64,000 nucleotides of DNA, taken from positions 25,412,876 through 25,476,875 of the forward strand of contig NC_092567.1 of NCBI RefSeq assembly GCF_037975245.1. The letters are read 5' to 3'. Within the stretch, counting starts at the first letter, position 1; each line of letters opens with the position of its first letter. This document shows, piece by piece, positions 1-64,000 of the stretch. The notes below the pieces were generated by a model, which made no database searches, was not told the DNA's origin, and saw only the letters and a program-made list of their open reading frames with translations. Source of the DNA: Apostichopus japonicus. Taxonomy: Eukaryota > Echinodermata > Holothuroidea > Aspidochirotida > Stichopodidae. Both the position numbers and the translations under genes were made by a program.

Positions 1-214
1 GTTATTTTTTATTTATTACCACTGAGTTTTCATTCCTGAAAACCTTTGTTACTCACTCGCTTGAGTTACTCGTTGAATAGAAAATAATATCCTTTGCAAC
101 AAACACACGATGTAACAACTTTCATATTATGTAATTACACTTAATTAACTACAATCAGGTGCTAACTTTGTTTTGGTTGCTGTTTTTAATCTGAAATTCT
201 TTACTTACAATCAG
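1..214 (+). other. Intron of the left-edge receptor gene
   Basis: Non-coding sequence ending in a T-rich tract and an AG at 213-214, immediately before the exon that starts at 215. I see no exon in it. The upstream exons of the receptor, presumably its ectodomain, must lie outside the window. Confidence 0.6.
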
Positions 215-1230
215 AGCCTACAACTGGAATAGAGTTGTCCTTGCTGCTATCCATCGGCAGCCTGGTTATTACTTTTTCTCTAACCATTGTGTCGCTTCTT
301 CTCTGCTGTCGATTCCACAAGCGACTTCTGCAGCTGGAACTTAAAGTAAGTGGTCGCAATGGAACAAACATCGAGGCTAATGACAATAAATACCATCCTA
401 TTAGTGACAACGACCGCAACAAATCTGCGAACAAGCCTGACGAAAGTGAAACCATTGGAGGTATTGTGACACTGTTTTGGCGTTTTTTAAATATTAATCA
501 TATAGGCTACTAGTAGCAAGGTGAAAAGACACCAAATATTTTAATATCAGCTTGCTGATACCACGGACCTCAGATAAAAACATGTTTTTAAATTTATCAT
601 GGTCAATATATCAGATATCAAATTGTTGATATTATCAATATACGGTAATAAGATGTAACTATCAACATTATCAATATCATATATTAAATTATCAGTTGGA
701 TTAATATCAGCAAATATTTTGTTATTATCACTATTATCAAAATTAGCTATTGATTCATGGTATATTAGTATAGTATCAGATAATAATATGATATATTCAG
801 TATGAGATATTAAGGTCAGCATTATGCACATTTTCCAGGCTATATTAATCATCATAATGTTGTCGAAGTGAAAAGGTGCTCCTTTACACATATTGCAGGG
901 TATATTCGCATGAGATCATCAAAGACACATTTAAAACAAGGAGTTAAACCACAGGAGGAGGAGAAAGTGTACGATGTTCCCGATACCTTAATTGATGAAA
1001 ATAAGAGCCCAGAGAGTTCACCAGCTGAGTATGCGCAATCTCTTTTTAGCCACGTCGAAAATCAACAAAGATCTGGTGACCTTGTACAGGAACAATCTAC
1101 GCTTGCGCAATATGCACAGCCTGGAAATATCATCCCAAACGTGGATCTACCAAAGGCAGAGGACACGCTAACGCCAAACACATATTACTCACCGGAAGCT
1201 TTTGCTGCAATCGAAACCACTACGACATAG
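215..1230 (+). CDS. 3' end of a single-pass transmembrane receptor with a YxxP-rich tail (partial)
   Basis: Two exons, 215-460 and 899-1230 (stop TAG 1228-1230). The first enters in phase 1 and begins with a short juxtamembrane piece, then a hydrophobic helix (SLLLSIGSLVITFSLTIVSL) and CCRFHKR as stop-transfer. Its donor at 461 leaves phase 1, and the acceptor at 897-898 restores frame exactly. A stronger-looking donor at 346 (AAA|GTAAGT) gives phase 0 and would break the frame, so I rejected it. The roughly 110-aa tail is acidic and Ser/Pro-rich. It carries YDVP, YAQP and YYSP, three YxxP sites of the type bound by Crk/Nck SH2 domains, plus a YAQS. An SH2-signalling role is inferred from the motifs. 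The phase-1 junction before the membrane helix matches Ig-domain receptors such as the gene at 49.6 kb, but no ectodomain is visible and the family is unknown. Confidence 0.72.
461..898 (+). repeat. AT-rich, low-complexity intron
   Basis: Intron between the two left-edge receptor exons. It is built of short, imperfect ATTATCA/GATATC-type words, which create a spurious open frame rich in Asp, Asn and Ile on the minus strand. No coding signal. Confidence 0.6.
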
Positions 1231-1274
1231 ACATGCCCAGAGTACCAGCTGGGTTCATTCGAGACATTCGCTAC

Positions 1275-1280
1275 AATAAA
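1275..1280 (+). promoter_or_regulatory. Candidate poly(A) signal of the left-edge receptor
   Basis: AATAAA 45 bases after the stop codon at 1230. It is followed by an A/C-rich low-complexity stretch (about 1265-1460) with several further AATAAA words, so the exact cleavage site is open. Confidence 0.45.
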
Positions 1281-3193
1281 CAACAGAGAAAACAAAGTTA
1301 ATAAACAAACAAACAAATTACAATTTAAACACAATTAACACAACTGCAATTAACAACAACAATTAATACAACACACAACAACAAAATAAATACAATAAAC
1401 AGACAATAAACACAATTAAAATAAACACAATTAATAGAAAAACAAAATAGAATAAAAACATTCTTTTCTTGGAATATGATAGGAAAAGAAGTGTCAATTG
1501 TCAAATTTATTTCGGTTAATGAACCTGTTCTATACTCCACAAGAGGTTCATAAATAAATTAACATGATGTTGTATTTAACAAAAAAAAAAAAACATATTT
1601 TGTTCCACATACATTGGATATTTATGTCTTCCCTTAATAATTATATCTCATGCATGAAACATTTGGCACAATTTGGTGGTAACATTTGTACCCTGAGTGT
1701 ATAGTCATACCTTTAGTATGCATGTACTCATGAATGCAGAAAAAAATGAGTTGGGATGGCATGCATTTCCTTCATCCTTCTTTCATAGTTATCAGGAAAT
1801 ATTATAAACAGATGTTGGTAATTATGTTCAATTAAGTATACATCCGCACATGTTTCACTTTCTGCCTATTATTTAAATACACGCATTAAGTAGTATTATC
1901 ATCGTTACCTAAACCACCATCAGTACAATATGAGATATTATGTACGGGGACTAATGTCATCCCTCTTTCAAGACACTCTGTATTATATTCCGAATCCGAC
2001 CACGATGTTGAGCCCGCCGTCTTTACCACCATGGTTTTCGATGCCGTCAATGTATGAGACAGGCGCCCTCTTTCATTTGACTCCAATGTTTTTGCTTGAA
2101 CTTAACATTCGCTGAATCTCTGCAAATGGGTCAAAATTTGGCCAAATAGCACATCATCATGATTGTGTGATATTTATTTACTACAAAATATTGAGAAATA
2201 AAGATTATTCAGGCCATCGAAATTGAATGCACGATAAGGCTCAAAGTTTGAAAACAAGCATGGTAGTGTTTTTGGCACATTATCAAAGTAATTGGAGCTA
2301 TGTGTGTTCGATCAAATCCATGGGAACACCACTGTTACATTCTCCAGAGATACGGTAACTCTTTCCTTTACAATAATTCCTGGTCTTCTGGAGGGGATAG
2401 GCAGTGACGCCCGACGCAACAATACTTATTTTATTTTACTTGAAATGAATAATAATGTATTTCATACATCACCAAGATAAGTTTAATTTTCACCTGTTGA
2501 CAGAAAGCGAATTTAACTGTTACAGCCGCGGTAGATCTTGGGAACCACACAGAAAACGCACTCAATGGTATCGATGTAAATATACATGTTTTCCATATGC
2601 CTGATTACATCAGTATGAATGTGTGACTTAATTGACATTTCTCGCTCACTTTCATTCAATTTTAAGTTTTCAAGACGTTTTCCTGAGAGTTCAAAAGCAT
2701 CATAAAACTCATTATTGGTGACTCATTAAAAGTTGATTAGCATGTCTTGTTTATTATTTGTATATTATTACTAAGGAAATGTTTTCCATGTTGGTATTTG
2801 TATATGTCTCGTGCTGACAAAGAGAACACAAAATCACATCGTATATGGCTCAATGTTGTAAGCTTTGATGCATATGCTTAATATCACGTGACTGATGACA
2901 TCATGCATGACACTTTATTGACATGTCTTGTTAATATGTATATATATACCTATTGAAACGTTTTACTATAGTTTCTTCGCCTGTGTAAACTAAAAAAATT
3001 AAGATATAAATGATTGACTGTGACTGTTCGAGTTTTCACACTTTATTATTTGTTATTCGTGTTTATGGCTAAGAACACATTTTCTGAGTTTTTACTTGTA
3101 TCTCGTGGGGTCTATCAAAGAGCAGCAATTTGAATCCATTCCAGAATTAGGAGTCAACCAGCACTGTGGGATGGATATGACAAATGACAAAGG
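1281..3193. other. Gene-free stretch
   Basis: About 1300-1460 is an A/C-rich run of AATAAACA/CAATTAACA words. The rest is ordinary AT-rich sequence with only short, unsupported open frames (for example 1930-2115 and its antisense partner). I see no gene or clear repeat. Confidence 0.5.
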
Positions 3194-3201
3194 GACATAT
3201 G

Positions 3202-3566
3202 CAAGGGCGTAGGAACCGGGGGGCTGGGGCGCCAGCCCCCAGTGAAAAATATGGGGGCGGAAGTATCATTCCGCCCCCCCCCCCGTTTCGCAAGTCAGAA
3301 AACCCCTTTTTCATTTCCAAATGAGAAAAAAATCTCATTTGGAGCACCAAATTGCATTTAAGGCCAGGTGAAAATGCAAAATTCTTTACAAAATGGAGTG
3401 GGAGTTGAAGTGTGCTATATTGCACAAAATTGCATCTGAGGCCACCTGGAAATGCAAAAAAAAATCCAAAGGGGAGGGGGAACCCCCTCCCCTTTGACCC
3501 CTCCCCCAGGCCGGCCATCAGTCTTCAGCCCCCCCCCCCACTCAAAAGTACCTTCCTACGCCACTG
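3202..3566. mobile_element. hAT-type MITE (family 1, copy 1)
   Basis: 365-bp non-autonomous element flanked by 8-bp near-direct repeats GACATATG (3194-3201) and GACATATA (3567-3574). The ends are imperfect inverted repeats, CAAGGGCGTAGGAACC and TTCCTACGCCACTG read inward. The 8-bp duplication and CA..TG ends fit hAT transposition. It carries two GCACCAAATTGCAT-like words and a GGGGAGGGGG/CCCCCTCCCC hairpin. A second copy with the same layout is at 26035-26412. No transposase is encoded; the open frames across it are repeat shadows. Confidence 0.8.
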
Positions 3567-3574
3567 GACATATA

Positions 3575-4441
3575 TACCGCTCTACAAAATCAACTACGGT
3601 GACTCTCACTTTACAGAGAAGTCTGTATTCATACCTTACAAGTCAAACACCAATGCATCACAGGGCCAGAGTATAGGTTCTAACATGAAAAAAAAAAAGC
3701 AACAACATCTCTTTTATTGAGAGTATAAAACTGATTCACTGCAACGAGAACAACAAATCAAGACAAAATAAATGAAAATATATGCAAGGTACTATAAGAA
3801 GGCATAATTAAATAATGTCAAAAACGGCCTTCCAAAGATCGATGGACGATATACCATGGAGTCCATGGACGATATACCACAACGGACATGAAACCTGCCT
3901 CCAAATATTAAGGCCAACATTCATATCGAATACAAAATATGATAATAGAACTAATAGAGCTGCATATCGATAAGAGCTCTTGTAAAATGTGTAAAAGCTC
4001 TTGTAAAATGTATTTCTGATTCCTCAACATTGTTATCAGTTGTAATTTCTTCTCACTGCTTCTTCGTGGTTTCAATCTTTCTTTAACTATATTCACGAAT
4101 GAATAATGATGTAGCTGATCTCACAGCATTAGGAATATATCTTGTAAAATGCGTTCCGTTAACATTTTTATCAGTTGTAATATATTTTTATTTATTCTTC
4201 AGGGTTGAATTATTTCTTTAACTATTCTCAAGTGCCTAGTCTGATAAATTACTATATATACTTTCATCCAATGTATTCCAATCATTGAATGCTTTACAAA
4301 GACTCCTCGCTGATGAAAGTGGTTTTGATAAATTAATTTTATCATTGAAGGTGTAGCTTATCTCACAGGATTAGGAAGATCTAGTACAATACGTTTTTTT
4401 TATTATGTTGATATCAGTTTTAACATGAGATTGTTACGTCA
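3575..4441. other. Gene-free stretch
   Basis: AT-rich sequence with repeated short phrases such as CTCTTGTAAAATGTAT and TATCAGTTGTAAT around 3970-4190, suggesting old local duplications. No gene seen. Confidence 0.4.
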
Positions 4442-4800
4442 GGGCGTTGTGGTCAAGTGGTTAAGGCAGTGGACTTGTGATCTAAGGATTACAGGTTCGA
4501 GCCCTGGCCAGATCATTACGTCGTGTCCTTGGGCAAGGCACTTTATCTCCATTGCCTCTCTTCACCCAGGTGTATAAATGGGGACTTGCAAGGTAACTTG
4601 TAAATATAGTTGTTTGCGCCGGTTTGTGGCTGCACCCTATGGGAAGTCCCCCGGGGGACACGTGGTTGTGGTGTACTGTGGTGCCCCAGGAGAGATTGAT
4701 CGAATTGTGCACACTTTGGTGTGTAGGTGTGACAAGTTACCAATGTCCAGGGTTAAGTTGTAAAGTCGTGTGAGAAGGCATTGGCCCTGAACAAGACTGT
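4442..4800 (+). mobile_element. tRNA-derived SINE
   Basis: The head (4442-4515) is tRNA-like, with an A-box-like TGGTCAAGTGG, an anticodon-arm-like segment and a B-box GGTTCGAGCCC. The body that follows (TGTCCTTGGGCAAGGCACTT, then CACCCAGGTGTATAAATGGG) resembles the central domains shared by many animal SINEs. The copy ends near 4800 in an A/T-rich tail. The head runs straight into the body with no tRNA 3' acceptor stem, so this is a SINE rather than a tRNA gene. Confidence 0.75.
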
Positions 4801-4906
4801 AAACCTGAAAATTAAAATTAATTACTTTCATCATCAGTATTATTAGTTTTTTATCAGAAATGAGCTTACTATTCCAAAAAATAGTTTTGATGGATTTATA
4901 CATGTA

Positions 4907-5919
4907 CACTGGCGGATCCAGGGCCTTTGTTTGGGAGGGGCCAAAGTGGCATTAGAGTGATATGGGGGAGGGGTCTAAAGGGAGGGGGTGCCCCCCTCCC
5001 CTTTTGGAAAATTTTCTATTGCTGAATGCCCTCAGATGCAATTTGGTGCGACAAAAGTGTACAATGGTGATGTTAATTTACTTCTAAAAAAATGTTTCCC
5101 AGGTGTAATTTTCTAAAATATTTATAAAACAAAGTTGGGATCATCTTTCTCAAGTAATTTTATTTCTCATAGGTTATGAATTTCTTACAACCAGCCTGTA
5201 ACTGCAAAATAGTGTTAAACTGTAAATCCTCATGCTCATACAATTACATAGCTCCCAACTCTTGAGAAGGCAAATGCTGGTCCATGCCACGAATCGCCGT
5301 CCTGGGGGAGGGGTATAAGGGGAGGGGGTGTCCCCCTCTCCCTTTTGATTTTTTTTGGAATCCTGGTGATGCCTACATGTAAAATGGTGGCACTTAGAAA
5401 GGCTTTTGTCACCCAAAATTTTCTGAGAAATATGCATTTTTTGTGTGTGTAACATCAATAAATTGAATAGTAGGTGATAATTCATTCTTTCCCGTGGCAT
5501 GCTAGCCCCAATGAAAAGAAATATAGGCTAATTTGAGGTTCAAATGATTCTGTAAAGGAGGTTTTATACTCTATTATGCTAAATGCTAAAGAAATGATGG
5601 TTGCTAAGTCAAAATTTGATGCAAATTTTTTATGTATACTTGACAATTACAATGCGGTTTTTTTCGGACGCTTGTGCGGGTCAGCGGGTTTGGGTGTTAG
5701 AATGCGGGTCTAATTCCCGCGAAATGCGGGTCAGTTGGGAGCTCTGCATTTAATTTTAAACCAGAAAACGAAAAGGTTTAGACTAGTCTACCACTGCTAT
5801 TCCTCTCGATTTTTTAAATTTCCAATCATATGATTTAGCGAATGTTCGGAAACACTTTTTGGCTCACCTTTGGGGGGCTATGGTCCCACTTGGCCCCCCC
5901 CCCCTTGGATCCGCCAGTG
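4907..5919. mobile_element. hAT-type non-autonomous element with CACTGGCGGATCCA ends
   Basis: 1013-bp element with 14-bp perfect terminal inverted repeats (CACTGGCGGATCCA and TGGATCCGCCAGTG), each followed inward by a G run. It is flanked by TACATGTA (4899-4906) and TACATGTT (5920-5927), a 7/8 match to an 8-bp target duplication. Inside are two copies of the GGGGAGGGGG/CCCCCTCCCC hairpin (about 4960-5010 and 5305-5345) and short GCGGGTC repeats (about 5665-5735). No transposase frame was found. Confidence 0.82.
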
Positions 5920-6079
5920 TACATGTTAATACCTAGAACTCCAAAGACGAGACATTAAAGTGAGGGCGTCCCACAGGTACACATATAATTGTTTTGCCAG
6001 GAGAGTAAAAATGGTAGTACAAAGTCTGCATTTAAATTGCTTTGCCTTTGTCCTCTTTTGCAATTCATGTTTTGTCGAT

Positions 6080-6365
6080 CAGGCGCGTAGCCAAGGGGGG
6101 GGGCGAAGGGGGCAGCCGCCCCCCCCTTGAGCATAATTTTTTTTTTTAATGTTTTTATGATATCGCTAGTATTTTCAAAAGAGAAAATGCTAAGATGCAA
6201 CTTACAAGGCCTGGGAAGTGCCTTTTCCAGCGATCTGGGAGGCATTCTAAGCCAAAATTTTCTTGTACGCTTCGCGCCAATCATGGTGGCGCTACGCTTA
6301 GATAGTTTTCAATGCCGAATCTACAGTTTCGCCCCTTCCTTGGCATATTCCTGGCTACGCGCCTG
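6080..6365 (+). mobile_element. hAT-type MITE (family 2, copy 1)
   Basis: 286-bp element with inverted ends CAGGCGCGTAGCCAAGG and CCTGGCTACGCGCCTG, flanked by a perfect 8-bp duplication TTGTCGAT (6072-6079 and 6366-6373). The core block at about 6217-6303 recurs inside the element at 6557-7889 and, inverted, in the MITE at 40059-40357. The intact duplication suggests a fairly recent insertion. Confidence 0.88.
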
Positions 6366-6556
6366 TTGTCGATAATCACGTTTGCTTTGATAACTACTTT
6401 GCAATTGTGTGTGCACTGTGTTCATTTGTTTTGTATCCGTACCGCAGGGGCGGATCCAGGGGGGGGGCCCGGGGGGCCCGGGCCCCCCTTTTTGAAAATC
6501 CTGATTTTTTTTTTTTTTTTTTTACCGCGTTCGAGGGAAAGGGCCCCATGCGTGAT

Positions 6557-7889
6557 CAGTGGCGTAGCTACGGGGGGCCTGAAATTGCAGACATGAGATC
6601 CATATTTTCAGGCTAGGTACATGCTGCTAAGAATACTCGGGAAGTGCCGTTTCCGGCCATCTGGGGGTTTGTAAAGCCAAAAATTTTCTTGTACGCTCCG
6701 CGCCAACCGATGATGGGGCTCCGCTTAGATAGTCTTACGTTCAGGCGCGGCTGGACCAGTCAGACCCCCCCCCCCCGTCACAAATCCTGCATCCGCCCCT
6801 GATATGTCATTGAATATTCCACAAAACAAATTTTTATGTCCACAAAACTGTCAAAACATGATTTTCACTACTGGTAGAGATATAAAATATTGGGAATTCT
6901 GAATTTCCTGCAAACATGCGGCTGTGCCTGTTCAATACTCAGTACTGTATCGCCTTAAAAAATGATGAGTGGAAATAGTTTCTCCAGGACCGTATCGTAT
7001 CGTGGGTATCGAGTGCGTCTGATATACGAACGTACGTAGTACGTACGTACGTACGTCTATGATGATATGCACTGTACTGTACTGATAAAAACATAGGTGA
7101 ATTTCACTCCATGGGAGTGATCACTGAGCACATTCCGGTATAAGAGTGAATTTCCACTCCATTGGAGTAAATCTTAACTCCTAATAGAGTTATATTCACT
7201 CATATTAGGAGTGAGGGTTAACTCCAATAGAGTTAAATTTTACTCTTAATTTGAAGTGCGCCGAGTGATCACTCCAATGGAATGAAATCCACTCATTTCT
7301 TTTTAGAGTGTTGCTAGATATATGAAGAAGAAATTTACATACCAATACATGTTATCGGTCATCGATTGGCACAAAAAGCCAGATTCTGATGACAGCTGCC
7401 TCAAGAAACCCAATAAATGGCCTAATAAGCACCGAGCCACCAATGTGGACCATTACCAAAACATCGATGCGTGTTAGTCTTCCACCCCCTTCCTCTAATG
7501 CTATTTAAGTCCACATGTGGGCATATCCTGCAAATCTACCGGTAGCCCACAGGGGTTTGAGTTGGGAGAAAGGCCTTGACAGCTTGAAACGACAAATGAT
7601 GCCATCTTCCCTCAAGTTAAAAGTCTGGCTGAGTTGGCAAGGCCAGTCAGCATGAAAGAGAAAAAAACTTTTTTTGCATTTCTGTCACCAAAGTTGCACA
7701 TCTTTTTGGTTGCTATTTTGCCTCACAGGTGCCATCTCCTGCGATCTGGGGGGTGCTGAAATCTCAAATTTTCTCTGTACGCTCCGCGCCAACCAAGGTG
7801 GCGCTCCGCTTAGATAGTAAACTCCGCCCCCCACAAGAAAAAACAGCCCCCCATGGCCCCCCACTCAAAAAATCCTAGCTACGCCACTG
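6557..7889. mobile_element. Nested hAT-type element
   Basis: Ends CAGTGGCGTAGCTACGG and CCTAGCTACGCCACTG, with flanks TGCGTGAT (6549-6556) and TGCGTGTA (7890-7897), a 6/8 target-duplication match. Near each end it holds a copy of the block built around TGTACGCTCCGCGCCAACC (about 6635-6732 and 7735-7820) that also forms the core of the MITE at 6080. A foldback repeat sits in the middle (7096-7294), and a possible smaller element remnant ends near 6801 (CCTGCATCCGCCCCTG). Confidence 0.65.
7096..7294. repeat. Foldback (palindromic) MITE-like repeat
   Basis: About 30-bp imperfect inverted ends (7096-7125 and 7264-7294, both with ACTCCATGG/AGTGATCACT-type words) enclose several shorter AACTCC-ATAGAGTT palindromes. 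The whole could form a long hairpin. I could not settle its target duplication, so its class is open. It lies inside the element at 6557-7889. Confidence 0.6.
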
Positions 7890-8330
7890 TGCGTGTAATT
7901 TTTTGTAAAATAAATTTGCAAAAAGAGTACACCATCATTCTGATAAAGTGAAGGTGAGAGGGGCACTCTGACTGCATCAATAGTCTCCATCTGGAAGGGG
8001 CATCCAAGATGAAATGGCCTGGAGTAGCCTGGTAAAAAGTAGTTTGCATCACCACCTACTCCCCAAAGACGTAAATCCCAGCTCATTGGTCGAAATTGCA
8101 AATATATGCCCGGCAAACCATGAATACATGATTTATTGGAAATAAATTTTACTCAAAACTTTCACGAAAAGTAGCACCAGATTGCACCGAGGACCTCCAT
8201 ATTTTTTGAAATTTTCCAAAGGGGAGGGGGGCACCCACTCCCCTTAGACCCCTCCCCCAGGACGACGATTAGGCATTTCCCATCTGGGCCCCCCCTTCGG
8301 CGAAATCCTGGATCCGCCACTGCCGTACCG

Positions 8331-8544
8331 CGTGAGATTTGCATGGGGCTCTACTCATAATGCATAAGGTTGGCATGCAATATACATTTATGAGTAGTCA
8401 AATGAAAACTTTATTTTGGAAAACAAAAAAATTAAATGTGTTCCTTATATGTCATCTACCGTACAAGCAATTATTTCGTAATAGCTATATATTCCTCTTT
8501 TGTTCAGCCAACTTACGTTACTTCTGTCGACATAATTAACTAAC
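8331..8544. other. Short spacer between mobile elements
   Basis: AT-rich unique-looking sequence between the hAT element ending at 8322 and the one starting at 8553. The open frame here has no recognisable feature. Confidence 0.4.
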
Positions 8545-8552
8545 CTATAAAG

Positions 8553-8933
8553 CAGGGGTTCCCTAACTGGAGTGCAAGAACCCCCAGGGTGTGCGTGATT
8601 CCATCCCAGGGGTTTCGTGAGACGTTTCTGAAAGTCAAAACTGGAGTACTTTTTGTTGAACTAAAATCTGATATATCATATAATTTAGTAATGTATACAA
8701 ATGTCGTACCTATCGACAAACTCTTTTCGCGTTCCATACGCATATGTTGCCTTAGTAGTACCGTACCATGCATGTGATACTTGGTCTTTTACGAAGCACT
8801 GTTAATAAAATTATAATACGCATAACACTGTTATGCGTATTATAATAATGACTCAGATCGTGTCTCGAAAAGTTGGGGGTTCGTGGACAACTTTGACATC
8901 CACAGGGGTTCGTGAGGGGGGGGGGTAACCCTG
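8553..8933. mobile_element. hAT-type MITE with CAGGGGTT ends
   Basis: 381-bp element starting CAGGGGTTCCC and ending GGTAACCCTG, flanked by CTATAAAG (8545-8552) and CTACAAAG (8934-8941), a 7/8 match to an 8-bp duplication. The CAGGGGTT end is typical of Charlie-like hAT elements. An internal hairpin built on AATACGCATAACA lies at 8816-8847. Part of the same family lies inverted in NAP1L intron 4 (15765-15890). Confidence 0.78.
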
Positions 8934-8941
8934 CTACAAAG

Positions 8942-11900
8942 CTTCAGGTACATAGAAAATTATTGAAGGGTTAACAATTCTGTATCAAACACAACATACT
9001 TTAACATTCAAAGACATGCTAGCTATATAATATTATCAACATTTACTAAATTGTAATAGTACCAAGTACAATTGAATGTTCGTTGGATTGTTTTTCTACC
9101 TACTGAATGGTTTTCTTTTGTAACATTGACTATCAGTGCAGACCATACGATTTGAGTAATCGCAACCTTTCTGAGAAATAACAATGTAGCCGTCGCTGGC
9201 TAAATGATCTGTACCAACAAAGTCTTAGGCTTTGAGTACACGTTTTTGTATACTTGTATCCATGGTTAGATTTACCTGAGCATGGACAGAGGGGGGGGGG
9301 GGGCGGCGTGGGCCAGATACACATTCTGGACCCTTGTCTGGCCGTGCTGAAGCAACCATATAGCAAAATGTTAAATGAATACAGCGTTTCTGTATGTTGC
9401 CGTGTTGGACGAATGTATCGGTAGTAATAATTACCGACTTTGCGATCCGCGTAATAGTTGCCGACTTTCGACGGTCGACGGTCGGTATAATAAGCGACTC
9501 CATATTGTTTTCCCTTCCGGGAAACCAAAAAAGGGGAAAAAGGAAATTTGAAAATAGAAGTTCAAAGTAATTGAAGGAACAAATCGAATATGTTGATAGA
9601 AAATAGATTATTTTTTATAGAAATCTAGAGATGAAAACGTGATAGAACTGTTATTGTACCGGCCGCATGACTTTAAACAAATTATATTAACTCACTCCGT
9701 CACTTCAGGGCACTCGTCAAATCATTGGGTGTATATCAAAATATATCCTATATTTTGTTGGTTATAAACTACGAAGGCTAATACCGTTTTTTCATTGTTT
9801 TTAGATAGTTCCGTATGGTTTGTTGGTACACGAGTTGCTTCCTTTCACTGAAATTAAGATACACTATAAAAACTCAGGGCGGGTTAATTCAAAATGGCCC
9901 CTTCACTTACTACAAACTTATCGATCTAGGCCCTCTAGAGAGAGATAAAATGACAGTAATATAAATAAGAATTGATATAATTAGGCCTGTATTGCATGAC
10001 GTCATCGACTTAAAAATAAATATTGGTAAAGGAGCATTTTTTAGGCCTATAAATTACATTGGTGAATATATCAGCGAGTGCAGGTACAGCAGTAGGTAGT
10101 ATATTTTGAATCACATCAAATCAATACTATGAACGTAGTCGAGAATTTATCATTCAACATCGAAGTGATATAGATTACAACTGAAAACTAGCACGGCTTA
10201 GTGTCTTTAGAACAGCAGCGCATATATTACCATAGCGATACCAAACGGTGCGCGAGCTAATTTATGTGGAAATATTTGTAGGCCTAGCGGTAGAATATTA
10301 AAAATGCCAATGTGACGTCAATGTAGACGTATTGGTATATTGTAAACCAAGCCCAAAGATTGGCGAGAAACAAGATTAATGACCTTTTGGGGTCACTCTC
10401 TCTCTGTGTACATTTGCTTTATTTCGATCCAATGACCCGGGTAAAATAACTTCACTGACTCAATATAAGCTAGGCCTCCAACCGTCCAACGTGACCATCT
10501 TAGGACTCATACAGTATGCCTATAGCAGAAACTATCAACAATGAATTATCCTAGTTGTCCATTTATTTTAATCTTTGCCATCTTTCTTTATTATTCATTC
10601 ATTGTTTTACCTTGGGATATGGTAATAGATCATAGAAAAAATATTTACAGTGATTTCGTTACCAGGCAGATAAAAACATGTTGGATTCTTTAGCTCACAA
10701 AAATTGCGGGAAACCGGCCCGCGAAATTTCGTCATAACAACTGATGTCAAATCAATGATGATTGGCCAGCTAAACTGCTTTGTGACCATATTGACCAATC
10801 ACGAGCAGTTTCAAATACATCTTTACCTAGACTTTTAAAAGCCGTGCGCCCGCTCTTGTTGTTTCTCCACTGTTGCATGCAATACACACATGTAGTGCTG
10901 CAGCTGGAACATGCGATTACGGTCTCCAATGCATGAAATAATACAGTAACACAACGTACGTACGTAACCCGTGTTTCTTGCCTGCAGTACATGTGCATGA
11001 GATCGAAGAGGTAATTATTCATTCTTTGAAGATTTTAGGTGCACAACATTTACGATTTTTAAAGTGACAGCACACTAAGTATTTATGCTCTCATATTTTC
11101 ATTAACCGCCCGTACTTGACAACGTTCCGTACCGGTGTAAGTACTATTAATACTAAGTTACTTTCTGTGCATGATCGTCGCAGTACCGATGACGGAGACA
11201 AAAAAAAAAAAACTGTTTTACATCTCGCACACTCATTTGTAACGCTAGGCCAAACCTCACAGTCAGTTATGCCTAAGCATGGAATAATTGGCTAAGCCGC
11301 AAAAAACTGGTTACTACTTGTCAGCAATGTGAGTGTCACATTACAAAATATAGGCCTAGGCTTATACTAGCACTAAGTTAAAGATACCGATGTGAGTAAA
11401 CGTGTGTGTTATTGATGAGTTATAGGCTAGGCCTAGCCCCAGTCCTAACGAGTAACGGGTTACCCTACACAGGCTACAACTTACACTTACAGCACACTAC
11501 AGATACATTGGCCAAGTATAGGCTACTTCGCAATCACTTTCTCGCAAATACTATCATCTATGCAGTAAGATTGCCCTGCAATTGCTTTGTGGTTTCTATG
11601 AAAAATCGGTGAATAAATGCACACAATCCTCTAAAAAACTAAAAGTACTGTAGCCTAGCATATGACCAAAGTTAACTTTAGACCCCCATGCTGATGATAG
11701 GTGATGCTGATAATCTTAACATGTTAAATGAAAGTTTCAATCAAAATCTGATGCAAGCTTCTACGTTGCCAACCAATGTCCTGATTTCTCAAGTCTACCC
11801 AACATCCAGAAATTTCTGAGGCCTTTCATTGTCACAATAATATTCCCTGAGGATTGTAATTGCAGATTAACTGATTGCACGTTGTTTGAAAGATAGTAAA

Positions 11901-12254
11901 AAATGACAGCACACACACATCAAAACTTTGGATACAAACCACTGCATGACTGAAAGGAAGTTTTCTCTCAGATCCTAACATTGTATACCAATCAAATTTT
12001 TTCCCCCACTACCTACCTGACTTGATATTGGAGATGTATATTGTTGTTGCGACCCATATTTTTGCCTGGTAGTGGACAGTATGGAAAAGAAAAGTTGCAA
12101 GTAAATTGTAGCTCAATCAACTTGCAATGAAGTATTTCCCAAATTTGATACATCATCACGTCATGTGAATATATTGGCTTTTGATGTAGGCCTAGGCTAC
12201 GTATATTCATTTTCAAAGCGAAACAAATATTTCCTCTTTTTCTTTTCTCTACAG
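8942..12254. other. Region upstream of the NAP1L coding exons
   Basis: No coding exon recognised. The minus-strand frame at 9133-9528 arises from a G-run and from CCGACTTT-type local repeats, and I reject it. Palindromic AGGCCTA words cluster between about 9980 and 12200, and CRE-like TGACGTCA octamers occur at 9997-10004 and 10313-10320. The NAP1L promoter and non-coding first exon should lie here. The GAG|GTAATT at 11010 could be a 5'-UTR donor, but I cannot fix the start. Confidence 0.4.
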
Positions 12255-12296
12255 AATTAATAAAACCAGAGCAGTGCAAGGCGCAAACCGCAGATA

Positions 12297-15200
12297 ATGG
12301 CTGATACAGAGAAGAATGTTGGGTAGGTTTGATATGATCGTCCATAGCTGAATTTCCAAGAAGTTTGTATTACCAGTGTCGTACACGGGAGCATACTGTT
12401 ACGGTATTTTATGAGAAATGAAATACTCAAGATAACTGAGAAAAGTAATAATTCATAGCGTTGGAAACATAGACAGGATACATCTTTGCACACTTGGCAT
12501 TAATATGAAAAATTGAAACCAAAAATGTGCATCCTGTGTTGATATTGTTGGATAGCCTGCAGTCACCTACACTTAAAAGGTGATTGGGTTTAAGAATTCA
12601 CACAGCTGATGATTTGTAAACCTCTTCTCTTTTCCCTGTTGGTTTCTTTCTTCTCTCCATCCCTTGTCTACTAATCCTCTTACATCTATCTCTTTGTGTT
12701 CACCATGCTCATTAACCTGTCAGTATTCTGTGCGTGTATTTGTCCCGTCTGTTATTGTAATTGTCATTCAGCCTCTGAAGAAGATCCTGCTAGGATCGAA
12801 ACGTCAGGCCCTCTTACTTTTACACATTCTCTTACACAGGCTCTTTAGTGGAACAGCAGTTTGCTAACAGTTTTGTTTTATTTTGCTTTGTAAACTTGTA
12901 CATAAATGTTATCATCACTTCATGTTAAAACAAATAAAATGTGTTCTCTTAACCTAGTTAATGTTCTTTTGTCCTCGTCTACAAACAGGGCGGAAAATGC
13001 CTCATCTGATGCAGTTATCGACTTAGAAGCAGGGGCTCAAGGAGATGCTAACAGCGAGGAGATGGACACAGTCGATATCAAAGATGAAAAGGAAAAGGCT
13101 ACATTAGATCTCAAAAAACAAGTTTTACAGAATCCACAAGTGTTAGCCGCATTGCAGGACAGATTAGACAGCCTTGTTGGACAGAGGTCTGGATATATCG
13201 ATTTGTGAGTCATCAGTGTCTATTTGCATTTAACTTAAAACAGTTTGGTATGTAACTTTGGCATAAAGTGACACCATAGTTGTTTCTGTATTGGATAAAA
13301 CTTCTAGTTTCACATGTCAAAGTGCTTTTTACAAAATGGCCACGTAGTTACAGAAATTTCAAAGTGTGATGCATCTTTCCATAATATTTTGTGGCACAAA
13401 ACCTGACAAAACATTCCCAGAGCATCAAATTTTAGGTACATGCTTGTGAAAAAGGAAAGTTCATAAACTTGAAAGAAATAATATAAAGCTATGCAAAATT
13501 ATGCACTACACTCTGTGTAGATATTTCTGTGAAGTAAAAGCACAATGTAAAACTGATGCAAAATTATAAACATTTGAATCTTTGTGATCTGGAAATCATA
13601 ATGATCTGAGGATTAATTCCTTTGCTATGTTCAGATTAGTAATAAATGCCGGCTGGAGTCGGTGGGTGTAATTTTAGTTTAAATATTACCAGCAAAACTT
13701 CCACTTCAGACATTATTTGGTTTTGTTGTTTTTCTATTGCAAGCTTGCCACCTGCAGTTAAGAGAAGAATTAAGGCGCTGAAAAACTATCAAGTCAAACA
13801 GATACAATTGGAAGCCAAATTTTACGAAGAGGTGCATCAGCTGGAGTGCAAATATGCCAAACTGTACGAGGAATGCTATGATAAGGTGAGTTCACAAAAC
13901 AAAAGCTCAAACTGTATGAGGAATGCTATGACAAGGTGAGTTCACAAAACAGAAGCTCAAAGTGTATGAGGAATGCTATTACAAGGTGAGTTTATAAAAC
14001 AGAAGGCCAAACTGTACGAGGAATGCTATGACAAGGTGAGTTCACAAAACAGAAGCTCAAACTGTATGAGGAATGCTATGACAAGGTGAATTCACAACAG
14101 AAGCTCAAACGGTACGAGGAATGCTATGACAAGATGAGTTAAAAAACAGAAGCTTAAACTGTATGAGGAATGCTATGTCAAGGTGAGTTCACAAAACAGA
14201 AGCTCAACTAAGTTTAGATTTCCTTCAGAAAATTGAAAATAAAAAGGACATGAGGAGTGACTCGGAGGTGTTGTCTTTTCTGATGGAGTGTGACATATGA
14301 ATGTCGCAGAAAGAATGTTCAAGTTGGTTTTGGGAGTTTTCAAATAGAATTGATAGTGACAGAATATTCTGGAAGGATGCTATAAAGATGTTTTTCAGTT
14401 GAAGTAGTAGACCAATCGATTTGATTTCCTCTAACCTTCCAAGTGAGCTGTCGAGACCTCTTTGCCGAAGTTGCTTATCAGAAGATGCAGAGCTAATTTG
14501 TAACCAGTTTAACTAAGGATGAAAATCAATTTCTTTTAATAAAACCTCAGAAGTGGCAGTGATGGGAGTGCGAAAGGAATACGTAATGTGACTCTGTTTC
14601 AAGGACACAAAGCAATTGTTGATGGTTTGGAGCAGAGATGAATATTAAGATCTAAACACAAGACTGCTTGAAAATACAGCTACGAGACCTTAGCACTGAG
14701 GAATCACACACCATATCTTAATTTAATATGCATATCATGGAATGAAAATTCACAAGATCATAGCATGATATTACATAACTTATTGCTGTACAAAATTGCT
14801 TGTTAAAACATTTTGTTGGGTTACTAGCAAATTTATGTTTTCATTTGTGTCATGTCATAATCAGTTTATTAAACAAGGTTGTACATCATGGTCTTCTATA
14901 GTCAAAATGTGTTCTGTTGTTTTATTGTCGACAGAGAAAAGATGTTGTAACCGGGTCAGTAGAACCAACAGATTCAGATTGTGAGTGGGAGAGCAGCGAT
15001 GATGAGGACGAAGATGGAGATGGCGAAGGAAAAGAGGTGAAAGCTCTTGCTGTAAGTACAGCAAGTATTGTACTTATCTCAAAGCAGCATTTTGCGTTTG
15101 GTCGCCGTTTTCTACTTTTTTGACATGTACATCAAGTTTTTTACATATATCAATCACAAAACAGCAAATTAAGATATTAGCCAAGCTTTTCCCTGCCAAC

Positions 15201-18200
15201 AATATAATTGGCGAGTAATTAAGAATATTTGCAGATAATGAGAAAAGTGTCCACGACAAATTCCACATTTAAAATTAATCGCATACAGTTCCCCCAAACC
15301 CACTAGTTTGAATTCAACCAATCAGAGATGCAGGTTTAGTTTTGAGCCGTTGCTAAAAGTAGATTCAAAACTTTGCGTTGGTACAACCAGGGAGTTGTTA
15401 TGGAACTCCCTGGTACACCTGTTATATAGACTGTACACAAATCAAGCTGGTGTTGTATTACGAATTGGTCAATAACGTTCGTAGTGTTTAAATATTCATA
15501 TCATGGGCAAGGTTTATTGGGATCCCAAACGGAAAATATCTTGGAGAAAAACAAAGTTGCAAGTTGCAAATTTTTCGACTTTTATGCCACCATTTGAAGT
15601 AAGATTTAAATAGATATGCTAGTTATGTATGTCGTTATGACATAGTGGGGTCAGTGAGGTTGAGAAAAATCATAGAAAAGGATGCAAAATGCTGCTTTAA
15701 AGACTGACCCACAATTAGACAATTAGATACTGCTGGTTAAAAAGAAGCAGTCTCTAAGACTTTATGCCCCCCAGGAACCCCCTGTGGATGTCAGAGTTGT
15801 CCACGAACCTTCAACTTTTCGAGCTAAGATCTGAGTCATTATTATACTATAATTCGCATAGCAGTGCTTCGTAAAAGATCAAGTGTCTGTTTCTGTTTCA
15901 TAATTCAGGTATTTAACACATGTTAGAAACAGATGACCCTTATTGTTCAATATTGATTCATCCTGCAGTAGCTGAGCTGGTTTTTGCTACAGCTTTTCTT
16001 TATGGAATGGTGCCAAAAGAAAGTCTCAGATTTGCATTCTGTAGAGAGCAGTTCATTTACCCTGGTCATTAACAGATGTATTTTGAGTTTTCACAGAATT
16101 TAACCGTTACTTCTTGTTTCAATATTTCAATACGTAGGAGGAAGTGAAGAGTAAGATTACCTTCGTAGACAACGGTAAGTTATGGTTTTGAACGTTACTT
16201 AATATCCCTCTCTGCATGTGCAGTGATATGGCTGTGGTGATATACTGCTACTTCATAGTCCATGTGTAATAGTTTTAAGCAGGAACTGGAAGTCCCTTAC
16301 ACAACTCCCTCAGACAACTCCCTTGGGCATCTCCCTTAATACAACTCCCCTAGGCTACCTATTGATGTTTCTAATTGGTCAACTCCCTTAGGCTTTCTAT
16401 TGATGTTTCTAATTGGTCAACTCCCTTTGGCATTTTCATAAACAGTGCTGTTTTGTTTTGGTTGTTTGCTCTTTTGCACATCTTTCCCCTGTTTGGTATA
16501 TTTGCTCGAGTTTTCCTTTCCTCATATTTACTTTTGAGTAATGTACGCATGACTATGTAATGTATGCAGTAATGTATAAGTAATGAGTAATGTATGAGTA
16601 AAGTATGCATGATTTGACAGATGTTAAGTCCTTCTCTGTTTGGTTTCTATGTCTGTTTGATCCAGTGTTTAACACTCCGCCTCCCAACATGTCCCTTCCC
16701 CACCCTTCCCCACTCTTCCCCACCCTCACCCCCACCCTCACCCTTCTATCTGTTTGAAATTTGATGTTGGGATGTTGTGCTGTTGCTTTGTGGGGTCATC
16801 ACCAATTGAGACCATTATTCGTCAATGCCCAAAATTTGCTTCACAATTGCAAAGATGTATGCAGCAGCTTTTGTACAACTGAATTAAGTGTGCTTTGTTA
16901 TTTAACAATAACAATATTATTAAAATGTAGGCACAAATTTATCTCTTCATTAAGGCTGGTCTCCCATCACTTTACCAGAAGTGAATATAATTTCATTCAG
17001 GTCCTTGAACGTAAAGTTTCTTAATTTCGACCAATTTGAAGCTGCCCTTGAACTAGTCCAACCACCAAAATTGTCATAAGAAGTCTTTAAAATTTTTTAA
17101 AAACTGTCTTCATATCAAGCTAAAGCATCAAATTATAATCTACCACCCTAAGACTCTAACGATATTGGCGGCATATATGTATTGTGACTGGCAAAGCAAT
17201 CTAGCGATTATAAATGTCAGCACAGAATCAATCCTGGTTTTAACTTCTAGTGCTGCTGCTTAGCCATTTTATAGTGCAGAGCGCTGGGATGTTAGTCTAG
17301 TTCAGACTTTCAAGGCTAGTTTGATCCATACCCCTCTTTTTCCTCCCCCTCCAAAGATAACAAGAATGGTATACCAGAGTTTTGGTTGACGATATTCAAG
17401 AATGTGGACATACTTGCAGAGATGATACAAGATCACGATGAGCCAATCTTAAAACATCTGGAAGATATCAAAGTGATCTTCCAAGAGGGATCAGAGATGG
17501 TGAGTTTCGTATCGGTGCTTTTGAAAGTAATAAACAGATGGCTCAAATATATACCTCTTTCTTCTGTTCTTTGAATTGCTTTTTCCGTAGCAGTTTGCCT
17601 AAATCTGGTAGTAATCTGGTGCTCGGTGATTTTGATGTGTTCCCATAGCGTTGCATACTGTTGTATGAACATATGTAGCTGCACAGATGGACTCTGAAGC
17701 AAGTGGAGTTGAACGTCAATGTGATAACCACTTTATCGAAGGCACTTTTATTCCACAATGCCTCAACGAAAATGGTCAAACTTTATACATGGGAAGAAGA
17801 ATATGTGAATGTTGTATCCTGTGGGCGATTCATACATGATGTCACCTATTTTAGTAGAATTAAACAGTAGAAATGCAACACATTCCCAAAGTTCTGGAAA
17901 TTTTTCCTTGCTTTGACTGTTCTGACTTGAGACCTTTACAAGTATGTGTCATTCTGGCAAACTGATTAAGCATCTGGGCGGTGAAATTACATGGTTGACA
18001 CTATAAACCACAGAGCAGAGATTGTCTTTATCCTTTGACCGTAAAAGAAGATAATTTGTCACCTTACCATCACAAAGTTATCCTATTATTGTACCATACT
18101 TGAGAAATGAAACCATAATCACAAGATTCATAACCCATTCAAAATGGACCATTTTCAAATCTACTCGAAACTAAACCGCCTTCTAAAGACAACTTGTCTC

Positions 18201-21200
18201 TGATATCTCTTCTTCTTCTTCAGGGATTCACATTGGATTTTTACTTCACACCAAACGAGTTTTTCAACAACAAAGTTTTAACAAAGAGGTACGAGATGAA
18301 ATCAGAACCAGACGAGGGAGACCCGTTTAGCTTTGAAGGACCAGAAATTGTTGGAGCAAAAGGGTAAGTTTGAGTAGCCAGGGTTGGTAAGGTGTGGCCC
18401 AGTTAATTTTTCACTCCTTATATCTGGCCCATTTATTCAAAAAGGTTGCCCACCCCTGCTCTAGATTATTCCCTGAAGTCTATTTTTAGGATAATTCCTT
18501 TAACTTGTTCCATTTCTAGTAATGTTGACAGATTTAAAATATTGTGTAAAAGTATGAGGGCCTGATGTTTCAATCCTAGCAGGATCTTCAAAGGCTGAAA
18601 TCCTTCAGCCTTTTAAAAAGATCCTGCTAGGATCAAAATGTCAGGCCAACTTACTGTTACACATTCTCTTACACAGGCTCTTCAGTGGATAGGCAGTTCG
18701 CTAACAGTCTTGTTTGATTTTTATTTAGATGTAAAATAGATTGGAAGAAAGGCAAAGATGTAACCGTGAAAATTGTCAAGAAGAAACAGAAGCACAAAGG
18801 TAGAGGTACAACCAGGCAAGTCACCAAGACAGTCACCAACGACTCCTTCTTCAATTTCTTCAAGCCACCAGAAATTCCTGAAGACGAGGCCGATCTGGTA
18901 AGTTTTGTCCCATTGTGATAGCATAGTTATTTTATAGTCTGTCTTACAAAGTTCTGTTAAGGTGTATTAGAGTTCTGGTCTGCCAGCTATGTGGTTCGAC
19001 CCAACAGTGAGGCATGAAAATGTTTTGATCGGTTGGAACAGTTAGCTTCAGCTTTCAGAGCTTGCCAACGGAGATGATTAGGTTATTTCTTAAAGGTAAC
19101 CCCTTGGTCCAAGTTAAGCTTTCATCCATTCTGAGGGTTTGCGGTCTGGTGAGTTGTGGCTCTGTACTCCTTGAAGATACTGGTTCATGGGCTTGGCTCG
19201 TAGTATGAGAGATTGTCTATGTATGTCTCTCAGGGCTCTTGGCTCGTAGTATGAGAGATTGTCTACTGTATGTCTCTCAGGGCTCGAGAGGTGCCAGAGA
19301 GTAGACTAGGTGTCAGAGTAGACTAGGTGTTAGAGAGGGTACAGTAGGTGCCAGAGAGTGGACTAGGTGTCAGACAGTGGACTAGGTGTTAGAGAGGGTA
19401 CAGTAGGTGCTAGAGAGTGGACTAGGTGCGAGAGAGTAGACTAGGTGCCAGAGAGTGGACTAGGTGTCAGAGAGGGAGCAGTAGGTGTCTGGGTGGATAC
19501 ATTAAATGACATAGTGAGGAAGTCATTTAGTTAATCTACTAAATGTAACATGTGAGAGAGGGTACAGTAGGTGCCAGAGAGTGGACAAGGTGTCAGAGTG
19601 TACTAGGTGCCAGAGAGTGGACTAGGTGTCAGAGAGTGGACTTAGTGTCAGGGTGGATTTATTGAATGACAGAGTGAGTGAGTCATTTAGTTAATCTACT
19701 AATCGTAAAATGTTCAGTAACTTATATATTTATATTACTTTGACGAATGGATATTTATCTTTCTTGCAGGATGATGAAACCGAAGCACTACTGAGTGCAG
19801 ACTTTGAAATTGGTCACATGATTCGGGAAAGAATAGTACCGAGGGCAGTGTTGTACTTCACAGGAGAGGCCATCGAAGATGACGATGAGGTATGTTGATT
19901 TCATTTTTCTCTTGTACTGAAATAGACTAAGCAGTTAGTTATGTGTTCACATGAACTCCATATTGAACAGTATTGTATTTGTAATTAGACTGTAAACACA
20001 TTGATAAGAGATGCAAAGGTTATTAATCAGATCAGTTTTAAACTCTCAGCTGACATTCAAGATATCAAAAGAATGCGTGTTGTTCAGAAATTTGAATGAT
20101 TTCCGTTTCTTTACCGATTCCCAAATAATCTAGCCGATTGTCTGGTTATTTAACCGATTATCGGTAAATACAATTTTTGCACATGAGATTTGGAGATCCC
20201 ACCATGAGGATATCAGGCAGATAAGGTCATGATCCTCACAGCATAATCGTGACCGTTAAAATTTATGAAATTGGAAAACGTAGAAATTGTGGCTGTCATT
20301 TCTAAATGAATCTTAAATCTCTATTTTTCCTTTCCTTACCGTCTCCATCCCAGTATGAAGAGGAAGGCGAAGAAGAAGAGGGTGAAGGAGAAGATGATGA
20401 GGATGAAGAGAATGATCCAGATTTTGACCCATCCAAGGTGAGATGTGACAGCTAAGAGGGTGCAGCAACCTTGTAGTTGCCAAGGCAACAGGTTGATCGG
20501 ATTTGTTAATTCGAACATGTGTTGAAAACTTACGTTAAGAAAGAAACTTCCAGTTGTGCATCATTTAAAAGCACTCTGAATACAGACACGTTATGATGTA
20601 TGTGGCTTTTATGTTTGCTTTGTGAGACATTTATCAGTTGGGGGGGGGGGCATTGGTATGAATTTCAAGGAGACTGTTTTGGGCTTTTTTTCTATTTTAA
20701 ATGTTTCTCGATGGTCTCACAGACTTGACATTTGGCAAGGTTCACTCAATTTGACGATGACCTGCGAAATGTACACAAAATGGCCAACTGGCTTTAGTTG
20801 CAGTAGTACTGCAAGACCAACGTAAATTTCATTGCATAAATTTGCTATTCTTTTGAAAAACGTGTGTTTTTGGAGACTTTTGGTACATTGGTGACTTTAC
20901 ATTGGTGACTTTACATTCGGTTCATCTGTGTTGTGTATCAGGGCTTGTACTAGCTAATGGAACTCATACTACCTGCTTTAATGCCCTTAAAAATCGCTGT
21001 TACCAACGGCAACAAGTGCCATGCCCCTTTGCTAAATTTGTGGTAGTTGCTCTCAAACTTAGTTGATCAATCAACTTGGAAAGAAAAAAAAAGAGCTAAA
21101 AATTGTCTCCAGTGATATTTGTATCAGAAACTGCTACTAATGTAAAGATATAGAGGTGTGGATTTACCAACGATCTCAAGAATTGATTCTATTTCGGTGA

Positions 21201-22660
21201 TTTCTCTCAACTTAGCAAAAAAAAAAACATCTTTGAAAATTTCCTGGATGTGCTTTTGAAAGTTGAAAATTGCCAAATTGGAGTGGTGCACTGCCCATTA
21301 CAAGGAAAATCGAAGACAAATTAATATATTCCCCTCATTCTTAGATTTGAGCCCTGGTGGGCATGTTTTTTACAAAGCTTAAGTCAGGGTTAGAGATAGG
21401 GATTTTTGTGTTCTGCTGCACCAGAGAGAATTGTACACACTTGATTTTTTAGTTGTCTGTTTGTGAAAACAATGTAAATGTTGTCTATTAAAGTAACAAC
21501 AAATTTCTACTGAATGTTTGTTTTCTCTGTTTCTTGATCAAGATGAATCTGTGTTGTTTGTTTCATATATGGAGAATGACTTTATTGATGTCATTGAGTG
21601 TAACAGGTTTAAAGTAAAATCATAAAATAGTGACAGTTCTTTGTAAACAAACAGCTGTATGTCTTCGCATTTATTTGTAGCATTTTACCAATTTTACATT
21701 GCATTTTTGCTATTTGCAGAAATGATGCAAAAGTGATGCTCTGAACCTAGTGAAAGTTGTTATCAGTTTATTTGTGTGAACTTGGTTGACCTGTTGTTGT
21801 CAGTTGAGTCCATGTTTTGGATATATTTAGGTGCATTTTCTGGTCACATCTCAATTTTGAGTAGGACACAGCATTGTTGGTATATAGAAGTAACAGAACC
21901 ATTCAGTTACTATTGCTAACATTACCATATATTAAGTTGAATTGTGTATGCTTTAGGAAAAATGATATTTCTATGTTCTGATTAATGTCTTTATATGTGA
22001 TATGAATTCTGGTGAATTGATTAACAAATTCTGTTATGATTATGGAATGCTTCTTAGGATGACTGTCCTGTACCTGTTCAATCTGGCTTTATTCTTATCA
22101 GGATATAAAATATGATAAGAATAATATTCATTCAAGTCTCTGAATCTTGGAGAAATATTAACCCTGGTAACATAGAACGTTGGATTATGCTTAAACTAGT
22201 AAAGTACCCAAAAAATTCTTCCCTTTTTATCCTTACTAACCTCACCCCCCTTCCACCTACACCCACACCACCCCCCCCATATCTAGCCCCAAGGTTACAA
22301 CTGGATTTACCAGAACTAACGGTACATAATGCATTGTGATATTGTATGGAACCTTAAATGTGTTTTCGTGTTCCTGCTTGTTCATTTCCCCAACACTCTG
22401 CCTCTGTGTACCCATTCTTTACCCCCAGCTGGTGCCCTAGGTCCACCGAACTGTTCATTTAAACCCTTACTTGTACTTGTACAAAATGGATTTATTGGAG
22501 TACAATGATGCATCTGGTTAGTACCTGTCATTACTCTCCATTTACCTTGTTCATGTACCTCCATTTACCCATTCATGTACCTCTGATTACCTCATCCACT
22601 CCCTTTTTCGTTTGAATTGTTTTGTAACAGGAGAAGCCCCCAGAGTGTAAGTCGCAGTGA
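12297..22660 (+). CDS. NAP1L1: Nucleosome assembly protein 1-like histone chaperone, complete coding region in 11 exons
   Basis: Exons: 12297-12322, 12989-13204, 13744-13885, 14935-15051, 16138-16174, 17357-17499, 18224-18363, 18729-18897, 19770-19889, 20354-20437 and 22631-22660. All junctions are GT-AG and the phases agree, summing to 1224 bases (407 aa; human NAP1L1 is 391). The start is the ATG in MADTEKN, matching the vertebrate MAD start. The match runs through QNPQVLAALQDRL (about 52-64), KFYEEVHQLECKYAKLY, GIPEFWLTIFKNVD (from 184), HDEPILKHL, DPFSFEGPEI, a basic KIVKKKQKHKGR stretch (288-299, NLS position), NDSFFNFF, ADFEIGH and VLYFTGEAIEDDDE. An acidic tail (371-392) and the C-terminal CKSQ follow. 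NAP1 dimers carry H2A-H2B, shuttle between cytoplasm and nucleus and assist nucleosome assembly. CKSQ parallels the prenylated CKQQ of human NAP1L1. Invertebrates usually have one gene for the NAP1L1/NAP1L4 pair, so the symbol is by closest resemblance. Confidence 0.95.
12774..12880 (+). repeat. Interspersed repeat with a hammerhead-like core (copy 1, NAP1L intron 1)
   Basis: Contains AAGATCCTGCTAGGATCGAA, then CGTCAGGCC and TTACACATTCTCTTACACAG. It matches 18592-18717 closely. A short stem (GATCC/GGATC) followed by GAAAC and GTC resembles the hammerhead ribozyme layout found in several retroelement groups. Whether it was ever active is unknown. It lies about 110 bases before exon 2. Confidence 0.6.
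13858..14205 (+). repeat. 50-bp minisatellite that copies an exon end and its splice donor
   Basis: Seven tandem copies of a 50-bp unit. The first (13858-13907) spans the last 28 bases of NAP1L exon 3 (coding KLYEECYDK) plus the start of intron 3. The true donor GTGAG is at 13886. Copies 2, 3, 4 and 7 keep GTGAG donors at 13936, 13986, 14036 and 14183. Copy 5 reads GTGAAT at 14086, and copy 6 has lost the GT (ATGAG, 14134). Because 50 is not a multiple of 3, use of donor 2, 3, 5 or 7 would mostly shift the frame downstream. The array begins inside coding sequence, so exon 3 seeded it. Confidence 0.93.
15083..15696. mobile_element. Candidate TTAA-type MITE in NAP1L intron 4
   Basis: The ends AGCAGCATTTTGC and GCAAAATGCTGCT are 13-bp perfect inverted repeats. 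The right flank is TTAA (15697-15700) and the left is TCAA (15079-15082), so a decayed TTAA duplication of piggyBac type is likely. An internal hairpin (ACCAGGGAGTT / AACTCCCTGGT) lies near 15388-15416. It starts 31 bases after exon 4. Confidence 0.5.
15765..15890 (-). mobile_element. Partial hAT-type MITE, inverted relative to the copy at 8553
   Basis: Matches roughly the right third of the element at 8553-8933 in reverse orientation: the hairpin flank, TCTGAGTCATTATTATA, TTTTCGAG, GTCCACGAAC and AACCCCCTGTGGATGTC. The remaining end is missing or too diverged to see. Confidence 0.65.
16270..16440. repeat. Short tandem duplication in NAP1L intron 5
   Basis: A run of AACTCCCTTAGGC-like words, including two back-to-back copies (about 37 bp each, near 16350-16430) of a unit containing TATTGATGTTTCTAATTGG. 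Confidence 0.7.
18567..18717 (+). repeat. Interspersed repeat with a hammerhead-like core (copy 2), as a palindrome next to exon 8
   Basis: 18592-18717 matches the repeat at 12774-12880 and is preceded by an inverted copy of its core. 18567-18635 therefore forms a long palindrome (ATCCTAGCAGGATCTT ... AAGATCCTGCTAGGAT). The repeat runs to within 12 bases of the acceptor of NAP1L exon 8 (18729). Its T-rich tail seems to serve as the polypyrimidine tract of that splice site. Confidence 0.65.
19189..19710. repeat. Compound minisatellite in NAP1L intron 8
   Basis: 19189-19285 is two copies of a roughly 51-bp unit (GGCTCGTAGTATGAGAGATT...). From about 19290 to 19650 follow many copies of a unit of about 19 bp around AGAGAGTGGACTAGGTG. 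A 60-bp phrase with GTCATTTAGTTAATCTACTA occurs at about 19491-19550 and again at 19646-19710, giving a higher-order repeat. The array ends about 60 bases before exon 9. Confidence 0.8.
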
Positions 22661-25600
22661 TCTATCTTCCACGTATGTTGCAACATCATCGTTAAGTCAC
22701 CTCAACAACAACAACATCTACTCATGGCTCTTGTAGGAGGATCTGGCGATCCAACCCGTCCTATTCAATCTTTTCCTATTTTATTTGTTCTGGGGGTTAT
22801 AAATGTTACGAGGATTGATTTCATTCCTGTGGTGGTCCATAATGACTGCAAGCTATCCCAACAGAGTTGAAGGCTGCTCAAGTAAGAGGCATTTGAATAT
22901 TTAGTAGCTCTAGGCCCTGCAATATGAATATTTATGAGAAAATGCAGCCAGTTGGGACAATTTCCTAATGCTAATTCCTCTCTAAACTGTACTCCAATAT
23001 AATGCTCTCAAAGCACTGGTATTGACAGTACAAACAGTTCCTAACCTTAATCTGATAGAAACATGATATTCATACTGCTGTTACTGACAATACGAGTGCT
23101 CTGAAGCGGGACATGACACTACAGTATAGAAAATATTGTCCCAACTGGGTGAGAAATTGACATCCCTTGTTTGTTGTGAACTTCAAAGGTTTCATGGGTA
23201 ACTGTTAGACTGGCAAGGTAAAACCATCGTTCATTCCTGGTGTATTGGAGTTTCTTGTATGTGGAGGTGGGTGGGGGCGGGGGGTTGGGAGGTGGGTGTG
23301 GGTAGAAAAGATAGGCATATAAGAGTAATCAGCAGTTGATGATCATTTGCACAAATGAAATTTGTAAACTTAATAACATAATATACTAATTTTAAAAGTC
23401 GTAAAATAACTAATTTGGTAAAGCCTTCAGTAAAGTACATAACAAAAACCACTCCACGAATTATTCATTATTAATGTTTGTGAGGGAAAACCTGTTAGTA
23501 AGTTGTTTTCTAATTTAAGTTGACTTTTGTCTTGCATTTAAGAGGATGAAGAAACTCCATTCTTCCTTTTCGAGAATTGGATTTGCTTCTTAAATGATAA
23601 CATAACCATAGGTAATAGGCTGACGACAGCCTTGTACGTAGCAAGATGTCACATAGAGATGAATTGGTCTTCATGTTTGAGTAGTTGTGATTGTATGTAT
23701 TCAGTGTTTCCAAATGTTAGGTCTGTATAAAGTGTTTAGTCAAAAGATATTTTGGTAAATTGGCAGTTTTATAATACACACCTGTGAGTACATAGCTTAA
23801 AAGAGGTCCACAAGCCACCACTTTAATGTATAACCTGAATGTTGGAAGCCACATTTCCCCCCTTTGATAGAGAAAAATGGCTTAACATACAATGTTAAGT
23901 TTCTTATCATGCATGTAATGTTTTAATGAGTTTTTTTACCTTTTGTTGGTTACACGAGTATCTCTTCAGATGTGGAAATGTTGATTTGGTTTATACATCT
24001 TCACCTAATCCCCTTTTACCTAGCTCTACAAATATGTTAGTTTTTGTAGAAAAAAATGGCATAGCGTAAGTTGCAAACAAGAATGGTTGCCAAGTCTGGA
24101 TTTGCATAAAAGTGTTTTGACAGTATGCAGGTTGATGGCATTTTATGGGAGTGAAAAATGTACAAACTTCAGAACAATCATACCAAACATTGAATAACAA
24201 ACTGGCCATTTTGTTTTTAATAAATTCGTAAATATTATTGGACAATTATATAGAATGACCTACTTAGAAATGTATTATTCTGTTGTATTACCTTTACAAA
24301 GGAGTTTGTTAGCAAATTCATAAATATTCATTTTTCATAGGTGTATGAATGGGGCAATGAAGTAACCTGTTTAATATGCATGAGCATTACCGTAATTTGC
24401 ATAAATCAGGGGCATTGTGATAGGTGGTGTGTGATATATCTTGTTGAGAACAGTTTAATGCCTGTGATGCCAACAACAGACAAAAGGATTTCTCTTTTTT
24501 TTTGTTTTGTTTTTTGTATCTTCGTTAATTGGGATATGTTGAATAATACTATTGTTTGGTTTTATTTATTGTTGCTGATGGCATTTTTCCATCAGAAATG
24601 TACTTTTAGGTGAAGGATATGTTTGAACTCTGAACCAATTCAGTTTCCCAACTGTGACATACCTGGGAATAAAGGTTACAGGGGATAACTAGGGGAGGGA
24701 GGGGAAAGGGGGGGGGTCATGCAAGAGTCCCAGAATTCAGAAGGTATGTTGTTTTGAATGATGTCATAGAGTAGATTCTCTTCTAATATCAGTTGAAGGA
24801 AGCACTTTAATAAGTAGAGAAATGTTGAAGTTAGAAATGAATTTAGAGTATCTTAAATTGAATGATTACTGTTAATCATCTGTGATGGACTTTGTACATG
24901 CTCAAGACTTATCATAAAAAACGAGATAGAAATACAGTCAATATGGCATGAAAACAGAAAAGATGGCGATTTTCCAAATATGGTCATTCTGGTTTAATAT
25001 TTGTTGACAGTTTCTTAAGTTTTGCTTACGACCTCAGCTTAGACCAAGATCAGGAGGAGTATTATGTTAAGAGGTATACTAAGTTATGTATTCGTTGGAT
25101 TCTGAATATGTTGCAGAACTCTCAAAGAGTTTAACATTGAAGAAGATAAACCAAACATAAAAAGAACCAATCTGTTATAGTTTGAAAACTAAACACGAAA
25201 GCTATCTCCGCAGGAAGTCGGCTTATTTATAGATTTTTGGTACATTTTTAGTAGTTTTTGTTTCGTTGTCCATTTCATAACATTTCTCTTTGATTTCAAA
25301 ATCTTTTTAATCTTAGAAAAGTTAATGAATGCATTGAAAAATTATCTTAGAATTTCTTTAACTTTCACTGCTTAGATTTGTACTTCCGTTTAGGTCTTAA
25401 AACTAAACCAAACAAAAACAAACTCATGAAACCTGACGAGATGGTTGAATGTAACTCTGTCCTTGTTGTTCTATATATTTCTTCAGACCTCATAAAAAAA
25501 TTGAAAGCTATGTCAACGTTTCTTGTCTTCTATTCTGTTACGCCTTGACGCTTATTATAGGTGGGTTTGATAAAATGCTTCCCCTCCTCCCCCACGCCCT

Positions 25601-25830
25601 GAAGCGTATCATACGTGGGGTTGACGAAATGCTTCTCTCCTTCCTACCCCCCCCCCCTACGTAGTCCTCTGAAAAAGTGGTATTTTAGTCCAGTGCAAAG
25701 ACACAAATTTCGACGGTGACATGACTAGAGGAGCCGGTACCCTCTGCATGTTTACCTAACCCTTCTAAATCATGTTCCTCAAAGAGGGAGGGATAATCCC
25801 CTCATTTAGATCACCCCCCTCCTTCCACAG
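22661..25830 (+). other. NAP1L 3' untranslated region and downstream sequence
   Basis: No further coding similarity is seen after the stop at 22658-22660, other than the candidate alternative exon at 25831. The open frames here are short and AT-rich. A tandem duplication of a roughly 57-bp unit (GACGCTTATTATAGGTGGG / AAGCGTATCATACGTGGGG) lies at about 25545-25665. Candidate AATAAA signals include 24668-24673. The 3' end is not fixed. Confidence 0.45.
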
Positions 25831-25884
25831 ATGGAGAAGGACGAGGAGAAAGAGAAGTTGTATTCAAAGATTAAGGAGTGGTAA
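25831..25884 (+). CDS. Candidate alternative last exon of NAP1L
   Basis: A pyrimidine-rich acceptor (CTCCTTCCACAG, ending 25830) leads into an open phase-0 segment, MEKDEEKEKLYSKIKEW, then a TAA stop. Phase 0 is what exon 10 (ending 20437) leaves, so exon 10 could splice here instead of to 22631. That would replace the CKSQ end with a charged, helix-like one. I recognise no homology for this tail. It could equally be a chance open segment. Confidence 0.3.
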   Translation: MEKDEEKEKLYSKIKEW

Positions 25885-26034
25885 TTATGTGAGTAACCAA
25901 ACGTTTAGTAGTGTTGGAGTGAAATACTTGGGTAAACATGGGTGACCATTATACGCTTTATAGCACATTTAGGGGATATACTGATGACCGTGAAGATGGT
26001 GCGCTCTGATTATCATCTGACCAATGGTTTAATG

Positions 26035-26412
26035 CAAGCGCGTAGGAACCGGGGGGGGGGGGTTGGCTGGGGGGCGCCAGCCCCCCAGTGAAAAATATGG
26101 AGGGGCGGAAGTATCATTCCCCCCCCCCGCTTCGCAAGTCAGAAAACCCCTTTTTCATTTCCAAATGAGAAAAAAATCTCATTTGGAGCACCAAATTGCA
26201 TCTAAGGCCAGGTGAAAATGCAAAATTATATACAAAATGGAGTGGGTGGGTTGAAGTGTGCTATATTGCACCAAATTGCATCTGAGGCCACCTGAAAATG
26301 AAAAAAAAATCCAAAGGGGAGGGGGACATCCCCTCCCCTTAGACCCCTCCCCCAGACCGGCCATCAGTCTTCAGCCCCCCCCCCCACTCAAAAGTACCTT
26401 CCTACGCCACTG
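26035..26412. mobile_element. hAT-type MITE (family 1, copy 2)
   Basis: 378-bp copy of the element at 3202-3566, with the same order of features: CAAGCGCGTAGGAACC end, two GCACCAAATTGCATCT-like words, GGGGAGGGGG/CCCCTCCCC hairpin, TTCCTACGCCACTG end. It is flanked by GTTTAATG (26027-26034) and GTTAAATG (26413-26420), a 7/8 match. Confidence 0.85.
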
Positions 26413-26420
26413 GTTAAATG

Positions 26421-27873
26421 GATATAACATTAATCACCATATGTCGATTAAAGTTAGATTCTTAGACTAATAATCGGATTTCTGGATATAAGAGAGATAA
26501 AGCAGGTCTACAAGACGATACAGCTATAAACACGTTGTACATGCGCACAATAATCAACCATAATAGATAATAAGGGATATGTCAAGTGGTTACACCTGTC
26601 ACGTTGTATTTGTTCCTATATACCATCCTGATATATTTCGATTACCCCAGCAGTTACTTAGCTCAACGTGTAGGACTTGGGGGGGGGTGGGGGAGTGGGG
26701 AGGTAGTGCAAAGATTTGGAACAAGGAGAAATTGTTCTTTTTTTTGTGCGAAAAAAAAGTAGGTACTTTTGCGAAAGTAAACTTTCTTAGCACGTCATTT
26801 CCATCTACCTAGTCTCTACCACGTGCATTCATTAAACGGTGAGGGGTTGTGGGGGGGGGGGTGGCGGGGGGGGGGGGGTTGGGGTGGGGGGTATGCGCAT
26901 AGATAGTTGGTAACACCTGTCGGACTCGGAGGTGTGGTCTAATTCTTCCCCAACTGAATGTTAGAAAAAATGAGAAAAAACAAAACATGCCCTCATTATT
27001 CTCCCCCTTTGTGCTTATCTTGCAATGCTCGAACGTATTGGGCTACAAAGTAACGTCACCTTAATTGCTCTGTTTTAGCATCCATACTTCTTAAGCATAA
27101 ACACTGAAGGAAGAAACCTAAGACATCATATTTAAAACAAAATATCAACAATATGTCGAATGTTCAGGGACTAATATCATCTGAGTGGTAACCAAATCTC
27201 AGGAACGAGGATCGAAGGGTCGAATACGGGGTTGGGGCTCGGGTGGAGATGGATGAGTGTTTGTGTCTGCGAGGGTGTAGGGGGGGGGGTTATGACTAGG
27301 GGTTTATTTGCTCAAAGGTTCAATAAATTTACTAATTTAAGAGGTTACTGCATGGCAACTTCATTTCTTCACACCTCACTCCTCTCTCTTTCTGACAACA
27401 CAACTGACTTGACCTTATTTGAAGTATTCACCTATATCAACGAACCTTTATCGTCCTCGATTGTTTATTTGTTTGAACACGTGTCTACTGTTAATTTCGA
27501 AGAGATATTCGAAGCAATGGTATAGTTTATATATACTTTAGAATTAATACGGTACTGCTGTTACTTTCCCGTGCTGATAAAGTCACCAGCCATTGTTGTG
27601 TTTTGTAAACATCAGTCTAATTTGACCGATGCAGAATGCCACCCATCGTACACAAAACCTATCAAAAGTTACATAATATTCTATCAGGTTTATTGAGAAG
27701 CAACTTCGAACAGCTGAAAGGCTGCCGTAGTCTCATAACCGAAAACAACAATTAACATATTTTTTTTTCTTTCGCGTTCTTGACGGTGGTCAAGCTAAGA
27801 TTTTGATGCGCTTTGTGCTTGGTGAAGCAGTAGATTTTCCGTTCATTGAAGTGAGAAAGTGAATTACTGTAAA
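26421..27873. other. Gene-free stretch upstream of the first CD73-like gene
   Basis: Contains G-rich low-complexity tracts (26679-26702, 26843-26891 and 27223-27290). No coding exon is seen. The open frame at 27232-27525 is uninformative. The promoter of the gene starting at 27874 presumably lies here, but I cannot place it. Confidence 0.4.
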
Positions 27874-33689
<5,816 letters not shown>

Positions 33690-35077
33690 CCCACGTGCTT
33701 TTTTCTCCAGTATTTACAATGCCTTGAACTTTTAAATCATTTATGTGTTTACTATTCATGCGTATAAAAGGCAACGATACTTATTGATGTATGTGAGACA
33801 TGTATGTCCATAAGTCATAAGGCAGATGTGTCGTTTCCCTATATATACGTAAATATGATATGAACCGTTACAAAATTACATAACAATGAAAAAACATGTT
33901 TTGGGGTGGGGATGGTGAGGGGGGTAGGTACATAATGTGTTAAATATCAAATTACGCTCAGAATGTACATAAGGGGAAGTTTTTGGAATCTGTTGAAATT
34001 AAGAAATATATATATTTTAATGTTGGTTTATTTAATACTGATCACACATGTTTGTTAGATTCAGTATTTTAGGAGTTTTTGTGTAAGTTTCAGAATTTTA
34101 GGAGTGTTTCACTTGAATATCCAGATGATAAAAGTAAATGAATTTACACATGGTGGAAGGGAGGGGTATGCGATGATGATGGGGTGGGTTGAGGTGGACC
34201 AGTATACGGGTGGGATGTTTACAGCTGCATTTGTGCATGTGATGCGATTGTAGATTTTCGATATTATGACCACACCATTTGATACTAACACATAATTAGA
34301 ACAATCTAATCATTATATCTCTGATAATAAAGACAATCTGTCTCTTCGTAATTAAAAGGTTTGGTTGGCTTCAATACATACAATTGTGCTTTTCACATAT
34401 TCAATTTTAATGGTATATTTTGTTTTCGATTAAGCACTCACTGTTAAGTGTATACCTTATTTTATCATTTAACAGTTATTTCACAGAGCCCCCTTTCTGA
34501 AATATTTACTCTCCTTATTATGAAAATGAGAATACATTATTCTATATCCCATATTTTCCCGACCGTCAATTGGTCACCCGGTCCCGGCCACGCCCCTTAC
34601 TCCCGTCAAGCCTGCATCCGAATATATGATAACCACCAGATCAGGGAACTAATGTACTAACTGCATGGTGGGGGTTCGCCCGTCACCAACCCCGCTATGT
34701 GGCCCCACGGAACAATGTAGGACTCCCTTAGTCTCCCCCCCCCCCCTCCCGACCCAAGTTAAGCCTATTTAGATTTAAATTCCACCCTGACCTGAGTCAT
34801 ACATTTAAAGTATTCCTCTTGCTTGCTCAGTGGTCTTTTCATAATACAGAGAAAAACTTTTGAACATATTTTTGATTGTCCCTGAATATGTTCTATTTAA
34901 TCGCTTGTACTCGGATAAACTTCATTTCACTTCGGGTAATATGGAATAAAGTAAATAAAACAGAAGGTTAGACGGGGCATTTGGACGCAAAAGGATTCAG
35001 TTTTGTATTTTATTTTATATCGCAGTCTCCTGGCTTGAGCTGAACTAAAGCAGTATTTAATGACAAATATTCGTTGC

Positions 35078-35111
<34 letters not shown>

Positions 35112-36972
35112 CCATTATTCTTGTTAGAAAACTGGAAACATTTGATATACTCGCAAAGGACAATACAAATCTAGGTTGAAAGGTCAAAACGTGTGGTCAA
35201 ACATTTCGACGTTACTACACGAACCAAGTGGAATATCAAGAGGAATAACAAAGTTCTAAGTGGCAAACACTTAGACTATGCATTCACTGTTTAATATATT
35301 TATATACGGCACCATGTTGAGGAAACCTGAAGAACAGTAACAAAATGGTCCACGTTGACCCTCGGCATGGCTGTAGGGAGCTTATAACTATAAGAGGTAT
35401 AGCCCCAACATGCACGAGTCATGTGGTTGCACATAGGTAATATATATCTACCTATATGAAGGGATTTTCATACTACGAAATCATGCTGAGAAAAGTGGAA
35501 AAGGACATTCCTCCAAATGGAAATTATTCCATTGCGATAATACAATGAAAAACAAAACAACGGCTCGGGCAAAATTATATCGGTTAGAAACCAAATTGTA
35601 ATTTAGTCTTGTTAAAGTTTTCACCTCAGATACGATAGATCTTTTCGATCATACCACAAAGTTTTCTTTCTGATAAACTCCACCCCCCCCCCCACTACCA
35701 CAACCAGTACACCCGACCCCTACACCACACCCACCCAAATCATCGAAATAAGCAGAAATGTCCATGATACAGCTGCTAATTAGTAAATACAATTGTATTT
35801 TGGCCATTCGTCTCAATTAGCACGGCTCATATGATAGTTGAAATGGCTACCGCACAGGCAGAAGTCAGCACGATTTATTGATGAGCTCTCATATTCAAAA
35901 CCTAATTCTAATCCGAATCTAATCCTAATCCAAGCATCACTTCTGTCGGAATAACCCAAGTATATGGTGAAAACACGCTGATGTCTTCTTCCTAACTGCA
36001 TGCTGTTTAATCCCTGTGCATCCAAATCATCCATTTTCGGGGTCAGTTACAGGTTGGTTAAACTTTAAGCTCTGGTTAAACGATAACAGCCTTATTATCC
36101 AACACAGTGTGAAGGTTATTCCTTACTGTTGACTCGTTGACAGTTAAAAGAAAGTTCAGATCTTGTCAGGGAATCATATACGTACATATGTAAGTAGCTA
36201 TACAGAACAGTAAGACGTTGGAAGGCAGTACACGACATTTTAAGAAACCGGAGAGAAGAAAATATTCCTGGTAATGAAGAACGTCTCTAACTTCGACTAA
36301 TATTACCATATTTCTATACGTTTGGGAAGAACAATTTCAACTACTTACTTTGCGTTATTAACTTTATCCATGCAGCTGATGCCTGAAAGGCTCGATCTAA
36401 ACTGTCAGTTCCTTAGTCAAACGAGGTAAGATTTTTCCGTGTATTTTATAGTTGTCGAGTGAGAGTATATGCCTAAATGTGTTATGTGTTATGTTTCACC
36501 CTCACCTAAAACATATAAAGCAATTTCACAACGTTGCGTTTCAACCTATAATTTTACACCTAATTTCTAGCATAAATGTGCCTCAGAAGACAACATTTGA
36601 CCCCTAAAACTTTCCCCAGAGAGCTCAACCAGCCTAGGGCGACCCCTTTCTTCTGTAGAATCCGATATATATATATATATATATTTTATATATTTATATA
36701 TTTGTATATATATATATACTTTCAGAACTGTCAAGCTACACCCCACTGAGAATAAAGACAAGGGCGGGTTTAAATTCTTTCACGAAACTTTGTCGTCGTT
36801 TACTAATATACTTGGATGATAAATTCGAAATTGTTTTATTCATTATCGAATCGGCAATTATTGAGCCGAAGGTAGAGACGTAAACATAACGAATTTAGTT
36901 AGTCAATTTCCCATTTATTACCAACGTTTTCATTGATAATCATTCTATTTACTTTATACCTAGTGGTTGAAA
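33690..36972. other. Spacer between the two CD73-like genes
   Basis: Holds the 3' flank of copy A, with a candidate AATAAA at 34326-34331. It also has (TA)n tracts at about 35079-35107 and 36665-36717, and a short telomere-like CTAATC run at about 35900-35935. About 34296-34450 resembles 45510-45665 downstream of copy B. No exon is seen; the minus-strand frame at 35813-36034 is not convincing. The copy B promoter should lie near the right end. Confidence 0.5.
34296..34450 (+). repeat. Duplicated 3' flank, copy A side
   Basis: Shares ordered words with 45510-45665, such as TCAATACATACAATTGTG, TTTCACATATT, TTGTTTTCGATTAA and ATACCTTATT. Each copy lies downstream of one CD73-like gene, so the duplicated segment reached past the coding region. 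Confidence 0.65.
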
Positions 36973-39900
36973 ATGGAGCTAGCTGCTTTTCTGCATTACC
37001 TTATTGTTTTGGTTCATGTCGTCATCGTTACGTCATTCGACCTCACGATCATGCACACCAATCATATTCAAGCACATTTTGAAGAGTTTGACTCCCATGG
37101 CCTTACGTGTGAGGATACTGAATCTAGCTACAACGAATGCTTTGGTGGAGTAGCTAGGAGGTTCAGTAAAGTTAAAGAGATCAGAGATGAACAAAGTAAC
37201 ACCCTTCTACTTGATGGAGGGGACCACTTCCAGGGTACCCAATGGTACACATATTACAGGGGTAACGCCACCGCCCACTTTATGAACTGGATTCAATACG
37301 ATGCCATGGTGAGTTAGATTTAATATAACTTAGTAACAAAGAAACATTTAAGAAAAAAAGACCCAAATAGAACAGTATCTCTCCTTCCCAAATATAATCG
37401 CTATATAAATAAATAAAATATGATGGTGATACACACCTGACGATGATCACGCAGTCACAGTCCCGATGCAAGGGGACTGGGGTTGAGAGCGGATCAGTCG
37501 TTCGGATGTTTGCTTTATCGTCTTTCCTGGGTGACTTTTCTTACAAAGAATCCCTTGTTTTAATCGTAAACCATCACTGGGGTAGAGTGGATAACTTTTC
37601 AGGTTTTTTTTTGGGGGGGGGGGTGGGGTTAAATGTATAAACCCTTGCATTACTCTTCGAACTAATACACTGTGTTCTTTTCTCCATAGGCTCCCAGCAA
37701 TCATGAATTTGACGATGGACCGGATAATTTTGGAGCTTTTTTGGATAAAGTAAACTTTCCTGTTCTTAGTTGTAACATGGATGCTACAAACGTACCTGAG
37801 ATGCAGGGCCGTTTTAGTGAAAGTATCGTTCTGGAGATGGATGGAGAAAGAATCGGAATCGTCGGCTACACTACCACAGAGACGAATACTATATCTGCGC
37901 CAGGTATGTAAACGTCGGTTAACCTGTTTTATTACCAGCTTACCGTTAGTCGTTTTGTTTAATACACAAAAATTAAATTTCATTTGTTAACTTTGAAAAT
38001 TTCACCAGGAACAATAAAACATATCATCTGAAGGTCGTGGACTTTAACCAGTATTTTCACATCTCAAGCAGTCCTGTAAAATTCCAAAATGAACCCAAAC
38101 TTTAAATTGATTATCCTCTCGACGTGGAGTGTAACTTATTAACATATACTCATTAACACGTTAACGCCTTACCAATACTCGTCTGTAGTGCGTTATAATA
38201 TCGAGGTATATACTATGTATATAGTAAAACAGTAAATATAGATAGCGGTGTTAGTAGAAACCAAATTTTATCTTTAGTTCGTGGGGTATTTTAGTTTGTT
38301 TCAAAGCTGTGAAAACACAGGTAACAAATTGGCTCTGTGCTTATGTAAACTGAGTCTGGCTATTATGACCTTGAATATCAAGAGCCTCTATGTGGATTTC
38401 TCATGAATGCAGATAAATTTTATAAACAATTCTTACTCAAAATTTGTTTTGAAAATATTATTGATCGGAACAATCAATCAGAACAAGATAATGAGAGGTG
38501 AGGCTTTTAAATATAGCTTTCAAGTTACAGAAAATATTAGGCAAGCATCGAACACGAAACTTCATTCTTTACACTTTATGACGTCATTGCGATGCTTTCC
38601 CTATAAAGTTACGTGACCTTCGGCGTAAATGAAAATAAACAGAAATGAAATTGTTAATTATTGGTAAGGTCTGTCTCAATTTTAAATAGTAATTCAATAT
38701 CTACCCACAGCACGTTCAATTCAATTTAATGGTCAATTCAATGAACAAAAACCTAAAATACCGTAGCGAAACTATGTCATTTGAAAAGCCTATGTAGGTC
38801 TTAAAGGGAGTGAAGACTCGCCCCAAACCGCGTGCCGCCCTCTGAAAAAAAGGTAAATTTCCTCATCTTGAAAGTGGAGTTTTTTCTTGTCGCTACAAAA
38901 TGCAGACAGTAATGAAACGTGATACTTTTATCGTTATCTTTTATCTGGACCTGAGATGTCCATCGCTGCTATGTACACTGTGTTGTGGGTATTGACCGTA
39001 GCTGCATGTATTGACTGTACACTAGTGTCTTATTACCGACGGGAGCAAGCTGTGTGCGTATTTTCTGGGATCGATGGTGGTATCTAACACTTCTGTTACA
39101 CCTCATTCGAAATTAGGTCAGATAACCGGCATCAGACGTTTCTTTGTGCGCGAATCTTCACTCCCTTTAAGCATAGGTTTTTTGCGGCCGCTACTTGAAT
39201 TGTAATGTATAATTCTGTCAAATTAATTGGTATAAAATCATTACATAAGTTATTTCCAATCTATAGTGGCAAATATATTCTTTTGCCCACACAACTTTTT
39301 CTAATGAAGAAAATATTCGTGCAGTGTTATTGTTATGGCTGAAATATTTCATCTTTCCGAGAGCAAAACACATTTTTCCCCTTTTCAACGTGAGAAAACC
39401 GTTTAGGATTGTCTTGATAGCAAATTATCTGTGTTTTTGTCTGTTGTGGAAGTTACACGCTTTTACGAGGTAAATATGTGACTCAAACGTCATCAATTGT
39501 GCTGTTGATCGTTCCTCTACTCTGCCAACAGGTGCTCTAGATATTAGTGATGAGATATCGGCATTGCAAACCGAGATAGATCGACTCAAAGCTGACGGTA
39601 TCAACAAGATTATCGTTCTCGGTACTTCCGGCTTGCAAAAGGAAACTGAGATTGCGCAGAACGTTGAAGGTGTTGACGTCATCATTGGTGCAGATCACCA
39701 CCAATTTCTTTACACAGGTAATTTAAAGAATTCACACAAGGAAACATTACAGTAAATACATTCATGATAAACTTTAACAAGAGTAGTAAAATGATTTTTT
39801 CTTATAACAAGAAGTACAACGAACAGTAAATGTTTTGTTTAGGCTGCGAAAAAAGTACAAGCCACACAACGCTATATAAATTAGTATTAGTAATTAGTAT

Positions 39901-42900
39901 AGAATCATTGGGCCTATCATGGTTAAATATTATATGACGTCACATCGACGTAATCATCGTTTTCATCAACCACAAACATGATGCTATATACTTGATTTAT
40001 GTTGTAAGTGTGCTAGCTGTATACAACCGTTATTTTGTGCAATTTTTAAACCTGTTTCCAGGCACGTAGCCAGGAATTTGCCTAGGGAGGGGCGAACCTG
40101 TAGGCAAACTATCAGAGCCGTAGATTCTGCATTGAAAACTATCTAAGCGTAGCGCCACCGTAAGTTTTCGCTACGCGTACAAAAAAAAGTTGGCTGAAAA
40201 TGCCTCCCAGATCGCTGGAAATGGCACTTCCCATGCAGGCCTTGTAAGTTGCATCTAAGCTTGAAATGACTAGCGATATCATAAAACATACAACAAAATA
40301 TGCTCAAGGGGGGGGGGGGCGGTTTGCCCCCTTAGTCCCCCCTTGGCTACGCACCTGCCTGTTCCAGCATAAATATGAATATAGAAACTTTTTGTAACGT
40401 CAGAAGTTACCAAAATTTAAAGCTACAGGTTAAACTATCACACAATTTTCAAGTATACTTCAGTTTGAAATGCAAGATTACATAACGGTAAATGAAATCA
40501 TTTCTGAAATTTGTATGCTATATATTGGCAAAGTTATGATTATCTCTAACATTTCTTTGAAACACTCAACAGCCCCGGGACACGATATGTACTTTCCATC
40601 CATAATAACTTTCTTGTCATTCTGCTGAACTCGATTCGATTTAGCAGCTACAGTTTTCGACTTCAAGAAGTGAAGCATAATCTTAATGAAGTATATTTAG
40701 AGTATAGCAGAAAAACTGAATCATACCGTATTTTTATTTTCAATATCAAGGAACCCCTTCCACAAGTGATGAAGTAACTAGCCCTTATCCTACCGTCATT
40801 AGACCAACCACGGAGAAGATTGTCTTAATCGTGGAAACATCTAACTTTGGACAATATCTTGGCTACCTCCAGGTAACCTTTGATGATAATGGAGACATTA
40901 CAAATTATAACGGAAATCCAATACTATTGGACTCTTCTATTGAACAAGGTTCGTTAAATTACGTTGATATGTTATGTATCTATATTTTGATACAAATTGC
41001 TCTAATAAAAATGGGGCCACACACCCGGTTTGAAAGTCCTAGATCCATCTGTGAACGATATCCCGGGTCCTACCTCAGCAGGCCCTCCTCTGATAAAATG
41101 GGGCCACCCATCCCTGTTTCAAAGTCCTGGATCCGTCTGTGAAGGGTATCCTGGGCCCTCTCTCAGCAGGCCCTCCTCTGATAAGCATTATTCAAAGGAG
41201 AATGAAAAGAATCATGAAAGGAAACCTATTTTGCTACTTTTTGTATCCCTATTCGAGTAAGAGATTCCCATTTGCCGGAATAGCTCCAGATTTCTTGTTT
41301 TTGTAGATAAAGATACTTTAGCAGAAGTGAATAAGTGGGCGAAACCAATCGGAGAATGGGGTGAGCGTTTAATAGGAAACACCTATGCGTACCTTGACGG
41401 AGCCAATCCGAGTTGCCGAGCCAATGAATGTAACCTAGGTAACATGGCAGCTGACGCGTTTCTATGGGAACACGTGACCGTTCAGAATGATGGATGGAGT
41501 GACGTCAGTATTGCTTTAATAAGCTCCGGTGGTTTAAGATCCTCGATACCAGCAGGTAAACATTTCTAAAAGTGACAAATATGAATTTATATATTATGTA
41601 GATTATGCTAATATGTTATGTTATATTTTTAGCATTGATATGTTTTTTTCATATTCATCGCAACTGTATATTTATTTATCAACCAAAAAAATAATAACAA
41701 AGAGAGAAACTTCAAAAGCCACTTAACTATTAACTGTGTGTTTGCCGTCATCATGCAAGAATTGCAGCCACTTACACCGCCACGGTGGTGGCAGTAGGCA
41801 TGAAGTATTTTGGGCAGAAACGGTGAAGATCATAATTATTTAAGTTAGATTTCATGTTCATTCCTCAGGTTTTGACAAAGTTTTTTTCTTTCCTTCTTTT
41901 CGTAATGTGACCTGACCTCGATATTCTTATGTCAGGTCTTCTCTACTTCCGGAATGTTGTAAAATAAATCAAACAATTTGTAACTAGTACAAAATGATCA
42001 TACCCTATAGGCTTATTTTGTTCTTTTATATGAGTATACACATGTCCTCATTAGCTTATATATGTTGCCCTATAAATGATTGTATGAGTTACTCTCGATA
42101 TTGTTTGACTTCAGGTGAAATCAAGTTAAATGACATCACGACCGTGATGCCTTTCTCTGACACTGTTGACCTAGTCGAGTTGAGAGGTCATCATCTTCTT
42201 GAAGTTCTAGAACGTTCCGTCGAGGAATATGATCTCATCATTTTACCCGGATTCTTTCTGCAGTATTCAGGTATACATTACCTTATTGCGCCTGTAAAAT
42301 TATATAGTACCCTTACCTAAATACCTCATCGATTTTCCATTTAATTCCATTTAACAGGTGACATTAATTAACAAAGGTGACGTCATGACCTCGCTCCCAA
42401 TCAAAACATATGTAGATTTAATCGGGTTGAAGGGTTATAATTGTTTTGTTTTTTTCAACTCAGTCTGTGGAAGAATATGATATTGTGAAATTGTCCGATT
42501 TGTCATTCAGTATTCCGTTAACGGAGTATAGGCCAACATGTGTAACCAACACCTTCAGGTGACGTAATGTCACCATCATGCTTCCTTGCTTACTCCCAAT
42601 GAAGATATCCGCGATAGACTTTGTACAAACCCATTAGTTTATATTGCCATCTTGTAAATCCATCGCAAATTTCCTGATCAGCATGTTTTCATTTTTTCCG
42701 AACAAAATCGGCCACTTCAGTCCCAAATCGGCCAGATTTAGTCCTTCATTTGTTGCTGTTAATTCTATCATGTTAATAAAACGACTGTTGATAAATTCTA
42801 TATATATGCAGGACTTCGCGTGACGTACGATGTAAGCCGCCCAGCTGGTAACCGAGTAGCCTCTGTAGATGTCTTGTGTTCTTACTGCCCAATTCCGTTC

Positions 42901-43877
42901 TATGAACCTCTCGATTTGGAGAATGTATATAAAATAGTGGTGCAGTCATACCTCATTGAGGGTGGGGATGGATACACCATGATAGCCGAGAATATGATAA
43001 GTCATAAAACGGGTAAGAAAAACTAAAAGCTCATCATATTGGCCACAAATATGCAGAAAGTGAAATATTGGTCCCTTGTGTTACAAAAAACAAGGTAACT
43101 ACCACCCTCATTGTATTATTCCTCACTGGAACATTTAATTGTCTAAAAGTTAATACTTAAACACTTCTAAATCTCTGAAAGTAATTGTCTTAAAATTAAT
43201 ACTTAAACACTTCTAAATCTCTGAAAGTAATTTGGTGATGCAAAACTACAAGGAAAGAACTTTCAACAATACTAATGAACTTTAACAATTAACTTGACTT
43301 TTATTCCACTATCCTCAAGTTACTAATCTTAGTTCAATTTACATTGCTTTACGTTTGGCTCGGAGGGGGGGGGGGGGTTGGAGGCGGAAAGGTGAGTTTG
43401 CTCAGGACACATTTGACCACATTTTATTGTGTGAACTATCAATCCAATACTTAAACGGGTCTTCGAATTGGTATATTTTTATTGATAATGAGTACAATGT
43501 GTTCACAACTTACCATCGGTCTCATCTGCGCTCCGTTTTAGAAACTAGGCTTTTGTTGTTCAATGTAAAATAATTATTACATGTAAAATAATGCTTCCGC
43601 CATTCTATCCCCAACCCCCTCTGCACCGCCAAAAGAAATCATAAAACATTTGAACTCACTTCAAAATGTGATTAAAATTTGCTATCAAATGTCGTTTATT
43701 TTCTCAGGACGAAAAGACTCCGAAATTATGTCCAGTTATCTGGAACAGCATTCACCAGTCGCTCCTCGTTTGGAAGGCCGTATTATCATCATCGGGGAAA
43801 CTAGTACAGCGCCCTCTCTCAGAGTACAACGTATTATCATTATGCTACTTTTCGTCATCCAATGGTTTATAAATTAA
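36973..43877 (+). CDS. CD73-like 5'-nucleotidase family protein, tandem copy B (8 exons)
   Basis: Exons: 36973-37308, 37690-37903, 39532-39717, 40751-40948, 41307-41555, 42115-42270, 42812-43012 and 43708-43877; 1710 bases, 569 aa. Exons 1, 2, 3, 6 and 7 have exactly the same lengths as in copy A, and all phases agree. A signal peptide (MELAAFLHYLIVLVHVVIVT) is followed by DLTIMHTNHIQAHFEEF. LLDGGDHFQGTQW, PSNHEFD, CRANECNLGN, SSGGLR, MPFSDTV and IEGGDGY are present. The end has GETSTAP and a hydrophobic tail, fitting a GPI signal. CD73 Asp36, His38, His220 and His243 align with H31, Q33, a Thr (LGTSG) and an Asp (GADHHQF), so four of six metal ligands differ. Asp85, Asn117, His118 and Asp121 are kept. 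The substrate-loop Asn390 aligns with Ser. This copy departs from the enzyme consensus more than copy A. Exon 4 ends in GTTCGT, an unusual donor. A poly(A) signal candidate is at 43937-43942. Confidence 0.92.
38805..39166. mobile_element. TTAA-type (piggyBac-like) MITE in intron 2 of copy B
   Basis: 362-bp element between two TTAA sites (38801-38804 and 39167-39170). Inverted ends are AGGGAGTGAAGACTCGC and GCGAATCTTCACTCCCT, 17 bp with one mismatch. The TTAA duplication fits piggyBac-type insertion. No transposase is encoded. Confidence 0.8.
40059..40357 (-). mobile_element. hAT-type MITE (family 2, copy 2), in intron 3 of copy B
   Basis: 299-bp element, inverted relative to the one at 6080. 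Ends CAGGCACGTAGCCAGG and CTTGGCTACGCACCTG, flanked by CCTGTTTC (40051-40058) and CCTGTTCC (40358-40365), a 7/8 match to an 8-bp duplication. It shares the AGATCGCTGGAAATGGCACT and ACTATCTAAGCGTAGCGCCA blocks with the 6080 copy, in reverse. Confidence 0.85.
41006..41182. repeat. Two-copy tandem repeat in intron 4 of copy B
   Basis: Two copies of an 87-88-bp unit containing ATGGGGCCAC, AAAGTCCT, ATCC(A/G)TCTGTGAA and CAGCAGGCCCTCCTCTGATA. Confidence 0.85.
42357..42517 (+). pseudogene. Decayed extra copy of exon 6 in intron 6 of copy B
   Basis: Follows the real exon 6 (42115-42270) by about 90 bases and matches it along its length. An acceptor-like ACAG is followed by GTGACATTAA, then GGTGACGTCATGACC, GTAGATTTAATCGGGTTGA (against GTTGACCTAGTCGAGTTGA) and TCTGTGGAAGAATATGAT (against TCCGTCGAGGAATATGAT). 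A CAGTATTC end matches CAGTATTCAG. In-frame TAA and TGA stops near the start and a replaced middle portion show it is dead. It is best read as a relic of an exon duplication. Confidence 0.75.
42554..42605 (+). pseudogene. Possible second exon-6 fragment
   Basis: TTCAGGTGACGTAATGTCAC followed by CATCATGCTTCCTT resembles the start of exon 6 (TTCAGGTGAAAT..., ACCATCATACCTT in copy A). It is short and could be chance or part of the neighbouring relic. Confidence 0.35.
43137..43236. repeat. Two-copy tandem repeat in intron 7 of copy B
   Basis: Two near-identical copies of a roughly 47-bp unit with AATACTTAAACACTTCTAAA and CTCTGAAAGTAATT. Confidence 0.9.
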
Positions 43878-44814
43878 TCTGACTAAATTAAGGCAAAAAC
43901 ATCATCTCGTTCACTTCTTTTCCAAATTTTACTGAAAATAAACTGATATGTAAATCTATTTGATTGCCCAGTGGATCGCCTGCCTCATCCCCGCCGCTCC
44001 TCTACTCGAAGAAAAAGGTAATGCTCAGTGACACTATTTTTAGTCCTTTTGAGTCGAAGTTACTTCCACATGAAGTGCATGGATAATTTGTTACGGTTGT
44101 AAACATCACGACTTTTGGAGAGCCACATTAATATAATTTGCGAAACCGCGTTGTAGAATCTTTATGATCACGGTACCTTTTAATATTCGTAATAGCGCCA
44201 TCAAAAAATGGACGACAAAAATTGTGCGAAGCTTCACTATACAAAGGCCGCTTAGTGTACAGTATCATTTGTGTAGGCATATGAAATATTTTCTGTTATT
44301 TGGAAATTTCTTTCGTTATCACTCGTGTTTGTTTGTTTAGAAAAGGGCGAGAACAGATCAAGATAAACGAACAATTTTAAAGTATTTTTATTTTTATTTC
44401 TGTTTCTATTGTATTCTTTGAATGTTTCCTTGATTAGAATGATGGCAGCTGCCATCCCTTGCCTCCCTCCAGAGATGACTCACCACATAGTACTAAGAAC
44501 GTGTAACAATACATTGGGAACTTGGCCCAACCACCCATGAAATCGTGCAGACGCCACTGGGCGGAAAATTGTTAGGGTCCTAATTTGTTTCGGACCATAA
44601 TTTTTAGGGCTGTGTTTTTGGTTTATAGTCTTGTATCATGGTCGTCGATGTATGTACCTTTTGATTTTCCTTTATATACCTCCTTTATTGCAACTAATAT
44701 AACTGAAACATTTTACTGGTTTTTTCTCTTCCCGTTAGTATGTACCTATCGATTTTCATGTTTATATCTTTTTCGTGCAAATATACAAAAGAAAATTGCG
44801 CTGCGGCCGCTTGC

Positions 44815-45110
44815 AGTATTCTTTTTGGTCCCAAAGTTTGGTCCAAAGACTTTTTGTCCACAAAATTTGGGGTACAAACAAATTTCGGGTCACAAGCAAT
44901 TTTTGGTCACAAGCACTGTCTGGGTCACAACAAAGTTTGGGGGAAAAAACAGCTTTTGGGTCCCATTTTTGGGGGGGGGGGTGGGGTGGGGGGAGGAAAG
45001 TTTGATCCCCAAAAAATTGGGCCAAAAAAATTTTGGTCACAAAAATATTGGGGTCTGAAACTTGTTTCCTTGGTACAAACGAATTTTTGGATAAAACAAA
45101 ATTGTCCCGA
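44815..45110. repeat. Degenerate short-word repeat rich in TTTGGGTCACAA
   Basis: A loose series of roughly 15-30-bp units of the form (A)n-TTTTGG-GTCACAA/GTACAAAC, interrupted by a G run at 44970-44995. It looks like a decayed minisatellite. Confidence 0.55.
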
Positions 45111-45509
45111 ATAATATCTTCTTGTCGGAACAGAGACTTCGGAACATAAAGATGTAACCGTTAAAGTACCGTCTTGTATGAGCTTGAGTCTAGGAGTGTA
45201 CGTCACACTGCACCTTTTGTGCTAGCCTGAACATTGGCCTAAGTTTACGCGCGCAAATATTTACTACTTCAAAGAACACCGACTCTACGTTGCGTTTACC
45301 AGTCTTCCGGGGACCGGAAAGCTCAACTCTTCGAACAAAGGCCAGGTGCACAATTGCCTACGTCATATAACCAGGATTTCCCGGCAACGAATTGCAGCAT
45401 TACTTCAAGTTTAAACAGTTAATACAGCGTAACGAATAGCTTTCAAAAGTTGAAATACTACGCAAGTTCGGTTACAATATTCAATTTGGTTTATTTAATG
45501 CTGGTCACC

Positions 45510-45665
45510 TAATAATAACAATCTAAACATTAGATCTCAGATAATATAAACAGTCTGTCTTTCCCAAGGAAAGGGTTTGGATTGTTTCAATACATACAAT
45601 TGTGTGTTTCACATATTAATCAAATTTATTGTTATATTTTTGTTTTCGATTAATCAAGTGAAGTT
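45510..45665 (+). repeat. Duplicated 3' flank, copy B side
   Basis: Counterpart of 34296-34450. It lies 1.6 kb after the copy B stop, against 0.6 kb for copy A, so roughly 1 kb was gained on this side or lost on the other. Confidence 0.65.
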
Positions 45666-46829
45666 TATACCTTATTATACACACTATTGATACGGTTTCA
45701 GTTAAAGTAACATATTAATTTTAGCCACCCAGAACTACTGAAAGGTCTTACACAGTCACGACAAACAGACAATAAACCTAAACTGTCTCATCATTAAATG
45801 ACTGCAATTTACGTGAATAATTTGTTGCCAACCGTTATTCTCATACTGGAATTTTAAGTAGGCCTACATTACCGTTGTAGAAATTGTACACAAGCAGACC
45901 GGGCCAGGTTTCAAGTAAAGCCGGGAACTATGATGGTATTATGGTATGAATAGTAATTAATTTTTATGTTCATAATAAAGACCTATTTATGTTATGTACA
46001 AAAACAAGACTTCAACAATGTGCTCTGACGAAATATTTTTTTCAGGCGGACTGACATGCATGGCTGTCGACGCCATTGTACACAAGAATCGCCCGATGTG
46101 AAATAATATAAGAGATATGACGAAATTGAACTTTGAACGTTTAATGCGTGATTACACTAACGTCTAGGCATATGTCAATATCTATATACTCACAACAATC
46201 GATGCTGCAACCGTGTATATACGTCTATACATCTAGTTTGCAACCACGACGCCATCTTGTAATGTTTTCAAGTTTGAATCTTATGGAAACCGGTAGCGGG
46301 ACTCGTAATTTGTAGAGATATTCGTGGCAATTGAAAAATACTTTATATTTTGAAACAGTTGTCGTTGAGGTAAGAGAACATTTCTGTTTTCTATGTTTAA
46401 GTTAACAGCTACACTATTTATTAGCTAAAATTTGGGATTGATAATAAGAGATAAAGCACATGGAAACAAATAAAGGCGACAAACGATTTTTTTTTTTTTT
46501 TGCCATTTCATTTATTCACGATACATATATATGGCACACAGTTTGTAGATATTCTGTAACTAATGTTTCTAAATGCTTCTGTAATATACAAACTGAACAT
46601 ATTTGTACGGAAATAAGAGTAATTCTATTGTCTTACCATAAACTAAATGTTTCTTTATTCGAAAGCTATTTTCCGTTTCTTTGAGGACTCTTCCACCTTA
46701 AACATAATTTGAAATTTGCTGTACAAAAATGGTGATAGATCTTTCATGTTAGTGCAAAAGATATGATATTACAGAGAATAATACAGTTCTCACAAACTCC
46801 AAGGAAAACTTGTGTGAAGCAAAACGCTT

Positions 46830-49060
46830 TCTCTATTCTAAGGACAAAAACGTTCAGCAAAAAAGTTTTTAAACAAATCTGAATTTACATCACACAAAAT
46901 TGTCAGCTGAACAACAACTGAACTGTGAAGGCTTGCTCACTACTGAGGAATGCAGCGATGCGCTTCAACTATGTCTTTGAATAAAGCACCTTGCCCAGAA
47001 GGCCTTGTCTAATTTTATCTACATTTTGGGATGATGAAGGACTAATCGTGAATTCCTTGAATGTTGAATTCCAAAGGAGTTTTGTGTCTGAGCAAACAAT
47101 TCATTGATATCAAATCCTTCTAAAGATTATAGGTATCTGAAGAATTGGAGACCTTTTGCCTTGCTGAGTACGTATTACAAGATTGCCTATGAGTGTATTG
47201 CTTCCAATATGACAAAGGTTTTGCCTCACATGACAAGTCATGAACAATCCGACTTCTTGAAATGGCGCCTTATAAGCGAGAATATTAGATAAGTTCTTGA
47301 CCTCATCTGCTATTGTGAAAAAATATTCAATTGAACGAGCTTCTATATTCGTAGATTATCAAAAAGCATTTGATTGTCTACATTAGGGCTTTATCCAAAA
47401 TTATCTGCTCTATTTATAATTTTGGACCAGACGTTAAGTATTGGATCAAATTAGTGTATATAAATGTTTGTTCTTGTGTCACAACAATTATTTTAGGCCC
47501 TCCTTGTGCGTTCGTCAAAGGTGCCCTCTAAGCCTGTATCCCTTCATCACTTGTACGGGATGTCTACTTCTATAAATTATATTTCAGTTCAAGGCATTTC
47601 TCTCTCTAGCGTTACTGTTAAATATCACAGTATGCAGACGACACCGTCATAATAACAGATCGTTCTGAAAGTTTCATTCAGGACATTTTCAATGTATTAA
47701 AAAGGTTTCCTCAGCCTGATGTCAGAAGGTGATGTCTGAAGGTGAACTTACAATAGTCACATTTGTTCCCGCTTGGACCCCTTGCACCCAACTATCTAGA
47801 GTTACATTACTAACTTTAACGTTAGTGTTTACAGTGATTCTATTTAGCATGGAGAATTTCATTCACAATCATGAAGGGGATTTTCCCGTCTAATTAGGCT
47901 CCAACCTCAAGAGGATAAATGGTCTCCTTCATAGTCTTCACGTGATCTAACTCCTTCAGGAAAAATTTTAATGATAAAGATGTTTGCAATCTCTCAAGTT
48001 GTATACCTCCTTACTTTATTACCTGCCCCTCCTGGTCATTTTCTAAAATCTTTAAAAAGGTTCGTTTTCAATTTTATCTGGAGTAATAAACTGCGTGATA
48101 AAGTTAAACAAACTGTTTTATGTAACTCTAAGAGTAATGGAGGTTTGAGTATGATAGACATTGCAACGTTCGATTAAAGTCTCAAAACAACAGGCAGGCT
48201 AACATTTCCAGGGATGATCATTATAGACCATGGAAAGCTCTCTTTTGGGGTATTTTCTAAAAGAAGTACGGCGGTAACTTAATGTTTAAAGTTAATTTTG
48301 CAAAAAGATGACATAAAACCTTCAAATACGTTATTGAACCAGGTATGTGATGCCTGGTCATGTTTTATTGTGGTTAACCTTGAAAAAGATTATGGTAGCT
48401 AATATGTTTCAGACAACTCCTTTATTAAAATTATAAGCAAAGTAACTTGAACATTCAAAATTTAAAAGTTCACTTCTGTCCATATGTCAAAGAGTCCTCT
48501 TACCTTTATAGAACCTTATTGAGAGTTAAAGTTTCTAAGCCTTGCCACATTTTAAAATGGAAGCAAAATTATACAAATATCACATGATGCTGGAACAAGC
48601 ATATTACATTTTTTCGCTTCCGTACATAGCTACAAGAGAAGCAAAGATTCACATTCGCTTCTTGCATAGGATACTAGAAGTGAATAATTGCTTGTGTAAA
48701 TTGAATATCAAAGATTCTTCTCATTGAACGTTTGGTAATGATAATGAGGAGACATTGTAGATCACATATTCTGGGTTTGTCCTCATGGTTATCTATTTTG
48801 GAAGGAAATATTTAAGACTGCTTGAGATTAAATTATAATCTAACACAGTACAACATTCACTTTGGTGTTATTGAAGATATTAAACACCCTATTAATTTTT
48901 TTCATGCTCCACGCGAAAAACGATATCTACAATACCATATATGAAACCTTATCAACAAACGAATTTGCAAGTTAGAGATAAAGCTCGATCATTTGAAGAT
49001 TACTTGTTATTTTAAACTGGCAACACTTGAAATTATACCATTTTCAAATTGCCTCATGTA
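46830..49060 (+). mobile_element. Decayed Tx1/L1-like LINE, second ORF region
   Basis: Pieces of a reverse-transcriptase ORF appear in order but in different frames. They are CEGLLTTEECSDAL near 46926 and NWRPFALLSTYYKI with a degenerate QSDFLKWRLISENIR motif at 47140-47292. FGPDVKYWIKLVY follows near 47430, then a YADDTV-like site near 47630. ISQVVYLLTLLPAPPGHFLK, FNFIWSNK and NGGLSMIDI are at 47987-48170, and a C-terminal part lies at 48542-48727. The FNFIW and GGL.MID words are typical of the Tx1/L1 group in aquatic animals. Several frame changes and stops separate the pieces and the 5' part is missing, so it is an old dead copy. Confidence 0.85.
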
Positions 49061-49588
49061 GAACTATATTATGCCACATTCATCTCTCACCAACCGTAAA
49101 AGACCTTTGGATGTGTTTTTGTCGATATCAAAATGAAAGTAAACAAGTTAAGTTGTTTGCCTCAATATCGTAGCTGGGTTTATACAAACAATATATATTC
49201 CATGGCCTTCATTGTGTGCTAAGTTTATGGCTCAGTGTCATATTGAAGGATATGTCATCTTCACTGCGCCGATTGTACCAATTGGAAATAACCCACGGCC
49301 ACAATGACGATAATACAAACATTTTTAAATATGCTAAAATGGTCACAATAATTGTTCTATTAAACATAAAATATAGCTTGCCATGAAACTTTTTTCTCTG
49401 ACAACCTTCATTTTTACAACTTTCGTGGTAATATAAATTGAGGAAAGCAGTAACAGCTCAAGAGATGCAGCGCTCCCTTTAAAATAACATTTACAAATAT
49501 TCGTCAGAGCAATATATGTGCTGTATTCATTGTTTTCCTTTCCTTTTTCTTTTGAGGACCCTCAATTAAACACCTACGTTCTAGAACA
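49061..49588. other. Spacer upstream of the Ig-NACHT gene
   Basis: AT-rich, with no coding signal. The promoter and 5' UTR of the gene starting at 49589 should lie here; I see no clear core-promoter element. Confidence 0.4.
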
Positions 49589-52500
49589 ATGGCGAAGACA
49601 TTGTTCCACATGATGGTCGCTTTATTGTGTATTTCCTGTGGTAAGTCGATAGTGGTTCTGTATCTGTGTCTCTGTGTGAAACTTCTCATAGGCCCAACGG
49701 TTTCAGTGTCGTTTGTAAGCCTTGCTTGGAAGTCCGTAGGATTCTTGGAGATAAATATCGTTATGGGGTCAACATCTGTCTGATTCGGATCTTTGACCAG
49801 CCTGATGGGAGATGGGTCAGGGGTGGGCTATAACCACAGGCCCTGGGTATATTTGGTGGCTGAAAAAAATCCAGGGGCCGCGAAAATAGGGGATAAATGG
49901 GATATGTCCAAAGAGGGGTCCCCGGGGCACAGAGGGTCACCATGGGGCTTAGGGAATATGTGATGCTATATATCATAATGGTTAATACTATGCAACTTGA
50001 GGATCATATATTGATCTAAATATAATTAAAAAACTAGATATCAATGCCTGATTGCTCTGCATACTTCACTGGAGCACTTTTATGCATTTTGCCACTGAAG
50101 AATTATTTAACACAACGAACCACGTGTATTATTTTCCATGAATTCCCTTTTATTTTCTTGTCTGTCTGCAGGTGTCAGTTATTCCGATGTTTGTAATTCT
50201 CCACAATATCTTGAAATTGGAACAGAAGGAACAATCCAGTGTTATTTTCCCAGTGACTTCCTATCCGTCCATTGGTATAATACCACGGATTTCAACAACG
50301 AGGAGCCAGTGTTAAATTATCGAGATTCAGAGAAAAGTGGCAAAGGGTTCACTTCTGGAGAGTTCGATATTCATCCAAACGGATCACTTATAATAAACAA
50401 TGTGACATTGCAACACGGCAATTCGTTTGGCGCCACATTATTTTTGTCCAGAACTAAAATTCCCGATACGTGGGTTATTGAAGTGCAAGTTATTAGTAAG
50501 TTCATTGTTTGGATTTATTTTACGGTTCTGTTTTATAAATTTGTTTTGTTCATGTACTTTCCTTTAATTTTAAGTATTGAACCATCCGCAGTTATTTTCA
50601 CAAATATAGCTTACTTATAAATTGGCAGGAGAATATTAAGATCTATGTAAAATATAGATTTGTTATGTTAGCATAAAACAGGAAGTTGAGCACCGACATA
50701 ACCACGGTGGCTAGAATCAAATAAATACAATATTCCAGAGTAAAAGGTGATTCGAGACCAGCAGGGCAAAACCCCTGGCGTATAATAGCTTGTAGTTAGC
50801 TATACGTTCATACATATGAACCTGTTCGATGAAGTGATTCTGCGATAAAATCCTGCACTAGCTGTTTGCTACCACTTCGTACTCGTCAGTCACACGATAG
50901 AAAAAATACTCCTCTCATTAAAGAGATTCTACTATGCAGTAATGAAAATATTGTAAGGTGTTTACAATTGTAATGGTTTAAAAATGTTTAAGATAAATAC
51001 CCACTTCATCGATAATTTTAAATATGATCATTTATCATACATCACTGTCAACTAAAATTTACAACAATTTACTACAATTTCTTTCTCCCATGTATAGAGA
51101 GGCCTCATCACCATTTTCCTCTGATAAACGGAACACCCGCAATTGGTGAGGCTGTCTTCCTCACAGAAATAGAGCACATTACAAAATTGACATGCCTCGT
51201 TGAACATTCTCGACCATTAATCCCATTGGAATGGAAAATAAGAGCAGGTGGAAGAGACAAACCTATCACATACACCAATAGCTCAGATGTGAAGTATTCG
51301 TTATATTCATCGACTGCGTCGGTAGAATATTCCTTCCAGGGCCAAGATTACCTGGCAATTCTTGCTTGTAGAGCTTTAGACGACCCGTTGACACTTCTAA
51401 AACGAGACGAGTCACTTTTGGTAGTTCAAAACAAAAACATGGATATAACTAACGCCCCGCAGAAACATTCACCTGTCGAAAAGGGCACTAGCTTATATTT
51501 AGAATGCTCGATTGATGTCGAAACAGCAGTCTGGAAGAAAAGAGATTCGAAAAGCACTTACCATGACGTTGCGGTTTTTGTGAAAGATGTTATAATAAAT
51601 GTATTCATGGAAAGTGTGACTGTCAACAATAACGGATCCCTGACCATACCGGATGTGAAGATACACCACGATGGTCTTTATGTGTGCATACATGAAGGTG
51701 GTGAAGAAATCAAAGTTCACAATGTCACTGTGATTGGTAAGCTGTAGTATAATCACTAAGTAGTTCTGAGAAAGGTAACTATTCTTCATGTCGTGTAAAT
51801 ATTGTTGAAAGGATGTAGTACTGAGTTCACTTGTTGTATACATCCTTCGAGTCGTGTATGTACAATATATACGCGGCAGAAATTTACATTGATGACATCT
51901 TGGTGTGCATAAAATAGATTAGAACTTTCATCCATTTTTCAATTATATACAAACATTTTGAATGATATTTAAAGTGAAATTTCTGAAAGTTCAACTTAAG
52001 AAAACAGTCAGAGAATACGTTTCGTACATTACTCCCGTTGATCCCAGCAGAGATTACACTGAACTATATCGTCGTTGTTCATTCGAAGGTATAAGTTTGC
52101 AAACATATAGTTTTAATTTATTTTCACATGATGTCCAAGGTTTATTCTCATGCGAAAATCAATGACTTTTGGCTTGAAACCTTAAACAGTTAAAAGATAT
52201 TGATTCTCCTTACTTCCCATTTACTTCCCCACAGTTCCAAACTGTCTCCCACTTTACAACCTCTTTATCGTATTACTAAACAACATGGTACAAACTTTAC
52301 CTGCACAATCATATATTTTCTCGACCTTTACTCCTAATAATAGATACACAATGCTGTACTCCCTAGTGTACGCAATAATTCTACATTTTCTTCATTCACT
52401 GATTCATTGCTTCTTCTTTTTGCAGTGCTTCCCACCCCTTCTTATCCTGTCGTAGAAAGATGCAACCATGACAAGTACTGCGTTTTGGAGGGTAAAAACG

Positions 52501-54307
52501 ACGGAGAACTTTTATGCAGAGTAAATTCGATACTACCCGTGATTCGCTTAGAATGGAGAGCCTATGACAGTCCCGAGATGATTACATTTTCCAACCAAAC
52601 AATCACGATAGAAGAAAATGGCGATCTTTACGATATATATCTCAGAGCCAACTATCAAATTCAATCAGAGTTTAGCAATAAGCAAATCACATTGGAGTGC
52701 TTTGCTACAGGAGAAAATTCTACTTACTTCGATCTGAACACTAAAATAGACCTGTTCCTTACCGATTGTAAGTCACGCTATTCTACATTACAGTATAGTT
52801 CTGACTCAAATATTGAAGTAAAGAAATTAATATTATTTATTGAAATGAATTGAATCATTTTCAGTGTGAAATCTTAAGGCTTGCCTCATCGCGTCCTTGA
52901 ATTTGAAAACACTCTTTAAGATTAAGACTTTTTTTCTAATCTACACTAACTCGCTACAAGCTGCTATCAGCAGCCGCACACAATATTACACTTTATTAGT
53001 TCATAGATTGCGACGTGGTATCAACATCAATATGTCTTGCCATAGTAACCTTAAGTAAGAATATTCCACGACTTGTGGAATCCTGTTGCAATACTGTACT
53101 TAAGTCAAAATAAATTTCTTGCGTTTAGATTCATGATTGTTTTCTAACTTTGCATGTTAGTTCACTAAGTTAAAACCCAATGTTCGTACTAAAGTTTTTT
53201 TTTTGCACGTTAAATTCCTTTATTTACGTCATACTACGAGATCAATATAATTTTATATATTCATGGGAACTACTTTGATCTGCGAACGTAAGTATGCAAA
53301 GTATGGCGGACAGGAAACTCGACATGCGCCAGAAGGTGGAGACGGACCATGCGTCTCCATTAGTCACGAATGAGAGAGACGTGACTCCCTATTTAATACC
53401 GTAACATGTTATAACATACTACCTCATTCATAAAATCAAATTCAATGTTAACTAAAATGATACTTTTTGCAAACATGATGTAACTTCACCCATGTAAAAA
53501 CATAATCTAATGTACAGAATGTATTTCAGCTATCCACAGTTTCTCAATTGTTTCTTGATAGTGTTAATTGAAGGCAGGAAAGTAGTTACTTTCAGCTCCA
53601 TATCTGTTGCAGTCGTATTGGTTATAGCAGTGATTTTTATTATCATTTTCTATTGTGGTAAGTAATGGCCTTTAGTTGACACTGTTATTTACGTACGCGT
53701 TGAAGTATAGTACATATGTTATATTGCACAAGAATTTCAATCATCACGTCATGTTATTTGCTTTCCGAACATAGCTGTATACCTCTCAATTCAATAAATT
53801 TTTTTAATGTTTCTACAATCACTTCACAAGTCCCAGTTCCGACAAGTCTCCTCTCGAGAGTTACTAACACAACAATATAATGTTCTTTCTGTCTTCTGTA
53901 AAGGATTAACCGACCATCGAACGTTGTCTTATCTTACTATATATATAATCATGTCATTTGCTGATTTTTGGAACAGACGTACCCATAGTAAATACACCGT
54001 CCTTCTTTACTTATGTACACAAATAAGGATACTTATATGAGGACCAATACTCAAACTATTGGTTGTTTATCATTCCAGATGGATTTATGGCTCCCATGCA
54101 TTACACATACAGTAGTAAAATGTTAGAATTGTCTTCATTTCATTATATTTACCAAAATGCTAAACCTCAGTTCTGGGTTCGTTTCTTTGATAAACATATC
54201 AAAACTGCAGGGTAATATTTGGTAAACAGTTGATGTTGTTTGACAAAATTTACGAAAACAATCATCGAATATCCTATACGCTATCAATTTCATAAGGATA
54301 TTTAGTG

Positions 54308-54375
<68 letters not shown>

Positions 54376-57300
54376 CACATGGTTTGATGGAAACATTTCT
54401 ACAAGGCTGCACAAGAAGAAATGGCAAAGTTACCAGTTCCTGACCATACAACCTACGTTGTTAGCTTGTAAATGCCGATCTATGTAAAGTTGACTATGCA
54501 ACGTTTCACTGCATTCGCTGTTAGTTCTTACCTTTGAGCCATTGTATACTGTAGAACGAAGGCTTCCGTGTAACACTACTGTCGCGTAACATGGTTTTGA
54601 TTGCTTAACTCCTTATCATTCCATTCATAGGTGCATATAGGTATCACACAAGGTAATATATTGCGTTATTTAGGATCGGTGTTTACGCTTAATAACCTGT
54701 ACGCTAAGTAAGAGCGTCAGTAGATATCACATTTACGACTACACTATCTTTCAAATTTTCAGTGGTGAAAAGAGCAAGAGCTAGGAAAGCTAGGAAAAGG
54801 GGGAAAAGAACGCAATATGCAATGGTAAGATTTATGCTTTTATGACATCAAGAGGAAATGAAGAGGGTCAGAGAAGTGTCCTCGTCTATCACATACAGGT
54901 TTAAATGTTCTGTAGGAATTGTCGCTTTGGGAACGTGGCATAACTTTTTTTTGCTATTAACATTATTATCCGTTTATCTTAACCGATCGATAAAGTAATA
55001 TTGTATAACCTTTTCCTATGATCATATCATGGTGGATTTAGATTCAAAGGATTTTTTCTTCATAGATATGTTACAAATATACCGTCGCATGTCAGTTTAC
55101 AACTCATCGTGTGTAAGCCTAAATATCGTCGTTAATAGCGATGTTTTATCTGTAGCTTTATGTTTCATTCTTGCAAAGGAACTTGGTGAGACGACATCGC
55201 ATGAGAGAGACTTATTGATCGGGACAAATAATAAAGGTATGTTCGTACTGCTAACAAAGAGAAATGATATAAACAATGTCATTAATGGGTCATTTTGCTG
55301 TCAAGTGAGTAACTAATTCACGATAAACATATAACCATTGAACTATAAAATTGGAAATTGTTGTGCAAGTAAGTCTACAATGAATCGGGCAAATGGGTAA
55401 TGTTTATAATTCTGTCAGTAAATAAGTGAATTAATAGTCTATACGTCTTCTCCAACAGAGCAATTCATCGAACAGCTAAAAACAACTTACGATGACCAGT
55501 GCAATTCAATCCAACCAGTTCCATATCTCAAAGATAAACGGTACCGTGTGAACGATGTATTTGTTGACGGAAGTCTCAAAATGAAAACGTCTAACTCTTT
55601 AGATCGTAACAGCATGTCTGAGTCTCGTATAACATATCGTGATATATTTGATGACTCGCCAGAAAAAGGCACTCGGTATATTATTGAAGGCCAGCCAGGT
55701 TACGGTAAAACAATATTTACTCTTCAGCTTGCGTACGAATGGTGTAAGAATATCAAAAAGTCACCTTTAAGAAAATTTAAATTGTTGATTCTCCTTCGCC
55801 TTCGTGAAGTATCAAGTGGATTATCATTCTTTGAAACAATCAAGCAATTGTTACTGCCAATAGACACATCACTTGATGTATCGGAAATAAATAATATTAT
55901 TTATCAGAGCAGTTCAACTTTAATTGTTCTTGATGGATATGATGAGTTCGTTGACATAAGGACAAAATCAGACATTAATGATATTATTGCAAGAAAAATG
56001 CTGCAGAAGGCCACAGTCATTCTTACCACAAGGTCAAACAAATTGCCCGAAGCATATCCAGCACAAGTAAATCGCATAGAACTGACGGGATTCGACAAAA
56101 TGTCACAACAAAACTACATGCGAAAAATTCTAGGAATTGACGATGGTGCTGTGCAAAGAACAATTGAAGATTGTCTGAACAACCCTATTCTTGACGATAT
56201 TTTCAAAGTGCCACAGTGTTTTGCCGTATTTACCGCACTCATTAAACAAGGAGATATCCATGATGGGCTTAGTTCCGTCGAGTTGTTTCGTTACGCTATT
56301 GCAAGTTTCCACTACCACTTTCTAAACAAAGGGAAAATTGACGAAAATACAATTTTAGAAAAAGTTACTTACGAATTGGAGAATAAAGAGCTGACTTTGC
56401 TTGCTTTTGATAGTCTGTGTGAATGTGAGACATACAAATATTGGAAAAGGAAATCTCTAAGTGAGAGACTTGGAGAAGAATGCCTGGAATATTTCATAAA
56501 AGTAGGAATATTGATTGAAGATGACATTGCTGCTTCGCTTGATGAATCGGATTCTGGGTTCATAGGAAAAGGCCAACGAGTGAGATTTTCTCATAATCTG
56601 TTTGCAGAATGGTATGCAGCTCAGTACGTGGCAAATAGTATCTCATCATCTACAAGAACAGAGACATACCAAAACAAAGACAATTTTCTGTACAGTCTTG
56701 ACCCATACAATCTAGAATATCTTTTTCGCTTCGCATGTGGTCTGAATGAACGTGCTGCTGAAATCATTATTGGATATCTAAACGAAGTTCGGAACGAGAA
56801 AAAGCTGGCAATATTGTGCTCTTTAGAACAAAGTGGAAACGTTGCAAACTTCCGTAAAATTATCACTGATCTTTGCAAAGAAGTAATTCAAGTTGATTCT
56901 CTTGATACCAAACTTATGCAAAGAGCCACATTGCAACTTCTAACCATCGCAGCCAAAAGCAAGGTGAGTTTCACAGATCAAGTTTCTCGGCTCAGATTTC
57001 ATGAAAATTATACTTACATTACAAACTATCAAAACTATGAGTAACAAGTACATCGATCAAGGACTAAATATATTCGTATCGATGGATAAAAGGGGATAAC
57101 TGAATACTATCGATAGTTAAATGATTTCCATTTGAAACTTTTTCATCTTAACTAATAGATTCCGATTTTGTCTCTATCACTGGATGAGTGCTTGCAATAT
57201 ATTGATCATGATAAGGGAGAAATCTACATTACATATGATCTACGGATGCCCAATTTGGATACTCTTCAAAAACTTACAATCAACGACAAGAGAAGAAGAT

Positions 57301-60300
57301 TCTCTGAAGATGAAGTCAGTGGTATACTGAAGTTTTCATCGAGATGTTCGAAACTAGAATGTTTAAGGTTAGTTTTGTAAGTCAACATAATGGAATTACG
57401 TCAACGATATACCTTCCCGGGCATAACGTTCCACTTTAGTTAGACGCTACAAAGACAACTCAGGCACTGCTCGCAAACATTCGTCTCAAACTGGGATTTA
57501 AGAAAAGGCCAAAAATTATCTTCCAAACGGATGCAGGAAATGTAAAAAAGAACAGCGTCGCTATAATTACTGCATTGAACTGTCATTTTCTAATTGACAT
57601 TCCAGTTATGTTGAAACGCTATAGTCGACATTATAATAGTTCATGACGATAGGTTTTATGGTTGAGGTAACTATAGGCCTACCTACAAAGAGGTTCGGAA
57701 GCTAATCGACCTTTTAAATCGAAAATTGTTTGCTTCATTTCAGGTTTGAGAATTGCTTACTTCCACAACGCCTCAAAGATCCGTCGCTGAAGAGTCTGAA
57801 TGGTAAAGATAATAGATCATATAACATTGATAAAAATATGTTAAAAGCTTCGGAAAAGTCTCTGTCCTAACAAAAATCAACAGCAACATAATACTGTGAT
57901 AGCAGACATACAATTTTTGAGCTATAGTGAATATTTAATAACTATTGGTGTAGTTGTCATTAACGGATAGGGCTATATAGCTAACTGTACCTTGCGGGGC
58001 ATACAAATTAGCGTTCGTAGCCAATATTGTAATAGTTACCTGAATGCATGGTCACCATATGTTGTCATGCTGAAAAGGTTTCCAATGTACATTCTGATAC
58101 TCCAAGTGAATCCCTGACATTAAGATGCGTTCAATAGACAGTTACATGTCTCTGTGCATTTTAGAGTAGTAGTAAAATGCTTGTTCAGGTTAGAGAATTT
58201 TGGTTTATTAATTAACTTTACAGCCTTTTTTGGGACAGTATGGATGACCTATAGTTAATCTGGTGAAATCATGATTTGGTTACGTAAAACAAACAATGTG
58301 AATTCTGCTTTAGAAGAAAATATAATTTTATTGCGTTAAACATTTAACATCATTACCAAAGGGTGAGAGATATATTCGATATTCCTACAGATAGTGTTAA
58401 TTGAGATATTGACTATTTACTAATGACTTGACATGTTTATGTTTATGTTGTAGTGCTTTGGTGTGCTACTGGAACCTGGTACAAGCTGGATAACGTATTA
58501 GGCACATGGAAGGTTAGTATATAGAGTGGGAAAATACTTTGTAACCTTCTCTGTCCTTTCACGGGGCGTATACATACCGGTTGAGAACATATTTGATTTC
58601 TACTTTTCATAATATATTTACACCTTATCGCAGCTTTTATTGCATCAATTTTTCCTCAGAATGATAACATAGATACAGTGGAACAAAAAATGGTTTTAGT
58701 GATCATTTTGAATGCTGTCAAAGTGTTTGGCGTTTTGTTCTTCATACATTCCTGGTAAAGTAAACATTTATCAAATTTGCTAAATGTCATACTAGATATA
58801 CTAGATATATAGATAAAATAGATATATATATATAGATATACATACTAGATATACTAGATATTATGCAAAGTCTACCACAATGTATTGGATGGCTTTTTCA
58901 TCTCTATAAAGCAATAGCTACATATCACACATATACAGTAAGTAACGGTGTTTGTTACGTTTGCAGTCGGAGCGCCGATTTCAGGTATTTATGTGTAATC
59001 ATTTCAGTTAGCTATATAGTGAAGTAGAACGTAACCACGTAAAGGAAATATGCTCATAACATTATTCAATTTAGCCTTTAAGACTCAGTGAAACAGATAC
59101 ATAACAGCTTACAATTTATTTCTTTTTCAGACAAAAGACTTTGAGAAAACAATGACACAAAGAGGGTATGATAATGAGGTAAATTTATTCATTTGTGATG
59201 CGATGTTATCACTGAACATCACTTCATTATTACGAGACTGATGTCTTGGTTAACAATATTTAATATTGTTCACTGAAATCAACTGTTCTAAAATGGCTTT
59301 GGAAATTCAATGTGACCGACACCAAACCATCGTATTTGATGGAGTTAACTGCCATGAATACCTTCACTAATTAGTTAAGAAAACATTGGATTCTACTTGT
59401 AATGGGAGATATCATATATTAAACATTCCTTCACATGCAAGGTTGAATACTTGATCAAGTCTGGTTATCTCATTATGAGCCACTTGTTTTTCAAGATTGC
59501 TTTTTCTCATTTGGGAGACATCACATATTTAATATCCGTTGAAACAAAAGGCTGAACACTTGACAAAGTCAAATATATATTTATTGAGCAACATTTGTTT
59601 CAATGTTTGATGCCAATTGTTTATATATTCTGTACTATGAAGATGGGTTTGGCAAATGCTAAATCTGAAATATTGAACCATGTAGCCTGACATTATGAGG
59701 GTTTTGGTACAGTGCCAACATTGTAGACACTTACCTTAAAAATGTGCATAGTAGGCACCAGTGACTATGTGATGTCAGTTTCCTGGACTTGCTAAAGGTT
59801 TCAGTAAATAACAAGCAAGTCAAATGATAACTGTGTGGGTGAGTTGTTATATGCATCTTTATGACATAGATGGTTGGACTTCCTGCTCTATTATAAACAT
59901 ACAGTTGTAGTGTGTAAGGGTTACATGTTGAGCTATGATTCTCGGGACTGATTATATTGTTGGTTGCCTACAAATGGTCCAGAAATTACCTGCTCTTCAT
60001 TACTAGAACCACCCAAATTTCAAAAATATTAATATTAATGAGTATGTGCTGCAAAGAATGAAACACAATTGGAGGTAAAAAATGAAACATGTTATTGCAA
60101 GATATTAATGATAATTTGATTGTTTCAATTTATTTATGGTCTTTCTTACAAAGGTCAGTTTTTGTGAACAATTCTTGGATTGGTAAGTTTAAAATCATTT
60201 TTTCCATATTTTGCTTCCTCGTGCTTGTGCCAGCACCTGCACATATCCCCTCCACAAAGATGCCACCTTGTGAATATTATGCTAGCATTATCTCATTTAC

Positions 60301-60876
60301 TATGGCACACATATAAACGAACAATATTTTAATTTTTGTATCCCACACTTACAACACTGACCGTTAGCTTTCAATGGATTACAGCGTGTCTAGTTGTTGA
60401 TTTTCTTTCATTATGTAGGAATAAAGGGTTCCTTAAGAATGCAACAATGCTTTTCCTTAACATACAGCAAAGATGTTTTTAAGAATGTCAAACTTGTTAC
60501 CGGAACTCAAATACCAAAAACATTAATTTCATAACTTAAACGATGAGCAAAACTCTCCGTTTTAATATTTGGAAAGAACGGATCCCATTGATTGCGATTT
60601 TGAAACTCAGCGCCTTCAATGAAATTATGTTGGAACAAAGAGACAAATCCCTCGTAACATCGTCGTTCATATCACGTCTCTTGCAAAGTTATATATTATA
60701 TTGTATTATCATTTGCTAAATCACAGTTGAAACAAATCAATTGTAAGGATAAAACTATTACTTTAATTGTCTCGTTGGTCCTTCAGATGACGCTAGTCAG
60801 CCAATGCAACGCAGTCACCAAAGACGAATTGTTCGTTAAGATGAAAGGACAGGAACATTATGCTACTAATAAATAA
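49589..60876 (+). CDS. Membrane receptor with four Ig-like domains, a TM helix and an intracellular NACHT domain
   Basis: Exons: 49589-49640, 50172-50495, 51098-51736, 52426-52767, 53562-53657, 55066-55236, 55459-56963, 57159-57367, 57744-57802, 58454-58512, 59131-59178 and 60787-60876. Phases agree throughout, giving 3594 bases and 1197 aa. The order is signal peptide (MAKTLFHMMVALLCISC), Ig-like domains at about 22-124, 130-232, 236-337 and 340-450, and a TM helix (about 461-483, ISVAVVLVIAVIFIIIFYC). An unassigned helical linker follows (485-541), then NACHT with Walker A GQPGYGKT (about 619), Walker B LIVLDGYDE (about 696) and sensor TTRS (about 731). VPQCF, RVRFSHNLFAEWYAAQYVAN, an LRR-like piece and a short tail complete it. 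NACHT NTPases oligomerise in innate-immune and cell-death pathways; here one would sit beneath an Ig ectodomain. Function is inferred. The TM-to-NACHT junctions are the least certain part. Confidence 0.85.
50172..52767 (+). other. Ig-like ectodomain exons of the Ig-NACHT receptor
   Basis: Three phase-1 exons encode four Ig-like units. Ig1 (50172-50495) has IQCYF, WYNTT and NGSLIINNVTL, but HGNSFGATLF stands where DxGxYxC is usual, so the second core Cys is absent. The 51098-51736 exon encodes two units. The first has KLTCLVEH, LEWKI and AILACRA. The second has LYLECSI, VWKK, NGSLTIPDV and HHDGLYVCI. 52426-52767 encodes Ig4, with LLCRVN, LEWRA and LECFATG. Several N-x-S/T glycosylation sites are present. 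Confidence 0.8.
53562..53657 (+). other. Transmembrane exon of the Ig-NACHT receptor
   Basis: 96-bp exon, phase 1 on both sides, encoding LLIEGRKVVTF and a hydrophobic helix ending FYC. Donor is G|GTAAGT. It can join 55066 or 54763 in frame (see the cassette exon). Confidence 0.85.
54305..54372. repeat. (TA)n microsatellite
   Basis: About 30 TA units in the intron after the TM exon of the Ig-NACHT gene. Confidence 0.95.
54763..54824 (+). CDS. Candidate cassette exon encoding a very basic juxtamembrane tail
   Basis: Good acceptor (TTTCAAATTTTCAG) and donor (ATG|GTAAGA) flank a 62-bp segment open in the phase left by the TM exon: VVKRARARKARKRGKRTQY. At 62 bp it ends in phase 0. Splicing on to 55066 then reads out of frame and stops after 16 more codons. 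Inclusion would thus give a receptor without NACHT, and skipping the full receptor. Alternatively an unseen small exon in 54825-55065 corrects the phase. The basic stretch would suit a stop-transfer sequence. Confidence 0.6.
55459..56963 (+). other. NACHT-domain exon
   Basis: Single 1505-bp exon for the whole NTPase core and its helical partners. Walker A GQPGYGKT starts at 55689 and the Walker B LDGYDEF region near 55929. Sensor-1 VILTTRSNKLPEAYP, a winged-helix-like part with the FKVPQCF motif and the FSHNLFAEWYAAQYV motif follow. The Walker A lysine and the acidic Walker B residues are intact, so nucleotide binding looks possible. One large NACHT exon is also usual in animal NLR genes. Confidence 0.93.
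57159..60876 (+). other. LRR-like and C-terminal tail exons of the Ig-NACHT receptor
   Basis: 57159-57367 encodes MPNLDTLQKLTINDK and CSKLECLRF, which read like one or two leucine-rich repeats. Exons 57744-57802, 58454-58512, 59131-59178 and 60787-60876 encode a tail of about 85 residues with no recognised domain (LPQRLKDPSLKSLNG, LWCATGTWYKLDN, TKDFEKTMTQRGYDNE, ending ATNK and TAA). The LRR part is far shorter than in typical NLRs. The small exons are called from splice sites and phase alone, so they are less secure than the NACHT exon. Confidence 0.6.
58786..58860. repeat. CTAGATATA-rich simple repeat
   Basis: Short runs of CTAGATATA and GATATATA in an intron of the Ig-NACHT gene. Confidence 0.8.
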
Positions 60877-63800
60877 AAAATCTCCTCAAACATTGCCTGA
60901 TATCACCCTGGTGTATGAGATCAGATTACCAATGTTGATATTGTTTTAGTTAACGTTGAGTTCAAAAGTGCTGGGTCAAAGGCTCAAAGCGTGTTGTAAA
61001 CTGTTGGGCTCATGTACCTAAAATTGATGGGTGTTTGCCTGTGCATGGGACCACGTACATCCGCGAGTGATGGCATCATACCATCAGCATCCAAAGGTCA
61101 TATCTGCAACGGGGATCTGCAACTCCATGGGTTGCCCACGTGTTTCGCATTTGGAGACTATTAGAACTGAAAGATAGGTCTATGACATTTAGCTAATCAA
61201 TTTAACATTGCGATGCAAAAAGATGTTTGTTCTATGTGTGTATTTAATTTATTTTGTGTTTCACTTGATGTTCAGTGTAAGTAATTTTATGGAAATTGCT
61301 TCCATTAGCATTTTATATCCCAATTTCCTAATTTCTTTATGGTGCTTAATGATGAAAAAATTATGGATATAATTTTTTTTATAACGGTGACAAATAGAAA
61401 CTTTCAATACTGCTTTTAAATTTTTAAATTGTTATGTGTCAATATATGTTTTCATATTGTGTTTACACCAGATAAAAAATAAATGTTAACACAGTTAAAG
61501 CACTGCTGATTTTTATTCTATTTTTTGCATGCACTGTCTCAAAACTGATTACATACATTTTGCATTCTATAATACATTTTTTTTCTAATTCCATGAAGTA
61601 ATTTTAAATACTCGTTTCCAATTTTCTCCGGTCTAAAGGCTGCTACCTCCCGTGTATGTGTATGCTCGTGCGTGTGTGTGTGTGAAAATTCTTACTTGAC
61701 CATTTTACAGAAATTGCAAACTTGATACCTGAAAATGCCGAAGTCTGAAGGAACTGTGATTTCATTTAATTTTTTTATCAAGTTCAAGTATATTTTAAAT
61801 GCAAATCCAATGCTTATTGTATGTCTAAAACTTATTTTAAATAGTCTATCGAAATTTGTCAAACAATCAAAATGAAGGCTGTCCATATTTTTAAGAGAGG
61901 GGGTTATGTAAGCTAACTAGAAATATTTCTTTTACTGTTTTGAAACGTGGAACCCAAAATTGACCGTTTGCTTACAGCTATGTAACTAACATGAGTGTAC
62001 AGTGTGAAAGATCATATAATGTTTCATGTCTGCGGTATCGATCCCTCTTCTACTTCTTTGTCTACAGACTGAGTAAAATCACGAATACATTATACATCGA
62101 AGGATGTTTTGGGGCAGAATTTGTGGTGGTATGTCATTAAATTAACAAAAATCAAAGAGATTGGAACATTTGAAAGCTATAGTAAGATAGCTATTCCAAT
62201 TTTTGCCGGAAGATATTCATTATTAATATGATTATTGTCTTCAATATCAGTCTGTTGCCATATAAATTATAATAACGCAGCACAACAATGTTCTTTTAAT
62301 GTTATAAAAACGAAAGAGCGAGCCTGAATAACATCAAACACCAAATGTGTTCTTATGTAATGCTTGTAAATAGGTTATTTAAGAAGTTCGACGTTCTTTT
62401 TTTCTATTGTGTTTTGTGTTGCCTATGAGCAGATGATCTAAAACCACACGTCGAAAACAGAAGAGACGCAGAAATACAAATACATCTTGTGCCAATTTAT
62501 GTGTCCAAAATGACTTATTCTCAAGGAAACATCTCAAGGATTTAGTTCCCCAAGCCAACCCTTCGTTCCAACCGAATGTCAGTCGGGAGGGGGGGGGGGT
62601 ATCTTGGTAACTTCGGGTAGAGGATACGGAATACGGGTCCTATGAATTTATGTAAGGTAGGTTACAACGCCTATAAGTGAAAGGATTGTGATTCTAAAAA
62701 CAAGCTATTAAACGTTTCAATTGATTTGATGACGATTTATTCTTTTCTTTTGCTCTTAAATGAATGTTCAATCGAATATGAGTTCAATCAAGCAATAAAT
62801 TTTACAAAGCGTGTCACTACTTAAATAAAATGATTGTGATGTCTCATTCAATTTAAAATCAGATCTTACGATTCTTAGCGATGACGAAACTCGCCTTTCA
62901 AAGCTCGAGACATAATACTATTATGGATTGTTGTATACAAACTGAGCATTGGTGAAATTGAAGATAAAAATGAGATTAATAAGCAAATTGTTCCACAGAG
63001 CCAAGAGAAAATGAAACTAAGAATTTCCAATCAAGCTCCGCCTACAAGTTTGCCGAACACCTTTTATCAAAAGTCTAATTTCTGGAACGGTTATATATGG
63101 TTGTTGATAAAATGTACAATGTCTTTCCTTGTTCTTATAATCAGACGTGAGAAAATTGAGTAAATATCTTCCAGTAATGAATTAAAACCATTTGGACTAA
63201 CACCAGTCAAATGAGCATACAGATTAAATTATATATATCATACTCTTGCATAGAACTAAGGCAGCACTTAACTATCTAAAATAGTTGTTTCTTCGGTCCA
63301 GCCTCCTCCCCCCTCCCAAAATTATGAAAAAAAAGAAAAGAAAAAATACAGACACAACCAGCAAGGAAAAAAAAAGAAGGAAAATGAACCATACACTTAT
63401 TAAAGAACTATACACAGTGAGCCAAATATTGCAACACGTATCTTATTAAATTACATGAATGTTTCTGAAAGTATTGCTACAGCATTTACACGAATATTTC
63501 AATGTTCTAGTATGTTCATATTGCGTCGTACAGTATTCTGCCATCTAAATACACTTTGAGCATGTTTGTTCTCGGTTTGTTGCACCAATGTCAAAGTAGA
63601 TGATGTCGAACATTTCGTAAATCTATTTCTTTTCAACCGTTAACGTTTAATGGTGGACATTGCTCTTATTGCTTTCTTGAATCTGATGTGGTATATGATT
63701 ACGTAATTTAGTGTATCCAACCCATCCGGATGTTTTGAAGGGATATGCTGATGGCTGAAATTCATTGCTTAATAACATTCCTGGAAAGATTGTACAACTT

Positions 63801-64000
63801 TGGGTCAAACCACATCATTAACAGCATTTTATATCGTGGAGACAAAACTTTGTAGAACTTCGTGATATGTTATCAATGTATCTGACAACATCAGATTCAG
63901 CGAATAGGTCATTATGGCAATTGACTAAAATGTCATCGCTTTTCATTAGAATATAAAGTCCATGTATCCAGCGTGAAAATAACTTTTCTTACAAACAAGT
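60877..64000. other. Gene-free right end
   Basis: 3' UTR of the Ig-NACHT gene, then AT-rich sequence with a short GT run (about 61665-61682), a G run near 62590 and an A/G-rich stretch at 63325-63385. I see no exon, RNA gene or definite mobile element. Confidence 0.45.
61478..61483 (+). promoter_or_regulatory. Candidate poly(A) signal of the Ig-NACHT gene
   Basis: AATAAA about 600 bases after the stop, followed within 30-40 bases by a T-rich stretch. Another AATAAA overlaps the stop codon itself (60872-60877) and seems too early. Confidence 0.4.

What the first reader, a model, noticed from the sequence alone, without database searches (positions are those of the whole stretch)
49589..60876. 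A surface receptor that joins an Ig ectodomain to an intracellular NACHT NTPase
One phase-consistent 12-exon model links a signal peptide, four Ig-like domains, a TM helix and an intact NACHT core (GQPGYGKT, LDGYDEF, TTRS, FSHNLFAEWYAAQYV). Known animal NLRs are cytosolic sensors; plasma-membrane NACHT proteins with Ig ectodomains are not a characterised class as far as I know. Such a protein could couple extracellular ligand binding directly to NACHT oligomerisation. Domain calls come from sequence and family knowledge; the signalling idea is inference.
Basis: partly seen in the sequence, partly recalled or inferred. Interest (0 to 1): 0.92.

Follow-up and report, generated by a model that had tools for sequence, protein, structure and literature searches.

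The report
Sea cucumber Ig-NACHT surface immune receptor
A sea cucumber gene really does encode a cell-surface receptor with four antibody-like domains outside and an inflammasome-type NACHT engine inside, but this class was already described in the same species, where such receptors help blood cells engulf bacteria.

Summary
The architecture is real. The window lies in the Apostichopus japonicus genome. My 14-exon splice reproduces, letter for letter, the 1160-aa NCBI protein "uncharacterized protein isoform X2 [Apostichopus japonicus]": hydrophobic N-terminus, four Ig domains, one TM helix, a basic stop-transfer stretch, and an intact NACHT core folding like NLRC4/NOD2/NLRP3. "Two adjacent genes" is very unlikely: relatives read Ig to NACHT on contigs with as little as 71 spare bases.

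The novelty claim fails. Ig-TM-NACHT receptors of A. japonicus were studied in 2021 and 2025 (AjNLRC4) and 2026 (AjNLR-new). This is a divergent member of a large holothurian family: at least 56 of 106 scored NACHT loci in the genome have an Ig4 exon upstream, 40 stop-free.

What I add: sequon and charge statistics favour Ig-outside/NACHT-inside and sit badly with the published inverted topology of AjNLR-new; two relatives end in Death domains; and 16 of 17 NACHT loci scored at C7 3.1-12.3 Mb keep open NACHT exons behind stop-bearing Ig exons, apparently cytosolic NLRs born from surface receptors.

The parts
49589..49640 (+). exon 1: start codon and hydrophobic stretch, likely signal peptide
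   Evidence: matches P0001; called from hydrophobicity only
50172..50495 (+). exon 2: Ig domain 1 (V-set type), phase 1-1
   Evidence: Pfam V-set; family profile E 7e-43
51098..51736 (+). exon 3: Ig domains 2 and 3 on one exon
   Evidence: Pfam Ig_3 above cut-off, C2-set below; family profile E 6e-57
52426..52767 (+). exon 4: Ig domain 4
   Evidence: not called by Pfam; strands in the model; family profile E 9e-40
53562..53657 (+). exon 5: transmembrane helix
   Evidence: Kyte-Doolittle mean 3.2-3.5; helix 466-495 in the model
   Evidence: in P0001 letter for letter
   Evidence: P0001
55459..56963 (+). exon 8: NACHT NTPase, winged helix and helical domains
57159..57367 (+). exon 9: C-terminal region, LRR-like by eye, no Pfam LRR
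   Evidence: family C-terminal profile E 2.5e-21
57744..57802 (+). exon 10: C-terminal region
   Evidence: P0001
58454..58512 (+). exon 11: C-terminal region with the family's Y-x-L-x(4)-G-x-W pattern
   Evidence: P0001; consensus of 35 members
59131..59178 (+). exon 12: C-terminal region
   Evidence: P0001
60154..60182 (+). exon 13, in isoform X2: splices to 60787 to give a TGA stop after ...VSFCEQFLD
   Evidence: exact match to P0001
60787..60876 (+). last exon; if exon 13 is skipped the protein ends MTLVSQ...ATNK, 1180 aa in my 13-exon model

Best explanation
The gene encodes a type I membrane receptor of the AjNLRC4 kind: four Ig domains outside, one TM helix with a basic stop-transfer, and a cytosolic NACHT-WH-HD body. 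Most likely mechanism: microbial or self ligand crosslinks the Ig ectodomains on coelomocytes; ectodomain dimerisation brings NACHT domains together under the membrane; the NACHT platform then engages actin remodelling (phagocytosis) and possibly other cytosolic partners, including NACHT paralogues. Shown here: gene integrity, architecture, family membership, topology statistics. Shown in print for the relative AjNLRC4: ligand binding, dimerisation, actin binding, phagocytosis. Inferred: that this member does the same; that nucleotide-driven NACHT oligomerisation is the switch.
For: Exact identity with P0001 of A. japonicus. At E 0.01 all 35 aligned members (P0001 included) match Pfam NACHT and 32 of 35 Ig_3. 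Topology: N-glycosylation sequons 267 observed vs 134.2 expected in the ecto parts, 126 vs 136.1 in the cytosolic parts of 35 proteins; window protein 9 vs 4.1 outside and 0 vs 4.5 inside; charge after the TM exceeds that before it in 30 of 35. NACHT body folds like NLRC4, NOD2, NLRP3 and the family profile's best PDB sequence match is NLRC4. Genome: 40 of 106 scored NACHT loci have a stop-free Ig4 exon within 12 kb upstream on the same strand (lower bound). AjNLRC4 work: PMC8699970, PMC11932488. Two relatives carry C-terminal Death domains; that Death domains act in the cytosol is general knowledge, from no call.
Against: No expression, binding or localisation data for this gene itself. It is a long branch (1.59) with at most 41% identity to any of the other 34 members of the tree over the NACHT exon, and weakly placed, so function may have drifted. 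No effector domain is recognised in it. The published AjNLRC4-caspase-1 contact runs through the Ig domains, which is hard to square with Ig outside, and AjNLR-new was reported with the opposite topology (PMC13133943). Charge order is not the expected one in 5 of 35 members. The signal peptide is called from hydrophobicity only.
Confidence: 0.72

Rival explanations
1. Two adjacent genes: an Ig-TM protein and a separate cytosolic NACHT protein.
For: About 1.8 kb lies between the TM exon and the NACHT exon; an AATAAA stands at 53793, just after the TM exon, and an in-frame Met 42 residues into the NACHT exon precedes Walker A, so a separate start cannot be excluded from this sequence alone.
Against: NCBI's protein joins them. 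For 22 of 28 'lgn' relatives with the full architecture, the contig leaves between 71 and 5990 bases beyond the ORF, under 520 in 8 of them, while the window gene's introns before the NACHT exon total 4297 bases; the tight contigs have no room for such introns, as in spliced RNA. 83 of 151 fetched proteins read Ig+TM+NACHT.
Confidence: 0.03
2. Inverted topology as reported for AjNLR-new: NACHT outside, Ig inside.
For: PMC13133943 reports TMHMM topology, surface binding of recombinant NACHT and membrane location of a TM-NACHT fragment in 293T cells (section read).
Against: Sequon and charge statistics; conserved cysteine pairs C158-C216, C262-C322 and C369-C430 in Ig2-Ig4 (Ig1 lacks the second canonical cysteine); Death domains downstream of NACHT in two relatives. 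A signal peptide read as a TM by TMHMM would explain the published call (inference).
Confidence: 0.06
3. The protein is an adhesion or regulatory receptor in which NACHT is a passive scaffold, or it dampens paralogues, rather than an ATP-switched signalling receptor.
For: No effector domain recognised; long branch.
Against: Walker A, Walker B and TTR residues are intact, and invariant or nearly so across 35 members.
Confidence: 0.19

Closest known systems
AjNLRC4 (A. japonicus, MN607598; PMC8699970, PMC11932488)
   Same: Ig ectodomain, TM near residue 480-500, NACHT near 600, no CARD or LRR called; ectodomain landmarks PQYLE and FPVV-GC
   Different: Different gene: three published primers do not match the window (8 or more mismatches of 25 in 49001-61000); SMART called two Ig domains and two TM there
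AjNLR-new (A. japonicus, PIK48001.1; PMC13133943)
Vertebrate NLRC4/NAIP, NOD2, NLRP3
   Different: Cytosolic, with LRR sensor and CARD/PYD/BIR effector (general knowledge); here Ig ectodomain, TM, no such effector called
Ig V-set NLRs of the apodid sea cucumber Chiridota heheva (PMC8913654, passages read)
   Same: NACHT with Ig V-set; [quoted passage not shown]
   Different: Sequences not compared here; TM not mentioned in the passages seen

Membership tests
Holothurian Ig-TM-NACHT receptors (AjNLRC4 kind) | Ig ectodomain homologous over Ig1-Ig4 | tested here: met
   family profiles Ig1 E 7e-43, Ig2-3 6e-57, Ig4 9e-40 at the window (the window protein is one of the 35 rows of the profiles); best other full-length phmmer hit E 9e-245
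Holothurian Ig-TM-NACHT receptors (AjNLRC4 kind) | single TM between Ig4 and NACHT with basic cytosolic flank | tested here: met
Holothurian Ig-TM-NACHT receptors (AjNLRC4 kind) | intact NACHT on one large exon | tested here: met
   exon 55459-56963
Holothurian Ig-TM-NACHT receptors (AjNLRC4 kind) | membrane localisation, microbe binding, phagocytosis | not testable with these tools
   reported only for other A. japonicus members in PMC8699970 and PMC13133943
NLR (bona fide, vertebrate definition) | NACHT with winged helix and HD2 | tested here: met
NLR (bona fide, vertebrate definition) | C-terminal LRRs | tested here: inconclusive
   no Pfam LRR at E 1; C-terminus aligns into NOD2 and NLRP3 beyond HD2 and looks like an LRR remnant by eye
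NLR (bona fide, vertebrate definition) | N-terminal death-fold effector | tested here: not met
   none called by Pfam in the window protein

The most novel reading that the evidence does not exclude
Holothurians run a large repertoire of plasma-membrane NACHT receptors in which extracellular Ig binding directly nucleates a sub-membrane NACHT platform, with output either through a fused C-terminal Death domain (two relatives) or through cytosolic NACHT paralogues; and some of those cytosolic NLRs (C7, 3.1-12.3 Mb) are former surface receptors that lost their Ig exons to stops while keeping an open NACHT exon, so surface and cytosolic NLRs interconvert in evolution.
Probability: 0.3. Interest if true: 0.7.

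Novelty: new member of a known kind. Interest (0 to 1): 0.36.

Why it matters
It corrects a claim of a new class and gives an exact splice model for one divergent member. The family lets one ask directly whether NACHT oligomerisation can be triggered from outside the cell. The topology statistics bear on a conflict in the published work (AjNLRC4 NACHT-in against AjNLR-new NACHT-out). Ig-TM-NACHT-Death relatives and the cluster with decayed Ig exons are concrete, testable links between surface and cytosolic NLRs.

Tried and rejected
My first TM-exon guess (acceptor 53596) broke the frame; 53562 is correct. I tested whether the ectodomain evolves unusually fast: on nine C16 paralogues NG86 dN/dS (ratio of means) is Ig1 0.45 (5 sequences, 10 pairs), Ig2-3 0.43 (34 of 36 pairs usable), Ig4 0.43 (35 of 36) against NACHT 0.30 (35 of 36), with dN>dS in 0, 0, 2 and 0 pairs: somewhat faster ectodomains, no diversifying signal by this crude measure, and nothing on the window gene itself. 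Pfam on chosen ORFs of five NACHT loci (L029, L009, L032, one ORF each of L030 and L031) found NACHT in two and no Death/CARD, so I cannot name what the non-Ig genes carry. I tried to match AjNLRC4 to a fetched protein by its LRTD motif and primer peptides: none of the fetched proteins has LRTD and only P0143 has TPQYLEL, without the other two peptides, so AjNLRC4's entry is not in my set. A literature search for Ig-NACHT, Ig-NLR, IgNLR, NACHT-Ig, NLR-Ig gave 0 papers; the class is in print under other names. A profile search for wider relatives gave 13 proteins: 10 of the family, one with NACHT and LRRs, two Ig-only. All three large protein searches scored only the roughly 7990 candidates sharing most words, and one search listed 120 of 242, so absence outside sea cucumbers is not shown; the named full-length hits that I saw are A. 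japonicus and Holothuria leucospilota. A search for Death exons in the own genome, one with the window's NACHT exon and one with an AjNLRC4 primer did not complete.
Full report
WHAT IS THERE. The window lies at G000:C7:25412876-25476875 of a 671.6-Mb genome in 35 contigs. C7 is 26,897,543 bases long, the length of the contig that carries P0001, an NCBI protein of Apostichopus japonicus. Splicing 14 exons from 49589 to 60876 gives exactly that 1160-aa protein. The skipped exon holds VVKRARARKARKRGKRTQYAM, a typical stop-transfer stretch; without it the model gains a second hydrophobic segment, which would disturb the topology.

ONE GENE. Beyond the NCBI protein there are 28 relatives from a source labelled 'lgn' (I take these to be assembled sequencing runs; the tool does not explain the label). 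For 22 of the 28 (left out: three partial ones, P0037, P0038, P0049, and three without Ig, P0064, P0073, P0112) the contig exceeds the ORF by 71 to 5990 bases, by 71, 124 and 199 in the tightest. The window gene has 4297 bases of intron before its NACHT exon. The tight contigs have no room for such introns, as in spliced RNA, so Ig and NACHT share one message in the family. Of 151 proteins fetched in three searches, 83 have Ig+TM+NACHT, 10 Ig without a TM by my threshold, 3 TM without Ig, 53 neither, 2 no NACHT.

FAMILY IN THE GENOME. Pfam NACHT gave 487 candidates, 106 scored, clustered on C12 (45), C16 (34) and C7 (18). In 10-kb stretches around the 20 best, 15 have a strong Ig4 exon (E at most 2e-31) upstream on the same strand, one more a weaker one (L026, 5e-15), one very weak (L021), three none (L009, L014, L028; L014 contains N stretches). 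Genome-wide, an Ig4 query gave 150 matches scored of 360 candidates. Pairing 111 of these 150 rows with the 106 NACHT loci: 40 have a stop-free Ig4 exon within 12 kb upstream, 16 have one with in-frame stops, 50 none. Three sampled C12 loci at 28-33 Mb have no Ig match and score 176-206 bits with the family NACHT profile, against 598 for the window: another NLR clade.

DECAYED ECTODOMAINS. The 16 stop-bearing Ig4 rows among the 150 lie on C7 between 3.1 and 12.3 Mb, upstream of 16 of the 17 NACHT exons scored there; 15 of these 16 NACHT exons keep a frame of 510-512 aa and one 421 aa (the seventeenth, 512 aa, has no Ig4 row). Two members read in detail share two stop positions and are 92% identical over 7.5 kb. 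The simplest reading is that one receptor lost its ectodomain and the remaining NACHT gene was then amplified; whether these genes are expressed is not known. The window gene is the only scored NACHT locus on C7 with a stop-free Ig4 exon.

TOPOLOGY. In 35 members, sequons are twice the compositional expectation in the Ig part (267 vs 134.2) and near expectation in the NACHT part (126 vs 136.1); the window protein has 9 vs 4.1 and 0 vs 4.5. Mean net charge of 15 residues is -0.66 before and +3.69 after the TM, higher after in 30 of 35. For one row (P0029) the TM finder failed. This supports Ig outside and NACHT inside. PMC13133943 reports the reverse for AjNLR-new on TMHMM, recombinant-protein binding and a 293T fragment (section read).

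DEATH DOMAINS. P0019 and P0023 carry Ig, TM, NACHT and then one (1346-1418) and two (best 1468-1545) Death stretches at the C-terminus (whole-protein E 1.2e-11 and 4.5e-23). Death was found in 2 of 45 proteins scanned with Pfam (35, three further, seven, two of which have no Ig). Their contigs have 374 and 289 spare bases. I saw no mention of Ig-TM-NACHT-Death in the passages I read; I did not search the literature for it specifically.

KNOWN OR NEW. AjNLRC4 (PMC8699970) is Ig outside, NACHT inside, membrane-located, binds microbes by Ig, dimerises, binds beta-actin by its intracellular part with Kd 5.87 uM and promotes phagocytosis (abstract, sections 31 and 35, first part of 38, passages). 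PMC11932488 (abstract, passages) links internalised AjNLRC4 to caspase-1 and MLKL through the Ig domains. PMC13133943 describes AjNLR-new (abstract and start of introduction, sections 4 and 13, first part of 14, passages). PMC8913654 (passages) notes Ig V-set NLRs in Chiridota heheva and says they were not identified in sea urchin. So the class is known; this gene is a divergent member (at most 41% identity to the other 34 tree members over the NACHT exon, long branch 1.59, placement weak). Literature searches.

MECHANISM. Shown in print for a relative: ligand binding, dimerisation, actin. Shown here: intact motifs, topology statistics, fold. Inferred: ligand-driven NACHT clustering under the membrane as the switch in this gene, and recruitment of cytosolic NACHT paralogues. 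The published Ig-caspase contact is hard to reconcile with the topology and needs retesting.

CHANGES AFTER CHECKING.

Noticed in passing
G000:C7:3.1-12.3 Mb (L021, L031): 16 of 17 NACHT loci scored there have an upstream Ig4 exon with 1-4 in-frame stops while 15 of those 16 keep an open NACHT exon of 510-512 aa and one 421 aa; the two read in detail share two stop positions. Looks like a surface receptor turned cytosolic NLR and then amplified.
   Followed up: partly
P0019 and P0023 (unnamed 'lgn' contigs): Ig-TM-NACHT proteins with one and two C-terminal Death domains, a possible direct signalling output for the class.
   Followed up: partly
Possible alternative isoform or shared gene-model error.
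   Followed up: partly
27850-31676 and 36964-42320, + strand: Two tandem genes that look like secreted 5'-nucleotidases upstream of the receptor: a Pfam 5_nucleotid_C hit in 1 of 5 pieces tested (31335-31676), the rest by eye from similar pieces.
   Followed up: partly
P0125 (Holothuria leucospilota): NACHT protein with a ZU5 domain about 1000 residues downstream; may be a real fusion or a gene-model join.
   Followed up: no
47935-48174, + strand: ORF fragment that looks by eye like a LINE-type reverse transcriptase remnant just upstream of the gene; Pfam finds nothing.
   Followed up: no
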